From an uncultured Paraprevotella sp. (lineage in GTDB: Bacteria > Bacteroidota > Bacteroidia > Bacteroidales > Bacteroidaceae), in assembly GCA_900546665.1 (NCBI GenBank), contig URDY01000008.1:1-64000 (forward strand): a DNA stretch of 64,000 nt. The letters are read 5' to 3'. Below, in pieces: positions 1 to 64,000 of the stretch. Each line of letters starts with the position of its first letter. The stretch's first letter is position 1. The notes under the pieces were generated by a model. The model was not told the DNA's origin, did no database searches, and saw only the letters and a list, made by a program, of their open reading frames with translations. The translations under genes and the position numbers were made by a program.

Positions 1-521
1 GCAAGGCCTACAGCCGCCATGCGGAAGCGTTGCCGCGTATAGCCTCGTTCATCGGGACAAGCAACAGCCACGAACTGTTGACGGATCCCACGGGCAGCCG
101 CCGTTTCCTTTGCGTGGAGGTGACACATCCCATCGACTGCAGCGGCATAGCCTACGAACAGATCTATGCCCAGCTGAAAGCCGAACTGGAAGCGGGCGAC
201 CGTTACTGGTTCACGGGCGAGGAAGAGGAACGGTTAAGGGTGAACAACCTCCGGTTCTACCGGATAGGCCCTGTGGAGGACGTATTCCGCCGTTATTTCC
301 GTGCGGCACGTCCGGACGAGGAGGTCCGTCCGCGTGCGCTGACCGATCTGATGGAGGAGATCCGTCGCCGCCAGCCTCATGCGCTGCGAGGCGTGAACAT
401 ACAGATGTTTGCCCGTGCGGTCATGGCGGCCGGTGTGGAAAGGCGCCATACGCGGGAGGGCAACCGGTACAGGGTGATGGCAGTAGAAACCGGAAAACAA
501 CCGGACACGCCTATATCCTAA
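1..521 (+). CDS. VirE/DUF3874-type primase-like protein, C-terminal part (5' end outside window)
   Basis: The reading frame is open from base 3 and enters the window already in progress, so only the last 173 residues are seen. The start YSRHAEALPRIASFIGTSNS, followed closely by LLTDPTGSRRFLCVEV and later RYWFTGEEEE, matches the virulence-associated E / DUF3874 proteins common in Bacteroidales mobile and capsule-linked regions. These proteins carry a degraded P-loop primase-helicase-like fold, but their role is not established. The gene is clearly GC-richer than everything downstream, which suggests separate origin. It ends 45 bp before a long nested palindrome that may terminate it. An internal TTG at base 30 can be taken as a start, but the protein similarity continues upstream, so a truncated 5' end is preferred. 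Confidence 0.75.
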   Translation, partial: KAYSRHAEALPRIASFIGTSNSHELLTDPTGSRRFLCVEVTHPIDCSGIAYEQIYAQLKAELEAGDRYWFTGEEEERLRVNNLRFYRIGPVEDVFRRYFRAARPDEEVRPRALTDLMEEIRRRQPHALRGVNIQMFARAVMAAGVERRHTREGNRYRVMAVETGKQPDTPIS

Positions 522-567
522 AAGCAACAAGCATCCAAGGACCCGTTCTTCCTACCACCGGACATGA

Positions 568-634
568 CTTGTACACAAATAAAAACCTGCAATGAACAAG
601 TGTGCAAAACACGACTTCATTGCAGGTGTACAAG
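568..634. terminator. nested inverted repeat between convergent genes
   Basis: An inner perfect 11-bp repeat (CCTGCAATGAA at 586-596 with its complement at 616-626) sits inside an outer perfect 9-bp repeat (CTTGTACAC at 568-576 with its complement at 626-634). The arms are asymmetric: 9 A-rich bases separate outer and inner arms on the left and none on the right. It lies between a gene ending at 521 on the plus strand and one ending at 655 on the minus strand, so a bidirectional terminator is the simplest reading. A recombination or protein-binding site is possible. Confidence 0.6.
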
Positions 635-654
635 ATCTGACAAACTGCCATCTT

Positions 655-1079
655 CTAGCGTATGGTCAATGTCTTTTTCTCGCTTTCCACACGGGTGCCA
701 CTGACATTGGCATAGGCATATACATAATAGGTTGATTTGGTATCCAGACCACCGAACTCACACGTTGCCCTGGTTGTAGCACTTCCGGCTTCTCTGATAG
801 AACCGGCTCCTGAACCTTGCTTCTGCCAACGGACGCCAAGAGCTGTCACCTCAGAAGCTTTGGCTCCTGTGACCGTTATAGTTGCCTTATAATACCATTT
901 GTTGTTTCTCATACTACCTTTAGTATAAGTCAAACTGACTTTATACTTTGAGCCTGTGCCGCCACTTCCGCCGCTGCCATCCCAATCATCGTCATCATCA
1001 TCACTGCATGAAGCAAAAGCTACACAAAATACTGCCGCCATCATCATGGCCAGCAAACTCCATAATTTCTTTTCATCAT
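655..1079 (-). pseudogene. small lipoprotein with apparent 1-nt frameshift in its signal peptide
   Basis: The open frame from 1056 down encodes a hydrophobic stretch, the lipobox-like FASC, an acidic Asp run, a Gly/Ser linker and about 95 residues of beta-rich, FN3-like sequence. In that frame the first ATG (1047) gives a signal peptide without basic residues. The two ATG codons expected for such a protein, at 1079 and 1076, are in another frame and hit a stop within 12 codons. One extra A in the A4 run read at 1070-1073 would fuse them into MMKKKLWSLLAMMMAAVF, a textbook Bacteroidales lipoprotein signal. So either the gene is broken, the run is phase-variable or mis-sequenced, or a TTG/ATG inside the hydrophobic segment is used. 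Function unknown. Confidence 0.6.
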
Positions 1080-1825
1080 CTAGTTTCGTTTTTAAATAAA
1101 AGTGCTACATCCATCTAACCGGTCCTGTCTGCACATGACCCCATACCGGGTGATTTTTCAGATCACAATCTGAATTCGCCACACTTTCTGATAAATATGA
1201 AGTCTTCAGGTATAGAGAATAAAAGCACCTTTTACGGTTGTTTTTTATTGCCTTTATCATTACGGCTATTACTGTTTACTCACGAACGGAATACCACTTC
1301 CCAAATGGTTCAATTCCTTTTTTCCTTTCTCTTTCTGCTTTTTGACCTCCTTTTTTAATATATTCTTGTTGTTTGAAAATCTCATTGTCCTTTCGGTCTT
1401 CCGCATATCAGAAAGGCCTGTATTCGTTAGGTCTTTTCAAGAAAGAATCTGCGTTTTTCATTCTACGTTTCCAGTGGAACGTACCAGGTTTTACATATCT
1501 GCATGCTCAGGCAGTCATAACGGGGTAACCTTTGTCTGCTTCCGGTCCTAACCCATTTGGTTTGGCTCTGAGTATTCTAATTCCAATACGACTGTTTTAT
1601 CTGATGCAAAAATAAGACTTTTCAGATACAGCGAATATTCTGAAAAGAAAATCTATTCCGCTGATCTGAAAAAGCCATCCTGAAAAAAATCAAACCTTAA
1701 AACTTCTGTTTATAATCTACTGCCGTATGCAGAAAGAATTGATCTCACAGACTGTCTCTATACCATTTTGATCTGAATAACAAAGACATGCTCTCTCCGT
1801 TACGATACAGCTCATCGGAACAATC
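1080..1825. other. intergenic region without a recognisable gene
   Basis: About 745 bp of AT-rich sequence lie between the lipoprotein and the vWA gene, both transcribed leftward. A 69-codon frame on the plus strand at 1342-1551 has no recognisable composition or start signal and was not accepted. No clear RNA gene or hairpin was found. The stretch presumably contains the promoter of the lipoprotein. Confidence 0.5.
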
Positions 1826-2446
1826 TTATTCATCAAAGAATTTACCTTCTTCCTCCACTATCCCGCGGGACACACGATCGAACCAACGGTTACGGGAACT
1901 CCTTTCCTTAGCAAACATCTCACGGGTTCCGGACTGCGTAGTCTGAAAGTGCATTACGTTATTAACTGCAATGGCAGAAGCGGCTTCCTCTACATCCTGA
2001 TTGGCACCGATATAGGTAAACACCCATCCCTTGGATTTCAGTTCATTCACAAGTGCCTTGATAGCTGCCCCACCATACTCTTTTGAAGCATTTTCATATC
2101 CGTCTGTGATAATAGTTACCAAGACTTTATCCTTATCTGCCACATACTGACGAAGGTCATTAAGAGCCTGGCCCATGGCATCATATAACGGTGTACCACA
2201 ATTCGGGCAGTAATCAGCCTCTGTCAGTTCTGCCACATTTTCTGCCTGGACTTTATCGTATACGGTTTTTACTGCCCGACTGTTGAATGTGACCAATGAC
2301 ACAATATGTTCCTGATCCTCATATTCTTTTTGTGCACTCTTAATAGTCTGTACGGTTTCATTCACTCCCATAATGGCCTGCTGTTTGATCACCTCCATAG
2401 AACCACTCTCATCCAAAACAATCAGATTAAAAATTCTGGTATTCAT
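1826..2446 (-). CDS. von Willebrand factor A (vWA) domain protein
   Basis: The 206-residue protein is essentially one vWA domain. The metal-ion-dependent adhesion site is intact: DESGS near residue 12, a Thr in GTPLYDAM near residue 107, and Asp in ITDGYENASKEY near residue 136. There is no signal peptide, so it is probably cytoplasmic. Cytoplasmic vWA proteins of this type often occur with tellurium-resistance-like or AAA ATPase genes, but no such partner is present here; it stands alone, upstream of the sigma-factor genes in coordinates and on the same strand. The CPNCG segment near residue 101 could hold a metal through two cysteines. The specific role is unknown. Confidence 0.85.
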   Translation of the reverse strand: MNTRIFNLIVLDESGSMEVIKQQAIMGVNETVQTIKSAQKEYEDQEHIVSLVTFNSRAVKTVYDKVQAENVAELTEADYCPNCGTPLYDAMGQALNDLRQYVADKDKVLVTIITDGYENASKEYGGAAIKALVNELKSKGWVFTYIGANQDVEEAASAIAVNNVMHFQTTQSGTREMFAKERSSRNRWFDRVSRGIVEEEGKFFDE

Positions 2447-2789
2447 ACTTATATACCCTTATCCGTGTCGGGCGCAACTTCTAATTAATCCAACTTGTTA
2501 TAAAGAGGGTACAAAAGAATAAATTCTATCTTTCAAAAAACAAAAATCCAATTTTTTGGATTTAAAACGACCATATCACATAATTTAGAAAACTATACAA
2601 AAATACCTATACTCTAAAAAAGACTTCAACTCTGCTGTAAATAAAGATTGATAGTTTTATAATTAATATTCAACAAAAACCCACCTTGACAAAATCTAAG
2701 AACTCACCACTCCTCACTTCAGCCAGGCTATAGCGGACGTGCACAACCTATTGCACTAAAAGATTCATTCCTCCTGATTCAAGATATCG
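2447..2789. other. AT-rich intergenic region
   Basis: Roughly 340 bp between the vWA gene and the small gene downstream of the sigma factor, with no supported ORF. It must contain the vWA promoter and the end of the sigma-factor transcript. No strong hairpin with a T-run was recognised. Confidence 0.4.
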
Positions 2790-2957
2790 TCATTCATGAC
2801 GGATATCTTGAAACATTTTGGCCAGCAACCACAGGTCACGGGTATTTTCCACTTGTACCGTCACCTGTTCTGTCTGGTTGCTATCAGCAAAGGGATTCTC
2901 CACAAAATTGAGTAAAACAGACTCTTCACATTTTTCCAAAATACAATCTTTCTTCAT
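2790..2957 (-). CDS. 55-aa hypothetical protein downstream of sigma factor
   Basis: The frame is open from 2990, but the ATG at 2957 (MKKDCILEKCEESVLLNFV) gives a more natural soluble protein of 55 residues and is preferred. It lies 51 bp after the sigma-factor stop on the same strand and is probably cotranscribed. It has an acidic surface, two cysteines in the first ten residues, and no membrane segment, so it is not a classical membrane anti-sigma factor. I do not recognise the family. A small cytoplasmic regulator of the sigma factor is possible from position only. Confidence 0.5.
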   Translation of the reverse strand: MKKDCILEKCEESVLLNFVENPFADSNQTEQVTVQVENTRDLWLLAKMFQDIRHE

Positions 2958-3008
2958 ATCTGAAATATTAGTTCTATATATGATGAGCAAACTGTACCCT
3001 GAAAACTA

Positions 3009-3611
3009 TCATCTGCGCCGGATTTTCTTTCGTCCGTCACCAAAGTTATCCATAAACTGCAATATGGCCCGATGCTTGAGATTATAGACATTGGATACAG
3101 TTGTGCACAGTCGGCCAGCAACTTCCTCATAAGAAAAGCCTTCAATCAACAGCCAACGAAGCACATTGACATAAGTTGGATTCGGCATGGCCAAGAAAGT
3201 CTGTTCCACTTCCAAAGCTACCTCTACATCAAAATCATCCATACGGTCATCCTTCATCTTACCAATCTCTTTGCTGTCATCCATAGCCATTCCCAACAAA
3301 GCCCTCCGTCTTTGCAGAAAGAAACGCCAACTCAACGGTATCATCCATGAAGATAACCGGCAACCGTTCAAGCCGGCAAAGGTATCCAGCTTGTGCCAGT
3401 TACGGTCCGACAAATACACATAGAGTTCATTAACCACATCATCAAAATCCAATCTCCTCTCCAATAATGTCTTCCATATATCATGAAGGGTATAAGCGCA
3501 AAGCTCATAAAAGAACCGGTAAGTGATTTCCTGATCACCGGACTTCAACCCTCTGATATAATCAGCATCCGTCAGATGCTTTTTTCCGCCTGCATGTCGT
3601 GTTGTTTTCAT
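3009..3611 (-). CDS. ECF-like RNA polymerase sigma factor
   Basis: About 200 residues. The N-terminal half carries region 2-like sequence (ITYRFFYELCAYTLHDIW, then DFDDVVNELYVYL), and the C-terminal part carries a region 4 helix-turn-helix (YEEVAGRLCTTVSNVYNLKHR), where Val-Ser-Asn-Val-Tyr fits the recognition helix. The order and size fit a sigma-70 family ECF-type factor. The ATG at 3611 is chosen over the TTG at 3620. No FecR-like anti-sigma gene is adjacent; only a 55-aa gene follows. The start lies only about 10 bp after a strong leftward terminator hairpin, so the mRNA must either begin inside or upstream of that hairpin or arise by read-through. The targets are unknown. Confidence 0.75.
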   Translation of the reverse strand: MKTTRHAGGKKHLTDADYIRGLKSGDQEITYRFFYELCAYTLHDIWKTLLERRLDFDDVVNELYVYLSDRNWHKLDTFAGLNGCRLSSWMIPLSWRFFLQRRRALLGMAMDDSKEIGKMKDDRMDDFDVEVALEVEQTFLAMPNPTYVNVLRWLLIEGFSYEEVAGRLCTTVSNVYNLKHRAILQFMDNFGDGRKKIRRR

Positions 3612-3621
3612 ATCTGTCAAT

Positions 3622-3673
3622 AAAAAAGGTTACTTGTTTGTCCGTTAATGCAGTAACGGCAAAACAAGTAACC
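3622..3673 (-). terminator. rho-independent terminator of the propeller/LamG gene
   Basis: Perfect 12-bp arms (GGTTACTTGTTT at 3628-3639 and its complement at 3662-3673) enclose an inner CCGTTA/TAACGG stem. On the minus strand the hairpin is followed directly by a TTTTTTA run (3621-3627). It lies about 100 bp after the stop at 3775 and ends about 10 bp before the sigma-factor ATG. Confidence 0.85.
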
Positions 3674-3774
3674 CTCTCTGACTGATATTTTTTATAAGGC
3701 GGCATCACACATTCCATTCTCCTAATGAAATGCCGCTTCGGATCATATTATAGTGACAAACGGTTCTATCAGCC

Positions 3775-6700
3775 TCATCGTATCACCAGCTTACTACTCC
3801 ATAAGCGGTCGCCAGCGCTGCTGACACAAACCAGATAGGTTCCTTCCGTAACAGACAGGCCGTCCAGTACAACAGGAAAAGCAGACGGCATCCACCGGCG
3901 AACCGTACGGCCGGACATATCCAAAAGAGAAACCTGCAGATTCTTCAGATTTTCACTTCGGACATCACCATAAAGAGTGATATTTTCACCTTTACCGATA
4001 ACCTGACGGTCAAGACCGAATACGTTCCCGGTCATCTTGTCCTCTATGGTTTCTACCGTTGTGGCGATAATCAGTTCCTTGATTTCATCTGCGGTCAATG
4101 CCACATTGAACATCTGAAAATTATCTATCGTTCCACAATAATCGTTATTATTGCCGGCTTCTGAAGTATCCCACCATTGCGTGCGTCCAATATAATTACG
4201 TCCGTCTTTTGCCAACTGGGCCAACTGATAAACTTCCTGCGTAATTGCAGTTCCTGAAACAGTCTGCACACCATCCAGATAAATCCGCGTCGTCTTTGTT
4301 CCGGCATCATATACAAAAGCCACCTTGTTGGACCGGCCTATGGTCAGACTCTTTGGCGAGTCTACCATTTTGGTAGCCTGCCCGTTATACTTCACACCGG
4401 CAGTCAGCTTGCTGGCACGACCGAAGACACTGTTGCCGGATGAAGAACCGAAATCATAAAGACGCGGACTCTTATTAAGATGTGAAGGAACCACTTCCAT
4501 AAAGAATGTATAACTTCTCACACTGTCCAGAATTCCTGCAGGAGCCAATCCATAACCATTTGTCGCAAACCCTGAAGCCGTATTATCTGTCAGATCAAGT
4601 ACACCACTGACTGAGGCACGCCCCATTATCTTCAGATCATGACCACGACCACTCTTGTCCCTGACATAAATCTGGCCGTCGGACTCATACTTGTCTTCAG
4701 CTTCAAACGTATAAGACAGTATCCTGTTTTGCATGATATCACGCGGTCGGACACAGACCACAAAATCACGGGTTTTGCCACTCACTGTCGCTGTAAGTCT
4801 GACATCAGTAGCCACATCCGGAAATGTCACTATACCTTGGGCAGTGAGCAATTCCGGATTATCCGACACCCAAGTGACCGGTTTTCCGGAAGCCGTCTGA
4901 GCCGGCAGGATGATATCCGTCACCACGACCTGAGGAACGAAAAGACTAGCCAGTTCAGCTTCTGCCATCAGATCATCAGACAGACTGTATTTCCGACTGA
5001 CAGCCGTAAGTTCAACAATTTCCGACTGATTCAACGCATGGTCATAAATACGGGTATCTTCTACCCAACCGTTGAAACCGCCTATCCGACACTGATCCAA
5101 TATCAATCCGTCAATCTCCACTTTCTGGTCGATCAAACCATTGACATACGTTGTCAATACCCCATTATCATAAGTCAGGGTCAGATTGAAATAACCGTAT
5201 TTGACAGGAGCAAACCATACTCCTCCCGTTCCTCTGTCCTCTGTCTGCCAGCTGTCGGAATTACCAAGCAGATTATTACTTTTCCAGACACGGTCACCAA
5301 CCATCAACTCCGGTTTCAGTGTTTGGGGATTAACCGTATATGACACGTCACCGAAAGTCAACAATGTACCACCAAACGACCCGGCATACAAATAAGGGGA
5401 CAGAGAAATACTGAACGTGTTCAGATGACCGGCTGACAAATCAGCCGCTGTCTGATCCGTAACGACCAGCACACCATTTTTCACCTGAGCAGTTCCGGAT
5501 ACTGCCGTATTGTATGTTTCATTAACAATCAGCCCGTCGCCTGTGTCCACTGTTTCAGACGGAAAACTGAAACCGCGATTAATTGCCGTACAATAACCCA
5601 ACGGACGGGATTCACTCACAATCCAGTCATAGTATTCACCATACATCCAGATCACCTGAGGCTTCTCGCCTTCATATCCTGGAACGATATAAGGACGGAC
5701 ATTATTTTTCAACGAGTTGGAAGTATATGGCGCTGATGTTACTTTTCCATCATCGCCGACCACATATTTCACAATCTCATAAACCCCATTAACCGGCACT
5801 GAACAGTATATTTCATTCGGACGCACCGGATCTATGGCCATACCGCCACTATAACACATTTCAAGTCCGGGAGTCTGATGGAAAGCACCTCCACCATTGG
5901 CCAGGAATGTCTTTTTCCAGGCTGTTCCGGTCCACTGCGCATAATAATAATCATGGGAAGTCTTTCCCGAACTGATACGCACCATGGCTATCACGGGATT
6001 TCCCTGTTTATCTTCAGCTACCTGCCAAACCCAGTCTCTCTCACTGGACGGGTTGTCAACAACGGTAGAAGGGTAGCTTGAGACATACGAAGCTGTCTTG
6101 TTTACTTTAAACGGCCCGCTGGCGATGTCGGACAATACCTTGCCATTTACATCCTGCAGTGTCTTTGTCTTGACATCCACTACATTAAAATAAACGAAAT
6201 TAGGACTCTCATTGTCAGGATGTCCTGTAGTGTAAGTCACATAAAGCTTATCCTTGCCGTTAGAAAGATACTTGGCATACGGTCTGGCTCCCGTAGACTG
6301 CACCATCTGATAAGGTCCCCAGGTAAAGGTCACATCATCATTCTCATCCGGAATACTGAGTTGGGCAATGGTAGGATGCCAGTTGATTCCACGCCAGCAC
6401 AGATAAATGTGGTCCGGATCATCAGAGAGGATAAAAGGTGAAGGATAGGTTGTGTTATGATTGGTCTTAATCACCTTTTCCTCACCCAGCGAGGTAATGT
6501 CGCCTGGCTTTTCTGACACACGATAGTAAAAACAAGCCTCATCTGTATGACGGGAATAGAATATCATCACGCGCTTATCCGGAAGGACAAGGAATGTGGG
6601 ATTATCGTGATCATCGGGCTGGAAATATGACCGGATGAGCACCTCGCTCTGACGCATTGTATTGAAATCATATTGCATGGCTTTAATGGCACCATGGGTA

Positions 6701-7839
6701 TCTATATATCCCAGATATGTCATATTGATACCGGCAGTTTCATCTTCATAATGTAAAGCACGCGGATCGGCAAACCAGCACCAGGCACCTTCTTCAGTCA
6801 CAGTCTCACCGGAATAGGGTTCTATGATTTCAGGCTCAGAATAAGGACGTTGAAGTTCTATGACTTCTTCTGCCGTCAATGCGATATCGTACAACTGAAA
6901 ATGATCCATGGTTCCACAGTAATCGATATTGCTTGAAGCGACACCGGAATCCCACCACTGTGTACGCCCAATGTAATTGCGTGAATCAGCACTGACCGTC
7001 GTAATTTCATAAGGCTCATGAGCTATATTCCCGCCAGTAGCAACCAGCGAGCCGTTGAGATAGATTTTTGTTTCCCTTGTTCCGGCATCGAATACAAAAG
7101 CCACATAGTTCTCTTCACCGACATTAAGCGAGCGGCCGGAATTGACCATCTGCGTCGTCCCATCATTAAATTTCATTCCGGCTGTAAATCCACTGGCACG
7201 GCCGAATACACTGTTACCCGCAGATGATCCGAAATCATACAAGCGTGGACTTCGATTAAGGTGTTCAGGTTTGACCATCATAAAGAACGTATAACTGCGG
7301 AGACTGTCTAATGTCCCTTCCGGAACAAGAACATAACCGTTTGTGGAAAAACCGGAAGCGGTATTCGAGGTCAGATCCAATACTCCTTCTGCTTTGGCAT
7401 TTCCCATTAGCCGCGCATCACGTTGGTTTCCACTTTTATCCTTAATGTAACGCACATCATCTTGCGTATAAACATCCTCTGATTCGAACTCATATTCCAA
7501 TACTTTGTTGGCTTGTATGTTCCGGGGTTCTACACTGACTTCAAATGTCCGGCTCACACCTTCTGCCGTAGCCGTCAGCCGGACCTCAGTAGTCTGCCGA
7601 GGCAAATTGACCAATCCACTGGATGCCAGAATATCTTCACGGTCTGATGTCCAGGATATGGATTTTCCTGACTCTGTCTTCGTCGGCAAAACGATATCCG
7701 TTACGACCGGATCAGGCACTACGATCTGATCCAACTCACTGTTGTCACGTGCTTCACCATTACCTGTCCAGGCATACAATGAGGTAAAGCAGACAACCCC
7801 CGACAATAATGCCGGAGTAATCCATCTTAATTTTTTCAT
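3775..7839 (-). CDS. secreted multidomain protein: Ig-like, LamG, BNR_4 beta-propeller, LamG, sorting-type tail
   Basis: 1354 residues with a signal peptide (MKKLRWITPALLSGVVCF). Order: atrophied bacterial Ig domain (about 33-108), LamG/concanavalin fold (112-335), a BNR_4-type propeller (345-760), a second LamG-like domain (770-935), a second Ig plus LamG pair (980-1265), then a type IX-like tail ending SSKLVIR. The two Ig-LamG pairs are close copies, sharing SPRLYDFGSS and NSVFGRAS, so the module was duplicated. The propeller has DDHDNPTFLVLPDKR and a later SRHTDE. Histidines in this setting occur in seven-bladed enzymes acting on Rha-GlcA linkages (ulvan lyases, GH145), so a polysaccharide lyase or hydrolase is plausible but unproven. 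LamG domains probably bind glycans. Confidence 0.8.
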   Translation of the reverse strand: MKKLRWITPALLSGVVCFTSLYAWTGNGEARDNSELDQIVVPDPVVTDIVLPTKTESGKSISWTSDREDILASSGLVNLPRQTTEVRLTATAEGVSRTFEVSVEPRNIQANKVLEYEFESEDVYTQDDVRYIKDKSGNQRDARLMGNAKAEGVLDLTSNTASGFSTNGYVLVPEGTLDSLRSYTFFMMVKPEHLNRSPRLYDFGSSAGNSVFGRASGFTAGMKFNDGTTQMVNSGRSLNVGEENYVAFVFDAGTRETKIYLNGSLVATGGNIAHEPYEITTVSADSRNYIGRTQWWDSGVASSNIDYCGTMDHFQLYDIALTAEEVIELQRPYSEPEIIEPYSGETVTEEGAWCWFADPRALHYEDETAGINMTYLGYIDTHGAIKAMQYDFNTMRQSEVLIRSYFQPDDHDNPTFLVLPDKRVMIFYSRHTDEACFYYRVSEKPGDITSLGEEKVIKTNHNTTYPSPFILSDDPDHIYLCWRGINWHPTIAQLSIPDENDDVTFTWGPYQMVQSTGARPYAKYLSNGKDKLYVTYTTGHPDNESPNFVYFNVVDVKTKTLQDVNGKVLSDIASGPFKVNKTASYVSSYPSTVVDNPSSERDWVWQVAEDKQGNPVIAMVRISSGKTSHDYYYAQWTGTAWKKTFLANGGGAFHQTPGLEMCYSGGMAIDPVRPNEIYCSVPVNGVYEIVKYVVGDDGKVTSAPYTSNSLKNNVRPYIVPGYEGEKPQVIWMYGEYYDWIVSESRPLGYCTAINRGFSFPSETVDTGDGLIVNETYNTAVSGTAQVKNGVLVVTDQTAADLSAGHLNTFSISLSPYLYAGSFGGTLLTFGDVSYTVNPQTLKPELMVGDRVWKSNNLLGNSDSWQTEDRGTGGVWFAPVKYGYFNLTLTYDNGVLTTYVNGLIDQKVEIDGLILDQCRIGGFNGWVEDTRIYDHALNQSEIVELTAVSRKYSLSDDLMAEAELASLFVPQVVVTDIILPAQTASGKPVTWVSDNPELLTAQGIVTFPDVATDVRLTATVSGKTRDFVVCVRPRDIMQNRILSYTFEAEDKYESDGQIYVRDKSGRGHDLKIMGRASVSGVLDLTDNTASGFATNGYGLAPAGILDSVRSYTFFMEVVPSHLNKSPRLYDFGSSSGNSVFGRASKLTAGVKYNGQATKMVDSPKSLTIGRSNKVAFVYDAGTKTTRIYLDGVQTVSGTAITQEVYQLAQLAKDGRNYIGRTQWWDTSEAGNNNDYCGTIDNFQMFNVALTADEIKELIIATTVETIEDKMTGNVFGLDRQVIGKGENITLYGDVRSENLKNLQVSLLDMSGRTVRRWMPSAFPVVLDGLSVTEGTYLVCVSSAGDRLWSSKLVIR

Positions 7840-7843
7840 GCTT

Positions 7844-7872
7844 TCTGTTTTTCGTAAATCTGTTTTTCGTAA
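7844..7872 (-). repeat. 14-bp direct repeat in the 5' leader
   Basis: TCTGTTTTTCGTAA occurs at 7844-7857 and again at 7859-7872 on the plus strand, a 15-bp period, between the promoter and the ATG of the propeller/LamG gene. It may be a slippage duplication or a paired binding site. Confidence 0.6.
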
Positions 7873-7889
7873 TAATGATTAAGTCAGGT

Positions 7890-7920
7890 CAAAAATAATT
7901 ATTTTTTATCTAATTACAAA
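7890..7920 (-). promoter_or_regulatory. Bacteroides-type promoter of the propeller/LamG gene
   Basis: Read on the minus strand: TTTG (7917-7920), 19-bp spacer, TATTTTTG (7890-7897), matching the Bacteroides -33 TTTG and -7 TAnnTTTG pattern. The predicted leader is about 45 nt. Confidence 0.7.
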
Positions 7921-8085
7921 ACAGTTAGTCACATACAGCCCTCTAAAATCAGAAGATTATGGTTGCCAGATAGCCGCATAGCGCATCAACACCATTCATT
8001 TCAGAAGCAAAATTCAGCCTGACAGTTCTCTCCTTTATCTGTCATCAGAACGACTTCATTATATTTCGCCCTGATTTGCCAGTAC

Positions 8086-8130
8086 AAAAAACGACCTGTT
8101 GCACTGCAGATTAATGGAGCAGGCAACAGG
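8086..8130 (-). terminator. rho-independent terminator after the Big2 protein gene
   Basis: CCTGTTGC (8095-8102) pairs with GCAACAGG (8123-8130), extended inward by CTGC/GCAG. On the minus strand a T6 run (8086-8091) follows closely. It lies about 90 bp after the stop at 8221. Confidence 0.75.
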
Positions 8131-8220
8131 CCATCTTCAATGACAGACTATCAGAAAAAGAAATATTTGTTTCGGGTTTGGCTGACATCCCGATCGCTTT
8201 AGCCGATAAATTCAATTCAT

Positions 8221-10038
8221 TCAATTAATCAGAATCTTTCGGCTTTGCCGACCAATTTTCATGATATAAATACCCGCCGGTAATCCTTCTACCTTATCCG
8301 TCGTTCCGGAATAGACTTGGATGCCATTAAGACGATACAGACTCAGTTTTACTGGCTCCTGGAAAACAACAGCGCCCGATTCTATCCGATAGGCATATTG
8401 GTCGGTGATTGCTGTCTCGACGTTTGTAGTGCCTTTCTTTGCCAACAGATCGTAATACAAAGCCTCAACACGGCCGTTTTTCCAGATTTCCTCATTTTCA
8501 TCCCACGTAAAAGCGACTACGTAAAAATCGCCTACCGAAATACTGCCATCATCGTTCATGGTCAGCATCCATTCGTCGTTCCAGTCATCGGCAGCCTCAT
8601 CCCATATATACAAGGCATAAAGCGGACTGTCATTATCCGTATATCTCAGGATATTATAATAAGACACATCTATTATGGCCTTCCCGTTGCCCAGGTCTTT
8701 CAACCGGAAACCACCTTCATTAAATTTCGTCAGGTCTTCACCCCAAAGGGATGTCATGACATAACCATCTTCCGACCGGCTGATGGTCATTTCAAAGTTG
8801 TCCGCATAATCCCGCGACGGTTCGGCTGCCACATGCCGGGAGTATACGGTATAAGTACCAGCCCAGTCCGTCTGCACGCCAACCTCTTGCGCCACAACCT
8901 TCACCTGACATACCGCAGCCAGATGATTGGAAGTGGTGGCAATAATATTGGCCTCTCCCTCGCTGACCGCCGTTACCAGCCCGTCAGCACTGACAGTAGC
9001 GACAGAAACGTTGTCACTCATCCAGGTCACCGTTTTATCGGAAGCCTCAACCGGACGGATGTCAGCAGTCAATTGCATAGTCTCCCCTTCTTCCAACGTA
9101 GCGTTTGAATGATCCAATGTAATGGAAACAGGCTGCACGTCTGCTTTTACAGTTACTACACACGTGGCATACTTGCCGCTCCCATCCACGGCACGACATG
9201 TTATCGTTGCCGTACCCGCAGAGTTGGCTGTCACCAGACCATAACTGGTCACCGTAGCCACGGAAGTATTGTCACTCGACCAGATCACGTTACGGTTGGT
9301 CGCATTGGTCGGATAGACACTGGCATTCAACTGCAAAGTCTCTCCTTCAGTCAACGTTTCGGAAGAACGGTCCAATGAAACAGAAGTTACATTGACAACC
9401 GACTGTTTCACCGTAACCCGGCAAGATGCATAACGGCCACTTCCGTCTGCAGCCTGACATACTATCGTTGCCGAACCGGCGGATTTGGCAGTCACAAGTC
9501 CATAGCCGGTCACCGTAGCCACGGAAGTATTGCTGCTCGACCAAGTCACGTTACGGTTAGTCGCATTGGTCGGATAAACACTGGCATTCAACTGCAAAGT
9601 CTCCCCTTCAGTCAGGGAAGCTGATGTCTTGTTCAACGACACACTGGTCACACTTACCGTTGATGATTTCACTGTAATGGTATAATAAAAATCCATCGTA
9701 CGATAGAAACCGTCAATAAAATAGCTGCAATAAAAATACACCCGACAGGAAGATGTTGGACTGATTCCCTTTATCGTAGCATAATTACGCGTTGAGCTAG
9801 TCACACTAACCAAAGATGTATTCTCTGAATACCATCTGTAAGTCACTCCGGTGGCTTTTTTCAATGTGTTCTGATAAGTGGCCGCCAGAGAAATGGTCGT
9901 AGTACTCCCTGTATAGACTGTTGCTTCACCGGCTTTGGCCGAAGCTAAGGCCGTCTGAATAGAGACAATCCATAAAATTGCCACCAACCAAAGTAACCGG
10001 ATTTTTTGTTCATGTTTTTGTAATACGTTCGCATTCAT
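8221..10038 (-). CDS. secreted protein with three Big2 (Ig-like) domains and sorting-type tail
   Basis: 605 residues with an N-terminal hydrophobic signal segment (about 13-33). A beta-rich domain (40-125) precedes three Big2 domains at about 128-211, 214-298 and 302-385. The first two are nearly identical, sharing EGETLQLNASVYPTNATNRN. A roughly 150-residue domain follows (400-550), and the C-terminus (LSLYRLNGIQVYSG ... GLPAGIYIMKIG) is a type IX-like sorting tail. Big2 domains usually act as stalks or adhesion modules; no catalytic domain was recognised. It sits 33 bp downstream of the YkvA gene and may be cotranscribed with it. A surface adhesin or glycan-contact protein is the best guess. 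Confidence 0.8.
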   Translation of the reverse strand: MNANVLQKHEQKIRLLWLVAILWIVSIQTALASAKAGEATVYTGSTTTISLAATYQNTLKKATGVTYRWYSENTSLVSVTSSTRNYATIKGISPTSSCRVYFYCSYFIDGFYRTMDFYYTITVKSSTVSVTSVSLNKTSASLTEGETLQLNASVYPTNATNRNVTWSSSNTSVATVTGYGLVTAKSAGSATIVCQAADGSGRYASCRVTVKQSVVNVTSVSLDRSSETLTEGETLQLNASVYPTNATNRNVIWSSDNTSVATVTSYGLVTANSAGTATITCRAVDGSGKYATCVVTVKADVQPVSITLDHSNATLEEGETMQLTADIRPVEASDKTVTWMSDNVSVATVSADGLVTAVSEGEANIIATTSNHLAAVCQVKVVAQEVGVQTDWAGTYTVYSRHVAAEPSRDYADNFEMTISRSEDGYVMTSLWGEDLTKFNEGGFRLKDLGNGKAIIDVSYYNILRYTDNDSPLYALYIWDEAADDWNDEWMLTMNDDGSISVGDFYVVAFTWDENEEIWKNGRVEALYYDLLAKKGTTNVETAITDQYAYRIESGAVVFQEPVKLSLYRLNGIQVYSGTTDKVEGLPAGIYIMKIGRQSRKILIN

Positions 10039-10071
10039 TGTTTACTTCATTTAAATTATCCATTCCAGACG

Positions 10072-10461
10072 TTACTCCACCACCTCATACTCTGTCCCAA
10101 ACCAGCTGTCCAGCGTACTCTCGACTTTAGCGTTGATCTCCGGCGTGATCTTATCCTTTATCTTTCGATAGACATAAAGGACGGCCGCACCTTCATCCAG
10201 CACCCCCAACAACTTATAAATCGCACTCGGTATAAGGCTGACAGGCGAAACGGTATAAATAATAGCCGCATAAATCAGAACCCGCTCCAACGCCGTCGTA
10301 TGACTGTCATTCATCACATAATAGAACTGCAACAAAGGCCTGGCCGCCACCCGCCCGACTTTCAAGGCGTAAGGTTTCAGTTTATCCATCAGGTCATTGG
10401 CCTTACCGCGCCAGTCTGTTTCCTTCACTTGTTCCAACAAAGAACGAATATCCTTTCCCAT
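10072..10461 (-). CDS. YkvA family (DUF1232) membrane-associated protein
   Basis: The core ALERVLIYAAIIYTVSPVSL with LIPSAIYKLLGVLDEGAAVL is the DUF1232/YkvA signature, in which a hydrophobic helix carries a conserved SP-x-(D/S)-LIP motif. ATG 10461 (MGKDIRSLLEQV) is chosen; the frame extends to 10503 but adds only an odd hydrophobic leader. This gives about 129 residues. YkvA proteins are poorly understood; some are linked to membrane stress. Here it precedes the Big2 gene. Confidence 0.75.
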   Translation of the reverse strand: MGKDIRSLLEQVKETDWRGKANDLMDKLKPYALKVGRVAARPLLQFYYVMNDSHTTALERVLIYAAIIYTVSPVSLIPSAIYKLLGVLDEGAAVLYVYRKIKDKITPEINAKVESTLDSWFGTEYEVVE

Positions 10462-10591
10462 CATACAATAGACAAGTATTGTCACGCAAATCACTGTAAA
10501 CATAATCTTATTCTTTTTTATCGTTTACAATAAAGACTGGACTTTATGAGGTTTTCTATCATTAATAGTCCGTTAAAATTCAACATATCTG

Positions 10592-10954
10592 CTAAGCGGC
10601 TTCTGCCACTATGCCAAATAGTTCTTTGACAAGTTTAGTATTAAAAGTTCTGTTCGGTTTCAGACCGGACTTGCTAAAAAATCTTTTGAGCATGTAAATA
10701 TTACTCAGATAGGCCTTTAGCAGTCCGATGGAAAGCGAGGGATAGTATCGTTGCCGCATGACCTTTGCGGCGTTTACCGAGGCCAGTGAAGCATTGAAAG
10801 CGAAGTCGAGTTTCCTCAAGTCTCTTGCCTGACAATCGTTGAGTCCGGTAAACTGCTTGGAATCCCGAAAGCAAAACTTTTCTTTACGGATATAATCCTT
10901 CTGAGCTTCTTCTAATGCACGTAATGCATGTGCTAATAAATGACCAACTGACAT
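10592..10954 (-). pseudogene. C-terminal remnant of a transposase (IS4-like)
   Basis: The segment KQFTGLNDCQARDLRKLDF, followed by AFNASLASVNAAKV, resembles the C-terminal end of IS4-type DDE transposases, which often read QFTGL-x-x-CQAR-x-x-x-KL-x-FH-x-N. Here the conserved His is replaced by Ala and everything upstream of this end, including the DDE catalytic core, is missing. No inverted repeats were recognised. Conservation of the open frame over 120 codons means a short functional protein cannot be excluded. It marks the left edge of the AT-rich accessory block, next to the dynamin operon. Confidence 0.55.
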
Positions 10955-11092
10955 ATTCTATAATTTTTTATATTTAACTTTTAATTGTTTTCTTCGCTTC
11001 TAACATAAAGAGATAAATACAACATGGTTTCCATTCTAACACAGGTAATCATTAAAAAGGTAATGCAGAATGAAGGATTTTATTACTTCTGA

Positions 11093-12988
11093 CTATAATT
11101 GTGCTTCAACAATCACATTTTTGATTTCATTGTAATAAACAGATTCATCATTCCATTCGCGTTGCAATCGAGAAATATAGCTTTCTTTTTCCTTTTTATC
11201 CTGTTCAAGTTTCTGAATTGTATTCATATCTGGTTTAACGTAGTTGTGATACAATATATTCAATGTTTGCTGGATTTCCCGAAACTTGATTTCAACAGAT
11301 TCCTTAAATGGTTTTTCCATACTTTTCAATGCCTCGTCTTTTGCAGCATCAAACATCTTTCTTTTACGATTGCTATTTTTCATCCAAGCCGTTTCTGTTG
11401 CTGTTACTGCTACAGCTCTGTACATTGGATTTTTTATATTATCATAAACTACCACAGGATTATTTGAAAGAATACAGGAATTGAGATCAACCTCATTTTC
11501 AAATAATTCTTTCATTAAATAACGTTCAATAAAGTCTTCTACAAGTCTGGATATTTCTGAACTTACATTGTACAGCAATGGCTGTAATGTTTCTTGTAAA
11601 TATTGTAATGTAAGATTAACAAAAGGCGAAAGAGAATCGAGTCTGGCATATCTGCTATCTGACATTGATTTAAATACGTTTAATTTTAGAGCAAATATGT
11701 CTTTTTCCAATTTCATATAGTCTGTAAATCCAAAAGACACCTTATCCATTAATTGAAATGTGCAAGCATAGTTCCAATGGTTGTCGACTTCTTTAGAGTA
11801 TTTGCTAAACAAGTCTGGTAATAAACTATATATTGATTGTTCAAGGTTATCAAACAATGATTTCTTATAAGCCACTTTCTCTTTAAGCCTTTTTATATCT
11901 TCAGTAAATCTTTTTATATCACTTTCAAGCGTTTTAATTTTTGCGCTTATTTCACTTTCCCTATAGGATTTAACTGAAGCAATTTGTATACTTGCAGTTT
12001 CTAATTGTTTGTTTATAGCTCTTTTTTTAGCACTACTTACATTATCCTTAACATACTCACATATATCATTCAACAAAGGAGAAAAACCGCTACGAGATTG
12101 ATAATCTACATCTTCTCGCCAATTCTCGTGGTCAATAAAACCATTGGCAAAGTTCTGATAAAGAGCAGATACTTGATAAATACGTGCTATTGGATATTCA
12201 TCTCTACAACCTGTCTTATGCAAAATATCATCCAATTTCAATTTAACCAGATTTGTTAATTTTTCCCTATCACTTTTCTTTACCAGATCAATACGATTGA
12301 TACAAAAGAACAAGTCACCTCTTTCCAGATTCAAGTAAGTGGATATAAAATCAACGTCTTTGATAGATAATCCTCTTTCATCGCATACATATATCAAAGC
12401 AATGGCATCTTTCAAGGATGCTATAGTCTTCAGATTATCACTTTCATGTGAAGACAATCCTAATGTATCAATTATACATAAATTGTTCTCTTTAAGAAAA
12501 TCAGATTTAACATAAACCGTTGCATCTGTCACGTTTTTTAACCTTTGTATCTCACCAGTTTTCTCCCTTTCTCTGAAATCTTCTAAATTGAAGGCTGAAA
12601 AATCAAAAAATTCTTCGTAAGTCATTTCTATTTCGTCAATATTATTGTAATGTACAATAACCTTCGGCTTACGACCATATTTTATTTTCGTAATTATGGC
12701 TGTACTTGGATTAGCTGAAACTGGAACTATCTTCTTTCCGAGAATAGCATTAACAAACGAGCTCTTACCAACTGTAAAATCACCAATTAATCCTATTGTG
12801 AAGTCCTTACAATTCGCAGCTGAATAAACTTGATGAATTTCATCAATTATTGCTTTTATTTGAGTGCGAGAAGTTTCGCTTATTATGTTTGGAATATTTC
12901 GAGCAGTGTCCGCAATTGCTGAATCATCATATTGAGGTACATGTACACTCCCTAATATTCTATTGACAATATAACTAATAATACCCAT
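11093..12988 (-). CDS. dynamin-like GTPase (second of the operon)
   Basis: 631 residues from ATG 12988 (MGIISYIVNRILG); the upstream in-frame ATG at 13024 lies inside an intercistronic hairpin and is less likely. The GTPase domain is intact: P-loop GDFTVGKSS (about 69-77), a switch-I Thr in NPSTAII, G3 DTLG (173-176, Leu replacing the usual Pro) and G4 NRID (230-233). A coiled coil follows (about 320-385, SEISAKIKTLESDIKRF) and then a long helical stalk. No strong membrane helix is seen, although the N-terminus is hydrophobic. It is the last gene of the M48/dynamin operon and is AT-rich. It probably pairs with the upstream GTPase, as many bacterial dynamins work as tandem partners in membrane remodelling. 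Confidence 0.8.
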   Translation of the reverse strand: MGIISYIVNRILGSVHVPQYDDSAIADTARNIPNIISETSRTQIKAIIDEIHQVYSAANCKDFTIGLIGDFTVGKSSFVNAILGKKIVPVSANPSTAIITKIKYGRKPKVIVHYNNIDEIEMTYEEFFDFSAFNLEDFREREKTGEIQRLKNVTDATVYVKSDFLKENNLCIIDTLGLSSHESDNLKTIASLKDAIALIYVCDERGLSIKDVDFISTYLNLERGDLFFCINRIDLVKKSDREKLTNLVKLKLDDILHKTGCRDEYPIARIYQVSALYQNFANGFIDHENWREDVDYQSRSGFSPLLNDICEYVKDNVSSAKKRAINKQLETASIQIASVKSYRESEISAKIKTLESDIKRFTEDIKRLKEKVAYKKSLFDNLEQSIYSLLPDLFSKYSKEVDNHWNYACTFQLMDKVSFGFTDYMKLEKDIFALKLNVFKSMSDSRYARLDSLSPFVNLTLQYLQETLQPLLYNVSSEISRLVEDFIERYLMKELFENEVDLNSCILSNNPVVVYDNIKNPMYRAVAVTATETAWMKNSNRKRKMFDAAKDEALKSMEKPFKESVEIKFREIQQTLNILYHNYVKPDMNTIQKLEQDKKEKESYISRLQREWNDESVYYNEIKNVIVEAQL

Positions 12989-13001
12989 AATTTTAATATT
13001 G

Positions 13002-13033
13002 TTTCCAAGGAAGGCGCATGCCATCCTTGGAAA
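13002..13033 (-). other. intercistronic hairpin inside the dynamin operon
   Basis: TTTCCAAGGA (13002-13011) pairs perfectly with TCCTTGGAAA (13024-13033). It sits in the only sizeable gap of the operon (53 bp), just before the ATG of the last GTPase, with no T-run after it. It may set mRNA stability or the relative dose of the last gene. Confidence 0.6.
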
Positions 13034-13041
13034 ATATAAAT

Positions 13042-13557
13042 TTACAATAGAATTTTTCTTGCCATCTCACCATGTTTTTCCAATTGTTCATGATAGAAAT
13101 CCACAATTGAATCTTCATATTGACTTGATTTGGAAATAAATCTTGATTGAAAGGCCGTCCATACCAATACGGCAAATCCAATAGAGAACACAGACTTTCC
13201 CCAAAATTCCCATTCCGTAATCTGGTTTAAAACCAAATAGGTAACAGGAACAGATAATACCGTTAAAAAGAAAGACCACAACCTGTTAGGTTTTGAAACT
13301 TCTTTCTCTTTAAGTTGTAAACTATTTATATAATCTCTAAATGCCAATGCCTTGTCTGGTTCAGAATTTGCAAGTTCTTTAAACCATATAGATGGCGCCA
13401 ATTTACCATTAAACCATTCATTGCAAGCCTTTTTATAATCACGGCTTATTATGTCGTTGTCAAAAGACGGTCCTTTCATCTGTCTTCTGACAGATGAAAG
13501 AACTTCTTTTTCAATAGCAGTCCATCGTTTATTAAAATGATCTATATTATTATTCAT
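13042..13557 (-). CDS. small two-helix membrane protein of the dynamin operon
   Basis: 171 residues. An N-terminal soluble part of about 95 residues (NNNIDHFNKRWTAIEKEVL onward) is followed by two adjacent hydrophobic helices (about 95-115, SFFLTVLSVPVTYLVL, and 122-140, SVFSIGFAVLVWTAF) and a 30-residue charged tail. I do not recognise the family. It begins 1 bp after the stop codon of the first dynamin GTPase, so translation is probably coupled. A membrane anchor or effector partner for the two GTPases fits its place and shape. Confidence 0.7.
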   Translation of the reverse strand: MNNNIDHFNKRWTAIEKEVLSSVRRQMKGPSFDNDIISRDYKKACNEWFNGKLAPSIWFKELANSEPDKALAFRDYINSLQLKEKEVSKPNRLWSFFLTVLSVPVTYLVLNQITEWEFWGKSVFSIGFAVLVWTAFQSRFISKSSQYEDSIVDFYHEQLEKHGEMARKILL

Positions 13558-13558
13558 C

Positions 13559-15706
13559 TTAGAATTTTTTAAATTGATCTAAAGTCAGCTTCTTATCAAA
13601 AACCACAGAATATGCTTTGGTCGCTTCTTGATACATCTCATCCAGAATTCTGCCAAAACGCACTTTTTCTTCCTCCAAATTAGTATTGTGCTCGTGATAG
13701 AACTCTTCTATGTTTTTCATCCTTTTTTGTTCATCATCCAATTTTTGAAGGTTAATTGCACATTGCTTATCTTTTTCATTATTCATTTCCAGTGCGATTT
13801 TCCTGTTTAGAGAATCTTTCATCTCTTCTGTATTTTCTCTGATGGCTTTAACTATATCGTTTTTAGAGCTCTCAAGAACTTTCTTGACCGTCTCACTTTT
13901 ATTATTTCTACCTTGCAGATATTCTATTGCTATGGCTAACAACACGCCCAATCCTCCATCCACAAAAGATAATAAAACAATTTGCCAAACGGTATTAAAG
14001 ATGGTTTTCTTTAAATAATCTATCCAAGGGGCTTTTCCTTCCATTCCACCTTTAAGAACTGCACTAAAATCACCCAAATAAGCAGATATCATAATCTGCA
14101 GCCAATTTTTATTCTCGCTTGGATTGTTATTATCCGGATTGATCTTCAACAATTCCTTTGTAAGATCTTTAAACAAATCATCTGTTCTGTTCAAACTTAC
14201 GTTGAGGTGTTCCTGACATTCCTCCACGACAGCATCAACCACTACGCCATTTTCAGTGATATAGGTATCCACTCTATTAACAAAGTACTCCGTAACAACA
14301 TCAATGAATTTGGCAGTAAATCTTTTCATGCTTTCTTCCTTAGATGCTTTACTGGCAAGAGGATTAATCTGTTTTATACCTTGCCACATATAAGAAAAGG
14401 TACCAACATCGACTTTCTTTGCCAAGTCTTGCATGTCTTGTTCCCATGACCTGTCAATGTCGGTCACACATCCGCTCAATAAGTCTGCAACTGCATTTTG
14501 TATTTTCAAAGAGCAATTATCAAATGTAACCCGAGTAAGTTCTATACTACTTTTTATATCAGAAATGATTTTTTCACATTCTTCTTTTTTTTGATTATCC
14601 ATTTGGATCTCATTTTCATAGGCATAAAGATATTCTGAAATTTGTTTTTCAGCATTTCTATATGTGGATGCCATACGATGGAAACAATTCTGATATTGTG
14701 CCAGGCATCTTTCGTCTGTTGTCAGGAAGGTTTCCAGTTCCTGTTCGAATGGAGCAAACCAACTCTTTTCAAATTTACTTTTCCTTTGAGCATCATCCAA
14801 CTTCACTTCTATATCTTCTTCCCGATCGTAAGTCATACCTCGCCGAGAATCTAATGCCCGTAAGGCACTAAAACCAAACACGCGCCGATTAAGGAGTTCA
14901 TCGTTTACTTTTCCATCTTGGCCTTTAAATACAGGAGAAACTTCATCCTTCATTTTCTGCAACGCTGCGGATCTTTCATTGGCTTTAACAAGGTCAAACT
15001 TGTTTATACCAAAAAAGATATTATTAGGGCAATTCTTGAAGTTAGAATAAATATATTCTTTATCATTCTCTTCAAATCCCCTTTCTAGTGTCAAATAAAT
15101 GATGGCCTGCGCTTTTTGAGCTATACTCAGTGCCAGTTCTGTGGCTACGCCTTTGTCTTGCAATCCCGGAGAGTCAATAATACAGATACCGCCTTCTATC
15201 AAGGGTTTTGAACTATACATCACTGCATATTTCACCTTTGCAAAGCGTGGCACAGAACCTGTATCCTTATACATCTTTTCATCGGCTAATGTATATTGAT
15301 ATTCATTCTTAAACGTCTCTACGTCCATCTGAATACATTCACCCTTCTTTACACTACCATCGGCCTGATTTTCATCAGCCATATACACATCAACATGATT
15401 TTCATCCGTACCATATTGAATAAAAGTCAGGATAGCAGTACAGGGCAGAGCTGATTCCGGTAGCAGTTTTTCCCCGATTAATGCATTAATGAATGTACTT
15501 TTTCCACTGGTAAAAGTACCCATAACAACAATCTTAAACAAACCGTCATGAACAGCTTTTGCTTCTTCAATACATTGAGACTGTTCTACGCTCATCTCCA
15601 AACCTTTTATTCCACCTGCCAGACCAAGTTCGTTGCGGCCGACAAGCGCACCGATATTTGTAAGACTTGATACAAGTATCTGCTGTTTTTCTTTACTGTA
15701 TGCCAT
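13559..15706 (-). CDS. dynamin-like GTPase (first of the operon)
   Basis: 715 residues. The dynamin-type GTPase domain is complete: P-loop GTFTSGKST (63-71), switch-I Thr in LPCTAILT (about 87-94), G3 DSPG (178-181) and G4 NKFD (235-238). A long helical region follows, with a hydrophobic hairpin at about 568-600 (WQIVLLSFVDGGLGVLLAIA) in the position of the membrane-inserting paddle of bacterial dynamins. The C-terminus is helical and charged. It starts 4 bp after the stop of the GTPase-like gene and ends 1 bp before the two-helix membrane protein. Predicted role: GTP-driven membrane binding and remodelling from the cytoplasmic face. Codon use is AT-rich compared with the housekeeping genes of the window. 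Confidence 0.85.
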   Translation of the reverse strand: MAYSKEKQQILVSSLTNIGALVGRNELGLAGGIKGLEMSVEQSQCIEEAKAVHDGLFKIVVMGTFTSGKSTFINALIGEKLLPESALPCTAILTFIQYGTDENHVDVYMADENQADGSVKKGECIQMDVETFKNEYQYTLADEKMYKDTGSVPRFAKVKYAVMYSSKPLIEGGICIIDSPGLQDKGVATELALSIAQKAQAIIYLTLERGFEENDKEYIYSNFKNCPNNIFFGINKFDLVKANERSAALQKMKDEVSPVFKGQDGKVNDELLNRRVFGFSALRALDSRRGMTYDREEDIEVKLDDAQRKSKFEKSWFAPFEQELETFLTTDERCLAQYQNCFHRMASTYRNAEKQISEYLYAYENEIQMDNQKKEECEKIISDIKSSIELTRVTFDNCSLKIQNAVADLLSGCVTDIDRSWEQDMQDLAKKVDVGTFSYMWQGIKQINPLASKASKEESMKRFTAKFIDVVTEYFVNRVDTYITENGVVVDAVVEECQEHLNVSLNRTDDLFKDLTKELLKINPDNNNPSENKNWLQIMISAYLGDFSAVLKGGMEGKAPWIDYLKKTIFNTVWQIVLLSFVDGGLGVLLAIAIEYLQGRNNKSETVKKVLESSKNDIVKAIRENTEEMKDSLNRKIALEMNNEKDKQCAINLQKLDDEQKRMKNIEEFYHEHNTNLEEEKVRFGRILDEMYQEATKAYSVVFDKKLTLDQFKKF

Positions 15707-15710
15707 ATTT

Positions 15711-17363
15711 TTATGATATTAAAGTGTTTATTTTTTCAAGAATTTCTGAAGCCTTTTCTTTTTTTTCTGTTTCCTCATTTATTATTTGCTTAACGGAAGC
15801 AATCAGTTCGTCATAATAGTCCATTATCCCATCATGGAATTCTTTGGCGACAATGCTAAAACGCTTTTCCGCTTGAAGTAACAGTTCTTCTTTATTTTTA
15901 TCAATAATATCATCCACCTTCGCTTTTAACACCTCTTTATATTCGTTGTTCATGGCTTCATTATTTACTACTTTCATAACTTCAGAAGCAATCACAGCGA
16001 CCCATCCTAGAGGAGTAACAAATAAACCGGTTATGATACCTCCAATTGTCAGAGCATCCGTCACTCCATTACCAGCTACCGTTTTACGTGAAAAGAAAGT
16101 GTTAACACTGAACGAATTACCTAACTTTCTCTTTATTCTCTCTTGCATGTTCACGTCATTTATATTATGTATGAGATGCCCAAGATCAAGTCTCATCATT
16201 TCCATTAACATATAAGTTTCACGTTCAAACTCTTCAAGCAACATACTGTTTTGGTCTTCTGAAAATTGCGACCATATGGCAGATAGATACCTTGTTAAAG
16301 AACGAGCGTCTTGCCTGATATCTTCTGACATTGTAATATCCTCTTTAAGAGAATTTTTAAAAACCTTTGCAAAACCATCTACTGCATTTCTGTTTTTTGC
16401 CAAGAGAGGACTTTTCAGGAATAAATCAACATTATCCCCAATATGCTGTCTACTTTTAGCAATTATTTCTTCACGCTCTTTTATAGAAACCAGCATAGAC
16501 TCCCCTGAAGATAAATTACTCTCAATCTCTTTCTTAGTTTGTAACAATAGCTGTTCAAGCAACTGTGCCTTATAGTTGTCTAAGTCCTTTAGATGGGACA
16601 AACGCAAATCTAAAACACACTTCTGACTTTCACGAAGAAGACTTAAGATAGTCCGTTCATGACCAGAATATCTTAGCTTCATTTCTTGTGAGACATTTTC
16701 TGTGAAAATAGGAAAAGCTTCATAGTCTTCATTGATTAACATCTTGACACGCATAATAGCATCATGCCATTCAGACGATTTTATATATTGTGCATTCCCT
16801 ATTCCAAAAAGCAATCGCGATGACGAATAATAAGGGAGCACCAATGTATTAATAAAGTCTCTCTCTCTTGAATATAAAATATGACTTGCATTAAGGATGA
16901 ATAGGAGTTGGTCTGCCTCTAAAAGGTTGTAACGCCAGCTATCTGCATCTATTCTATTGTACTCTGGAACATAAATGATATGAAGCGAAATGTTTTTATA
17001 TAACTCTTCACGCCTCATGATGGAACACTCAACGTCTTTTGTACTCTTACCCAGGATCCCGGTTAAACCGTCTTTGTCAACCAACATCTCACCATATTCA
17101 GTCATGACAGTATAACTATCATCTCCATGCTGTATGGTTATCTTAATGACAATATCACTATTCAATGATATTAAGATGTGATAAAAATCGGACAAGATAG
17201 ACTCTACAACTTCCTTGTTCGTTGTGATGAGATATACTTTAGCCTCCTTATTCTGTTCTATATGTAATCCTTCTATAAGATTACTGATATCCATATATTG
17301 ATTCAAGCATAAATCTTCTGCCAATGACATTGCCATTTCTTTTGATATTTCTTTTCTTAACAT
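15711..17363 (-). CDS. degenerate GTPase-like (pseudo-dynamin) protein
   Basis: 550 residues. The layout mirrors a bacterial dynamin: an N-terminal alpha/beta domain, then long helical stalk (about 240-400), then a hydrophobic hairpin (about 435-465, ALTIGGIITGLFVTPLGWVA) and a charged helical tail. Nucleotide motifs are lost: the P-loop position reads LITTNKEVV without GKS/T, and where G4 should be the sequence is LLFGIGNAQYIK, lacking NKxD. LLEADQLLFILNAS matches the strand before G4 in true GTPases. I infer a catalytically dead partner subunit, but the relation rests on layout and weak similarity. It sits between the M48 gene (10 bp upstream) and the first active GTPase (4 bp downstream). 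Confidence 0.65.
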   Translation of the reverse strand: MLRKEISKEMAMSLAEDLCLNQYMDISNLIEGLHIEQNKEAKVYLITTNKEVVESILSDFYHILISLNSDIVIKITIQHGDDSYTVMTEYGEMLVDKDGLTGILGKSTKDVECSIMRREELYKNISLHIIYVPEYNRIDADSWRYNLLEADQLLFILNASHILYSRERDFINTLVLPYYSSSRLLFGIGNAQYIKSSEWHDAIMRVKMLINEDYEAFPIFTENVSQEMKLRYSGHERTILSLLRESQKCVLDLRLSHLKDLDNYKAQLLEQLLLQTKKEIESNLSSGESMLVSIKEREEIIAKSRQHIGDNVDLFLKSPLLAKNRNAVDGFAKVFKNSLKEDITMSEDIRQDARSLTRYLSAIWSQFSEDQNSMLLEEFERETYMLMEMMRLDLGHLIHNINDVNMQERIKRKLGNSFSVNTFFSRKTVAGNGVTDALTIGGIITGLFVTPLGWVAVIASEVMKVVNNEAMNNEYKEVLKAKVDDIIDKNKEELLLQAEKRFSIVAKEFHDGIMDYYDELIASVKQIINEETEKKEKASEILEKINTLIS

Positions 17364-17373
17364 ATGAGAAACT

Positions 17374-18297
17374 TTAGAGGATTTTCAGAATATTGTTAAC
17401 TTTATCTTTTAATACACTATCAGGCAAAAGACAGGCGTCTGGAGTTATTTCTTTCCCTGTAATGCGATAATACATCTCAGACTGGCTAAAATATTGCAAG
17501 GCTTTCAGTCTCTTTGGCGTGATGGGATGATCAAGAAGATATTCCTTTATGGCACCAAGCTTCATATTTTCGATATTCTCCAATGACTGCTCAATATAAG
17601 TGTCAAGATCAACATCAGACACATTTGCAAATGCACTTTCAAGTTTCATCAATGCCCTCTGAGCGACTTTTAAGTCACCACAACATAAAAAACCTGCTCT
17701 ATCTGCAGTAATTTCAGAATATCGCGACCATGTCTTTATGGGAAGATTCACCAGTTCCACAAGCATTGGACCAACAACGGGAAGTAATTTTCCAAGCTCA
17801 TTCAAACTTCTACCAATCAGATGATAAACAAGGTGTTCCATGGCGAGATGTCCACATTCATGACCGATTATAAATGTGAGCTCTTCTTTTGTTAATAGAT
17901 GGGTAGCCAGATCACTTATCAACAAATATGGGGTATCAACTGTTCCTGAAGCATACGCATTTATTCCTGGCATTCTTGAGGATACGACAGCATGAGGAAT
18001 TTTAATTCCCAAAGTTTTACAGCAATGATTTAGGATTTCACTTATTTCCGGGAAATTATTGTCGTCTATAACGATTCCACTACTTATCTCTATTCCATTA
18101 AGGTAGCTCACAAGCAAATCTGCAAGTTTGTTGATCGCATTTTGAACATGCGTCGCGTCTAAAGCCTTAATAATGGTTGAATCTATTTCATGTGCGAACT
18201 CAAGTCGTTTGCAATATAGACTTCCTTTGTTGTCCCGTTCCTCTTTAATAAATTCTGATAAAGAAGGATAAGTCCTATTATTATATCTAAAATTCAT
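17374..18297 (-). CDS. M48 family zinc metallopeptidase heading the dynamin operon
   Basis: 307 residues. The zinc site is intact: HECGH at 146-150 in TFIIGHECGHLAMEH, and the third ligand Glu195 in SEITADRAG. Upstream the MPGINAYASG segment fits the M48 substrate-strand region (compare N-A-x-A-x-G). A moderately hydrophobic stretch (about 166-185) follows the active site, as in membrane M48 enzymes, but there is no signal peptide or strong N-terminal helix, so a cytoplasmic or inner-face enzyme is likely. It is the first gene of the tight leftward operon. In mitochondria the M48 protease OMA1 cleaves the dynamin OPA1, so regulation of the GTPases by proteolysis is an attractive inference. 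Confidence 0.85.
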   Translation of the reverse strand: MNFRYNNRTYPSLSEFIKEERDNKGSLYCKRLEFAHEIDSTIIKALDATHVQNAINKLADLLVSYLNGIEISSGIVIDDNNFPEISEILNHCCKTLGIKIPHAVVSSRMPGINAYASGTVDTPYLLISDLATHLLTKEELTFIIGHECGHLAMEHLVYHLIGRSLNELGKLLPVVGPMLVELVNLPIKTWSRYSEITADRAGFLCCGDLKVAQRALMKLESAFANVSDVDLDTYIEQSLENIENMKLGAIKEYLLDHPITPKRLKALQYFSQSEMYYRITGKEITPDACLLPDSVLKDKVNNILKIL

Positions 18298-18906
18298 TTT
18301 ATTAATATTTATTTCTTATGTTAATACTACTACATTTAAGAAAAGTGTAAAAAATAACATTCTACTTTCCTATCCCTATTTTAGCAAAACATCAAGCTAC
18401 ACAATAATTTAAAAATTTTATCTATAGTTTGAGATATAAGATTTTTAGTATCATTTACATCCATTTTATTAATTCACACCTATACGTTATTCACCATAGT
18501 CTTCAAGCAAATTGTAGATTTTTATCTAAATAACCTTCAACTTCATCACCTATTATATTGAACACAATCTCCTTGCCCAATATCCTTCAACATATCATTT
18601 ATATTATTAGCAAGGAAATATTCACTCAGAGCTCTCAATATATTCAAAAAGTTAACAACAATATTGATATACAAAAATCCGACTACCATTCCCTTTAATT
18701 CGTCCATTACACCAATTATATCAAAAGAATTTCTTGAACTCCATTTACACTCAGCTTTCAGCTATACAATCAATTGCTATATGTGCAATTTGTCACTAGC
18801 AACAGGACCTGAAAACTCCACACAAATTTATTATATAATATTTTCATTTGCATTCCGAATTATGATAAATATCTCCTTATCAGATAAGAAATAACGAAGG
18901 ATTCTT
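18298..18906. other. AT-rich gene-poor spacer upstream of the dynamin operon
   Basis: About 610 bp of very AT-rich sequence. It presumably contains the operon promoter, but no clear -33/-7 pair was found. A 76-codon plus-strand frame at 18664-18894 has no support. The composition fits transferred DNA. Confidence 0.5.
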
Positions 18907-19224
18907 TTAGGGTCTCATCTCTGTAACTCTGAACTTCAATAAGCTCTTCAATAGCCGAACGCCCCTACCAACCATATCATCTGACAGAAGATAACGTTCT
19001 AAAACCTCCTTATTCAGAAGGTTCTCACTTATTACTCCTCCAATGACATTTGCGGTACGTCCTAATTCTTTTGGTATAACACCTTGATTAAAAAAGGCAT
19101 GAAGACTCAATACATATTTTGTTTTATGCAAACGAAACAACATTCGTATAGCAATATCATTGGCAATGTAACCAATAAGCGCCCCTAATAAGGAAATCAT
19201 TATATATGATATATCAATATTCAT
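18907..19224 (-). CDS. short DUF445-like membrane protein, probably truncated
   Basis: 105 residues. The opening ISYIMISLLGALIGYIANDI followed by AIRMLFRLH, then GVIPKELGRTANVIGGVISENLL, matches the N-terminal signature of DUF445 membrane proteins (G-A-x-I-G-Y-x-T-N-x-x-A-I-x-M-L-F-R-P, then G-x-I-P-K). Family members are normally 200-400 residues; this one ends after about 105, so it is a naturally short form or a truncated gene. It has one N-terminal membrane helix. Function unknown. It lies in the AT-rich block, 610 bp upstream of the M48 gene and on the same strand. Confidence 0.65.
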   Translation of the reverse strand: MNIDISYIMISLLGALIGYIANDIAIRMLFRLHKTKYVLSLHAFFNQGVIPKELGRTANVIGGVISENLLNKEVLERYLLSDDMVGRGVRLLKSLLKFRVTEMRP

Positions 19225-19521
19225 TTCTTAATTTATTTATTAATTAACGCCACTCAGAACCTACATTAAAAGTTTTCACTCTAATAACATTAAAAAAATA
19301 ATAAGTTTGCTTCCATACAAAAATATTAAAAAAGGAATTAAATCACAACACTTACACAATTTTTTTTATTTAAAACCAGGAAAATATGATTTTATTTTTA
19401 AGTAACTCTTAATAGATAATATTAATACATAAAATATCAATATTTAAGATTTAAACAGAAAAAACAATATTTCCTGATAAAACAATCCTAATTTAAATTA
19501 TATTTTTAATATACAGTGCAT
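19225..19521. other. AT-rich spacer without a recognisable gene
   Basis: Nearly 300 bp of extremely AT-rich sequence with long A/T runs and no supported ORF or hairpin. It must supply the promoter for the short DUF445 gene. Confidence 0.4.
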
Positions 19522-19782
19522 TTAACAACAATCCAGAGGGAAGAAATACAAATTCCATTCATCGTATTCAAAACACATCTTATGCGATAATTTTATCAGT
19601 TTACAAGCAAATCTATGCACACATCGCCAAAAATTTTCCACTTTTATATTCATCGGAACATATTCAGAAGATCCAAATATATTTTTAGAAATAACACAAC
19701 AAATATACTCATAATATAGTAAATGACAAATTGACATACAAAATGTACTCCACCCCAGCTCTAATTTTTGCTTCATCATCAT
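19522..19782 (-). CDS. doubtful 86-aa cysteine-rich ORF overlapping the WG-repeat gene
   Basis: Three ATG codons in a row (19782-19774) directly follow the WG-repeat gene; the first ATG overlaps its TGA by one base (TGATG), a geometry typical of coupled translation. The product would be rich in Cys, Phe, Tyr and Trp, ending FFPLDCC, with a weak hydrophobic segment near the start. I do not recognise it, and its unusual composition is also what random AT-rich sequence would give. Confidence 0.3.
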   Translation of the reverse strand: MMMKQKLELGWSTFCMSICHLLYYEYICCVISKNIFGSSEYVPMNIKVENFWRCVHRFACKLIKLSHKMCFEYDEWNLYFFPLDCC

Positions 19783-20807
19783 CAATCACAAAAAACCTCT
19801 TTACCTTCACCATCCAACAACATCCATTGATCGGAATCAGGCAATCTCACTTCAAACAAACCTGAAGACAACAAATTCACCTCTTCATAAATAGCAGGAA
19901 TAACCACTTTGTTATCTGAGCTGCGGATGACACCGCAACAATTATAAATATCATATCTAAGATAACCGGAAAGCTGCAACTTCATGTCTCCTTCATCCGT
20001 ATAACCGGACTGATATTCCATACGGCAAAAGTTATCAGCCAAAAACGGACGAATCACGGTACCATCATAATCGGATTGCCATTTATGACCGTCTTTACTT
20101 AGATAGACACCATGAGGGGCAAATTCGATGTAATCATATTTAATAGGAAAGAGGAACTGCAGACCGTCACCTAGCAGACCATACTGATCATTATCCTTCA
20201 CAATACGGTACTTTTTCTCATGAGGAGCCCATATACAATCATATTTTGGAGCCACCACCCATTTTCCAGAATGATCTATAAGACCGCATGCACCCCGTTT
20301 GTCAGTCATCGTACAATAACCGTCACGGAAAAGATAGTCTATTGCCAGTCCGTCGCGATCAGCATAATCATATTGAAAAGGCAATACGACTTCATTCCGA
20401 ACATTGATAAAACCTATCTTACCACCTTTCATCACGGCAGCCAGACCTTCTGAGAACACCCACGCACGTTCATATTGGGCTGGTATCACTTCCAAACCGG
20501 TATTGGCATTGGCAAAACCACGTTTGCCATCCTTACAAAAAACAACCAGGGAATCATTTTCTGCACAACAAGATACCCAACTCAAACCTTTAAGAGTATA
20601 ACGGTCTGTATTAGCATTATAAAGACGATATTCATTACGATTAGGGAAATAATGCTCTTTTATCGCCCCCTTAAATTCATACGTTGTATAATGGTAGTTT
20701 TTCTCTTGCCAGATTTCATAACCCACTCCACAGCAAACAAACAAAGTACCCAAGCCTGCGAAAACGACACAAGTACGCCATAACATTTTCAAAATTTTCC
20801 TTATCAT
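19782..20807 (-). CDS. WG-repeat protein with N-terminal membrane anchor
   Basis: 341 residues. A basic start and hydrophobic helix (about 12-29, TCVVFAGLGTLFVCCGVGY) are followed by repeated units of the WG type: KRGFANANTGLEVIPAQYER, KIGFINVRNEVVLPFQYDYA, ACGLIDHSGKWVVAPKYDCI, and a later KVVIPAIYEEV. WG repeats form beta-propeller-like or solenoid structures of unknown binding function and are common in Bacteroidetes. The two cysteines at the end of the helix (FVCCG) could suit a lipoprotein, but the box is not typical. It is transcribed away from the small heat-shock gene and may be coupled to a tiny ORF. Confidence 0.8.
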   Translation of the reverse strand: MIRKILKMLWRTCVVFAGLGTLFVCCGVGYEIWQEKNYHYTTYEFKGAIKEHYFPNRNEYRLYNANTDRYTLKGLSWVSCCAENDSLVVFCKDGKRGFANANTGLEVIPAQYERAWVFSEGLAAVMKGGKIGFINVRNEVVLPFQYDYADRDGLAIDYLFRDGYCTMTDKRGACGLIDHSGKWVVAPKYDCIWAPHEKKYRIVKDNDQYGLLGDGLQFLFPIKYDYIEFAPHGVYLSKDGHKWQSDYDGTVIRPFLADNFCRMEYQSGYTDEGDMKLQLSGYLRYDIYNCCGVIRSSDNKVVIPAIYEEVNLLSSGLFEVRLPDSDQWMLLDGEGKEVFCD

Positions 20808-21210
20808 ACTTTTATTCTTTTTATTGTCTTATTAGAAAGAGCATACCACATCACCTTTTCTATCACATATATTAAAAGTAAATCCACATCACGATCTTGC
20901 ATTTTCCAGGCTTGACTCTCCCAATCTATACTTTCCTCGAGTTGTTTTACGTACGACTATGATCTAACAACAGACATTATGACCACTTTTCTGACAAGGA
21001 TGTCAGATGTAAATGTAAAAAAGGTTTTCGTTATTTTAAAAACGTTCGGCCAGTATTTAAAGAAGATTTCGGATGTTTAAAATCAGGAGGAAGCATATTG
21101 TCAAAATGACATCCGGCACAGATTTTGTATTTTATATAGTGAACGCGGATCCGAAAGGTGAAGGGTTCAGAAACAGAAAGTTTAACTAAAAAATATAGGA
21201 GATTTACATT
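20808..21210. other. divergent regulatory region between WG-repeat and hsp20 genes
   Basis: 400 bp between divergent genes, with promoters for both expected. No heat-shock inverted repeat of the CIRCE type was found. Just before the hsp20 ATG there is an unusually good Shine-Dalgarno sequence. Confidence 0.45.
21197..21201 (+). promoter_or_regulatory. strong Shine-Dalgarno site of hsp20
   Basis: AGGAG lies 9 nt before the ATG at 21211. Most genes in this window lack such a site, as is usual for Bacteroidales, so this one may support high translation of the chaperone. Confidence 0.6.
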
Positions 21211-21642
21211 ATGTCACCCATTAGAAAGTATAACAATCAGAATTGGTTACCTAGTATCTTTAACGATTTCTTTGATAACGATTGGATGGTAAGAGCCAAT
21301 GCCACAGCACCCGCTATCAATGTCATAGAAAGCGAAAAAGAATATAAAGTAGAGGTTGCCGCTCCCGGAATGACCAAGGAAGACTTCAAAATACAATTAA
21401 GCGACAACAATGAATTGGTCATCAGTATGGAAAAGAAGAACGAAACCAAAGAAGGAGAGGAAAAGAAATACTTGCGTCGCGAGTTTTCTTACTCTAAATT
21501 CGAGCAAGCTCTTGTTTTACCTGATGATGTGGATGTCAGCAAGATCGGTGCCAACGTTCAAGACGGTGTATTGAACATCACATTACCGAAACTGGCTCCG
21601 GAAGACAAGGCCAAAATCAATAAAATGATTGAAATTCACTAA
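21211..21642 (+). CDS. Hsp20/alpha-crystallin family small heat-shock protein
   Basis: 143 residues. The alpha-crystallin domain runs from about 34 to 130, with the signatures APGMTKEDFKIQL, ELVISMEKK, and the C-terminal GVLNITLPK (the usual G-V-L-x-I-x-x-P-K). The N-terminal arm (NWLPSIFNDFFDNDW) is short and aromatic. Small heat-shock proteins hold unfolding proteins as large oligomers in the cytoplasm without ATP. Monocistronic: it has its own Shine-Dalgarno and terminator. Confidence 0.95.
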   Translation: MSPIRKYNNQNWLPSIFNDFFDNDWMVRANATAPAINVIESEKEYKVEVAAPGMTKEDFKIQLSDNNELVISMEKKNETKEGEEKKYLRREFSYSKFEQALVLPDDVDVSKIGANVQDGVLNITLPKLAPEDKAKINKMIEIH

Positions 21643-21658
21643 TTCCCATCTTAATTTA

Positions 21659-21686
21659 GGGCATCCTTTAATAGGGATGCCCTTTT
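21659..21686 (+). terminator. terminator after hsp20
   Basis: GGGCATCC (21659-21666) pairs with GGATGCCC (21675-21682), followed by TTTT; it starts 17 bp after the stop codon. Confidence 0.85.
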
Positions 21687-21763
21687 CATTTTTACGCTCA
21701 TACTGAGCAAAACAAATATCATGTACCCATTATACCTCATTTTTGTTCAAAATGGCAAACAAA

Positions 21764-21795
21764 TTTGAATAAAAGAAGAAAAAAACGTAACTTTA
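21764..21795 (+). promoter_or_regulatory. Bacteroides-type promoter of the ATP-grasp/CDP-alcohol operon
   Basis: TTTG at 21764-21767, 20-bp spacer, then TAACTTTA at 21788-21795, one mismatch from TAnnTTTG. The ATG is at 21868, giving a leader of about 65 nt. Confidence 0.6.
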
Positions 21796-21867
21796 CACGT
21801 TCAATTTGAGTTATTTCATCTTAGAAACCGAATCTTTTATGAGCGGTTTCTCTTACCTGAACAAAAA

Positions 21868-22716
21868 ATGATAAGAATATTAGGAATTAGCCGCGCTCCA
21901 CTTTTTTCACCCAACTCTGTTCTGCGCGATACGGCCATTTTGCAATCTGTAGCAAAATGTCTGTCTAAAAATCATAGTTGCGACGTACGACTCATAGATG
22001 AAAGATTTCTTATCCCCGCTGATTTAGAAAACATCGAAGGGATTTTTTCCATGGGACGCGCCAAAGAAACCCTGGAAATTCTGGCAGAGGCAGAAGCCAA
22101 GGGACTTTATATGCCAAACAGTGCTGCCAGCCTGTTAACTCTTAACAGACGAAAACTACACACTTTCTACAAAGCACTACACATTGAGGCACCAGAAGGG
22201 TATGATGAAACGAATCTGCCTCAAGATCTATCTACCCTTTCATACCCCTGCTGGCTTAAAAGAGACGACGGTTGTGCCCAACACGCAGACGATGTGCAAT
22301 TCATTTCTATTCCCGAAGAATTATCAGAAGCTCTGGACCTGTTCAAAATGAGAGGTATCCAGCATTTCATTACAGAATCACATACAGAAGGGGACCTCCT
22401 GAAATTTTACGGTGTAGCTGACACAGAATTTTTCTTCGTTTACCCTTCGAGAGGAAGTAACGGATACAGTAAATTCGGTTTGGAACGTTTCAATGCTCCT
22501 TCCAGAAATTATAAATTCGACTTGCAGGCACTCAAACAACAAATGAATACATTAGCCAAAGCAACAGGCGTGTCTGTCTATGGAGGAGATGCTATCATCA
22601 AACCATCGGGGCAGTTTGTGCTCATTGATTTCAACGACTGGCCCAGTTTTTCTGTCTGCCGTAAAGAAGCAGCCTCTGCCATTGCACAGCTCATTTATAA
22701 ACACATCTCTCAATAG
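21868..22716 (+). CDS. ATP-grasp domain protein
   Basis: 282 residues, no signal peptide. The N-terminal third resembles a pre-ATP-grasp Rossmann-like domain. The ATP-grasp part includes YPCWLKRDDGCAQHADDVQF (ATP-lysine strand), HFITESHTEGDLLKFYGV (hinge), and GGDAIIKPSGQFVLIDFNDW, where Asp and Asn before the Pro fit the usual metal-binding D-x-N-x-x-P pattern. ATP-grasp enzymes join a carboxylate to an amine, or in some cases (ITPK-type) phosphorylate inositol phosphates. The substrate cannot be read here. It is the first gene of an operon with a CDP-alcohol phosphotransferase (13-bp gap), a HAD protein and an MFS transporter, so a role in making or attaching a polar headgroup is likely. 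Confidence 0.7.
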   Translation: MIRILGISRAPLFSPNSVLRDTAILQSVAKCLSKNHSCDVRLIDERFLIPADLENIEGIFSMGRAKETLEILAEAEAKGLYMPNSAASLLTLNRRKLHTFYKALHIEAPEGYDETNLPQDLSTLSYPCWLKRDDGCAQHADDVQFISIPEELSEALDLFKMRGIQHFITESHTEGDLLKFYGVADTEFFFVYPSRGSNGYSKFGLERFNAPSRNYKFDLQALKQQMNTLAKATGVSVYGGDAIIKPSGQFVLIDFNDWPSFSVCRKEAASAIAQLIYKHISQ

Positions 22717-22729
22717 TTTTTCATTTGTC

Positions 22730-23650
22730 ATGAATAAAAAACAAAACAAATTACAATCCACTTTCAAGTCACAGGACACAGAAGAGTGGCTTGACATTCA
22801 TTTTACCCGCCCTTTAGGTTTGATGTGGGCTAATTTCTTCAATAAGTTTAATGCACATCCTAATGTGATCACCATCCTGTCTATTATTTTGGGCGGAACG
22901 GCTGGCGTCATGTTCTATTTTCCGGATCTGACCCATACACTGATTGGTATTCTGTTACTCATTTGGGCAAACCTTTATGACAGTGCAGACGGACAATTAG
23001 CCCGCATGACAGGCAAAAAAACCTTATGGGGCCGAATTCTTGACGGATTCGCAGGGGATGTATGGTTTTTCTCCATATATGTGGCTATCTCACTTCGGCT
23101 TATGCCGGAATGGGGTGTATGGATCTGGTTGCTCTGTGCTTTCGACGGATTGATTTGCCACGTCAAACAGTGTCAGCTTGCTGATTATTACCGTAACATA
23201 CACTTGTACTTTCTCAAAGGTAAGGACGGAAGCGAACTGGACAGTTATGAAAAAGTCAGAGCTGATTATCTTGCAACTCCCTGGAAAGGTAACCTCGCCT
23301 GGAAAATTTTCCTGTATTCCTATTGCAACTACACCCGTTCACAAGAACAGATGAGCCCGCAATTCCAGAAATTCAAAAAGGCCGTAAAAGAAAAATTCGG
23401 CGATAATATCCCCCAACAGCTTCGTGATGATTTCCGAGCCGGTAGTCTGCCTCTGATGAAGTACACCAACATACTGACCTTCAATACCCGCGCCATCGCG
23501 CTTTATGTGTCACTTCTTATTAAGATGCCGTGGCTCTATGTGGCCTTTGAAATCATTGTCCTTTCACTGATCTTTTTCTACATGCGCGCTTGCCATGAGA
23601 AATTAAGCAGAACACTTTATAACAAACTTGATGAATATGTCACAATTTGA
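22730..23650 (+). CDS. CDP-alcohol phosphotransferase family membrane protein
   Basis: 306 residues from ATG 22730. Several membrane helices (for example VITILSIILGGTAGVMFYF and IGILLLIWANLY) surround the family motif: D84-x-x-D87-G88-x-x-A91-R92, then G101-x-x-x-D105. The last Asp of the canonical motif should be at 109, but that residue is Gly and the Asp is at 110, one residue late. The family moves a phospho-alcohol from a CDP carrier to an acceptor (phospholipid, inositol phosphate and similar). A long soluble loop follows (about 155-245). The C-terminus overlaps the HAD gene by 14 bp. Paired with a kinase and a nucleotidyltransferase gene on the opposite strand nearby, it may use a CDP-polyol or inositol substrate, which is inference. 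Confidence 0.85.
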   Translation: MNKKQNKLQSTFKSQDTEEWLDIHFTRPLGLMWANFFNKFNAHPNVITILSIILGGTAGVMFYFPDLTHTLIGILLLIWANLYDSADGQLARMTGKKTLWGRILDGFAGDVWFFSIYVAISLRLMPEWGVWIWLLCAFDGLICHVKQCQLADYYRNIHLYFLKGKDGSELDSYEKVRADYLATPWKGNLAWKIFLYSYCNYTRSQEQMSPQFQKFKKAVKEKFGDNIPQQLRDDFRAGSLPLMKYTNILTFNTRAIALYVSLLIKMPWLYVAFEIIVLSLIFFYMRACHEKLSRTLYNKLDEYVTI

Positions 23651-24365
23651 AAATATAAAAGCCATCATATTTGACTACGGGGGTACATTGGATACAGGTG
23701 CGCGCCATTGGGCCAACGTGCTTTGGGAAGGATTCTGTCAGGCATCCGTTCCTGTCAGTGAAGCACAATTCCGTGAAGTTTATGTCTTTGCAGAAAGGGC
23801 TCTGGCCAAATCACCAATCATTTGTCCGGAAGACAATTTCCATACATTATTACTTAAAAAGGTCAATATCGAGACAGAAGAACTGGTACGTCAAAACTAT
23901 TGGTCACCATCAGAAACAGAACGACAATCTGCAGTTAAAGCTATTGCTGACTATTGTAATAACTATGCCGTCAAGACTCTTGAAACAAGTCGTGAGGTGC
24001 TTAAAAAGCTAAAAAAACAATATAAACTGGTTCTGGTCTCTAACTTTTACGGTAATATTGAAACAATACTAAAGGATTTCAAACTGGAATATTTTGAAAG
24101 TGTAATTGAATCTGCCGTAGTCGGCGTCCGGAAACCAGATCCGGAGATTTACCGTATGGGTGTCCGGGCTACAGGTTTTCCTGCAGAAGAAACGGCCGTT
24201 GTCGGCGATTCTTACGGCAAGGATATCATACCGGCCAAAGCTGTTGGCTGCAAGGCAATCTGGATGAAAGGAGAAAGTTGGGCTCCGGAAAAAACAGATG
24301 AAACATTACCTGATGCAATCGTCGAAAATATAACGCAAGTGGCAGACCTGTTTGTCAGACAATAA
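23637..24365 (+). CDS. HAD superfamily hydrolase
   Basis: About 242 residues from ATG 23637 (MSQFENIKAIIF); an ATG at 23631 is also possible. The HAD core is clear: motif I FDYGGTLDTG, motif II LVLVSNFYGN, motif III Lys in VGVRKPDPEIY, motif IV VVGDSYGKDI. In motif I the second Asp of D-x-D-x-T is Gly, which removes the usual acid/base of phosphatases, so either another residue does this job or the enzyme is not a classical phosphatase. A helical cap lies between motifs I and II. It overlaps the CDP-alcohol phosphotransferase gene by 14 bp, so the two are probably coupled; dephosphorylating the transferase product would be a natural job. Confidence 0.85.
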   Translation: MSQFENIKAIIFDYGGTLDTGARHWANVLWEGFCQASVPVSEAQFREVYVFAERALAKSPIICPEDNFHTLLLKKVNIETEELVRQNYWSPSETERQSAVKAIADYCNNYAVKTLETSREVLKKLKKQYKLVLVSNFYGNIETILKDFKLEYFESVIESAVVGVRKPDPEIYRMGVRATGFPAEETAVVGDSYGKDIIPAKAVGCKAIWMKGESWAPEKTDETLPDAIVENITQVADLFVRQ

Positions 24366-24389
24366 CGGTACATAAATATACATGATATC

Positions 24390-25649
24390 ATGAAACAGAA
24401 AAAAGGCATTACCAAACTTGTTGACACCTCGTATATGGTGCCCTTTATCCTGATTACTTCCCTATTTTTCTTATGGGGCGGAGTACGTTCCATAATGGAT
24501 GTTTTGAACAAACATTTCCAAATGACAATGGGAGTCAGTCATACTCATGCTGCATTAATGCAGACCGTTATCTACGGTGCCTATTTTCTGATGGCCTTAC
24601 CTGGCGGACAGTTTATCCGACGCTTCGGAACCCGTAGCGGTATTGTATTCGGTCTGATGCTTTTCGGTATCGGCGCACTGATGTTTATCCCTACGGAATT
24701 TATTTCATCATTTTATTATATCCTGCTACCGCTTTTTATCATAGGTTGTGGTCTGGTCATACTTGAAATTGCTGCAAATCCCTATGTCACTCTGCTGGGA
24801 GATCCGGCCACTGCAGCCGGACGTCTGAACCGTGCCCAGTCATTTAACGGTCTGGGAAGTATTTGCGGTGCTCTCTTCGGCGGATTATTTTTCTTTGGCC
24901 GTGAAGGAGAAATTGCCCACATCGCCATTCCTTACAGTATTATCGGACTTGTCGTACTGGTAGTAGCCTTTTATTTTTCACACTTCCGACTACCGGACGT
25001 ATTGATGGATGCCCGAACAGATACACCAAAACGCAAGAAGACCGGAAAGCCATTCACACACAGTCTGTTTATATTCGGGTTCCTGGCCTTACTCTGTTAT
25101 GAAATTGCAGAAATATCCATTAATACTTTTTTTATAAACTACGTCAGTGACGACGGATTCATGACTCCCCTACAGGCCTCTATGGTCTTGTCATTTGGTG
25201 GATTGGGACTTTTTATGTGCGGCCGTTTTATCGGCAGCATACTCATGCGACGTTTTACAGCTGAACGTCTTCTTCACATTTGTGCTATCGGTACGGTTCT
25301 GACATCTGCCATTGTCATAGCCCATTTGGGCGTAGTCTCCATAGTAGCTTTGGTTACATGTTACGTATTTGAAAGCATTATGTTTCCTACCATTTTTGCA
25401 CTGACACTCCGTACCGCCGGCACAGAATGGACCGAACGAGCCTCATCCATTCTGATGATGACCGTAATCGGTGGTTCTATAGGCCCGTTACTGACTGGCT
25501 ACGTTGCAGACCATCTTTCCGTTCCAACAGCCTTTATCGTACCTTTTATGGCCTTTATCATAGTATGGCTGTTTGCATTCAGGATGGACTACGGACGTAA
25601 GCACACACGCACCATTCAAAGCACCGTCAGAACGTCACGCGAAGCATAA
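24390..25649 (+). CDS. MFS transporter, FucP-like sugar permease family
   Basis: 419 residues with about 12 membrane helices. The N-terminus VPFILITSLFFLWGGVRSIM, followed by DVLNKHFQ, and then GAYFLMALPGGQFIRRFGTR, is typical of the L-fucose:H+ symporter (FucP) and glucose/galactose permease group of Bacteroidetes. ANPYVTLLGDP is another hallmark of that group. It lies 24 bp after the HAD gene and closes the operon, so it may take up the polyol or sugar the operon processes. Its last 23 bp overlap the 3' end of the DUF5686 gene on the other strand. Confidence 0.85.
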   Translation: MKQKKGITKLVDTSYMVPFILITSLFFLWGGVRSIMDVLNKHFQMTMGVSHTHAALMQTVIYGAYFLMALPGGQFIRRFGTRSGIVFGLMLFGIGALMFIPTEFISSFYYILLPLFIIGCGLVILEIAANPYVTLLGDPATAAGRLNRAQSFNGLGSICGALFGGLFFFGREGEIAHIAIPYSIIGLVVLVVAFYFSHFRLPDVLMDARTDTPKRKKTGKPFTHSLFIFGFLALLCYEIAEISINTFFINYVSDDGFMTPLQASMVLSFGGLGLFMCGRFIGSILMRRFTAERLLHICAIGTVLTSAIVIAHLGVVSIVALVTCYVFESIMFPTIFALTLRTAGTEWTERASSILMMTVIGGSIGPLLTGYVADHLSVPTAFIVPFMAFIIVWLFAFRMDYGRKHTRTIQSTVRTSREA

Positions 25650-28236
25650 AACGGATACCCCACTTCTGTGTGTCAGGACGTATATAATTCATTCTATGTA
25701 CATACTCGACATGCAGAAGTTTGAATATGTTATGAATTCCTGCAACCAGCTCCACATAAGGTACTTTCGGATCCATCACCCGGGAATTATAATAAAATGA
25801 ACCGTCATTCCGGAAGTTGCCTGGGAAATAAAACAGCTCCTTGTCATTTGCATTCTCTGCCAGGAAAGGATTATTCTTGTCAGTCAATGTTCCCCACAAC
25901 ACATTACAACCTATATATTCACGCCATTTCAGACGTTTGATCAATGGTATACGGTTGAGAATCTTACCGTTCAAATCCCATGAGAAGATCATCAATCCGT
26001 AACGGTCATTCATAAATTCCATATTGTCAATCAGGTTGAAGGTATTATCCTCCATAATATAGGACAGGTTGGCTGGCGGCGTAATCAGAAGCGGGAATGG
26101 CACCTTGTTCCATTGCACGCCTCCTTTGATGAAGAAATCCATCTTTCCCCATGAACGTAACCAGAAACGTTTATAAACCGTCGCCTCCGTCAGATTATAA
26201 TTATATTCACCACCGAGAACACCCTTGATTCCCACTGTATGCTGAAGACTGTATATAGGTGAATCCAAATTAGTAGAAAGACGACGTTGCTTAGTATTGA
26301 TCCACGTCGCTCCAGGCTGATATTTCACACCGAAACCGACTTCCGCCGTCGTAATGTCCTTTTTATATAGTGAAGGATCTGTTGAAGGACCGCCTTTACC
26401 ATCTAAAGACTGATAAAACAAAGCACCTGTAGGCTCATTGACCTCATGTTTCATCTGCATATTGATACGTAATCCATTCTCCCACTCTTTGTCATAAGTA
26501 AGATGATAACGCTGATAGTACTGCATGTGGTCAACTGTTGTCCATTTAAATGAAATAAAGACATTATCTTTATCTGTCGGAACAAAACGGTCACTGGGTG
26601 ACATTACATCGTTAGCATAAGAAAATGTGAGGTTATTGACCGGAAATTCACGAGGCAGATAATCCTTCTTATTGAATGAATAAGTCAACTCGCCCATGCC
26701 TTTCCAACGGTGATCCTCAAAACCATAGGCCACATAACCTTTTCCAAACCAATGCGGATTAAGATTTGCCGTCGTTTGGGCACTGGCCCGCAAGCGCAAA
26801 CCTTCCACAAAATTATGAGTAATCATCGTATTGACCGGACCAATATCCACCAGACTCGGCTTCTTGGGATCAGCAGTCGTTTCCACAAAATTCTCAATAA
26901 AGGCCTTTGCCACAAACAAAACAAAATTAAAGCCTTTAATCTGCTCCATCTTCTTGATGAAAACATCCAGTTTACTTTCCGACTTCGAGAGTTCCTCCGT
27001 ACGATGCACCGCCCAAAAATCCTCATCACGCATCATGGCACTGGCTTCCACCTTACGGTCACCCTTGAATTTAAATGTCTTATCCGGAATTTCATCAAAT
27101 TCGTAATGGCTATATGCCGTACTTCGCTCTACCTGAAACTTCTGTATGAACTTCACCAAAGCCAACTGTACAACCATCTTGTCACTGACCAAAACATGTT
27201 CACCCGTAGGCAACTGTTGAAAATCCTGCACAATATCCATTTCCTCTACAAAGTTTACATCCGAACGTTGAGGAATACCAAGTTCGGCACGACGGACCCT
27301 CCATGTTGAGTCTGCCATAATATACAGACTGCCGGAAAAACCAAAATCCTGTGGATTATTAGGCAAGAATTCAAGATGATAACATTTATCTTTATCTACC
27401 ATAACCGTATCCACTATAAAATAACGGTAGAAGCGGATAGCAGAGGTTGTGGAAATCGGACTGATAAAAGGATACTGAAGCAAACGGACCTCATCTTCAT
27501 AAATGTCTACATCCGTAAAACAATCCTTGATAATGCTCGTCATGATATCACCGGTATTGAATAACTCGCTGATACCATCAACACGTTCACCGGTAACGAT
27601 GTCTTTCTCTGTCTTTGGATCTTTACGGTAAATATGACGGGTCACAGTCTCATTGACAGAAATAGGCAGAATGAGTTTGCCTGTAGCAGGATAAACCTCT
27701 ACATGATCCTTGAGAAAAGGCATACGCTTGAACTTGTCATCCTGAAAGACTTTCTCCGTCACTTCATTCAACGCAAAAGTCAGCTTCTGATACTTGTCAT
27801 AAGAAAAATAAGGCCGTTCTCTCAAATCGGTTTTCTTTTTCGCAGCAATCACTTTTTTCATCATTTCCACTGCCGGATTGTTTTTACGGCTATATCGTTG
27901 CCTTTTCTTCTGTATCAGGACTTCTTTGACCATTTTGGTATCCGGAACCAGCTTAATATTAAGATTACGCGGCTTGGTTATCTGAATCTTTTGTGTCTGG
28001 TAACCGACCATAGAAAATACAAGTGTACCTTCTTCAAACGGCAGACTGTAATTTCCATCCAGATCCGAAGGCGATCCATGTCCTTGTCGCCCTTCGTAAT
28101 AAATGTTTACAGAAGGCAATGTTTCTCCGGTTTCAGCATCAGTCACACGTCCTGCCACATTCTGTGCGACAGAAACCTGCCACATCATCAGACTCATCAA
28201 ACATAATACCCAAAAACGCAATGTCATATTTCTCAT
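25627..28236 (-). CDS. DUF5686 outer-membrane protein with carboxypeptidase-like regulatory domain
   Basis: 869 residues with a signal peptide (LRFWVLCLMSLMMWQVSVAQ). A CarboxypepD_reg-like beta domain follows (about 25-98, VAGRVTDAETGETLPSVNIY), then the large DUF5686 region, ending in beta strands with alternating hydrophobic residues and a final Phe (IRFMLRVTF), as in outer-membrane barrels. The family is widespread in Bacteroidetes and has no assigned function; the regulatory domain is shared with TonB receptors. An ATG three codons later (MTLRFW) is an equally good start. Its 3' end overlaps the MFS gene on the other strand. Confidence 0.85.
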   Translation of the reverse strand: MRNMTLRFWVLCLMSLMMWQVSVAQNVAGRVTDAETGETLPSVNIYYEGRQGHGSPSDLDGNYSLPFEEGTLVFSMVGYQTQKIQITKPRNLNIKLVPDTKMVKEVLIQKKRQRYSRKNNPAVEMMKKVIAAKKKTDLRERPYFSYDKYQKLTFALNEVTEKVFQDDKFKRMPFLKDHVEVYPATGKLILPISVNETVTRHIYRKDPKTEKDIVTGERVDGISELFNTGDIMTSIIKDCFTDVDIYEDEVRLLQYPFISPISTTSAIRFYRYFIVDTVMVDKDKCYHLEFLPNNPQDFGFSGSLYIMADSTWRVRRAELGIPQRSDVNFVEEMDIVQDFQQLPTGEHVLVSDKMVVQLALVKFIQKFQVERSTAYSHYEFDEIPDKTFKFKGDRKVEASAMMRDEDFWAVHRTEELSKSESKLDVFIKKMEQIKGFNFVLFVAKAFIENFVETTADPKKPSLVDIGPVNTMITHNFVEGLRLRASAQTTANLNPHWFGKGYVAYGFEDHRWKGMGELTYSFNKKDYLPREFPVNNLTFSYANDVMSPSDRFVPTDKDNVFISFKWTTVDHMQYYQRYHLTYDKEWENGLRINMQMKHEVNEPTGALFYQSLDGKGGPSTDPSLYKKDITTAEVGFGVKYQPGATWINTKQRRLSTNLDSPIYSLQHTVGIKGVLGGEYNYNLTEATVYKRFWLRSWGKMDFFIKGGVQWNKVPFPLLITPPANLSYIMEDNTFNLIDNMEFMNDRYGLMIFSWDLNGKILNRIPLIKRLKWREYIGCNVLWGTLTDKNNPFLAENANDKELFYFPGNFRNDGSFYYNSRVMDPKVPYVELVAGIHNIFKLLHVEYVHRMNYIRPDTQKWGIRFMLRVTF

Positions 28237-28335
28237 CTCCCCTGATTAAAAAAGCCTCACAACCTTATTCCCAAAGAACAAGGCAGCGAAGCTTTCATAG
28301 TATATCAAATTATCAATGTCTAAATACATTCTGTA

Positions 28336-29223
28336 TCAGATAGCTTTCTGATATTGACGCACCAATTGTTGTATATCAGTTTCCGTCCGCGAAAAAGGTC
28401 CGGCAGCCTCCAATTTCAAGGTAGACATAGCAGCAGCAAACTGTCCGGCTTCCTCATAACCCGCTCCTTTCAAACGCTGATACAGATAGCCTGTAGAATA
28501 AGTATCGCCACAACCGGTCACATCCACGACCTTGCAAGGCGGATAAGCCATAATTTCATAAAAATGTCCTTCTGCATAAATCAGTGAACCATAACTGCCA
28601 TTAGTAATACAGACCTCACGACATCCCCATTCTGCCAGTTGAAGTGCAGCATCATAAGCATTATGACAACCCGTAAGCACCTCCATTTCATATTCATTGA
28701 CCTTCAGAATATCCACATAAGGTAACAGCTCACGTTTTTCTTTCCAATCTACTGCATATACTTTTTCATCGCGTACTTCTCTCAACAAGCCTTGCACATC
28801 GAGCGAAACCAATCCTTTCTGATGCAAATAGGGTATCACATCCGGTTCAAAATCATCTGCCAGCAAACTACCCAAATGATAAATCTGAGCATCTGCATCT
28901 TTTAAGTCATCTACCGTAAAAGGAGCTGCCTTGGCAAGTACACGTTGGGTTCTATGATTCTGGTCTTCACCGTATTTGTTTTCAAAGAAGACTGATCTTT
29001 CTGATTGAATATTCTTAACATCAACCGATTTTTGACGGAATTCTTCTATCACATGTAATTCCGTTTTTCCTACTGCCGTAACCAACTGATAACTGATTTT
29101 CCCCAAATGCAATAAACCTTCCGTAAAATAATAGGAGGTCCCACCCGGCATATATTTCTCCAGTTTCGGAGTAATAATCTTATCTAATGTAATATGTCCT
29201 ATACAACAAATATCCTTCCTCAT
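28336..29223 (-). CDS. PfkB family carbohydrate/polyol kinase
   Basis: 295 residues. The PfkB/ribokinase fold is marked by MPGGTSYYFTEGLLHLG (substrate-site Gly-Gly), LVSLDVQGLLREV, KVNEYEMEVLTG, and the C-terminal motif VVDVTGCGDTYSTGYL, with Asp in GCGD as catalytic base. The family phosphorylates sugars, nucleosides or polyols with ATP; archaeal myo-inositol 3-kinase belongs to it, and the DVQG segment is compatible with that branch, but the substrate cannot be fixed by eye. It begins 12 bp after the stop of the nucleotidyltransferase gene, so the two form a kinase/nucleotidyltransferase pair. Confidence 0.85.
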   Translation of the reverse strand: MRKDICCIGHITLDKIITPKLEKYMPGGTSYYFTEGLLHLGKISYQLVTAVGKTELHVIEEFRQKSVDVKNIQSERSVFFENKYGEDQNHRTQRVLAKAAPFTVDDLKDADAQIYHLGSLLADDFEPDVIPYLHQKGLVSLDVQGLLREVRDEKVYAVDWKEKRELLPYVDILKVNEYEMEVLTGCHNAYDAALQLAEWGCREVCITNGSYGSLIYAEGHFYEIMAYPPCKVVDVTGCGDTYSTGYLYQRLKGAGYEEAGQFAAAMSTLKLEAAGPFSRTETDIQQLVRQYQKAI

Positions 29224-29235
29224 CTTTTTCCCTAA

Positions 29236-29946
29236 TTATTTATCTTCAGCAGCCAAAAATTCTTCTGCCTTACGGATGTCATCTGCATGATCCACGTCCA
29301 AAATCTTTGAAAACGGACAAGCTTTCAATCTAAGACCATCTTCTACCAACCCACGCTGAAAGTTACGCATTCTGCTTTTTCCTTCTGCCATACAACGTTC
29401 CAAAGTTTCAAAAGCATTAGGACGCAAGCAATAAATCCCTCCGGATATATAACGGTCGTTTTCACACGAATCATGAAACCCTGTTATCCGTAACTGTCCG
29501 TCAGTAGCCACATACAAAGGCTTTTCATCATCAATAAAATCAGTTACAGCCATCAGCCCGTCTTCATCCGACTCCTGAAAAGCTTTAATATAATCAGCAA
29601 ATTCTGCCTCCCGAAAAACAGTATCAACAGTTGTCAGACAGAATGGTGCATCTTTCAGATAAGCAGACAATTCATAAAAACTGTGCATAGAACTGGGAGT
29701 AGACTTGACAATCAATCTTAAACGGTCATACTTGCCTGTTGCCAGGCCTTCTCTCAGATGTTGTTCGGTCTGAGGATGTAATGTATTGACAATCACGACC
29801 ACTTCTTCGGCACCGTTTTCCGTAAAAATCCGGATAAGCCGGTCAATCATCGGTTCACCATGTAAACGAACCAACGGCTTCGGTAACTCTATACCTTCCT
29901 GCGCCAGTCTCGACCCTTCTCCTGCTGCTATGATAGCATACTTCAT
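29236..29946 (-). CDS. nucleotidyltransferase (NTP_transferase family)
   Basis: 236 residues. The N-terminus reads MKYAIIAAGEGSRL, the nucleotide-binding G-x-G-S/T-R motif, then LPKPLVRLHGEPMIDRLI with the usual catalytic-site Lys. Later FCLTTVDTVFRE carries the metal-binding Asp region. Such enzymes couple a sugar- or polyol-phosphate to CTP, UTP, GTP or dTTP. With a PfkB kinase 12 bp downstream and a CDP-alcohol phosphotransferase across the convergent junction, a cytidylyltransferase (for example for inositol phosphate) is a reasonable inference. It is the first gene of its leftward transcript. Confidence 0.8.
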   Translation of the reverse strand: MKYAIIAAGEGSRLAQEGIELPKPLVRLHGEPMIDRLIRIFTENGAEEVVVIVNTLHPQTEQHLREGLATGKYDRLRLIVKSTPSSMHSFYELSAYLKDAPFCLTTVDTVFREAEFADYIKAFQESDEDGLMAVTDFIDDEKPLYVATDGQLRITGFHDSCENDRYISGGIYCLRPNAFETLERCMAEGKSRMRNFQRGLVEDGLRLKACPFSKILDVDHADDIRKAEEFLAAEDK

Positions 29947-29971
29947 ATTTAATCATATTACTTTAACGTAG

Positions 29972-29979
29972 CAAAATTA
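29972..29979 (-). promoter_or_regulatory. -7 box of the nucleotidyltransferase/kinase operon
   Basis: Minus-strand TAATTTTG fits TAnnTTTG, 26 bp before the ATG at 29946. A -33 TTTG at the standard distance was not found. Confidence 0.45.
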
Positions 29980-30078
29980 TAAAGTATTTCTCAAAAATAT
30001 GACAAGAGGGGGTCAAAACCATGTCCGAAAACGACAAACCAACCAATTTACCGGACAAACCAACCAAGAAGAATGACT

Positions 30079-31203
30079 TTATTTTCCGGTTTCTCCTGCA
30101 AAGTAACCATTCCGTTTACGCCACTGATAATGCCACATTTTAAACAAGGGGCTCCAGATTACTTCCTCAGGATAATCAGTCAGGAAATGAAAATTCCGAG
30201 TAACCTTACGATTGAATTTGTGCCAATGCGTTTCATCCTTTTGCCGTTTTATACGCAAATCATACTGCCCGAAATTACCAGCCAGCATAATCTCTTCCAA
30301 CAAACGGCGACCATAGAATTCAGATGGCTGTACAAGCAAATGCTCCTCATCAAGACCGAAGACTTCCTGTTCTACATACATCACTGCACGTGCGAAACGG
30401 TACATTCCCAATTGCTTCAATTGTCTGACAGCTGTCTGACGTTCATTTTCCGTACAAGGTTGTACCAATATAAAATAATAATCCAACAATTGCCGCAACC
30501 CTATTCCTTCATCAAATAAGTGCCTGTAAATATGAAGCAATACATATATACGATTCATTTCCAGTGTTGGCACTGCTACCGTACCTACAACTTCCGGCAA
30601 TTTGATCTGATGGATAAGTTGCATGGGCAACCATTCTTTAAACATGCGTTGCAGTTTCCGGTTTCTTCTCCAACAGTTCATCCATGATGGTGTAAAATGA
30701 AGTTCCAGCTCCACATCTTTCAAAACAGGAAAATCAATATGATGATACACAACTTCCACTCCAGGACAGCGTTGGCGAACGTATTTGACCAGACGTCTTC
30801 TGTCGTCTGTCATCCATAAATCAATATCACCGGGCATACGATGTAACGGTTTAGGATACAAGGAAGCCAATCCCTGCCCTTTCAGCAGGATACATCCCAT
30901 CTGTTCCTGACGAAACTTGTCAGCCACCATCACCACCAGCTTGTTTAAGCGACGATTCTGCATTTCAATTTTCTGAACCAGTCCTATCCATTTCAGGACC
31001 AAATCCATTGGTGGCTTTTCTGATACCGGCAAACAGGTCACACCATCCAACACGATTGCAGCCAAGGCTTGCTTCTGAGCCAATTCATATATGCGGTTCC
31101 AATCTTCAGCCTCCAATTCTACATGTCCGTCTTTACACGAACCAATAGCCAAACGAATCAATTTAAAGAAAGCCTCTTCTGCCGTGTTTTTCTGCATATT
31201 CAT
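30079..31203 (-). CDS. NTP_transf_5 family nucleotidyltransferase-like protein
   Basis: 374 residues. The key segment CILLKGQGLASLYPKPLHRM followed by PGDIDLWM matches the K-G-x-x-L ... YP ... R-x-x-G-D-I-D-L pattern of the NTP_transf_5 family, whose two Asp residues (GDIDL) bind metal in the nucleotidyltransferase fold. An alpha-helical C-terminal half follows. The family is frequent in Bacteroidetes, often near polysaccharide or lasso-peptide-type loci, and the substrate is unknown. Its own -7 box at 31245-31252 suggests independent transcription. Confidence 0.75.
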   Translation of the reverse strand: MNMQKNTAEEAFFKLIRLAIGSCKDGHVELEAEDWNRIYELAQKQALAAIVLDGVTCLPVSEKPPMDLVLKWIGLVQKIEMQNRRLNKLVVMVADKFRQEQMGCILLKGQGLASLYPKPLHRMPGDIDLWMTDDRRRLVKYVRQRCPGVEVVYHHIDFPVLKDVELELHFTPSWMNCWRRNRKLQRMFKEWLPMQLIHQIKLPEVVGTVAVPTLEMNRIYVLLHIYRHLFDEGIGLRQLLDYYFILVQPCTENERQTAVRQLKQLGMYRFARAVMYVEQEVFGLDEEHLLVQPSEFYGRRLLEEIMLAGNFGQYDLRIKRQKDETHWHKFNRKVTRNFHFLTDYPEEVIWSPLFKMWHYQWRKRNGYFAGETGK

Positions 31204-31244
31204 ATTATAAAGATTCTTATTTTCCGTTTATCATTCCAAGAAAA

Positions 31245-31252
31245 CAAAGATA
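31245..31252 (-). promoter_or_regulatory. -7 box of the NTP_transf_5 gene
   Basis: Minus-strand TATCTTTG, a common exact form of the Bacteroides -7 box, 41 bp before the ATG. CAGA instead of CAAA occurs near the -33 position. Confidence 0.5.
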
Positions 31253-31470
31253 CGAAAAAAGTGGGAATTTCAGAGCATCAGTTATCATTTGTTATAATCC
31301 TCTCCTTTTTACACTCTATATTTTCTTTCTCCCATACTTATCAATATTCATTCCTTAAGGCACTATATTTCTGTATATTACATTCTTTTTAAGAATATAA
31401 TAAAGTTATAACTTTTTTTTATACAAACCGTAAATAATACAAAAAGGTTCTCTGTTTCATTTAAGAATTG

Positions 31471-31478
31471 TACATTTG
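31471..31478 (+). promoter_or_regulatory. -7 box of the META lipoprotein gene
   Basis: TACATTTG, an exact TAnnTTTG match, 29 bp before the ATG at 31508. The -33 region is weak. Confidence 0.55.
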
Positions 31479-31507
31479 CATATCATTAATCTATAAACAC
31501 AAATAAA

Positions 31508-32302
31508 ATGAATATGAAGAAATCAAATGTGATGGCTGCTGCCTTTATGGGTATGACGTTGTTGGCAACAAGCTGTAAAAGTGGACAAAATGTTTTAGGA
31601 ACCAATGCATTAAGCGGAGAATGGACCATTACTGAAGTAAACGGTCAAAAAGCTGTTGCTGAAAAAGAAGTCTTTATCGGATTGGATTTCAAGAAGAAAA
31701 ACGTATATGGATGTGCCGGCTGCAACAGAATCATCGGCAGCTTTGAAATAGATTCCCTGAAACCAGGCAAACTGTCATTCGACAAACTAGGTACCACCCG
31801 GATGTTATGTCAGGATATGGAAACAGAAAACGCCGTTATGGGCGCTCTTAAGGAAGTAGCCGGTTATAAAGGTGACACTAATCTGATTTCACTTACTGAC
31901 AAAAAAGGCAAAACTGTGATCACCATGGAAAAGCGCACTGCAAACACTATTGAATCCCTGGAAGGCGAATGGCTCATTTCTTCCGTAAAAGGAACAAAAG
32001 TAGAGGATTTAGGCAAAACTGAAAAAACACCATTTCTGGCATTCGACATCAAGGAAAAAATGGTTCATGGTACCGGAGGATGCAATATCATCAATGGAGG
32101 ATTCACACAAAAAGACGGACAGAATGCTTCTTTGCAATTCTCACAAATGATTTCCACCATGATGGCAGGTCCGGGTATGGACGTTGAACGTAAGATCTTA
32201 CCGGTTCTTAATGAAGTACGCAGTTTTGAAGTCAAGGATGCACAAACAGTAGCACTTCTTAGTGACAACGGTGAAGAAATCATCACACTAACCAAGAAAT
32301 AA
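31508..32302 (+). CDS. lipoprotein with two META (HslJ-like) domains
   Basis: 264 residues. A lipoprotein signal with LLATSC (Cys about 23) places it at the membrane. Two META domains follow, at about 36-140 and 150-262: each begins with a W-T/L-I-x-x-V-x-G pattern (GEWTITEVNGQKA; GEWLISSVKGTKV) and contains a glycine-rich turn with Cys (YGCAGCNRIIGSF; HGTGGCNIINGGF). META domains are found in HslJ, linked to novobiocin resistance, and in secreted proteins; the biochemical role is unclear. Monocistronic, with its own promoter and a shared terminator with the convergent tsaC-like gene. Confidence 0.9.
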   Translation: MNMKKSNVMAAAFMGMTLLATSCKSGQNVLGTNALSGEWTITEVNGQKAVAEKEVFIGLDFKKKNVYGCAGCNRIIGSFEIDSLKPGKLSFDKLGTTRMLCQDMETENAVMGALKEVAGYKGDTNLISLTDKKGKTVITMEKRTANTIESLEGEWLISSVKGTKVEDLGKTEKTPFLAFDIKEKMVHGTGGCNIINGGFTQKDGQNASLQFSQMISTMMAGPGMDVERKILPVLNEVRSFEVKDAQTVALLSDNGEEIITLTKK

Positions 32303-32325
32303 AATAATATCCAATATTGTATTAA

Positions 32326-32364
32326 GGCGGAAGCTGTAATCATATATTTGTTACAGTTTCCGCC
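32326..32364. terminator. bidirectional terminator between META and TsaC-like genes
   Basis: GGCGGAAGCTGTAA (32326-32339) pairs in 13 of 14 positions with 32351-32364. It lies between convergent stops at 32302 and 32374, with T-rich sequence on its right. Confidence 0.75.
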
Positions 32365-32373
32365 TTTCTTCAT

Positions 32374-32982
32374 TTATAAGATCAAATGCCCTTTACCCTG
32401 ACGGACGATTTCAAATTCATCTTCCACACAGTTAACCACTGTTGAAGCCTCATCTCCCCCATATCCACCGTCTATCACCATACTGACTTTATCAGCAAAT
32501 TTTTCATGAATCAGCTCAGGGTCGGTAGTATATTCAATCACTTCGTCCTCATCCCTGACAGACATGGTCAGAATAGGATTTCCCAATTCTTTCACTAATG
32601 TACGGATTATATTATTGTCGGGAACCCTGATACCCACCTCTTTCTTATTTTTATAGATTTTCGGCAACCGGTTGCTTGTTGGAAGTATAAATGTAAACGG
32701 CCCCGGCAAATTCTTCTTTAAAACCTTGAATGCCGCATTGCTGACTTGCGCATATTCACTGATATTTGAGAGGTCATAACAGATTATTGAAAGATTGCTT
32801 TTCTGTGGGTTGACGCCCTTAAGCTGACATATTTTCTCTACGGCTTTCACATTCAACGCATCACACCCTATGGCATATACGGTATCTGTCGGATAGATCA
32901 CCAATCCACCGTCTTTCAGCAAACCTACAGCCTTCGATATCTCGCGAGGATTGGGATTTTCGGGATAAATTCTAATCAACAT
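32374..32982 (-). CDS. TsaC/Sua5/YciO family protein (threonylcarbamoyl-AMP synthase-like)
   Basis: 202 residues. The family signature is clear: GGLVIYPTDTVYAIGCDALN, the KxR-like region ICQLKGVNPQKSNLS, LPGPFTFILPTS, and VGIRVPDN. TsaC/Sua5 makes threonylcarbamoyl-AMP from Thr, bicarbonate and ATP for the t6A37 modification of ANN-decoding tRNAs. The first-site motif K-x-R is here K-G-V-N-P-x-K, as in the YciO subgroup, whose activity may differ, so the exact role is uncertain. Cytoplasmic. A TATCTTTG box lies about 32 bp upstream of the start. Confidence 0.85.
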   Translation of the reverse strand: MLIRIYPENPNPREISKAVGLLKDGGLVIYPTDTVYAIGCDALNVKAVEKICQLKGVNPQKSNLSIICYDLSNISEYAQVSNAAFKVLKKNLPGPFTFILPTSNRLPKIYKNKKEVGIRVPDNNIIRTLVKELGNPILTMSVRDEDEVIEYTTDPELIHEKFADKVSMVIDGGYGGDEASTVVNCVEDEFEIVRQGKGHLIL

Positions 32983-33013
32983 AACAATTATTTTTTTAAA
33001 ACAGACTCACATA

Positions 33014-33021
33014 CAAAGATA
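33014..33021 (-). promoter_or_regulatory. -7 box of the TsaC-like gene
   Basis: Minus-strand TATCTTTG, 31 bp before the start at 32982. No convincing -33 TTTG was seen. Confidence 0.5.
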
Positions 33022-33255
33022 TAACTAAATTCCAAAGTAACATGATCGGAAATTCTATTTTTTTAATAGGGATTTACCCTTATGGTCATACAAGCCTTAC
33101 AGCCCCCTCCAATTAACACTATATCTGACAAAGCCCACATACTCTCTTTACTGTTTCAACAGATTAAAATCTTATATTCTGTCACTAATAAAGGTTTTTA
33201 CCTCACATTTTATCATAAAAAAGTGTACAATAAACATTAAAATATATTTTTTTGT

Positions 33256-33263
33256 TATATTTG
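33256..33263 (+). promoter_or_regulatory. -7 box of maeB
   Basis: TATATTTG, an exact TAnnTTTG match, 40 bp before the maeB ATG. No standard -33 box. Confidence 0.5.
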
Positions 33264-33303
33264 CAATATCTTTTATGAAACATCATCTAAACAACTTTAT
33301 TAT

Positions 33304-35592
33304 ATGGCAAAAATTACAAAAGAAATGGCTTTGCTCTATCATTCACAGGGCAAACCCGGTAAGATCGAGGTAGTACCTACCAAGCCTTACACTACACAGA
33401 CCGATTTGTCATTAGCCTACTCTCCTGGTGTAGCAGAACCGTGTCTGGAAATTGAAAAGAACCCTCAGGATGCTTACAAATATACCGCCAAAGGTAATCT
33501 GGTAGCTGTCATCTCCAACGGTACCGCCGTACTCGGTCTGGGTGATATCGGCGCCATGGCCGGAAAACCTGTAATGGAAGGAAAAGGTTTGCTGTTCAAA
33601 ATCTATGCAGGTATTGATGTATTCGACATAGAGGTTAACGAAAAAGACCCAGAAAAATTCATTCAGGCTGTCAAAGCCATTGCCCCAACATTTGGTGGTA
33701 TCAATCTGGAAGATATCAAGGCACCTGAATGTTTCGAAATAGAACGCAGACTTAAAGAAGAACTGGACATCCCCGTCATGCATGACGACCAGCATGGTAC
33801 AGCCATTATTTCAAGCGCCGGATTACTTAATGCACTTGAAGTAGCCGGAAAGAAAATTGAAGATGTCAAGATCGTTGTAAACGGTGCCGGTGCATCTGCT
33901 GTTTCTTGTACCAAACTCTATGTGTCTTTAGGAGCACGTTTGGAGAATATTGTCATGCTCGACAGTAAAGGCGTCATCTCTAAAGACCGGACAGATCTGA
34001 ACGAACAGAAGCGTTTCTTTGCAACAGACCGTACAGATATCCATACACTCGCCGAAGCTATCAAAGGCGCAGATGTGTTCCTCGGTCTTTCAAGAGGCAA
34101 CGTATTGACTCAAGACATGGTACGCAGTATGGCTCCATCACCCATTGTCTTTGCTTTGGCTAATCCTGTACCTGAAATTTCTTACGAAGATGCCATGGCA
34201 TCACGTCCGGACGTATTGATGGCGACAGGCCGTTCTGACTATCCCAACCAAATCAACAATGTGATCGGCTTCCCTTATATTTTCCGCGGTGCATTGGATA
34301 CAAACGCCACTGCCATCAACGAAGAAATGAAATTGGCTGCCGTCCGCGCTATTGCCGGATTGGCCAAACAGCCTGTTCCTGACGTTGTAAACGAGGCTTA
34401 CCATGTCAACAACCTGACATTCGGTCCCTCTTACTTCATCCCCAAACCAGTTGATCCACGTCTGATCACAGAAGTTTCAATGGCAGTTGCCAAAGCTGCA
34501 ATCGAATCCGGTGTTGCCCGTAAAAACATAGAAGACTGGGATGCTTACCGCCAGCACCTGAAAGAACTCATGGGATATGAATCTCAACTTACCCGTCAGC
34601 TGATGGATACAGCCCGTCGTAACCCGCAACGTGTGGTCTTTGCAGAAGGTATTCATCCCAATATGCTTAAAGCCGCAGTTGAAGCCAAGGCTGAAGGTAT
34701 CTGCCATCCTATTTTGTTAGGCAATGACGAACGTATCGAAAAATTGGCTAAAGAACTTGATCTTAGTCTGGAAGGTATAGAAATCATTAATCTGCGTCAC
34801 GACCGCGAAGCAGAACGTCGCGAACGTTATGCCAAGATTTTGGCTGAAAAGAAAGCTCGCGAAGGATATACCTTTGAGGAAGCCAACGACAAGATGTTCG
34901 AACGCAACTATTTCGGTATGATGATGGTAGAAACCGGAGAAGCTGATGCTTTCATCACCGGTGTATATACCAAATATTCCAATACCATAAAGGTAGCAAA
35001 AGAAGTGATCGGTATCCGACCGGAATACAACCACTTCGGTACCATGCATATTCTCAACTCCAAGAAAGGAACTTACTTCCTGGCAGATACACTGATCAAC
35101 CGCCATCCGGATACAGACACCCTGATTGATCTGGCCCGTCTGTCCGAACAGACTGTGCGTTTCTTCAATCATGAACCAGTCATGGCCATGCTATCATATT
35201 CTAACTTCGGATCAGACACAACCGGCAGCCCGGCCAATGTTCATAAGGCTGTAGAATATATGCAAGCCAATTATCCTGATCTGGCCATTGACGGTGAAAT
35301 GCAGGTTAATTTTGCCATCAACGACAAGTTGCGCGACAAGAAATACCCCTTCACACGTCTTTTCGGTAAGGAAGTCAATACATTGGTATTCCCTAACCTG
35401 AGTTCTGCCAATGCCGGTTATCAGCTCTTACAGGCTATGAACGGTGATGACATGGAACTTATCGGCCCGATACAAATGGGACTGAACAAGCCTATCCACT
35501 TCACCGACTTCGAAAGTTCCGTACGTGATATTGTAAATATTACAGCAGTAGCCGTTATTGATGCCATTGTCATGAAGAAGAAGAACCAATAA
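33304..35592 (+). CDS. maeB: NADP-dependent malic enzyme with phosphotransacetylase-like domain
   Basis: 762 residues, the full length of MaeB-type enzymes. The malic enzyme part (about 1-420) includes the tyrosine region [20 protein letters not shown], metal-site [15 protein letters not shown] and the dinucleotide motif [11 protein letters not shown]. The C-terminal part (about 425-760) is a phosphate acetyl/butyryltransferase-like domain ([33 protein letters not shown]), which in MaeB serves regulation by acetyl-CoA rather than PTA activity. It decarboxylates malate to pyruvate with NADP reduction in the cytoplasm. Monocistronic, with promoter and terminator. Confidence 0.95.
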
Positions 35593-35614
35593 TAATCTTC
35601 ATACATTAATAATC

Positions 35615-35643
35615 GAGGGTATATCTTTTTCAGATATACCCTC
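35615..35643 (+). terminator. terminator after maeB
   Basis: GAGGGTATATCT (35615-35626) pairs perfectly with its complement at 35632-35643; the loop is TTTTC. It lies 23 bp after the stop. No long T-run follows, so efficiency is uncertain. Confidence 0.65.
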
Positions 35644-35708
35644 AATTTATATGAGTTTTAAAGAGAGATTTCTAAAACCGCTATCAAAATCACTTCTTTT
35701 TCTTTCAA

Positions 35709-36104
35709 CTATTTCATACAAACAGTAAGTTCTACCATTTCTGGTGTAAACTCCACTCCTTGCAACTCAGCATATTCAAACACCTTATCCAACTGATGAA
35801 AAGCGCCAAGATGAATAATCACCTGATCTTCCGATAAGGTCAGATATTGCTCTTTGTCGGCAGGCCATTTTATCAATCCTAACAGTTTGGACAACAAGTT
35901 TGAAACTGTTCTTAATCTTAAATTTTTTCCGTCGAATCCTATTACCGCCAAATTCACTCCTACAGATTTCATTCCGATCAACGGTAATCTGATTTCTTTT
36001 GAAACCTTGACTGTATTCTGACTCACATAAGCCAGGTCTATTTTCTGACCGGATCTGTTCTTAACCAGATCCGACAATTCCTGATAACCGACTGATATTC
36101 TCAT
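35709..36104 (-). CDS. conserved-looking hypothetical protein, 131 aa
   Basis: Starts MRISVGYQELSDLVKNRSGQ, no signal peptide or membrane helix. Alternating short hydrophobic runs (IRLPLIGMKSVGVNLAVIGF) suggest a small alpha/beta or beta-sandwich fold, perhaps with amphipathic strands. Codon use and composition match the housekeeping genes nearby. I do not recognise the family. It is followed by the maeB terminator on the opposite strand and lies 113 bp downstream of the TonB receptor's stop, on the same strand, so it could be read from the receptor transcript. Confidence 0.6.
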   Translation of the reverse strand: MRISVGYQELSDLVKNRSGQKIDLAYVSQNTVKVSKEIRLPLIGMKSVGVNLAVIGFDGKNLRLRTVSNLLSKLLGLIKWPADKEQYLTLSEDQVIIHLGAFHQLDKVFEYAELQGVEFTPEMVELTVCMK

Positions 36105-36216
36105 TTCAAATACTTTTTAAGTCTTTAATGTTAAAGAGTATGCATTAACAGTACAATCTATCAGCAAATACACTCGAACATGTCAATTGAGCATCAGTTC
36201 CTCAATATAAGAGGAA

Positions 36217-38598
36217 CTAAAATTCCGCTGTCAATCCTATCGTCGGTAACAGGCTGCCACTGACCTGCTCTATCCGTTTCATTTCATAACGCTGCTCTGC
36301 GACAGGTGCTTCCGGATTTATGATTTTCCCCGTACTCATAAACACATCTTGTTGACGCAATTGACTTACTGTCACATTCTGCAAATCCAAATACAATCCT
36401 AAACGCCATTTTTTGAAGAAGAAAGCCTTATCAACACGCAGATCCAACTGAGCATAAGCCGGCAGACGTTTGGAGTTATACTGACTGTAATCATAGGCAG
36501 ACTGACCTTTAGCATCCCAATATTGTACATAGGATGACAATTCCTCATCATAAGGCGTATAAGGAGAGCCACCAATACAGCTCAATCGGGCTCCGATACT
36601 CCACTGATGCGGAAAATCATAAGTCCCGCTCATATTCAGAATAATCCGGTTATCCCATGATGAAGGAATATAAGCAGAATGGTGGTCTGCACGATATTCA
36701 CTACGATACCAGGTCAACGATCCTGTCACATTCAATTTATCAGGAATATTCCATTTCAATAACGTCTCTATTCCATAGGCACGCCCCTGAGCTGTAGAAA
36801 CAAGCAATTCATTGCCTACAACGCCATAATCAGTTCCCTTGCAAGTTAAAGGAATTCCATCTGACAACGAAAGCGGTACATGCTGATATGCCTTATAAAA
36901 GCCTTCTGCAGACAAAGCCACACGCTCATTTACACGCCATTCTGTTCCCAACGCAGTCTGGCTCACGCTCATATACCGCAAATCTTTATTTACCAGCGTC
37001 CCCATCTCGTTTTTATAACCCAATGCCGTATACGGTGGCAGCTGATGATACCATCCGGAAGAAACCGCTACCGACCAATGCGGTGTAAACATATAGCGCA
37101 ATGAAGCACGAGGTGAAATCTGTTCCCAAGCTTTCATCATTCTGGAAGAATAATTGTTGCCGTCCACTCGTGCACCTGCTGACAACATCAATTTCTCTTC
37201 CATCCCCGTATATGCAGCCGTGAAAGAAGCTCCATAACCCACCATGCCTAAATGAGTCTGATATTTAGTCCAATCAGCATTTGGCTGAAGCCGACGTTCA
37301 TTATCTGTATAATCCATATAATTAAGCTCTGCACTTTCACGCAAGACCCAGTTGCCGGACAATGCCGTCCGGTTTTCTACACGAAAAGTAGTCTTCTGTT
37401 CAACAGAACGTAAACGCAACATTAAATTATCCTCTACGGACTCGTCATTATTACGATATTTCAAATTTCTGTTGTTTAAATAATTATGGCTCAGTACATA
37501 AGTCTGAGTATGCTTACCAGCATAATGACGATAAGTAGCCCCCACCGTAAAAGTTTCCTGTTCTATCTTGGGCAAATAGCTCAAAATATAATCAGCTCCC
37601 TCATCCTCTCCTGCCAGATCCGTATTCAGTTCCATTCTGTCTACTCCAGCCAAAGCCATTACGGTCAATTCATCATAAGATGAAAAACGTGTTGTCACCT
37701 TCATCTGCCCGTCAATATAGTTCGGCAAGAAGGGCAAGCCGAGCATTTTAAACAAAAGCTGTAAATAAGACTGACGGATTGAGAAAAGATAAGTCGTCCG
37801 CTCTCCTATATGTCCGTTTCCGCTCAAAGCGGCTTCTGAAGCACCTAAGGTCACCTTAAAAGACTGACCGTCAGACAAGCCGTCACGCAGACGAAAATCG
37901 AGTACAGAGCTCATGGCTCCTGCACGTTCTGCAGGAAAGGCACCTGTATAGAACTTGATTTCCCTGACCAGATCGGCATTGACAATACTGACCGGCCCCC
38001 CTGTTGCTCCCTGCGTAGCAAAATGATTAATATTGGGAATTTCAATTCCATCCATATAAAAACGATTCTCTGACGGCCCTCCACCACGAACAATCAGATC
38101 ATTACGGTAACCGACTGGAGAAAACGCCACACCCGGATACCCACGGACAATACGGGAAATGTCCCTATTGGCACCCGGACTTTTCTCTATTTCTCGTAAT
38201 CCTATCACCTGTACACTTACCGGACTCTCAGCGGTTTTTCCGTATGAAACAGGACGAACCGTCACCGTATTTAGATATTTGGTTTCTTCATCCATCTCCA
38301 CATTGACCTCAGGAATCGTAGCCGAAACCATATAATCCGGTGTCTGCATGATTTTATAGCCCACAGCTTTTACCTGAAAGGAATAAATACCTGGACGCAC
38401 CCCTTGCAACAGAAATACACCAGCCGTATCGGTTACAGCCTTCAATGTATCTGCAGAAACCGGCGATACGACTGCACCAGGAATTGGTTCACGACTTAAA
38501 CGGTCAATAATTTTTCCACGTACGGTAAATGCTCTTTGGGCAACAGCCTCCAAAGAAAGACACAGCAGAAGCCCCCAAAGACATAAAAATCTTTTCAT
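36217..38598 (-). CDS. TonB-dependent outer-membrane receptor with carboxypeptidase-like N-terminal domain
   Basis: About 793 residues from ATG 38598 (MKRFLCLWGLLLCLSLEAVAQ, a clear signal peptide); the frame extends to 38640 but adds only an unlikely leader. A CarboxypepD_reg-like domain (about 22-105) precedes the plug (about 125-230, including VAFSPVGYRNDLIVRGGGPS and FYMDGIEIPNINH) and a 22-strand-type barrel to the C-terminus, which ends in Phe. No SusD partner gene is adjacent and it lacks the SusC sequence features, so it is more like a siderophore, vitamin or metal receptor of the standalone class. The substrate is unknown. Confidence 0.9.
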   Translation of the reverse strand: MKRFLCLWGLLLCLSLEAVAQRAFTVRGKIIDRLSREPIPGAVVSPVSADTLKAVTDTAGVFLLQGVRPGIYSFQVKAVGYKIMQTPDYMVSATIPEVNVEMDEETKYLNTVTVRPVSYGKTAESPVSVQVIGLREIEKSPGANRDISRIVRGYPGVAFSPVGYRNDLIVRGGGPSENRFYMDGIEIPNINHFATQGATGGPVSIVNADLVREIKFYTGAFPAERAGAMSSVLDFRLRDGLSDGQSFKVTLGASEAALSGNGHIGERTTYLFSIRQSYLQLLFKMLGLPFLPNYIDGQMKVTTRFSSYDELTVMALAGVDRMELNTDLAGEDEGADYILSYLPKIEQETFTVGATYRHYAGKHTQTYVLSHNYLNNRNLKYRNNDESVEDNLMLRLRSVEQKTTFRVENRTALSGNWVLRESAELNYMDYTDNERRLQPNADWTKYQTHLGMVGYGASFTAAYTGMEEKLMLSAGARVDGNNYSSRMMKAWEQISPRASLRYMFTPHWSVAVSSGWYHQLPPYTALGYKNEMGTLVNKDLRYMSVSQTALGTEWRVNERVALSAEGFYKAYQHVPLSLSDGIPLTCKGTDYGVVGNELLVSTAQGRAYGIETLLKWNIPDKLNVTGSLTWYRSEYRADHHSAYIPSSWDNRIILNMSGTYDFPHQWSIGARLSCIGGSPYTPYDEELSSYVQYWDAKGQSAYDYSQYNSKRLPAYAQLDLRVDKAFFFKKWRLGLYLDLQNVTVSQLRQQDVFMSTGKIINPEAPVAEQRYEMKRIEQVSGSLLPTIGLTAEF

Positions 38599-38678
38599 AA
38601 AGTCTTGTTTCCTATTGTCATTCAATGGGTAAATATACAAAAAATAAAAGGCGAACGTATTTTTATTGGCATTTCAGG

Positions 38679-39074
38679 TCATTTGCCGCCATTAATATAT
38701 CTGCCCAATAAACAAACCACACCTGCTCCCAATAACACACCCACCGTATTGGCCCCAAAATCCAGCCAGTCTCCCGTACGATTTACAGTACAATACGCCT
38801 GAACCAGTTCTACCAGTCCACCCATCATGACAGGCAACAATAACATGATACTCCAGCGAACAAACGTAAACGGTCGCTTATGGGTCCGGAATGTCTCTAT
38901 CCAAAAACAGGCAGTCAAAGTACCATACATCAGCAAATGAGTCCATTTGTCAATAAACTTAATTTCATTCAGCTTCGTTTCCGGTGGAGTAAACAGCGAC
39001 AGGAACCATATCACAAGAATTAAAACCAAAGTTACAGGGTACTTTTTTAAATAATCTGTTATTAAAAAGCGCAT
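38679..39074 (-). CDS. VanZ family membrane protein
   Basis: About 131 residues from ATG 39074. Four hydrophobic segments fit the VanZ layout, with conserved KWTHLLMYGTLTACFW (early helix pair), then LVELVQAYCTVNRTGDWLDF and ANTVGVLLGAGV, where E-x-x-Q and D-x-x-x-N-x-x-G are family hallmarks. VanZ confers low teicoplanin resistance in enterococci; in other bacteria the function of such proteins is not known. It is divergent from the NSS transporter and shares a compact promoter region with it. Confidence 0.85.
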   Translation of the reverse strand: MRFLITDYLKKYPVTLVLILVIWFLSLFTPPETKLNEIKFIDKWTHLLMYGTLTACFWIETFRTHKRPFTFVRWSIMLLLPVMMGGLVELVQAYCTVNRTGDWLDFGANTVGVLLGAGVVCLLGRYINGGK

Positions 39075-39092
39075 ATCATTTACATTTTTCTG

Positions 39093-39100
39093 CAAAAATA
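39093..39100 (-). promoter_or_regulatory. -7 box of the VanZ gene
   Basis: Minus-strand TATTTTTG, exact TAnnTTTG, 19 bp before the ATG at 39074. Confidence 0.5.
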
Positions 39101-39112
39101 ATTCTTTTTTTG

Positions 39113-39120
39113 TACATTTG
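39113..39120 (+). promoter_or_regulatory. -7 box of the NSS transporter gene
   Basis: TACATTTG, 33 bp before the ATG at 39153 and only 12 bp from the opposite-strand VanZ -7 box. Confidence 0.55.
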
Positions 39121-39152
39121 CGGCGACTAATTTTAATTTTATACATTTTTCT

Positions 39153-40511
39153 ATGTCTCATAATAACAGAGCAAATTTCGGAAGCAAGATCGGTATCATT
39201 TTAGCATCAGCAGGTTCTGCGGTAGGCTTGGGCAATATATGGCGTTTTCCATGTCAGGTCGGTGAAAATGGCGGAGCAGCCTTTATTCTGGTTTATATTC
39301 TCTGCATACTGTTTTTGGGTATACCGGTCATGGTATCAGAGTTTCTTATTGGCAGACGTTCACGTGCCAATACTGCCGGTGCATACCAGATCCTGGCTCC
39401 TGGAACGCCATGGAAATGGGTCGGCATCATGGGAGTTGTGTCTTCTTTCCTGATTTTGAGCTATTATGCCGTAGTGGCTGGTTGGACTCTGGAATATACG
39501 ATAGCCTCAGCCTGTGGAGTCTTTAATGAGAAAAATGACTTCACGCTATTTTTTGATTCTTTTGTCAGCCATCCTTGGAAACCAGTAGTCTATATGGCCG
39601 CATTCATACTGATGACCCATTTTGTTATCGTACGTGGCGTAAAAGACGGCATTGAAAAATTCTCCAAAGTCATGATGCCACTCCTTCTACTGATTATCTG
39701 CGTATTGGTAGTGTGCTCTTTTTCCATGCCGGGTTCTTCTGAAGGTCTTCGTTTCCTGCTCAAACCCGATTTCAGCAAAGTCACGTCAAAAGTGGTACTT
39801 GATGCCATGGGACAGGCTTTCTTTTCCATGAGTATAGGCATGGGATGTTTGTGTACCTATGCGTCTTATTTTACCAAAGATGCCAACCTTTTCAAAACGG
39901 CCGGCAGTGTAGCCATTATCGATACCATAGTAGCTGTTATGGCCGGATTTATCATTTTCCCTGCCGTATTTTCCGTACCGGGTCTTTCCGCCAATGCCGG
40001 TCCCGGACTGGTTTTTGTCACATTGCCCAATGTATTCCAGATGGCATTCCACAGCGTTCCATGGCTTGGTTATTTATTTGCACTCATGTTTTATATCCTT
40101 CTGGTTCTGGCAGCCCTAACCTCTACCATATCATTACATGAGGTATCCACTGCATTCCTGCACGAACAATTCAAATTCAGCCGCAGGAAAGCCGCCAATT
40201 GCATGACAGCCATTTGTATCTTCCTGGGTATTTTCTGTGCATTGTCTTTCGGTGTACTGAAGGATTGGACCCTGATGGGCATGACCATTTTCGACTGGTT
40301 CGATTTTGTTACGGCCAAATTCATATTACCGCTAGCCGGTATGTTCATAGCCATCTTTACGGGATGGTATCTCGACAAAAGAATTGTCGAAGAGGAACTG
40401 ACCAATAACGGAAAACTCCGTATCCCATTTTTCAGGATCTATATATTCCTGTTGAAATTTGTCGCCCCTATAGGCATTGGTTCCATATTTATCAATGAAC
40501 TTATCAAATAA
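39153..40511 (+). CDS. neurotransmitter:sodium symporter (NSS/SNF) family transporter
   Basis: 452 residues, about 11-12 membrane helices. TM1 carries the family signature ASAGSAVGLGNIWRFPCQVG, which forms part of the substrate and Na1/Na2 sites, followed by GGAAFILVYILCILFLGIPV. The family moves amino acids with Na+, as in LeuT, TnaT and related bacterial members. The amino acid substrate cannot be read. Its stop codon directly abuts the start codon of the HhH gene, so the two are cotranscribed. Confidence 0.9.
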   Translation: MSHNNRANFGSKIGIILASAGSAVGLGNIWRFPCQVGENGGAAFILVYILCILFLGIPVMVSEFLIGRRSRANTAGAYQILAPGTPWKWVGIMGVVSSFLILSYYAVVAGWTLEYTIASACGVFNEKNDFTLFFDSFVSHPWKPVVYMAAFILMTHFVIVRGVKDGIEKFSKVMMPLLLLIICVLVVCSFSMPGSSEGLRFLLKPDFSKVTSKVVLDAMGQAFFSMSIGMGCLCTYASYFTKDANLFKTAGSVAIIDTIVAVMAGFIIFPAVFSVPGLSANAGPGLVFVTLPNVFQMAFHSVPWLGYLFALMFYILLVLAALTSTISLHEVSTAFLHEQFKFSRRKAANCMTAICIFLGIFCALSFGVLKDWTLMGMTIFDWFDFVTAKFILPLAGMFIAIFTGWYLDKRIVEEELTNNGKLRIPFFRIYIFLLKFVAPIGIGSIFINELIK

Positions 40512-41471
40512 ATGGCTTGGGAGGACTGGAAAAATCTGTTTTACTTTTCGAAGGCAGACCGCAGAGTCCTCCTTCTGCTTTGTGGGGTACTGGCAGGTAT
40601 TGCCATAAGCACTTTATTTCACCATTTCAATCAAACAGACCAATCCTCCGTACAGCCAGACAGCATCAGCCTATCTTCATACGAAGCATTTATCAAACAG
40701 ATTGAATCGGTTGAACAGTCGAAAGAAAACGCTCCAAAATATCCTGATCACCACACTACAGATACGGAAACCTTACCGCAACCCGAAACTTTTTATTTTG
40801 ATCCCAACACTGCAGATTCCATTACCTTAAAACGGTTAGGACTCTCACCGTGGCAAATCCGCAACATCTATAAATATCGGGCACGTGGAGGACGCTACCA
40901 TCGGGTAGAAGATTTCGCGCGACTTTACGGATTAACCAAGGGAGATTATGACAGACTCCGCCCTTACATCCGCATTGCGGAAAAATACAAGTTAATGAGT
41001 GATCTGACATCTTCATCATCCGAAGAGCCGGAAAAAAGCACAAAAACGACATTCACCTATACGGAAAAATACCCGGAAGGAACACAAATCGATCTCAATA
41101 CAGCTGATACGGTGAATCTGAAGAAAATACCCGGTATAGGATCATATTATGCCCGTCAAATCATAAGATACAGGGAAAAACTGGGTGGATTCTCTTCCCT
41201 CCAACAGCTTCAGGAAATAGAAGGCCTGCCAGAAGATATCGAAAGATGGTTTGTGATTTCCAATCCGACATTACGAAAAATAAAAATCAATCGTCTTACT
41301 ACAGACCAGTTACGAAAACATCCTTACCTTAATTTCTATCAAAGCAAGATCATCACAGAACACCGAAGAAAATACGGCCCGATCAAAGACATCAAATCAC
41401 TCAGTCTTTATGAAGAATTCACGGCCAAAGATCTGGAACGGCTTTCTCCCTATCTGTCCTATGAGGAGTGA
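40512..41471 (+). CDS. helix-hairpin-helix (ComEA-like) DNA-binding protein
   Basis: 319 residues. An N-terminal membrane helix (about 18-36, RVLLLLCGVLAGIAISTLF) anchors it. Then come HhH motifs: FDPNTADSITLKRLGLSP (about 95-112), IDLNTADTVNLKKIPGIGSY followed by YARQIIRYREKLGGF (about 194-230), and a third, degenerate copy near the end. The N-T-A-D and K-I-P-G-I-G patterns are typical of ComEA-like proteins that bind double-stranded DNA, here probably in the periplasm. DNA uptake is one possibility, though no other competence gene is in view. Starts exactly after the transporter stop. Confidence 0.85.
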   Translation: MAWEDWKNLFYFSKADRRVLLLLCGVLAGIAISTLFHHFNQTDQSSVQPDSISLSSYEAFIKQIESVEQSKENAPKYPDHHTTDTETLPQPETFYFDPNTADSITLKRLGLSPWQIRNIYKYRARGGRYHRVEDFARLYGLTKGDYDRLRPYIRIAEKYKLMSDLTSSSSEEPEKSTKTTFTYTEKYPEGTQIDLNTADTVNLKKIPGIGSYYARQIIRYREKLGGFSSLQQLQEIEGLPEDIERWFVISNPTLRKIKINRLTTDQLRKHPYLNFYQSKIITEHRRKYGPIKDIKSLSLYEEFTAKDLERLSPYLSYEE

Positions 41472-41557
41472 ACCATCTCTCAACTCAATATTTAGAGGCT
41501 TCAGAATATCCTTTGCCATCAGAAAATAAATAGGACCAGAAGTACCTTCGCCACCCC

Positions 41558-41610
41558 GCATTTCTCATCCCCTAAACTAAAGATTTAGAGGATGAGAAAT
41601 GCGATTTTTT
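41558..41610 (+). terminator. terminator after the HhH gene
   Basis: GCATTTCTCATCC (41558-41570) pairs perfectly with 41590-41602, with an inner CTAAA/TTTAG stem, then a T6 run (41605-41610). It lies 87 bp after the stop. Confidence 0.85.
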
Positions 41611-41701
41611 ATAAAATCACGGATGTTTAATATTTATTAACTTGAAAAATTAGTTTATAAACTATAAAATCTCGTTATTTGCCAAAAACAATTACAATAT
41701 T

Positions 41702-42070
41702 ATGAAAAGATTGACTGCTAAAGAAGAAGAAATCATGGGTTTCTTCTGGAAAGAAGGTCCTATGTTTGTGAAGCAACTGCTTCCGTTCTATTCAGACCCC
41801 AAACCACATTTCAATACTCTGTCTACGATTGTACGCGGACTGGAAGAGAAAGGTTTTCTGGCTCATAAAACATACGGAAACACATACGAGTATTATCCGT
41901 TGATATCAGAAGGGGATTTCAAAAAAGGGACACTTCGTGCTGTAATTGACAAATATTTCAATAAATCAGTGCTCGGTGCTGTTTCTACTTTGGTGGAGGA
42001 AGAAGAAATTTCAATTGACGAATTGAAAGATCTGATTGATCAAGTGAAAAAAGGAAAATCATCTATCTAA
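41702..42070 (+). CDS. BlaI/MecI family transcriptional repressor
   Basis: 122 residues. A winged helix-turn-helix at the N-terminus (LTAKEEEIMGFFWKEGPMFV, then FNTLSTIVRGLEEKGFLAHK) and a C-terminal dimerisation part with acidic stretch match the BlaI/MecI/CopY family. Such repressors are released by proteolysis set off by a BlaR1-type membrane protein. That partner lies 192 bp downstream on the same strand. There is no beta-lactamase gene nearby, so the pair probably senses another envelope signal, which is common in Bacteroidetes. Confidence 0.9.
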   Translation: MKRLTAKEEEIMGFFWKEGPMFVKQLLPFYSDPKPHFNTLSTIVRGLEEKGFLAHKTYGNTYEYYPLISEGDFKKGTLRAVIDKYFNKSVLGAVSTLVEEEEISIDELKDLIDQVKKGKSSI

Positions 42071-42074
42071 AAAA

Positions 42075-42108
42075 CTGCCGGCTAAAGGCTCTACTCTCTT
42101 GCCGGCAG
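42075..42108 (+). terminator. hairpin between BlaI and BlaR1 genes
   Basis: CTGCCGGC (42075-42082) pairs with GCCGGCAG (42101-42108), starting 4 bp after the blaI-like stop. No T-run follows, so it may act as an attenuator or mRNA-processing stem rather than a full terminator. Confidence 0.55.
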
Positions 42109-42126
42109 CAAATGCATCTCTATAAA

Positions 42127-43051
42127 TAAAAAACGTATTACGATGATGCAGAGGACAAAGGTACAAATAGATTTTCTGGCAGCATAAGGATTGTTGTTAA
42201 AAATCTCAGAAATCCGATGACTTTCATGTGTTCTCTGTTTTTCACGCTCTAAAATCTGACTTATGGAAACATTCTTTGTCTATCTGGTCAAATCATCGGT
42301 TTGTATTCTGTTTTACGAATTGTTCTACCGATTGTTTTTACGGGGAGAGACCTTTCACCGTTTGAACCGGATCGTGTTATTGGTATCGCTGATATTGTCT
42401 TTATTGCTTCCGCTGTTCGATGTATCGGAATGGTTTGCGACTGCAGGCCAGAATAGAGCTCTTCCTTTAACAGAACTGACAGTATCACTGCAAGAACTGG
42501 TTGTTGAACAGAAAACTGCGGCACTATCAGATCATAACGGTATGACTGTGAGTGTAGTGCTTTTCGGAATCTATTTGACAGGTGTTGTGCTGTTGCTTCT
42601 AAAGAATTTATTTGTTTTTGTTTATTTAAACCGGTTATTGAAACGATGCCGTCGGGAACAGACTGCTGACGGACAAGTATATTACCGATATCCGGATCAG
42701 ATCGGCCCGTTCAGCTGGTTGGGGCGTGTAGTGCTTTCTTCGGCAGACGACGGGGCTTTGACAAGTTGTATTCTGGCTCACGAAAGAGCGCATGTCCAAT
42801 TAGGGCATTCCTTGGATTTAGTGCTCGTTGAATTGTTCCTTTGCTTCCAATGGTTCAATCCGGCAGCATGGTGGTTGAAGAAAGATCTGCGATTGGTTCA
42901 TGAGTATGAGGCCGACCGGTATGTACTTTCTTCCGGCTTTGACGCATGCACTTATCAGTTATTGTTAATCAGAAAATCTGTCGGGCCAAAGCTCTACAAT
43001 ATGGTCCACAGCTTCAATAATTATTCACTTAAAAAACGTATTACGATGATG
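42127..43051 (+). repeat. 22-bp exact repeat: intergenic copy (42127-42148) and copy inside BlaR1 (43030-43051)
   Basis: Bases 42127-42148 are identical to 43030-43051. Inside the M56 gene the sequence encodes part of the conserved KKRITMM motif that follows the peptidase domain. Upstream it lies in the noncoding gap after the repressor. An earlier, now deleted BlaR1 copy is the simplest explanation. Confidence 0.7.
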
Positions 43052-43654
43052 ATGAAACGTAAATCAAAATTCTGGACGCAGGCTAAATGTCTGTATGTCC
43101 TGCCGCTTGGCGGATTCGTATTGTCTTTGTTTGCTTGCACAGACGGGAAAAAACCGTCCGTACAGGAGACTCAGCCGGTGGAAACCCAGTCGGCAGAGGC
43201 TCAATCACCAAAGCCCCAAGAAGTGGCCGTCAAGGAGCAGCCCCGTGACACCGTAGCTTCTTTCCAAGAAGAGAAGCAGCAGCGTGTTGCCACTACAACA
43301 CCTGTTAAAGAACCGGTGAAGAAACCTTCAGGAAAGGATGCTCATGAGAACCTTGAGGATCAGGATCCGTCTTTCCCGGGAGGTGATCTTGCATGCATGG
43401 AATGGCTGAGAGACAACATCAAATATCCGGCTGAAGCCATTGAAAAGGGAATAGAAGGAAGAGTCATTGTTACATTCGTCGTGACAAAAGACGGAAAGAT
43501 CACTAATGCGGAAGTTGTTCGTTCTTCAGATCCGTTGCTTAATGAGGAAGCTTTGCGTGTGCTCCGTTTTATGCCCGATTGGATACCGGCGAAGCGCAAC
43601 GGGCAGAATGTTGATCTGCAATATACTTTACCGCTAACATTCAGATTGCAGTAA
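42263..43654 (+). CDS. BlaR1-type M56 peptidase with TonB C-terminal domain
   Basis: 463 residues. Membrane helices at about 4-20, 35-54, 93-115; then the M56 zinc site LAHERAHVQLGHSLDL (HExxH-type) with ELFLCFQWFNPAAWW and the downstream EYEADRYVL Glu; a further hydrophobic segment (about 270-288); a Pro/Gln/Glu-rich periplasmic linker; and a TonB C-terminal domain (about 375-463, GRVIVTFVVTKDGKITNAEV). The peptidase side cuts the cognate BlaI-like repressor in the cytoplasm in response to an outside signal. BlaR1-TonB fusions are typical of Bacteroidetes. There is no penicillin-binding sensor domain, so the signal is not a beta-lactam by this route. Confidence 0.9.
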   Translation: METFFVYLVKSSVCILFYELFYRLFLRGETFHRLNRIVLLVSLILSLLLPLFDVSEWFATAGQNRALPLTELTVSLQELVVEQKTAALSDHNGMTVSVVLFGIYLTGVVLLLLKNLFVFVYLNRLLKRCRREQTADGQVYYRYPDQIGPFSWLGRVVLSSADDGALTSCILAHERAHVQLGHSLDLVLVELFLCFQWFNPAAWWLKKDLRLVHEYEADRYVLSSGFDACTYQLLLIRKSVGPKLYNMVHSFNNYSLKKRITMMMKRKSKFWTQAKCLYVLPLGGFVLSLFACTDGKKPSVQETQPVETQSAEAQSPKPQEVAVKEQPRDTVASFQEEKQQRVATTTPVKEPVKKPSGKDAHENLEDQDPSFPGGDLACMEWLRDNIKYPAEAIEKGIEGRVIVTFVVTKDGKITNAEVVRSSDPLLNEEALRVLRFMPDWIPAKRNGQNVDLQYTLPLTFRLQ

Positions 43655-43778
43655 ACAATCTGTCAGTCGGCAACCGACCTAAGAGAAACTGCCCGTTCAT
43701 TTAAATTAATGTGAATCCGATATAACCGGAGAGATGATTCCAACTTTCTAACTTTACATCGAACTCACGTTAACCCGT

Positions 43779-43831
43779 AAAAAACTACCGTACTGCTGTT
43801 GAAAGAATCTTCAGCAATACGGTAGTTTTTT
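43779..43831 (+). terminator. rho-independent terminator after BlaR1
   Basis: AAAAAACTACCGTA (43779-43792) pairs perfectly with TACGGTAGTTTTTT (43818-43831), the right arm ending in T6; A-run and T-run symmetry makes it bidirectional. Confidence 0.8.
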
Positions 43832-44042
43832 AGAAGCTTTATTTAAGAAGTAGATTTCTCAATCTCAGTTACTGCCAAAAGCCTGCATCTTTGGAACTAT
43901 AGGAACAAAACGAGCTGTTTCATCGTGTGCTTTCAGAACAGTATCATCTATCCATGCCACACACAAATCATACAATCCGAATTTTAATTCATTCTGTCTC
44001 TTTTTTCATCAGGTTACAATGACAACGAATCCATATTAATTG

Positions 44043-44050
44043 TATTTTTG
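44043..44050 (+). promoter_or_regulatory. -7 box of lrgAB
   Basis: TATTTTTG, exact TAnnTTTG, 28 bp before the lrgA ATG at 44079. Confidence 0.5.
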
Positions 44051-44078
44051 CAGAAAATTCAGATTACAGGTATTAGTT

Positions 44079-44429
44079 ATGGTTAAACAATGTACTATTT
44101 TGTTTGGCTGTCTGGCTCTCGGTGATTTTCTGGTCTGGATCACAGGAGTAAAACTACCAGGCAGCATTATTGGCATGCTGTTGCTGACTGCATTCCTCCA
44201 AATGGGATGGGTCAAACTACGGTGGATCAAGGGTATTTCAGACTTTCTCGTAAGTAATATGGGGTTCTTTTTCGTTCCGCCAGGCGTAGCGCTCATGCTT
44301 TATTTTGATATCATTGCAGCAGAATTCTGGCCCATTGTCATTGCAACCGTGGTCAGCACTGTCTTGGTTTTAATTGTCACAGGTCATGTACATCAATGGG
44401 TAAGAAGACATGGAATATCTAGAAAGTAA
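44079..44429 (+). CDS. lrgA: CidA/LrgA family holin-like membrane protein
   Basis: 116 residues from ATG 44079 (MVKQCTILFGCLALGDFLVW); an upstream frame extension to 44040 adds only noncoding-looking sequence that contains the promoter. Four membrane helices; the signature KLPGSIIGMLLLTAFLQMGW and FVPPGVALMLYFDII fit the CidA/LrgA family. In staphylococci the family modulates murein hydrolase activity and cell lysis; in plants related proteins transport glycolate or pyruvate with the LrgB half. It overlaps lrgB by 20 bp. Confidence 0.85.
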   Translation: MVKQCTILFGCLALGDFLVWITGVKLPGSIIGMLLLTAFLQMGWVKLRWIKGISDFLVSNMGFFFVPPGVALMLYFDIIAAEFWPIVIATVVSTVLVLIVTGHVHQWVRRHGISRK

Positions 44430-45105
44430 CTTTTTCTTAATTGCCCTGACGTTTGGTGTTTATTTTCTGGCCAAGCGTTTGCAGGCACGCACGGGATGGG
44501 TTTTTCTGAATCCTATACTCGTAGCCATAATCTGCCTGATCGGTTTTCTGAAAATCACAGGCATATCATACGAAACATACGCCCAAAGCGCATCCATCAT
44601 CGATTTTTGGCTCAAACCAGCCATAGTCGCATTAGGTGTCCCGCTCTATCTCCAACTTAAAAGTATCAAACGACAACTGCTGCCAGTCCTTATTTCACAG
44701 CTTACCGGTTGTTTTGCCGGTATCGTTTCTGTCGTTTTGACTGCCAAATGGCTGGGAGCCTCGGATGAAGTCATTATTTCACTGGCTCCCAAATCCGTCA
44801 CCACACCTATAGCAATGGAGGTTTCAGGATCCTTGCAGGGCATTCCTTCACTGACAGCAGCCATTGTAGTTATTGTCGGACTTTTCGGAGCTGTCTGCGG
44901 ATTCAAGATCCTTCAAGTAGGACGGGTCAAGAGTCCGATCGCCCAAAGCATCAGCATGGGAACGGCTTCACATGCGGTAGGTACTTCCAGAGCAATGGAA
45001 TATGGCAGAACTTATGGTGCGTATGCCAGCCTTGGACTTATCCTCAACGGATTGCTGACAGCTTTATTCACTCCATTAATACTTAGTATCATGGGTATTA
45101 TCTGA
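44410..45105 (+). CDS. lrgB: LrgB/CidB family membrane protein
   Basis: 231 residues with multiple membrane helices. The family motifs FLNPILVAIICLIGFLKITG, LKPAIVALGVPLYLQ, and LAPKSVTTPIAMEVSGSLQG (the conserved K-S-V-T-T-P) are present, as is ASHAVGTSRAMEYG. Works with LrgA; reported as a transporter for small carboxylates (plant PLGG1, bacterial pyruvate uptake) and as an antiholin. The start codon lies inside the 3' end of lrgA. Confidence 0.9.
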   Translation: MEYLESNFFLIALTFGVYFLAKRLQARTGWVFLNPILVAIICLIGFLKITGISYETYAQSASIIDFWLKPAIVALGVPLYLQLKSIKRQLLPVLISQLTGCFAGIVSVVLTAKWLGASDEVIISLAPKSVTTPIAMEVSGSLQGIPSLTAAIVVIVGLFGAVCGFKILQVGRVKSPIAQSISMGTASHAVGTSRAMEYGRTYGAYASLGLILNGLLTALFTPLILSIMGII

Positions 45106-45112
45106 CAGACTA

Positions 45113-45152
45113 TCTGGAAAAAGACAATTAGTTTCTATTGTCTTTTTCCAGA
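45113..45152 (+). terminator. terminator after lrgB
   Basis: TCTGGAAAAAGACAAT (45113-45128) pairs perfectly with 45137-45152, starting 7 bp after the stop codon; the right arm contains T5. Confidence 0.8.
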
Positions 45153-45308
45153 TTATCATAAAATACTTTCCATAAACCATATACTGAAAAGGCATCAAAA
45201 ACCAACTGTTTTTATTTACAATTTAATCTGACTATAATGACCTGACTCTGTCAGATTGAATGATCTTTCCTGTCTTCTCTCTATTTACCATACTTTCTTG
45301 AAAAAGTC

Positions 45309-45390
45309 CTTCACTCCTTCACACCTTTTTATCTATGCGGGCTAGAGGATGACATAGCCCCTTCACCACTCCTTCACCTCATCCTTCACC
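45309..45390. repeat. five CCTTCAC copies around a hairpin
   Basis: Copies at 45309, 45317, 45361, 45372 and 45384. Between the second and third lies GGGCTA ... TAGCCC, a 6-bp stem. Spacing is irregular (8, 44, 11, 12 bp). Confidence 0.5.
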
Positions 45391-45449
45391 TGTTTCATTT
45401 AAAACATCTGACATCTAAATTCAAAAAATCAAATATCACAACATTTTAA

Positions 45450-45506
45450 AAAAAGTAAAGCTTACTTTTGAAAAAGTAAAGCTTACTTTTTTGAAAGTAA
45501 GCCAGA
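45450..45506. repeat. tandem palindromic repeat upstream of the carbohydrate locus
   Basis: Two copies of a 20-bp unit, AAAAAGTAAAGCTTACTTTT (45450-45469 and 45471-45490), are followed by a partial third (GAAAGTAAGC). Each unit is itself nearly palindromic around AAGCTT. Confidence 0.65.
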
Positions 45507-45936
45507 CTTTTTCCTAATTATGCCGACATGTAGTAATCAATTTTTCATTTTTATCAACAAATAGGGAGTCCAAGATATTCATAGGCATATATAAGATATG
45601 AAGTATAAATATTCATCTATAATGTACTGATTTATAAATATATACAACGACAAATGAAGAGGTGAAGTACTTTTGTGAACTTTCTTCCTGGGAGGAACTC
45701 CAATTCCGTTGCTTGCTATATTCTACTCACTGGAATTTAATGATTATTTCCTCCTTTTAAAAAACCATCTTTATAAAAAACATAGGGACCCCAAATCGTT
45801 AAGAGATATAATGAAAGCACCATTTTTACCCCCTTTCAGACATTCCATTATTCTCTAGACCCCAATTACCCTATATATAAAGCCCCTTTTATCGGAAAAT
45901 TCAGAACCTGCATTTTTATAAATCAAATTATCTTAG

Positions 45937-45944
45937 TACTTTTG
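45937..45944 (+). promoter_or_regulatory. -7 box of the GH-A glycoside hydrolase gene
   Basis: TACTTTTG, exact TAnnTTTG, 30 bp before the ATG at 45975; only a T-rich stretch is found at the -33 position. Confidence 0.5.
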
Positions 45945-45974
45945 TTACCTAAGTATAATCATTCTAACAAATAT

Positions 45975-48737
45975 ATGAAAAACAAAATTCTACTTCTTTT
46001 CTCTTTAGCCATAGTCGGAGGTCAGATGACTACAATGGCACAGACATCCAGTTCTAGCGGAACTTTGGAAGCACTACCGAAAACAGACCGGATCGTTCCA
46101 TTCAACATCCAGGATGAAGGTGTCAGCCTGCCCATCACCTGGGGACTGGATACAGCATGGCCCAGCGAAGAAAATATCCGACGCGGAGTTGCTTATGTAG
46201 GCCCTGAACGTATTGACGTAGTACGCGTATCCTTCCAGCCGACCTACCCTATTACAGATGAAGGCGAGCTCACACAGTATCAAAAAGACTCCATTGACCT
46301 GCGCCTTAAACTAGTGGACCTGACTGGAGCTGACACCAAACTGGCAATAAACTGTGACCATCCACACGTTGACGACTGGTACGTCGGAAACCCAGAAAGA
46401 TGGGCTCAACTCATAGAACTCACCACTAAGCGTTACCAGGCCGCAGGCAGAGAAGTTGTCTCTATTGCACCATTCAACGAACCAGACTTTGGTTGGGGGC
46501 AAGGTAATATCTTTGATTTCTATAACATAGCCAAGCTTTTACAGGAAAATCCATTTTTCGACCAGATAAGGATCTGTGGCGGAAATACCTTGAATTGCGA
46601 CAGGGCCTTGGAATGGTATAACTTCCTGAAAGACTATCTGGATGAAGGAAATACCCATCAATTGGCCGGAACGTTTGACAACTATGCCAGCTTCTTTGAA
46701 ACAGTCCGAAACAACGGACACTATGCTACTGCCGATGAATTGCATAACGTGATGGAAGCTATGGTTGGAGTGGAATACGGCATGCAGACAGGTATCTGGT
46801 GGGGAACAACCGAACATGCCCGTGCAGAATTCGTCAAAGCCAGTGACGGTACACGACTGGCTTACACTGAGCACCGTCCCAACTGGACTGCAGCCGCTGT
46901 CTATCGTAATCCGGAAGGAGAAATCAAGGGATTTGTAGGATCATCCGAACGTCAGGCCGCTGCCACGACTTACCGGTTCATTTCGGAATCAGAAGATGTA
47001 TTCTTTAACGGTTACGGTCCACAACGTGAATTTATCGTTGATATGCCAGGCGGAACCGGCTATCAGGAAGGCCAAACCAATGCAGAATGCGTAGTGGACA
47101 TTACCTCCGGAGAGGACGTACCGGACCCAATCAACGGTGAATACGTACTTTTGAACAAAAGTACCAATAAAGTCATGGAAATTGACGGTAACTCCAATTT
47201 CGGTGCCGGTTCAAACATCAAAGTCAACAACTATACTTTCACTAAAAAATACCAAAAATGGAATATCAAACCGGTTGCCAATACGGTAGGAGGAGACTTC
47301 AGCTACTACAGCATTACGTCCTCACTCAACCAATTGTCACCGGATATCCTCAACTGGTCTTTGGAAGAAGGTGGAAACATTATTGCTTATACCCATGCGG
47401 GCGGTAACAACCAACAATGGTTCCTGGAATATGCAGGAGATGGTTGGTATTATATCCGCAGCCGTCACAGTGCCTTATGTCTTGAAAGCGCTGCAGGCAA
47501 TGTCCAGCAGGGTGTAAAAGACGGAAAAGACAACCAGCTCTGGCGCTTCCTGAAGAGTGATATAAAGAGAATACGTATCAAAGACCTGGATGCTCCGAAA
47601 AACCTGACAGCAGAAGAAAGAGCCGCATCTATTCAGCTGAAATGGGATGGCCAGTCTGATGCAACCAGCTATACCATATTGCGCAGCGAACAATCCGGAG
47701 GTCCATATAAAGTTATCGGACGATATGTCACCGATACGACATTCATTGACAACAAAGCCATGGCCGGAACTACATATTATTATGTAATCCGTTCACTTGA
47801 CGATGTTCAGAACAGATCTGAAAATTCAACTGAAATTAAAGCAACAGTCACCGGAACAAACGATATGGTATTGCATTATTCTTTTGAAGGCAATCTATCA
47901 GACCAAAGTATCAATGCAATGAATGGAGCATCTTACCAGACACCGTCTTGGACTGAAGACAGACAAAACGGCCAAGCTATTGCATTCAACGAAGATAACT
48001 TTATGCAATTACCGACAACTTGTGCCAACCACAAACAACTGACCATAGCCACATGGATGTACTGGAACGGTGGAACAGAATGGCAAAGGATCTTTGACTT
48101 CGGATGCGGAGAAGACCGCTATATGTTCCTTACTCCCAAGACAGACAAACGTACTCTGAGATTTGCCATCAAGAATAAGGGTGAAGAAGAATACATCGAA
48201 ACGACTTCTAATTCTACACTTTTACGCAAATGGGTACATTTGGCCGTCACCATCGGTGAAGATAAAGTGACCATGTATGTCAACGGCGAAGAAGTTGCCT
48301 CATCCTCATCCATCAGTATTCGTCCGACAGACTTCATGCCCTTCCTGAATTATATAGGAAGAAGCCAGTTCGATACAGATCCTTTATTTGACGGCAACAT
48401 AGATGATTTCTTCATCTATAACTATGCTCTTTCAGCAGAAGAGATTAAAGCTTTATATAATGGAGAAACAGTAGATATCCAACAGGCTCATACTGCAAAA
48501 GAAACATTTACCATCAACACTCTACCTGCTGATAAGAATCTGACAATCAACTGGAACCTGCAGGACAAACAAGGCAACGCTTCCATTTACAGCATACAAG
48601 GTACATGTATACAAAACAGCGCACTGGACTATGGCCAAAACACCTTTAATGTAGCTTCCTGGCCTGAAGGCCTTTATATCTTAAAATTAAGATATGAAAA
48701 TAAAGAAGAAGCTGTTAAATTCATGATCAAACATTAA
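45975..48737 (+). CDS. secreted clan GH-A glycoside hydrolase with ricin-type, FN3 and LamG modules
   Basis: 920 residues from ATG 45975; the frame opens upstream at 45942 with a TTG inside the promoter. Signal peptide (KILLLFSLAIVGGQMTTMAQ). The catalytic domain (about 30-375) has the clan GH-A pattern: acid/base Glu169 in IAPFNEPDFGWGQ and likely nucleophile Glu299 in RLAYTEHRPNW. Then a ricin-B/CBM13-like domain (about 390-520, VLLNKSTNKVMEIDG), FN3 (535-620), LamG (630-825) and a type IX-like tail ending GLYILKLRYE. GH30 or a neighbouring GH-A family fits, but the exact family is not certain. It faces the GH78 gene and shares a terminator with it. Confidence 0.8.
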   Translation: MKNKILLLFSLAIVGGQMTTMAQTSSSSGTLEALPKTDRIVPFNIQDEGVSLPITWGLDTAWPSEENIRRGVAYVGPERIDVVRVSFQPTYPITDEGELTQYQKDSIDLRLKLVDLTGADTKLAINCDHPHVDDWYVGNPERWAQLIELTTKRYQAAGREVVSIAPFNEPDFGWGQGNIFDFYNIAKLLQENPFFDQIRICGGNTLNCDRALEWYNFLKDYLDEGNTHQLAGTFDNYASFFETVRNNGHYATADELHNVMEAMVGVEYGMQTGIWWGTTEHARAEFVKASDGTRLAYTEHRPNWTAAAVYRNPEGEIKGFVGSSERQAAATTYRFISESEDVFFNGYGPQREFIVDMPGGTGYQEGQTNAECVVDITSGEDVPDPINGEYVLLNKSTNKVMEIDGNSNFGAGSNIKVNNYTFTKKYQKWNIKPVANTVGGDFSYYSITSSLNQLSPDILNWSLEEGGNIIAYTHAGGNNQQWFLEYAGDGWYYIRSRHSALCLESAAGNVQQGVKDGKDNQLWRFLKSDIKRIRIKDLDAPKNLTAEERAASIQLKWDGQSDATSYTILRSEQSGGPYKVIGRYVTDTTFIDNKAMAGTTYYYVIRSLDDVQNRSENSTEIKATVTGTNDMVLHYSFEGNLSDQSINAMNGASYQTPSWTEDRQNGQAIAFNEDNFMQLPTTCANHKQLTIATWMYWNGGTEWQRIFDFGCGEDRYMFLTPKTDKRTLRFAIKNKGEEEYIETTSNSTLLRKWVHLAVTIGEDKVTMYVNGEEVASSSSISIRPTDFMPFLNYIGRSQFDTDPLFDGNIDDFFIYNYALSAEEIKALYNGETVDIQQAHTAKETFTINTLPADKNLTINWNLQDKQGNASIYSIQGTCIQNSALDYGQNTFNVASWPEGLYILKLRYENKEEAVKFMIKH

Positions 48738-48765
48738 AAGATAACAATCTGCACCGTCAGAAAAC

Positions 48766-48807
48766 TTAAAGAGGCTGCATCCCGACAACGGGATACAGCC
48801 TCTTTAA
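48766..48807. terminator. bidirectional terminator between GH-A and GH78 genes
   Basis: TTAAAGAGGCTGCATCCCG (48766-48784) pairs in 18 of 19 positions with 48789-48807. It lies between convergent stops at 48737 and 48821, with A-run and T-run on the flanks. Confidence 0.85.
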
Positions 48808-48820
48808 CTATTAATCTCAA

Positions 48821-51800
48821 CTAGTATTTTATAACCTTACAAACCTTTGTAGCATCTTCAAAGGTAGCATACACCACATATACTCCAGGGCTCCATGAGG
48901 ACGTATTAATACGTCCTCCATGATCCTGTTTACAAACCACATTTCCATTTCCTCCGAAGACCGTCAGATCCTTGACTGGACTCAGTGCACTGATTTCAAG
49001 AAAATCAGAAAACGGATTGGGCTGTACATCCAAAGACTGTACGCTATTCTCCTTTACAGATACAGATCCACCCGGAACAACATTAAAATGATAGGTTCCT
49101 GATACGAGTTCCATTACTGCACATCCGTCTTTCACCCCTTTATAAGTGATACCTTCTGCTTCATCAAGCGCTTTACCACCTTCGGTTACTTCGTCTGTTT
49201 CATCAGTCAACGGCAAATATAATGTGGCTGTCGTATTGACCGGTACAGTGACCTGATAATCCAAACCACCTTCTCCATTAAGTTGCCATTCACTGCGGAT
49301 CATACCATAAACGCTCCGGTAAGAAGCAGAAGCCTTATTGATACGTGCCTGATTCTGAGGTAATATATCTCTTACATCAGGAGTCGGCTGCAAAATAATA
49401 TGCTTAAATCCAGGCTGCGATTCATCAGATTCAATACCGGCTACATAACGGTAAAGCCATTCTGCCACTACTCCATAAGCATAATGATTGAATGAATTCA
49501 TAATCCATGGATGCTTGTTGAAACCTCCATCCTTGGTATAAGAATCCCAACGTTCCCATATTGTTGTGGCTCCCTGGTCAACACTGTACAACCATGAAGG
49601 ATTATCACGCTGTAACAGCAAGTCATAAGCCAGATCGTCCATACCATACTGACTCAATGTCTGATTCAATGAACCTGTACCGACAAAACCGGTACTTAAC
49701 TTATAATCATTACCAACAATCTTTCTCCGAAGAGCAGTCTGAACCTTAGCCTTGCTCGTTTCAGACAAAAGATCAAACTGAAGAGCCAAAAGATAAGCCG
49801 TCTGCGTAGCAACTGTAGGCAATCCGTCTGTTCCAACAAAACGGCTCTGGAATTCTTTACGGACAGCATCATGAAGTTCGGCATATTTCAAGGCATCGGC
49901 CTGATAATTTTCATCACCTTCACTACCCAAGACACCAGCTATTTTACTCATCAGTTCTGCTACATAAGCATAATAGCAAACACTGACATAACGGGCATCC
50001 ATCTCTTCGTAGGCAAGCCAGTCACCAAACGAAACTCCGGCACCGTTATAAGTGAATCCTCCACCAGTCTGACTGGCCAGGAAATCCATATAATGACTCA
50101 TTGACTCATAATTATCGGCCAGAATCTGCGTATCGCCAGTCATCAGATAAACAGTCCACGGCACGATTACACCAGCATCACCCCAGGCTGCATTGCCAAA
50201 TCCCCAGAAATTACAGAAAGGTGCTGTATCCGGATAAGCTCCATCTTCACGCTGGCCATGACGCATGTCGCGCATCCACTTACGATAGAAAGCACGTGCA
50301 TCTGAATTATAACAAGCTGTACGTGAGAAAATCTGGGTATCACCTGTCCATCCCAAACGCTCATCACGCTGCGGACAATCTGTCGGTATACTCAGGAAAT
50401 TACCGCGTTGTCCCCAAATAATGTTACTATACAACTGATTGACATCGGGATGATCTGTTTCAAATGTTGCGGTTTCTTCCAATGCAGATCCGACTACTTC
50501 TCCTGTCAGACCAGTCAATTCCACATCCGCACTGGCTGTCACCTGACAATAACGGAATCCGAAGAACGTAGATGAAGGAGCATAATTTTCGCCATCCTTA
50601 TCACCGTTCAGCGTATAAAGTAATGTAGCCTTTGCCGTACGTAAATTATAGGTATACACACTTCCTCCAGGACCATCATCAGCGCGATTCGCATCTCCTG
50701 TATCATTCAACATCTCTCCAAAACGGAATTTCAGCTGTGTCCCGGCTTCACCCTTAGCCGTAAAACGGACCCATCCTACCATATTCTGTCCCATATCAAA
50801 AATGGCGGTTTCACCGGCTTTCAACTGCAGTTTCTGATCACCGTTCAAGGTTCTCACAACATGAATCTGCCCATAAGTTGTTCCCGTATTATCCACACCA
50901 TCATAAACTGTAATAGTTTGGGGACGACGACAAAGTGACTGACGAACCTGCACAGTAGGACCTTCCCAAGCTACCGGTTCACCGTTGAAATCGGAATTTT
51001 CTACTGTCTGATACCAGGAAGAATCATCATAATCCGGCTGACTCCAGTTCTTATCCCTACGTGCATCATAAGTCTCTCCATTATAGATATCTCCCAAGAC
51101 TAACGGACCACAATAAGCAGACAGCCAATCCGTATCTGTCACTACAGTTTGCTTGCGACCATCTTCATATTCAATATCCAGTCTGGCAATAAACCCGGAT
51201 TCCGGGGTTCCATAAATGCCATGAGCAATTGCTCCTTTCCACCAACCGTGGCTTACTTGAGCCCCAATAGCATTATCTCCCTCTTTCAACCAGTCCGTAA
51301 CATCATAGGTGGTATAAAAAACTTCATAACGGTAATCCGTCCATCCTGGTTTGAGTTCATCAAAGCGAAGAGTACCGTCATCCATCTTACGGCCTACTCT
51401 ATCTCCATTGATGAAGACATCATATACTCCCAATGCACTCGTGTACAAACGTGCTCTTTTGATCGGGGCATCAGTCACAAATTTCTTACGGAATAAAGGC
51501 ATACCCTGTTGAGACTGTCGCATTACGCAATTTTCCTCATAAGGCGAGCTGACAAAAAGGACTTTCTGTCCATTATCCACTACAACTTCACCTCCATCAA
51601 AGGCATTACCTGGTCCTTCGAAGTTTTCAGAGAACGTTACTGAAGGCTGATTTTCTTCATCATATACCGTCAATTTAACATTATCATAATAAACTTCTTC
51701 ATCCATTGTCTTATCAAAGAAAGCACGGAAGCCAATTTCACCTAAATGCAAACGACCGGAATTATCCGTGTAGGTGTCCACTAACTGATCGTCTATAAAA

Positions 51801-53098
51801 GTCTTTACTATCTTTCCTCTGACTGCAATTTTAACCTGATGATATTGCTGCATTAGCTGTTCTTTCGTAAAGAAGTCCGCCAGACTGACATCAGAAGTCG
51901 TATAACCGCCATTAACTTTCAGATGACGGCGAAGGAACGGATGCGCGGCATCACGTACATTAAATGACCACATGTGGAAATTCTGCGTATCATAAGCAGA
52001 GAATACAACACCCGCATTATCACGACCGATACGCATATCCAAAGTAAGATCATAGTTAGCCTCATCTTCAGATTTATCATACCATGAATACTGAGCTTCT
52101 ACATACAATTTTCCATCAGTCAATGTACCTGCAGAAAAAGGCAACTGAGAACCTTCATCGAAAGTTTCATTTATTAATACCTTGTCGGTCTGTCCTGTTT
52201 TATCAGTTACCTTGAAGTTATCAAAATAAGCCCGTTCAAGATCATTATAATTATTAAGTGCCCTGTCCTGACGGATACCTATCTGACCATACCCATAATT
52301 TCCACCCCACGGACATTCACGGGTATCAATCAAGACATCATCAATATAAGTACGGGCCACTGAACCGTCAACTTCAATACGCAAATGATAAGTTTTATGA
52401 AGTTCCAGACTGATAAGAGGGCGCAAATCCTCCTCTACAAGACAAGAAGCTTGACCATTAGTCCATACATGCGGACGGAAACGAGGATAGCCGGCCTCGA
52501 AATTAACCTGCCACATACAATAAGTATCCTGACTGCGCGCAGCAAAAATAATACCAGCAGCCAGATTCTCTACCTGAAAGTCAGTTTCCACGTCGTAGCG
52601 TGTAATTTCATACTCGTCCTGTTTCAGTGTTGTAGGACTTATCCATTTGGCACCAGACCATCCTTCATTCATCAATCCCATCTCAAAATAGGCCATTTCA
52701 TCGGATGTTGCTTCCCGTCCTTTGTTATCCCAAACCGTTACGCGCCAATAATAACGCGAAGCAGCCTGCAAGGAAGGGCCATTGTAAGGACGATCCACAC
52801 TCAAACCGGATTCCACCTTTCCTGAAGTCCAGAATTCATTCTGGCACGCCTGATCTGTATACAGCCTGATTTCATAAGCAGTCTGCCATACACCACGTTC
52901 GCTCTCACCGGCCTCAAGAGTCCAGCTGAAAGAAGGTTTATCGGAATCAATTCCGACTGGATTTTCCATTGCATTCACACGTAGCCGCGACACCGTCGCC
53001 GTTGCTGCCAAGGCCTGACCGGCCACCAGCCAGAGACTACACCACATGAGCATCTTCAGTGCCCATGAAGCAAAGCTTTTTCTTTTTTTCTGTTCCAT
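48821..53098 (-). CDS. GH78 alpha-L-rhamnosidase with inserted LamG/DUF1080-like modules and sorting-type tail
   Basis: 1425 residues with a signal peptide (about 1-32). Order: N-terminal FN3-like domain (38-150, RLRVNAMENPVGIDSDKPSF), two DUF1080-like concanavalin domains (about 155-300, 305-480), Bac_rhamnosid N-type domain (about 520-690, YDVFINGDRVG), beta domain, then the six-hairpin catalytic barrel with TDCPQRDERLGWTGD at about 905-920 (acidic residues of the GH78 active site) and WGDAGVIVPWTVY, C-terminal domain, and a type IX-like tail. The two inserted modules between FN3 and N-domain are unusual. It should release terminal alpha-L-rhamnose from plant or bacterial glycans outside the cell. 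Confidence 0.85.
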   Translation of the reverse strand: MEQKKRKSFASWALKMLMWCSLWLVAGQALAATATVSRLRVNAMENPVGIDSDKPSFSWTLEAGESERGVWQTAYEIRLYTDQACQNEFWTSGKVESGLSVDRPYNGPSLQAASRYYWRVTVWDNKGREATSDEMAYFEMGLMNEGWSGAKWISPTTLKQDEYEITRYDVETDFQVENLAAGIIFAARSQDTYCMWQVNFEAGYPRFRPHVWTNGQASCLVEEDLRPLISLELHKTYHLRIEVDGSVARTYIDDVLIDTRECPWGGNYGYGQIGIRQDRALNNYNDLERAYFDNFKVTDKTGQTDKVLINETFDEGSQLPFSAGTLTDGKLYVEAQYSWYDKSEDEANYDLTLDMRIGRDNAGVVFSAYDTQNFHMWSFNVRDAAHPFLRRHLKVNGGYTTSDVSLADFFTKEQLMQQYHQVKIAVRGKIVKTFIDDQLVDTYTDNSGRLHLGEIGFRAFFDKTMDEEVYYDNVKLTVYDEENQPSVTFSENFEGPGNAFDGGEVVVDNGQKVLFVSSPYEENCVMRQSQQGMPLFRKKFVTDAPIKRARLYTSALGVYDVFINGDRVGRKMDDGTLRFDELKPGWTDYRYEVFYTTYDVTDWLKEGDNAIGAQVSHGWWKGAIAHGIYGTPESGFIARLDIEYEDGRKQTVVTDTDWLSAYCGPLVLGDIYNGETYDARRDKNWSQPDYDDSSWYQTVENSDFNGEPVAWEGPTVQVRQSLCRRPQTITVYDGVDNTGTTYGQIHVVRTLNGDQKLQLKAGETAIFDMGQNMVGWVRFTAKGEAGTQLKFRFGEMLNDTGDANRADDGPGGSVYTYNLRTAKATLLYTLNGDKDGENYAPSSTFFGFRYCQVTASADVELTGLTGEVVGSALEETATFETDHPDVNQLYSNIIWGQRGNFLSIPTDCPQRDERLGWTGDTQIFSRTACYNSDARAFYRKWMRDMRHGQREDGAYPDTAPFCNFWGFGNAAWGDAGVIVPWTVYLMTGDTQILADNYESMSHYMDFLASQTGGGFTYNGAGVSFGDWLAYEEMDARYVSVCYYAYVAELMSKIAGVLGSEGDENYQADALKYAELHDAVRKEFQSRFVGTDGLPTVATQTAYLLALQFDLLSETSKAKVQTALRRKIVGNDYKLSTGFVGTGSLNQTLSQYGMDDLAYDLLLQRDNPSWLYSVDQGATTIWERWDSYTKDGGFNKHPWIMNSFNHYAYGVVAEWLYRYVAGIESDESQPGFKHIILQPTPDVRDILPQNQARINKASASYRSVYGMIRSEWQLNGEGGLDYQVTVPVNTTATLYLPLTDETDEVTEGGKALDEAEGITYKGVKDGCAVMELVSGTYHFNVVPGGSVSVKENSVQSLDVQPNPFSDFLEISALSPVKDLTVFGGNGNVVCKQDHGGRINTSSWSPGVYVVYATFEDATKVCKVIKY

Positions 53099-53122
53099 GC
53101 ATACTTGATTTAATGTTCATCG

Positions 53123-53130
53123 CAAAATTA
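53123..53130 (-). promoter_or_regulatory. -7 box of the GH78 gene
   Basis: Minus-strand TAATTTTG, 25 bp before the ATG at 53098. The -33 element is weak, as expected for a gene that needs an activator such as the adjacent hybrid regulator. Confidence 0.5.
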
Positions 53131-53227
53131 TCATATTCATAGCGATGAAATGTGGATTTTATATTCAAAAGCATGGAAAATAAATCCAAACCGTCACAAA
53201 GAAAACGCTAAGGTTCTATAAAAACAG

Positions 53228-56200
53228 TTATTGCATTCTGCCTTGCTTTCTGTGCTGGAACTGCGTAGGAGTTTCCCTAAAGGCTTCTTTAAAACACCGT
53301 GCAAAATATTGAGGATCTGAAAATCCTACAGCATAAGCAACTTCAGAAATATTCAACCGTCCTTCTGTCAACAAGGTGCATGCATACTTCAATCGGATAT
53401 TACGAACAAAATCCATAGGAGTCAATCCTGTCATGGTTTTGATCTTACGGTTTAATGTAGATTTTGATACCCCAACAGCCTCTGTCAATACGTCCAAATC
53501 AAAACTGTCATCCTGTAAATGTGCTTCGATCGTATTGACCAGACGTTTCAGAAATTCCTCATCAGTTTCACGGCCGGATAATTTCGAAAGATCCAAAGCT
53601 GAATCTTCCCTGAATTCTTTCTGCCTTTTCTTATATTGCAAGACCAAATTGTCTATACGCGCCTTCAATACCTTCGTTTCAAAAGGCTTCGCCATAAACC
53701 CGTCCGCTCCGGCCTCATAGCACTCCAGGCGAGTCTGCTCATCTCCCTGAGCAGTCAACATCAATACCGGAATGTGGCTGGTCTGTACATCTGATTTCAA
53801 AGATTTACAGAATGCCAGACCATCCGTACCAGGCATACGCACGTCACATACGACCAGATCAACCCGCTCAGCCAAAAGAATCCGACGTGCAGAAGATACA
53901 TCGGAAGCGACAAGAACTTCATAATAATTGCCAAACAATATCTTTGCAGCTCTCAACAAATCCTTATTATCATCTACTATCAATATGCAGACTCTGCCAG
54001 GCTGGGCTTGCGACCGCAGTCCTTCATCAGATTCATCCTGCAGGAATTCCGACTTTCTCAGTTCATTTTCAGAATAACTGGATTTATCCAAAGGCAAACG
54101 GACACAAAAACGACTTCCCTTACCCAGACAACTTTCCAGCGTCAATTCTCCATGATGCAAGTTAACCAATTCTCGTGTCAAAGCCAAACCTATACCATTG
54201 GACTCTGTTCCCGGTCTTTTGTCGGAATGATAGAAGCGGTTAAAAATCAGCTGTTTTTCCCGATCGGCAATACCGATACCTTCGTCCCATATTTCCAGAC
54301 ATAAGATCTGACCGCCATCGGCCTTCTGCTCCAGCCGGGCATCCAACCCTACACGACCCGGTGATTCTGTATATTTTACGGCATTAGACAATAAATTAAA
54401 AAGAATCTCTTCTAATTTATCCGAATCAAAATACCCAAACGCAGAATCGGGATTTAAATGACATTCAAAATTCAATTTGCGCCCATAGGCCAACATCTCA
54501 AAATCAGTCTCAGACAAACGGCGTACAAAGGACATCACATCGGCATAATCAACCCTCAACGGCCAAGCCCTGTTTTCCACCTTTCTGAAATCGAGAACCT
54601 GACGTATCAATTTTCTAAGCCGACGGGTATTACTTCTCAAGATATCTACAAAACGTTGCTCGCAAGGCATTCTGGACTCAATTTCATCCGCCAGACATGA
54701 CAGAACCGTCAAAGGAGTCAGTAACTCATGCGATACATTTGTAAAATAATCTATCTTGACTTTGATCAACTCACGACGAAACCGTTCAGCGTTCTTACGC
54801 TTTATCTTAAGAATAAAAACAAAAGCCAAAAGTAGAATAAGCAGAATACCTACCAGACTAAACCCCAGACGGGCCCACCACGTTTCGTACCACAAGGGGA
54901 ATCTTCGGAATTGCAAAACACCTTCTGCCGTAATATCTCCGTTATCATCCAAAGCCTGTACATGTAACTTGTGCACCCCTGCCGACAGAACATTATATAC
55001 TGCTTTATTCTCGCCTCCGGCCAGAACGCTCCAATCAACATCGTTATCCATCCGATAAGCATAACGAATATGATCCTGATCATTATAATCGAGAGTAGAA
55101 AACGAAAAAACAATCTGACGGCTACCTGCAGGTAAACAGATATTTCCGTTATCATCATTATGTCTGGAGTGATCTTGCCACAAACTCTTTCCATTAACCG
55201 AAATATCCGTAAAAAACACTCGTTCCTGTCGGTGGCGGGATTTGGCACCTGGCCGTAATACCATGTATCCATCGTGACCTCCTGCATAAAGTTTTCCCTG
55301 TTGCCCCCAACATGTAGCTGCATTACGAAAGGCTGTTACTGTTATCTGTCTGTTACCAACCTCATACACATGCACGCTTCTTCGTTTCATATCATAACAG
55401 ACCAAGGCTCCGGGTGTCAAAGCCGACAATGTATCACCCCTTACCATCCAGTGAAGAACAGGCCGACGTCCTCCTATGACCTTGTTCATATTATCCGAAC
55501 AAATCTGTTTCTGAGGATCAAAACAAAAAACTTCTCCGGAAACTGCCGCCATCCATAAACGTCCAAACCGATCCGTTGCTATATGTCCAAGCTTCAATGA
55601 TGATCTTTTAAGAAAAGGAAAGGAATAAACGGACACAATACGTATACCCTCCTTGAGATGTATGGCTTTATACAAAGTAAAATCTTCCCCTCCAAGCCAA
55701 ATATGATCCTTTGTATCTTCCGCCCAACCGGAAACAACCCCTTTCACACCGCGTACAGGACTCATCTTACGTCCCTTCGGAGACTTCACAAAAAGCGTCC
55801 GTCCCGTCCGTACCCACAGATAACCGGTTTTATCCAAATGAACACCCCGTACATAATCCAAAGCCCCACGTCCGTCATCCAGCTCAAGCGTATCGGCAAA
55901 TACCATACGCATACCTTCCCGTCTGACCCGGAACACCCGTTCCACATACATCGACGCCACCCAAGCCGAAAGGTCATCATGATCCATAGCGATATAATTC
56001 ACCTCCACTTGAGGATTCTCTACCGACAGGCTGTTTTGTCCGGTACGTGAATCATAAAAGAACAATCCATACCTCTCCTGATTGAGCCACAAGATCTTTT
56101 CCCGATCCTCAGCCATACAATTAAGATTTGCATCGAAGCCTAAATCCCGCTTAATAAACGACAGATTATCAGAGGTCAGGAATGAATCATTTTCCACAAT

Positions 56201-57220
56201 ACAACATCCCTCGTCATAGGCTGCCATCCAGATTTGTCCCTCACGATCCTGCAACATCATGGAAAACATTCTCTGAGAATCCAGCCCAGCAGGAATCTCC
56301 TCATTATGAAGTCCGCCATTATTATCCACGCTGAAAACGCCCATACCCTGATAAAACAACATCCACAGATGACCATCACGCTGATCCTGCATGATATCAA
56401 AACAGACTTCTCCACCAACCTGTTGCCTTACATAGAAATCCTCTTTTTCACCATCCGGATAAAAACGATACAGACCATCCCCCCATGTCCCTAACCAAAA
56501 ACGTTGGTCACGATCCTGAAAAAGAATAAACGGACGGTTTTCTTTCCCTATCGGAGGATAGCTCTTCAATACATGGCTTCCCTCGTTCAAACAATAAAGA
56601 CCAGCTCCCCAAGTCAGAATCCAGATCCGATTCTTCTGGTCCTGATAAAGGGAAGTGACACCACAAGTTGCAGCTTCCGGCCATATATAACTGTCTTCTA
56701 CCTTTAAATTACGGTTACACCGATACACTCTTCCAGATGTTGCTACCCAAATTTTTCCATCACGTGCAGTTAGCAAACATTTAATATCTGCATGACCAAA
56801 CGAGGCTTCACTGACAACAGAAACCTGCCAGGTTTTCTTATCAATTCTATTAAGACCGTTTTTAGTTCCGATAAGTACCATCTCGGGAGTATCTGCTATT
56901 CCGGTCACCACATTGTCCGTCAGACGCACTGATCCTGAGGGACCTGCAGTAAAAAGCAATGTGGAATACCCGTCATATCTCGCAACACCATAAGTCGTAC
57001 CTATCCACAGAAACCCTTCCCTGTCCTGATGAAGAGCCGTAATTTCTTTCGACAGTAACGAAGAAGCAAAAGGCAATGGTACCGCCTCTTTCTTAATGGC
57101 GGCATTCACCATAAAACAATTGAAAATGATTAAAACCCAAACGACTAGAAATTTAATCTTTGGGAAAGAAATCATCTGACGTATATTTAAAAAAAACACT
57201 GTTTTTCTTTTCACATTCAT
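53228..57220 (-). CDS. hybrid two-component system sensor-regulator (HTCS)
   Basis: 1330 residues. A signal/membrane segment lies near the N-terminus (about 16-40; M16 at 57175 may be the true start). Periplasmic Reg_prop propellers fill about 45-690 (repeats such as DREGFLWIGTTYGVARYDG and DQKNRIWILTWGAGLYCLN), then a Y_Y_Y domain (about 700-770), a membrane helix (about 787-808, LGFSLVGILLILLLAFVFIL), HisKA with NVSHELLTPL (His near 832), HATPase_c (930-1050), a receiver with phospho-Asp near 1125 in VVCDVRMPGTDG, and an AraC-type HTH pair at the end. It binds an oligosaccharide and turns on nearby genes. The target set here is probably the GH78 and GH-A genes, as it directly precedes GH78 on the same strand with a 130-bp gap. 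Confidence 0.95.
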   Translation of the reverse strand: MNVKRKTVFFLNIRQMISFPKIKFLVVWVLIIFNCFMVNAAIKKEAVPLPFASSLLSKEITALHQDREGFLWIGTTYGVARYDGYSTLLFTAGPSGSVRLTDNVVTGIADTPEMVLIGTKNGLNRIDKKTWQVSVVSEASFGHADIKCLLTARDGKIWVATSGRVYRCNRNLKVEDSYIWPEAATCGVTSLYQDQKNRIWILTWGAGLYCLNEGSHVLKSYPPIGKENRPFILFQDRDQRFWLGTWGDGLYRFYPDGEKEDFYVRQQVGGEVCFDIMQDQRDGHLWMLFYQGMGVFSVDNNGGLHNEEIPAGLDSQRMFSMMLQDREGQIWMAAYDEGCCIVENDSFLTSDNLSFIKRDLGFDANLNCMAEDREKILWLNQERYGLFFYDSRTGQNSLSVENPQVEVNYIAMDHDDLSAWVASMYVERVFRVRREGMRMVFADTLELDDGRGALDYVRGVHLDKTGYLWVRTGRTLFVKSPKGRKMSPVRGVKGVVSGWAEDTKDHIWLGGEDFTLYKAIHLKEGIRIVSVYSFPFLKRSSLKLGHIATDRFGRLWMAAVSGEVFCFDPQKQICSDNMNKVIGGRRPVLHWMVRGDTLSALTPGALVCYDMKRRSVHVYEVGNRQITVTAFRNAATCWGQQGKLYAGGHDGYMVLRPGAKSRHRQERVFFTDISVNGKSLWQDHSRHNDDNGNICLPAGSRQIVFSFSTLDYNDQDHIRYAYRMDNDVDWSVLAGGENKAVYNVLSAGVHKLHVQALDDNGDITAEGVLQFRRFPLWYETWWARLGFSLVGILLILLLAFVFILKIKRKNAERFRRELIKVKIDYFTNVSHELLTPLTVLSCLADEIESRMPCEQRFVDILRSNTRRLRKLIRQVLDFRKVENRAWPLRVDYADVMSFVRRLSETDFEMLAYGRKLNFECHLNPDSAFGYFDSDKLEEILFNLLSNAVKYTESPGRVGLDARLEQKADGGQILCLEIWDEGIGIADREKQLIFNRFYHSDKRPGTESNGIGLALTRELVNLHHGELTLESCLGKGSRFCVRLPLDKSSYSENELRKSEFLQDESDEGLRSQAQPGRVCILIVDDNKDLLRAAKILFGNYYEVLVASDVSSARRILLAERVDLVVCDVRMPGTDGLAFCKSLKSDVQTSHIPVLMLTAQGDEQTRLECYEAGADGFMAKPFETKVLKARIDNLVLQYKKRQKEFREDSALDLSKLSGRETDEEFLKRLVNTIEAHLQDDSFDLDVLTEAVGVSKSTLNRKIKTMTGLTPMDFVRNIRLKYACTLLTEGRLNISEVAYAVGFSDPQYFARCFKEAFRETPTQFQHRKQGRMQ

Positions 57221-57347
57221 TACCTCACCCGTTAAAAGACACAGCCTGTCTATATTATAGACGGCTTCTATCTTATCGGGTGTTTACAATTTATGAAAAA
57301 TGCGTCTTCACAGGTGAACTGTTTTCGGTTGATCCCAATCAGTGTCC

Positions 57348-57821
57348 TTATTCCTTCCATAATTTATAGGGTCTCACTCTCAGTTGGGCATTATAATAAC
57401 GGCGATCACCTGTCACCTCACGCCCTAGAAAATCCGGACGTTCATAAGGCTCATCTTCAGAAGCAAGCTCTACCTCTGCTACAACCAACCCTTCATTTTC
57501 ACCATAGAATTCATCCACTTCAAACACATGCTGTCCCGCTTTGACCAAATAACGTGTTTTATCAATTACTCCAGGTTCACACAAGGTCATAAGCTGTCTG
57601 GCATCAGTCAAGGGTATTTCTGTTTCAAATTCATAACGCGTCATGCCTTTCATATCGGATGGTCCCTTAATAGTAAGGTAACCTTTATCATCACGTATCC
57701 GAACACGAACCGTACGGCCGCTTCCTGAACAAATATACCCCTGACTGATCCGGCTATTGGCAAAAGCTTTACTTTTGAAGTCACCGCATACTAAAAATTT
57801 CCGTTCTATCTCAAGCCCCAT
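57348..57821 (-). CDS. CYTH domain protein (ThTPase/inorganic triphosphatase-like)
   Basis: 157 residues. Begins MGLEIERKFLV, the E-x-E-x-K motif of the CYTH (triphosphate tunnel metalloenzyme) superfamily. RVRIRDDKGYLTIKGPSDM and MTRYEFETEIPL add the Arg, Lys and Glu residues that line the tunnel. Bacterial members hydrolyse inorganic triphosphate or other triphosphates with Mg2+ or Mn2+. Its start overlaps the 3' end of the small membrane ORF by 11 bp. It probably belongs to the prfB transcript. Confidence 0.9.
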   Translation of the reverse strand: MGLEIERKFLVCGDFKSKAFANSRISQGYICSGSGRTVRVRIRDDKGYLTIKGPSDMKGMTRYEFETEIPLTDARQLMTLCEPGVIDKTRYLVKAGQHVFEVDEFYGENEGLVVAEVELASEDEPYERPDFLGREVTGDRRYYNAQLRVRPYKLWKE

Positions 57822-57963
57822 TTCCTAACAATGCAAAAGCAATAATACCCAATATAACGAGCAATATCAATACTCCGACCAAACTTCTCATAACCCGCTT
57901 GGCCTGTTTTTCTTCACGGGCTTCGCGAGCCAGCTTTCTTTGTGCCTTTTTCGTGCTACTCAT
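57811..57963 (-). CDS. 50-aa small membrane protein between prfB and CYTH gene
   Basis: The sequence starts MSSTKKAQRKLAREAREEKQ and ends with a single hydrophobic helix (about 29-45, VGVLILLVILGIIAFAL). The basic N-terminus should stay in the cytoplasm (N-in). It lies 32 bp after prfB and overlaps the start of the CYTH gene by 11 bp, an arrangement that supports real coding. Too short for routine ORF calling. The function is unknown. Confidence 0.65.
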   Translation of the reverse strand: MSSTKKAQRKLAREAREEKQAKRVMRSLVGVLILLVILGIIAFALLGNGA

Positions 57964-57995
57964 GGTTAAAAGATTTATAAGTTAATATATATGCT

Positions 57996-59111
57996 TCAGG
58001 ATTCCGATCCTGCAAACTCCATCAGATAAGCCTTGATGAAACCATCTATCTTACCGTCCATCACACCTCCTACGTCTGAAGTCTGATAATTGGTACGATG
58101 ATCTTTCACTCTGCGATCGTCAAAGACATAACTTCTGATCTGGCTACCCCATTCAATTTTCTTTTTTCCGGCTTCAATTTCTGCTTGCTTGGCTTTACGT
58201 TTTTGCAAAGCACGGTCATAAAGTTGTGATTTAAGCAAACGCATGGCGTTTTCTCTGTTCTCCAACTGCTTACGACTTTCTGTATTTTCAATAAGGATTT
58301 CTTCTTCTTCACCGGTATCCGGATCTTTATACTGATAACGCAAACGCACACCCGTCTCGACTTTGTTGACATTCTGTCCACCGGCGCCTCCTGAACGGAA
58401 CAAATCCCATGATACCCTTGCCGGATCTACGTATACTTCAATAGAGTCATCCACAAGTGGAGTGACAAACACAGAGGCAAATGAGGTCATACGTTTACCT
58501 TGTGCATTGTATGGCGACACACGTACAAGTCTGTGTACTCCATTTTCCGACTTGAGATAACCATAAGCGAATTCTCCTTCTATCTGCATGGTCACTGTCT
58601 TGATTCCGGCTTCGTCACCGTCCTGCAAGTTACTGATGGTACATTTATAACCATGCGCTTCCGCCCATCTCATGTACATACGCATCAACATCGAAGCCCA
58701 GTCCTGGCTTTCCGTACCACCTGCACCTGAATTAATCTTCAACACGGCGTCCATAGGGTCTTCTTCCTGACGCAACATGTTCCGCAATTCGAGATCTTCT
58801 ACGGCCTCCAGAGTATCTGCATATTGCTGATCCACCTCATCTTCAGTCACCATTTCCTCCTTGTAGAAATCAAATGCCAGTTCCAACTCATCACATAAGG
58901 TTTTCACCTCTTTATAACCATCAAGCCATTTCTGAAGTCCTTTTACCTTTTTCATCTGTTCTTCAGCAGCTTTGGCATCATCCCAGAATCCAGGAACCTG
59001 AGTACGCAATTGTTCTTCCTCTACTTGAATTTTCTTGTTTTCTATGTCCAAATAACGATACAACGCTTCTACCCGCGCTTTAATTTCTTTTAATTGGTCT
59101 ATGGTGATCAT
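57996..59111 (-). CDS. prfB: peptide chain release factor 2
   Basis: 371 residues from ATG 59111 (MITIDQLKEIKARVEAL); the frame continues 12 codons upstream without family similarity. The GGQ peptidyl-hydrolysis motif is in FRSGGAGGQNVNKVETGVRL. The stop-codon recognition tripeptide, SPF in E. coli RF2, reads SPY in VHRLVRVSPYNAQGKRMTSF. The N-terminal region that is split by the programmed +1 frameshift in E. coli and many other bacteria (near codon 25) is continuous here, so no autoregulatory frameshift is used. Recognises UGA and UAA. Confidence 0.95.
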   Translation of the reverse strand: MITIDQLKEIKARVEALYRYLDIENKKIQVEEEQLRTQVPGFWDDAKAAEEQMKKVKGLQKWLDGYKEVKTLCDELELAFDFYKEEMVTEDEVDQQYADTLEAVEDLELRNMLRQEEDPMDAVLKINSGAGGTESQDWASMLMRMYMRWAEAHGYKCTISNLQDGDEAGIKTVTMQIEGEFAYGYLKSENGVHRLVRVSPYNAQGKRMTSFASVFVTPLVDDSIEVYVDPARVSWDLFRSGGAGGQNVNKVETGVRLRYQYKDPDTGEEEEILIENTESRKQLENRENAMRLLKSQLYDRALQKRKAKQAEIEAGKKKIEWGSQIRSYVFDDRRVKDHRTNYQTSDVGGVMDGKIDGFIKAYLMEFAGSES

Positions 59112-59133
59112 AAAATAATAAACTTTTGATGCA

Positions 59134-59141
59134 CAAAGATA
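59134..59141 (-). promoter_or_regulatory. -7 box of prfB
   Basis: Minus-strand TATCTTTG, 23 bp before the ATG at 59111. Confidence 0.5.
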
Positions 59142-59244
59142 ATGCAAATCATGCGCAAATGAAAAGGAAACAGCGATAATATTTTCTGATATCCTCGTTG
59201 TAAATCTGCCTTATAGGGTAATTTTTCATGAAAAAAATACCTTT

Positions 59245-61065
59245 TTACGCCTGATTATTCTCTTTATACATTTCATCTATAACCCCAGCATAATTCTGAT
59301 TGACTACATTACGTTTGATTTTCAATGTATTTGTCAGTTCTCCTTTTTCCATACTGAAAGGTTCCGGCAACAAGGTAATACGTTTTACCTGCTCATAGTG
59401 TGCAAATTCCTGCTGTAAGGTATCAATACGGAAAAGTATCATTCTGACAATATCCTGATTTCTACATAATTCTGCTATCGAAGTATAAGAAATATGATGA
59501 CGCCGCGCAAAATCCTCCAATACGGCATAATCAGGAACAATCAAAGCAGAAACGAATTTACGCTGATCGGCTATTATAACTATCTGATCTATAAAACGAT
59601 CTACAACCAGTTTTGATTCAATCATTTGCGGAGCTATGTATTTTCCATTCGAGGTTTTGAACAGGTCCTTAATACGTTCAGTCAAGAAGAGTTCACCATT
59701 CTTTATATAGCCGGCATCACCCGTATGGAACCATCCTTCAGAATCTATAGCCGATCTTGTAGCATCTTCTTTCCTATAATATCCCTTGGTAATTGAAGTT
59801 CCCTTCAACAGGATTTCATCATTTTCCCCTATTTTCAGTTCCAAACCATCTATGACACGTCCTACAGAACCAATGGTCTTAGGTAATCCCTTCCACGCAC
59901 AAGATACCGTAGCAGTGGATTCTGTCAAGCCATATCCTGTTACCATATTGATACCTGCAGCATGAACAAATTCCTCTACAGCCGGTGGCACTGCAGCTCC
60001 TGCGGTAGGAAAGAAATTGGCATTCTCAAGTCCCAACGTTTTCTTCAAAAGAGCAATAACCGTTTTCTCAAAGAACTTATACCGCATTTTCAAAGGAAGA
60101 GGCGGCTGAAGTCCACGCATCTTATAAGTCACATTATAAGTTTTTCCAACATGAAGAGCTTCCTGCAACAAAGCACGCTGCACAGGATTACTTGTCCTTA
60201 TCTTTTCCTGAACTCCTGCATAAACCTTTTCCCAAAAACGAGGCACAGCACACATACATGTCGGATGAACTTCCTGAAGTGACTGCAACACATCTGCCGG
60301 GCGAAGATTTACACACAAACGCACACCTTCCGCCAGACACAGATAAGACCATGCCCGTTCAAAAACATGAGTAAAAGGAAGAAAATTAAGAACCACATCA
60401 TTTTCGGTCAGATTAAGCACCTTATCATTCGCTATCATAGCATCATGATACATCAGGTTGGTAAACATCACTCCTTTGCTCGTACCTGTAGTTCCAGAGG
60501 TATACAAGATATTGACCAGATCATCTTCCTGCACTTCTGACATTCTTTTCTTCACTTCCTTCTGATGCAACTGCTCTTCACCAAGACGCAAAAATTCATC
60601 AAAATAGATGGAAATCGTATCCTGACTATTCTTAACCACCTTAGGATCAAATATAATCAGCTTATGCAATGTTGAACTGTAAGGCATTATCCGGAAAGCT
60701 ATGTCATACTGTTCCTGTTCGCCTACAAAGATATAACGTATCTCTGCATCATCAACCATATAACTGATCTGCGCCTCAGAGCTGGTTGCATAAAATGGAA
60801 TTGTCACGGCACGTATGCCATAAGCTCCAAAATCCACATACAAACACTCAGGCTTATTCTGAGAAAATACGGCTATATTTTCCTGCACATTGACCCCTAA
60901 TGCCAACAAAGCATTGGACACTTTATTTACAGTGTCGGAAAATTCGTTCCAAGTTATTGGAATCCATTCATTTTTGTCATAATCACGGTAAGACATTACG
61001 GTTTTGTCACCATAAATCTTTGCCTGTTCATGAATCAGCGTAGCCAGAAAAGATGTATTTAACAT
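59245..61065 (-). CDS. AMP-forming long-chain acyl-CoA ligase
   Basis: 606 residues from ATG 61065 (MLNTSFLATLIHEQ). The adenylate-forming enzyme motifs are complete: ILYTSGTTGTSKGVMF (P-loop-like), VTGYGLTESTATVS, GWFHTGDAGYI, and near the C-terminus MEKGELTNTLKIKRN, with the catalytic Lys. It activates fatty acids to acyl-CoA with ATP and CoA; length and motifs fit the long-chain FadD/FAA class. Monocistronic, with a TATCTTTG box upstream. Confidence 0.9.
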   Translation of the reverse strand: MLNTSFLATLIHEQAKIYGDKTVMSYRDYDKNEWIPITWNEFSDTVNKVSNALLALGVNVQENIAVFSQNKPECLYVDFGAYGIRAVTIPFYATSSEAQISYMVDDAEIRYIFVGEQEQYDIAFRIMPYSSTLHKLIIFDPKVVKNSQDTISIYFDEFLRLGEEQLHQKEVKKRMSEVQEDDLVNILYTSGTTGTSKGVMFTNLMYHDAMIANDKVLNLTENDVVLNFLPFTHVFERAWSYLCLAEGVRLCVNLRPADVLQSLQEVHPTCMCAVPRFWEKVYAGVQEKIRTSNPVQRALLQEALHVGKTYNVTYKMRGLQPPLPLKMRYKFFEKTVIALLKKTLGLENANFFPTAGAAVPPAVEEFVHAAGINMVTGYGLTESTATVSCAWKGLPKTIGSVGRVIDGLELKIGENDEILLKGTSITKGYYRKEDATRSAIDSEGWFHTGDAGYIKNGELFLTERIKDLFKTSNGKYIAPQMIESKLVVDRFIDQIVIIADQRKFVSALIVPDYAVLEDFARRHHISYTSIAELCRNQDIVRMILFRIDTLQQEFAHYEQVKRITLLPEPFSMEKGELTNTLKIKRNVVNQNYAGVIDEMYKENNQA

Positions 61066-61086
61066 AGTTTTAATTTTTATAATGCA

Positions 61087-61094
61087 CAAAGATA
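61087..61094 (-). promoter_or_regulatory. -7 box of the acyl-CoA ligase gene
   Basis: Minus-strand TATCTTTG, 22 bp before ATG 61065. Confidence 0.5.
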
Positions 61095-61461
61095 TAGTTT
61101 TATCTGAAACTATCTACAAGAAAAGCTAAAAAAGATTCACTTTTTTAAAAAAAATTATTTAACCTTTCATTTGGCGTCTTTGCTTTATGGACCCGTTCTT
61201 CTAATAAAAACGGAACTGCCCTGATTTTATGGATGAATCCAAAATAACAAATACTATAAAAAACATCAGCAGAGTAGAAGAAGTCTGCTAATCATCTTGT
61301 CTCTTCTTTTCACGACTATGCCTATTCAGAGTTCTTTTTGACATCCATATTTGATATTAAATTTTACTTGAATTTTGAATCTGTTATAATCCCAATATTC
61401 AAATTACCTTTATATCCGACAGAAAACATTTAAAATTTTATTGTAACTTTACAGCAAAAAC
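61095..61461. other. divergent intergenic region
   Basis: About 370 bp between the acyl-CoA ligase and the argE-like gene, AT-rich, with promoters of both. TAACTTTA at 61444-61451 resembles a -7 box but lies very close to the argE start. No ORF or hairpin was accepted. Confidence 0.4.
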
Positions 61462-62529
61462 ATGAATATGGATATCAATCATCTCACTCACGAAGCAACT
61501 GATCTTTTAATTAAAATGGTCAGTATTCCTTCTGTAAGCCGTGAAGAAAAAGAAGTCGCTGATTTTCTTGAGAAAGTACTTTCCGATTATGGTCTGAATC
61601 CACACAGAAACGGACATAATATCTGGTCAATATGCCCTACATACGATCCTTCCAAACCTACTTTGTTACTTAATGCCCATATTGATACGGTCAAACCAAC
61701 CAGCAGCTGGACCATCTCTCCTTTTTCTCCCGTCATTGAAGATGGAAAACTTTACGGTTTAGGAACAAATGATGATGGTGCCAGCGTAGTATCCCTTCTA
61801 CAAGTATACCGTCAGATAATCCAATCTCCACAACAATATAACATTGTCTTTTTAGCTTCCTGCGAAGAAGAAGTCTCCGGAAAAAACGGCATTGAACAGG
61901 TCTTGCCCTTACTGCCTCACATAGATGTAGCATTAGTGGGTGAACCGACCGGCATGCAGCCTGCCATCGCAGAAAAGGGGCTGATGGTAATAGATGTCAC
62001 AGCACACGGCAAATCCGGACATGCTGCCCGCAATGAAGGAGAGAATGCCATATACAAGGCATTAGACGACATTAAGTGGTTTCGCCAGTTTCATTTTGAC
62101 AAAGAATCTCCTCTGTTGGGTCCTGTAAAAATGAGCGTAACAATCATACAAGCCGGAACGCAACATAATGTCATCCCCGACCAATGTAAATTTACCGTTG
62201 ATGTACGTAGCAACGAGTTCTATTCCAATGAGGAAATCTTTAAAATCATCTGTAATCATATTCAAGGAGAGGCTCAAGCAAGATCTTTCCGTCTGAACTC
62301 ATCCCATATCACAGAAGACCATCCTTTAGTCAAAAGAGCAATAGAATTGGGACGGATTCCTTTCGGTTCACCTACACTTTCTGATCAGGCCTTAATGAAA
62401 TTCCCTTCTCTGAAAATGGGTCCGGGCCAGTCTTCACGCTCACACACAGCTAATGAATACATAGAACTAAACGAAATAAAAGAGGCCATCACACTATATT
62501 ATAACATATTGAACGGGCTCGTATTATAA
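61462..62529 (+). CDS. argE: M20 family deacylase, ArgE-type
   Basis: 355 residues. M20 metallopeptidase motifs are in place: LLNAHIDTVKP (first metal His and Asp), YGLGTNDDGASVVSLL (bridging Asp), LASCEEEVSGKNGIE (catalytic Glu and metal Glu), GEPTGMQPAIAEKG, and HTANEYIEL (last His). The lid domain lies at about 170-280. Length and motif order match Bacteroidales ArgE. In Bacteroides the arginine pathway uses N-succinyl rather than N-acetyl intermediates (the carbamoyltransferase acts on N-succinylornithine), so the substrate may be an N-succinyl compound such as N-succinylcitrulline. No other arg gene is visible here. Confidence 0.85.
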   Translation: MNMDINHLTHEATDLLIKMVSIPSVSREEKEVADFLEKVLSDYGLNPHRNGHNIWSICPTYDPSKPTLLLNAHIDTVKPTSSWTISPFSPVIEDGKLYGLGTNDDGASVVSLLQVYRQIIQSPQQYNIVFLASCEEEVSGKNGIEQVLPLLPHIDVALVGEPTGMQPAIAEKGLMVIDVTAHGKSGHAARNEGENAIYKALDDIKWFRQFHFDKESPLLGPVKMSVTIIQAGTQHNVIPDQCKFTVDVRSNEFYSNEEIFKIICNHIQGEAQARSFRLNSSHITEDHPLVKRAIELGRIPFGSPTLSDQALMKFPSLKMGPGQSSRSHTANEYIELNEIKEAITLYYNILNGLVL

Positions 62530-62536
62530 ACAATCA

Positions 62537-62578
62537 GCCTCCGATTCCAGACCATACATGGAATCGGAGGCCTTGTTT
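62537..62578 (+). terminator. terminator after argE
   Basis: GCCTCCGATTCCA (62537-62549) pairs perfectly with 62559-62571, followed by CTTG and a T-run. It also lies after the stop of the convergent EnvC-like gene and may serve both. Confidence 0.85.
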
Positions 62579-62615
62579 TTTTATCTTATCAAAAAGCGGA
62601 TAACAGGAATCAGTT

Positions 62616-63932
62616 TTATCTCCCGATCCACACTTCAGGATTCAGCTTTGTCTTTTCTTTACGTAACTGGAAATGTAAAACACTATTGCCCGAACCATCC
62701 TGCTCAACAGTTCCAAGTATATCTCTAGCCTTTACTTTTTGACCACGTGATACAATCACTGACGAAAGATTACAATAAACTGATATATAGCTACCATGAC
62801 GTACCAATACATTTTTGGTAGCACCAAACTGGAATATGGCTGTCACTTCACCGTCAAAAATACTACGTGCGCGTGCACCTGCCTGACCAATATAATTAGT
62901 TCCTTTGTTGTCTAACATGACCCCTCTTAATCCCGGCACATTATATGTACCGAAACGGCTCCCCAACATATAACGCCCTGTTATAGGAACAGGCAGACGT
63001 CCCTTGTTTTTCTCAAAGGAACCATTCAGGACACGCTCTTCTGAAGATATCCAGTTCTTTTCAGCTGCAGGTTTTTTATTTGTTTTCTGCTCATGTCTGG
63101 AATCTGGACGAGACTTGTTCTTTGATTTTGCGGCTGCTTCTTTTCTGGCTTTTTCTTCTCTACGCCTCCGTTCTTCTTCCGCCCTCTTTCTGGCCTGCTC
63201 CACCTCCCATGCTATCATCTGATCTATCTTTCTGTCCAATTCAGTCAATTGCCTTTTTTGGGCTTCGACATCTTTAAGCAAAGCTTTTTGACGCTGTTTG
63301 AGACCAGCCACATTACGTTTCTCAGCTTCCTTTTGTTCCACCAAAAGAGCTTTCTGAGCCTCACATTCTGCCATCAGCTTTCCTTTTTCATTTTTTGTTT
63401 TCAGCAACTCATTTTTTTCTGCCAGCAATTTATTCTGCTTTTCAATGATCTGTTCGGCCAATCTTCTTTCATAACGGGCATACTCACGAGCATAACGAGA
63501 ACGTCTGTACATCTTAGTTACAGATGTTGCAGACAAAACAAATAAAAGCGGACTATGAACCGTTTTACTAACCCTGGCATAACGAAGAGCACGGACATAA
63601 GCTGCCTTCTGTCGTTCCAAATCCTTGGCAGTACTTTCTATAACCTGCTGCTGCCTTGCTATCAGACTATCCATTCCCTTAATCTGATAAAGCATGTCAT
63701 CAATATAACGTTGTCTGTTTTCTACCTGATTCGACAACATTTCGATATCCCGTAACTTTTGATTCACATTCTGTCTGTTATCACGTAATTCATTCTGTTT
63801 CCGTGACAAACCTTTCTGAATCTCTTTCTTCTGATTCTGCAAACGTTTAATCTTGGAACTAGTCTGCCCCCATACGGGCATACCACACAAAGAGAAAAAC
63901 AGAATTAGCGAACAAAACGGAAATAATTTCAT
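62616..63932 (-). CDS. EnvC-like murein hydrolase activator (degenerate M23/LytM)
   Basis: 438 residues with a signal peptide (about 1-22). A long coiled coil (about 23-260, rich in Lys, Gln, Glu and Arg) is followed by a basic linker and a LytM domain (about 320-438). The zinc ligands of active M23 peptidases are not retained: H-x-x-x-D appears as RGVMLD and the later H-x-H as VLH (VLHFQLR). This fits EnvC/NlpD-type proteins that activate amidases rather than cut peptidoglycan. It overlaps the end of the upstream gene by a few bases. Confidence 0.85.
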   Translation of the reverse strand: MKLFPFCSLILFFSLCGMPVWGQTSSKIKRLQNQKKEIQKGLSRKQNELRDNRQNVNQKLRDIEMLSNQVENRQRYIDDMLYQIKGMDSLIARQQQVIESTAKDLERQKAAYVRALRYARVSKTVHSPLLFVLSATSVTKMYRRSRYAREYARYERRLAEQIIEKQNKLLAEKNELLKTKNEKGKLMAECEAQKALLVEQKEAEKRNVAGLKQRQKALLKDVEAQKRQLTELDRKIDQMIAWEVEQARKRAEEERRRREEKARKEAAAKSKNKSRPDSRHEQKTNKKPAAEKNWISSEERVLNGSFEKNKGRLPVPITGRYMLGSRFGTYNVPGLRGVMLDNKGTNYIGQAGARARSIFDGEVTAIFQFGATKNVLVRHGSYISVYCNLSSVIVSRGQKVKARDILGTVEQDGSGNSVLHFQLRKEKTKLNPEVWIGR

Positions 63933-64000
63933 TTCAACAACATATTTAATATAGCCTGAACATCTACTTTTTTATATTTGCTTCCCGGCTCGTCATACAA
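63929..64000 (-). CDS. C-terminal end of an upstream gene (5' part outside window)
   Basis: An open frame enters from the right edge and ends with YKKVDVQAILNMLLK and TGA at 63931-63929, overlapping the ATG of the EnvC-like gene (ATGA arrangement), so translation is probably coupled. In Bacteroidales a DUF4292 lipoprotein gene often precedes EnvC-like genes, but these 23 residues are too few to identify it. Confidence 0.5.
   Translation of the reverse strand: MYDEPGSKYKKVDVQAILNMLLK

Follow-up and report, generated by a model that had tools for sequence, protein, structure and literature searches.

Five genes on the minus strand of the window (the whole 64,000-nucleotide stretch of DNA analysed here), at 11093-18297, form a real and rare set that looks to encode an undescribed membrane machine. 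The reading that we favour, with a probability of roughly 0.38, is that their products may assemble into a hetero-oligomeric inner-membrane dynamin machine under proteolytic control, which by analogy would resemble the mitochondrial OMA1-OPA1 system without being a member of it. Bacterial dynamins usually occur in pairs and their control is poorly understood. With this operon, two questions could be addressed in a single system, namely the purpose of a pseudo-dynamin subunit and the possible switching of dynamins by proteolysis in bacteria as in mitochondria.

An ORF check of the window showed that all five leftward genes are present, in the order M48, pseudo-dynamin, DLP-A, TM2 and DLP-B. The intergenic gaps are 10, 4, 1 and 53 bp, as had been claimed in an earlier reading of the DNA made from its letters (the sequence-only reading), provided that DLP-B starts at the 13th codon (ATG at 12988); with the longer start of the ORF list the last gap is 17 bp. 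The longest DLP-B ORF extends to 13024, and the later start was favoured because of the alignment with three relatives. The families to which the sequence-only reading had assigned the five genes were right. The features of the region are as follows.

17374..18297, minus strand: M48 zinc metallopeptidase, 307 aa, first of the five genes (PF01435, 1.1e-23)
17848..17862, minus strand: HECGH zinc-binding motif, M48 residues 146-150 (alignment numbering)
15711..17363, minus strand: pseudo-dynamin, 550 aa, predicted dynamin-like fold with GTP motifs lost (model and motif search)
15990..16046, minus strand: hydrophobic stretch, pseudo-dynamin residues 440-458 (Kyte-Doolittle scan)
13559..15706, minus strand: DLP-A, dynamin-like GTPase with putative membrane hairpin, 715 aa (Dynamin_N, 5.2e-21)
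13925..13981, minus strand: hydrophobic stretch, DLP-A residues 576-594 (mean hydropathy 2.42)
13042..13557, minus strand: TM2, helical protein of 171 aa, two of its helices hydrophobic (hydropathy and model)
11093..12988, minus strand: DLP-B, the other dynamin-like GTPase, 631 aa when counted from the conserved start (Dynamin_N, 6.9e-21)
18384..19224 (about), minus strand: decayed DUF445 gene upstream of M48 (N-terminal piece, PF04286, 1.4e-11)
10592..10954, minus strand: transposase remnant, downstream neighbour outside the system (matches to plasmid genes)

The product of the first gene carries the HExxH motif and distal Glu that define peptidase family M48. HECGH and Glu195, both noticed in the sequence-only reading, are invariant in an M48 alignment of 36 rows, and HECGH is kept in all 120 of the homologues listed (148 were found). 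The best score against the HtpX equivalog of NCBIfam was 44.9 bits, compared with a cut-off of 341, and a housekeeping HtpX identity was rejected on this ground. The Kyte-Doolittle scan showed one weak hydrophobic stretch only, and the sequence looks like that of a soluble zinc protease. M48 is the best conserved gene of the operon (77-78% versus 39-60% for the others), and its distance to the pseudo-dynamin gene is 6-11 bp in all four loci, the window included.

The second gene had been described as encoding a GTPase-like protein without GTP motifs, and the results bear this out. By pattern search, none of the 26 close homologues has a P-loop, DxPG/DxLG or NKxD-type motif, and the predicted model (pLDDT 79.8) has its best Foldseek and VIA matches in the dynamin family, the best Foldseek match being the Campylobacter Cj-DLP pair entry; on the strength of this model the protein is predicted to have a dynamin fold. 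The hydrophobic residues 440-458 fall within a conserved region. A PDB sequence search with the pseudo-dynamin returned nothing, and profile-profile comparison with the DLPs was not significant. The C-terminal half gave a partial match to a PADLOC Leo profile, and the L003 pseudo-dynamin gave no Leo match at E<=0.01.

Both DLPs proved to be what the sequence-only reading had called them, dynamin-like GTPases with a full set of motifs: each has a Dynamin_N domain with GTP motifs G1-G4, and the motifs are retained in all four orthologues. The best PDB sequence match is the Nostoc protein BDLP in both cases (DLP-A to 2j68, 1.1e-26; DLP-B, 8e-14). By hydropathy, a hydrophobic hairpin segment is found in DLP-A, where residues 576-594 may form the membrane hairpin reported earlier, but not in DLP-B. 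PADLOC gave partial matches of both DLPs to its LeoA/LeoBC models, which we take to correspond to the defence labels 'Eleo' and 'Dynamins'. The two-helix membrane protein seen earlier, TM2, has two hydrophobic stretches and an all-helical predicted model (pLDDT 85.2); it had no match in Pfam, NCBIfam or PADLOC, and a fold search of the PDB with it gave no match at E<=0.001.

Related loci were collected with a pseudo-dynamin profile. The result showed that all three loci found (L001, L002 and L003, from Prevotella MAGs) contain the five genes in unchanged order, so the block is a conserved, self-contained unit, as the sequence-only reading had supposed, and the outcome that it had named as refuting, homologues of the five genes not occurring together, did not arise. 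With the window, four of four loci share composition and order, and chance neighbourhood was rejected on this basis. Within the genus the unit is rare, being present in 2 of 398 genomes, the centre included. A chance estimate for M48-dynamin adjacency was imprecise and in part circular, since G002 and G003 were known beforehand and A6 includes the G165 dynamin, and it was not used. No copy of the operon was found in the phage, plasmid and viral-contig collections, and viral contigs yielded no relatives when scanned with the profiles of the pseudo-dynamin and of M48. Plasmids yielded 26 records with distant matches to M48 (25-31% identity among the 20 listed); three of their neighbourhoods (Tsukamurella, Thermus and Rhodococcus) contained no annotated dynamin, and Pfam found no dynamin among seven proteins from them, four of which gave nothing or nothing informative. 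In the phylum sample (seven genomes besides G002, and the second G002 M48), blastp detected no relative of the remaining operon genes near distant M48 homologues, a test that would miss divergent dynamins such as the L083 dynamin.

No described system of this composition was found among the PADLOC models or the literature matches listed (open-licence PMC papers), in agreement with the earlier statement that no named system of this make-up is known. LeoABC of Escherichia coli is similar in that dynamin-like genes are adjacent and one partner has a membrane segment. PMC4159319 describes two DLPs, one of them split into LeoC and LeoB. A LeoABC/Eleo system would have LeoA beside LeoBC (or beside split LeoC and LeoB) with no further obligate genes, whereas this operon has, in four of four loci, M48, a two-TM protein and three dynamins, of which two are GTPase DLPs and the third lacks GTP motifs; its Leo matches are partial. 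Nostoc BDLP, matched in sequence by DLP-A and DLP-B, and the Cj-DLP1/DLP2 pair, matched in fold by the pseudo-dynamin, belong to the same family but lack M48, TM2 and a dead third dynamin; heterotypic pairs are the rule among bacterial DLPs according to the excerpts of PMC6104087. Bacillus DynA, a single fused two-dynamin protein in the same excerpts, likewise guards the membrane, and in those of PMC8844932 it shields the membranes of phage-infected cells and delays lysis; unlike in the operon, no protease or dead dynamin partner is mentioned in these excerpts. OMA1-OPA1 also couples an M48 protease to a dynamin-family GTPase, OMA1 cleaving OPA1 under stress (PMC8027119). The organism is different, however, the operon M48 has no clear TM helices, and the operon dynamins resemble BDLP/mitofusin-type proteins rather than processed OPA1, so that the likeness is one of analogy, with cleavage hypothetical here.

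Neighbourhoods elsewhere in Prevotella were opened in 16 of 21 M48-bearing genomes (all but G036, G038, G082, G222 and G318) and in 23 of 24 dynamin-bearing genomes (all but G064). The count of GTPase triads relied on a P-loop pattern, and the ORF caller was crude, missing the L048 dynamin ORF and the L094 M48. One further operon, in L083, combines an M48 and a dynamin with a JukA homologue (5.9e-59 by PADLOC, which was applied to this copy only), a WYL regulator and a HerA-like ATPase, all encoded on one strand. A C39-like peptidase gene is present in 8 of 20 other dynamin neighbourhoods, directly adjoining the dynamin gene in five and lying about 6 kb from the dynamins in one; among the eight, three resemble one another at the 88-89% level. 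The C39 name comes from a weak match to the putative C39-like peptidase 3erv (E 0.0033), together with Cys, His and Asp that are invariant across nine alignment rows. Stronger matches of the same profile were to a ryanodine-receptor domain; they fall at the C-terminal end of the profile and are taken to come from one row, L086. No M48 was found by profile in 13 dynamin neighbourhoods outside the genus or in the 20 inside. Given L083 and the C39-like genes, the combination of dynamin and peptidase may be a recurrent theme in Prevotella. Dynamin genes of the genus lie near M48 or C39-like peptidases, HerA-like ATPases, JukA or regulatory heads common to several operons, a pattern that suggests, in gut bacteria, a family of loci that guard membranes and have yet to be characterised.

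In the favoured reading, the five gene products would form one machine seated on the inner membrane from the cytoplasmic side. The hairpin-bearing DLP-A and the hairpin-free DLP-B would be a heterotypic dynamin pair, the pseudo-dynamin would co-assemble as a third, non-hydrolysing subunit, and TM2 may be an anchor or nucleator of dynamin assembly. Envelope stress is the presumed trigger upon which M48 would cut one partner and switch the assembly, as OMA1 does with OPA1, and the benefit would presumably be an inner membrane held or resealed under attack by phage lysis, pore-forming toxins or antibiotics. Consistent with this are the shared order and composition of the four loci and the close placing of M48 before the pseudo-dynamin gene in each, the retained active site and high conservation of M48, the hairpin difference between the DLPs (given that heterotypic pairs are the rule), the L083 operon and the C39-like neighbours, and, by analogy, membrane protection by DynA and cutting of OPA1 by OMA1. 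Against it, OMA1 is membrane-bound whereas the operon M48 has one weak hydrophobic stretch, M48 is missing by profile from the other 13 and 20 dynamin neighbourhoods, the C39-like neighbours are weakly classified and partly near-alike, and the kinship of pseudo-dynamin and dynamins was not seen by profile-profile comparison. A broader proposal, which we consider unlikely, is a polymorphic Prevotella class of peptidase-coupled multi-dynamin operons (M48; C39-like; JukA/M48/HerA), in which a protease activated by infection or stress would switch a three-subunit assembly with a dead subunit, a defence-linked counterpart of OMA1-OPA1.

A possible but rather doubtful alternative is that the operon is a phage-defence cassette, in which the dynamins would sense or block membrane events of the phage and M48 would be an effector cutting host or phage proteins, the whole being one cargo of polymorphic Prevotella operons that share peptidases and regulatory heads (NusG-like, sigma-like plus zinc-finger-like, WYL). 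Other Prevotella operons, of a defence type, do contain distant relatives of the operon M48 and of a DLP-B, the L002 copy. In 7 of the 15 neighbourhoods fetched, an M48 of the broad family directly adjoins a homologue of JukA, from the jumbo-phage-killer system Juk, once (L083) with a dynamin as well. Such M48s are also close to TIR, STAND or Hsp70 genes in L019 and L087. In L003 a head of sigma-like, zinc-finger-like, M48a and M48b genes, also found in L081 and L082, is joined to the operon, with overlaps of 4-8 bp in the M48 run. These associations and the partial LeoA/LeoBC matches make phage defence plausible, if indirectly, and are no more than suggestive of the defence role raised in the sequence-only reading. 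However, the M48s of the operon group in a clade of their own, well separated from the one linked to JukA, the operon has no JukA, TIR or nuclease gene (the JukA model matched none of the eight window proteins scanned by PADLOC), no defence family was found among the flanking genes scanned (13 by Pfam, 3 by PADLOC), and no copy came from the phages, plasmids or viral contigs searched.

The partial Leo matches would also fit a LeoABC-like operon for membrane vesicles or envelope shaping, without a defence role, in which M48 would only mature or turn over the dynamins; according to PMC4159319, vesicle cargo falls by half when leoA or leoB is deleted. The composition differs, with two dynamins outside the Leo set as well as M48 and TM2, and presence in 2 of 398 genomes is ill-suited to a core envelope function, which makes this reading improbable. 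We give equally little credence to M48 being an independent quality-control protease that merely shares a promoter with the dynamins: broad-family M48s do occur in many unrelated gene contexts, but the operon M48 keeps its place next to the pseudo-dynamin gene in every locus, is the most conserved gene and falls far under the HtpX cut-off.

The base content of the block is 34.7% GC, compared with 42.5% in window positions 1-10000 and 21001-64000, whereas the orthologous block of L001 has 43.8% versus 45.0%; the AT-richness reported earlier holds for the block in the window and is absent from one of the four blocks. The idea of a module acquired by recent transfer fits the rarity and the AT-richness, but less well the L001 block and the lack of a copy on a mobile element. 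Promoter-like sites in 10500-19800 were not in excess (44 versus 43.3 by chance). A strong inverted repeat at 13470-13503, within the TM2 gene, was dropped as a candidate regulatory hairpin, since the equivalent place in L001, L002 and L003 does not form such a fold. The transposase remnant named earlier is real: the downstream 120-aa ORF, for which Pfam named no transposase, is 45-50% identical to transposase-annotated genes on Bacteroidales plasmids (H29, H31 and H33). On the other side, what had been taken for a gene-poor spacer is the decayed DUF445 gene, whose N-terminal piece is followed by further pieces in other frames, the last ones weak (E 0.026-0.039). This gene is intact beside M48 in two of the three relatives, L001 and L002.

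Five genes, all on the minus strand, make up the block (window ORFs), which reads in transcription order as follows.

11093-18297, minus strand: five-gene operon
First gene: M48 zinc protease, 307 aa; Pfam Peptidase_M48, 1.1e-23
Second gene: pseudo-dynamin, 550-aa protein without GTP motifs; nothing meaningful in Pfam
Third gene: DLP-A, dynamin-like GTPase, 715 aa; Pfam Dynamin_N, 5.2e-21
Fourth gene: TM2, 171 aa with two hydrophobic segments; nothing in Pfam
Fifth gene: DLP-B, second dynamin-like GTPase; Pfam Dynamin_N, 6.9e-21

The intergenic gaps are 10, 4, 1 and 53 bp, given a DLP-B start at the ATG that aligns with its relatives. Among the 120 M48 homologues listed (148 found), HECGH was kept in all, and 118 have the distal SExxxDR pattern; the score of the window M48 was far from reaching the HtpX cut-off, and the protein has one weak hydrophobic stretch. 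The GTP motifs of both DLP-A and DLP-B were retained in all four orthologues, and residues 576-594 of DLP-A form a strong hydrophobic stretch. An all-helical fold was predicted for TM2, the model of which matched no PDB fold at E<=0.001, and seven TM2 homologues were found and no more. The TM2 gene also contains a 15-bp inverted repeat (window 13470-13503), absent from the same place in three relatives.

A pattern-based scan, using the pseudo-dynamin profile and one genome per species, yielded three loci, every one in a Prevotella MAG: L001 (SUG549), L002 (HAN019) and L003 (RGIG4438, from roe-deer omasum). The result showed that the order M48, pseudo-dynamin, DLP-A, TM2, DLP-B is preserved in all three; the five-gene block is a unit. 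Conservation among these relatives was highest in M48 (77-78%) and lowest in TM2 (39-44%). In L001, a partial second DLP-A-like copy in two frames lies between TM2 and DLP-B (8525-9819). In the protein database, the longest contig was equally long for pseudo-dynamin and M48 clusters in 8 of 26 close pseudo-dynamin clusters, which hints at co-location with M48. The unit is rare: it was present in 2 of 398 genus genomes, both known beforehand and one of them the genome at the centre of the samples, and an orthologous M48 was found in that central genome alone among 395 phylum-sample genomes.

PADLOC gave partial matches of DLP-B to LeoA (5.5e-14), of DLP-A to LeoA (3.1e-11) and LeoBC (3.3e-9), and of the C-terminal half of the pseudo-dynamin to LeoBC (8.7e-8), while the L003 pseudo-dynamin had no Leo match at E<=0.01; for M48, TM2 or DUF445 it returned nothing. 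The sequence-only reading knew of no named system of this composition, and none appeared among the top-ranked open-licence PMC papers listed; the keyword 'dynamin' was absent from two conflict-system surveys (PMC7159879, PMC8195603). 'Eleo' is named as a dynamin-like defence system in PMC11811056.

Most likely, DLP-A, DLP-B and the dead dynamin would form an inner-membrane assembly organised by TM2, which M48 cleavage would switch under envelope attack. The data bear out only the gene content and order, the motifs and the folds as predicted; assembly, cleavage, trigger and benefit are what we infer. According to published work, DLP pairs make heterotypic membrane-tethering assemblies (PMC6104087), DynA helps to hold off lysis in phage-infected cells (PMC8844932), and the dynamin OPA1 is cut under stress by the M48 protease OMA1 (PMC8027119); the switch is proposed here by analogy. 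A phage-defence version of the operon is a close rival. Vesicle release in the manner of LeoABC (PMC4159319) is less likely; compared with LeoABC, the window operon adds M48 and TM2.

M48 genes were surveyed at E<=1e-20 in the 398 genus genomes; 21 were positive, and neighbourhoods were inspected in 16 of these. In 7 of 15 stretches fetched in this survey (L083, L084, L085, L089, L091, L092 and L094), M48 directly adjoins a gene homologous to L083 JukA; the L083 copy, the one tested, matched PADLOC JukA at 5.9e-59 (Juk is described in PMC13282480). The M48s of the other six are possibly a protease-type partner of JukA. L083 (9117-18624, G165) stands out in that one strand carries genes for a dynamin, a HerA-like ATPase, a WYL regulator, a JukA homologue and an M48, and this dynamin matches L002 DLP-B (1.8e-11); L083 is a second, different M48-dynamin operon. 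The four operon M48s share one clade of the tree, far removed from that of the JukA-linked M48s, so their link to JukA-type contexts is indirect. L081 and L082 share a head of NusG-like, sigma-like, zinc-finger-like, M48a and M48b genes preceding other cargo, which in L082 includes kinase, VWA and PP2C genes, and L003 has this head except for the NusG-like gene. TIR genes lie near M48 in L019, and STAND, TIR and Hsp70 genes in L087. A zinc-ribbon M48 heads a long TIR-domain gene run at L019:1667-12000 (G002 contig 80), and at L087:3462-14725 the M48 lies near a STAND NTPase, a TIR plus SIR2-like protein and an Hsp70-TIR-WG fusion.

Dynamin matches at E<=1e-10 (query alignment including the G165 dynamin) were found in 24 of the 398 genomes, and neighbourhoods were inspected in 23. 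The results showed M48 inside the dynamin operon in three (G002, G003, G165) and no M48 by profile in the remaining 20 stretches. Eight of these 20 carry a member of a candidate C39-like peptidase family, in which Cys, His and Asp are invariant and the profile of which weakly matched a putative C39-like peptidase (0.0033). The gene directly adjoins dynamin in five (L131, L132, L133, L137, L140), is one gene off in both L126 and L129, and in L142 lies about 6 kb from dynamin; the L131, L132 and L137 copies are close kin (88-89%). The genus survey therefore suggests that operons linking dynamins with peptidases may recur as a theme across Prevotella, the window operon being one stable form of it. 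A HerA-like gene occurs in L127, L128, L135 and L138 (the last two near-copies), and, by pattern only, three P-loop genes stand in a row or nearly so in L126, L134, L136, L141, L143 and L145. Dynamin plus HerA-like operons lie at L127:8758-15880 and L128:8860-17999, the latter additionally with a WYL-type gene and one with an HExxH pattern, and also in L135 and L138, where the dynamin matches have no P-loop. L134:4668-10812 and L136:4892-11191 look like another three-GTPase layout: each has three P-loop GTPase genes, the first and second of which are separated by a gene of 128 or 131 aa. The second dynamin of the pair at L140:3314-4939 and L142:3669-5252 has an altered P-loop without the GK[ST] pattern, a further sign of degenerate GTPase partners. 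In 13 dynamin neighbourhoods outside the genus (phylum sample), neither M48 nor TM2 was found by profile; one of the fetched neighbourhoods outside the genus, L045, gave a weak pseudo-dynamin match (1.8e-4) on a protein also matching dynamin.

The block had been described as bordered by gene-poor spacers, which does not hold upstream: a decayed DUF445 gene lies there (PF04286 1.4e-11 on an N-terminal fragment), and more pieces follow in shifting frames as far as about 18384, those at the end being weak. An intact DUF445 gene precedes M48 by 130 bp in L001 and 17 bp in L002 (PF04286 tested on the L002 copy). Upstream of the L003 operon M48 there was no DUF445 match; instead there are sigma-like and zinc-finger-like genes, matches falling under Pfam cut-offs, and two additional M48 genes, the three M48 genes overlapping by 4-8 bp. 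The transposase remnant noted beside the block was recovered as a downstream 120-aa ORF, and the AT-richness reported for the block was confirmed against its flanks in the window, as also in L002 and L003 and not in L001. A DUF1232 gene lies downstream (window 10072-10503), with a 32% identical counterpart about 3 kb downstream of the L003 operon. The genes after DLP-B differ between L002 and L003: a 458-aa gene with a weak SprT-like match (L002:16341-17717) and a 502-aa gene, TerB-like by eye only, overlapping DLP-B by 4 bp (L003:16294-17802).
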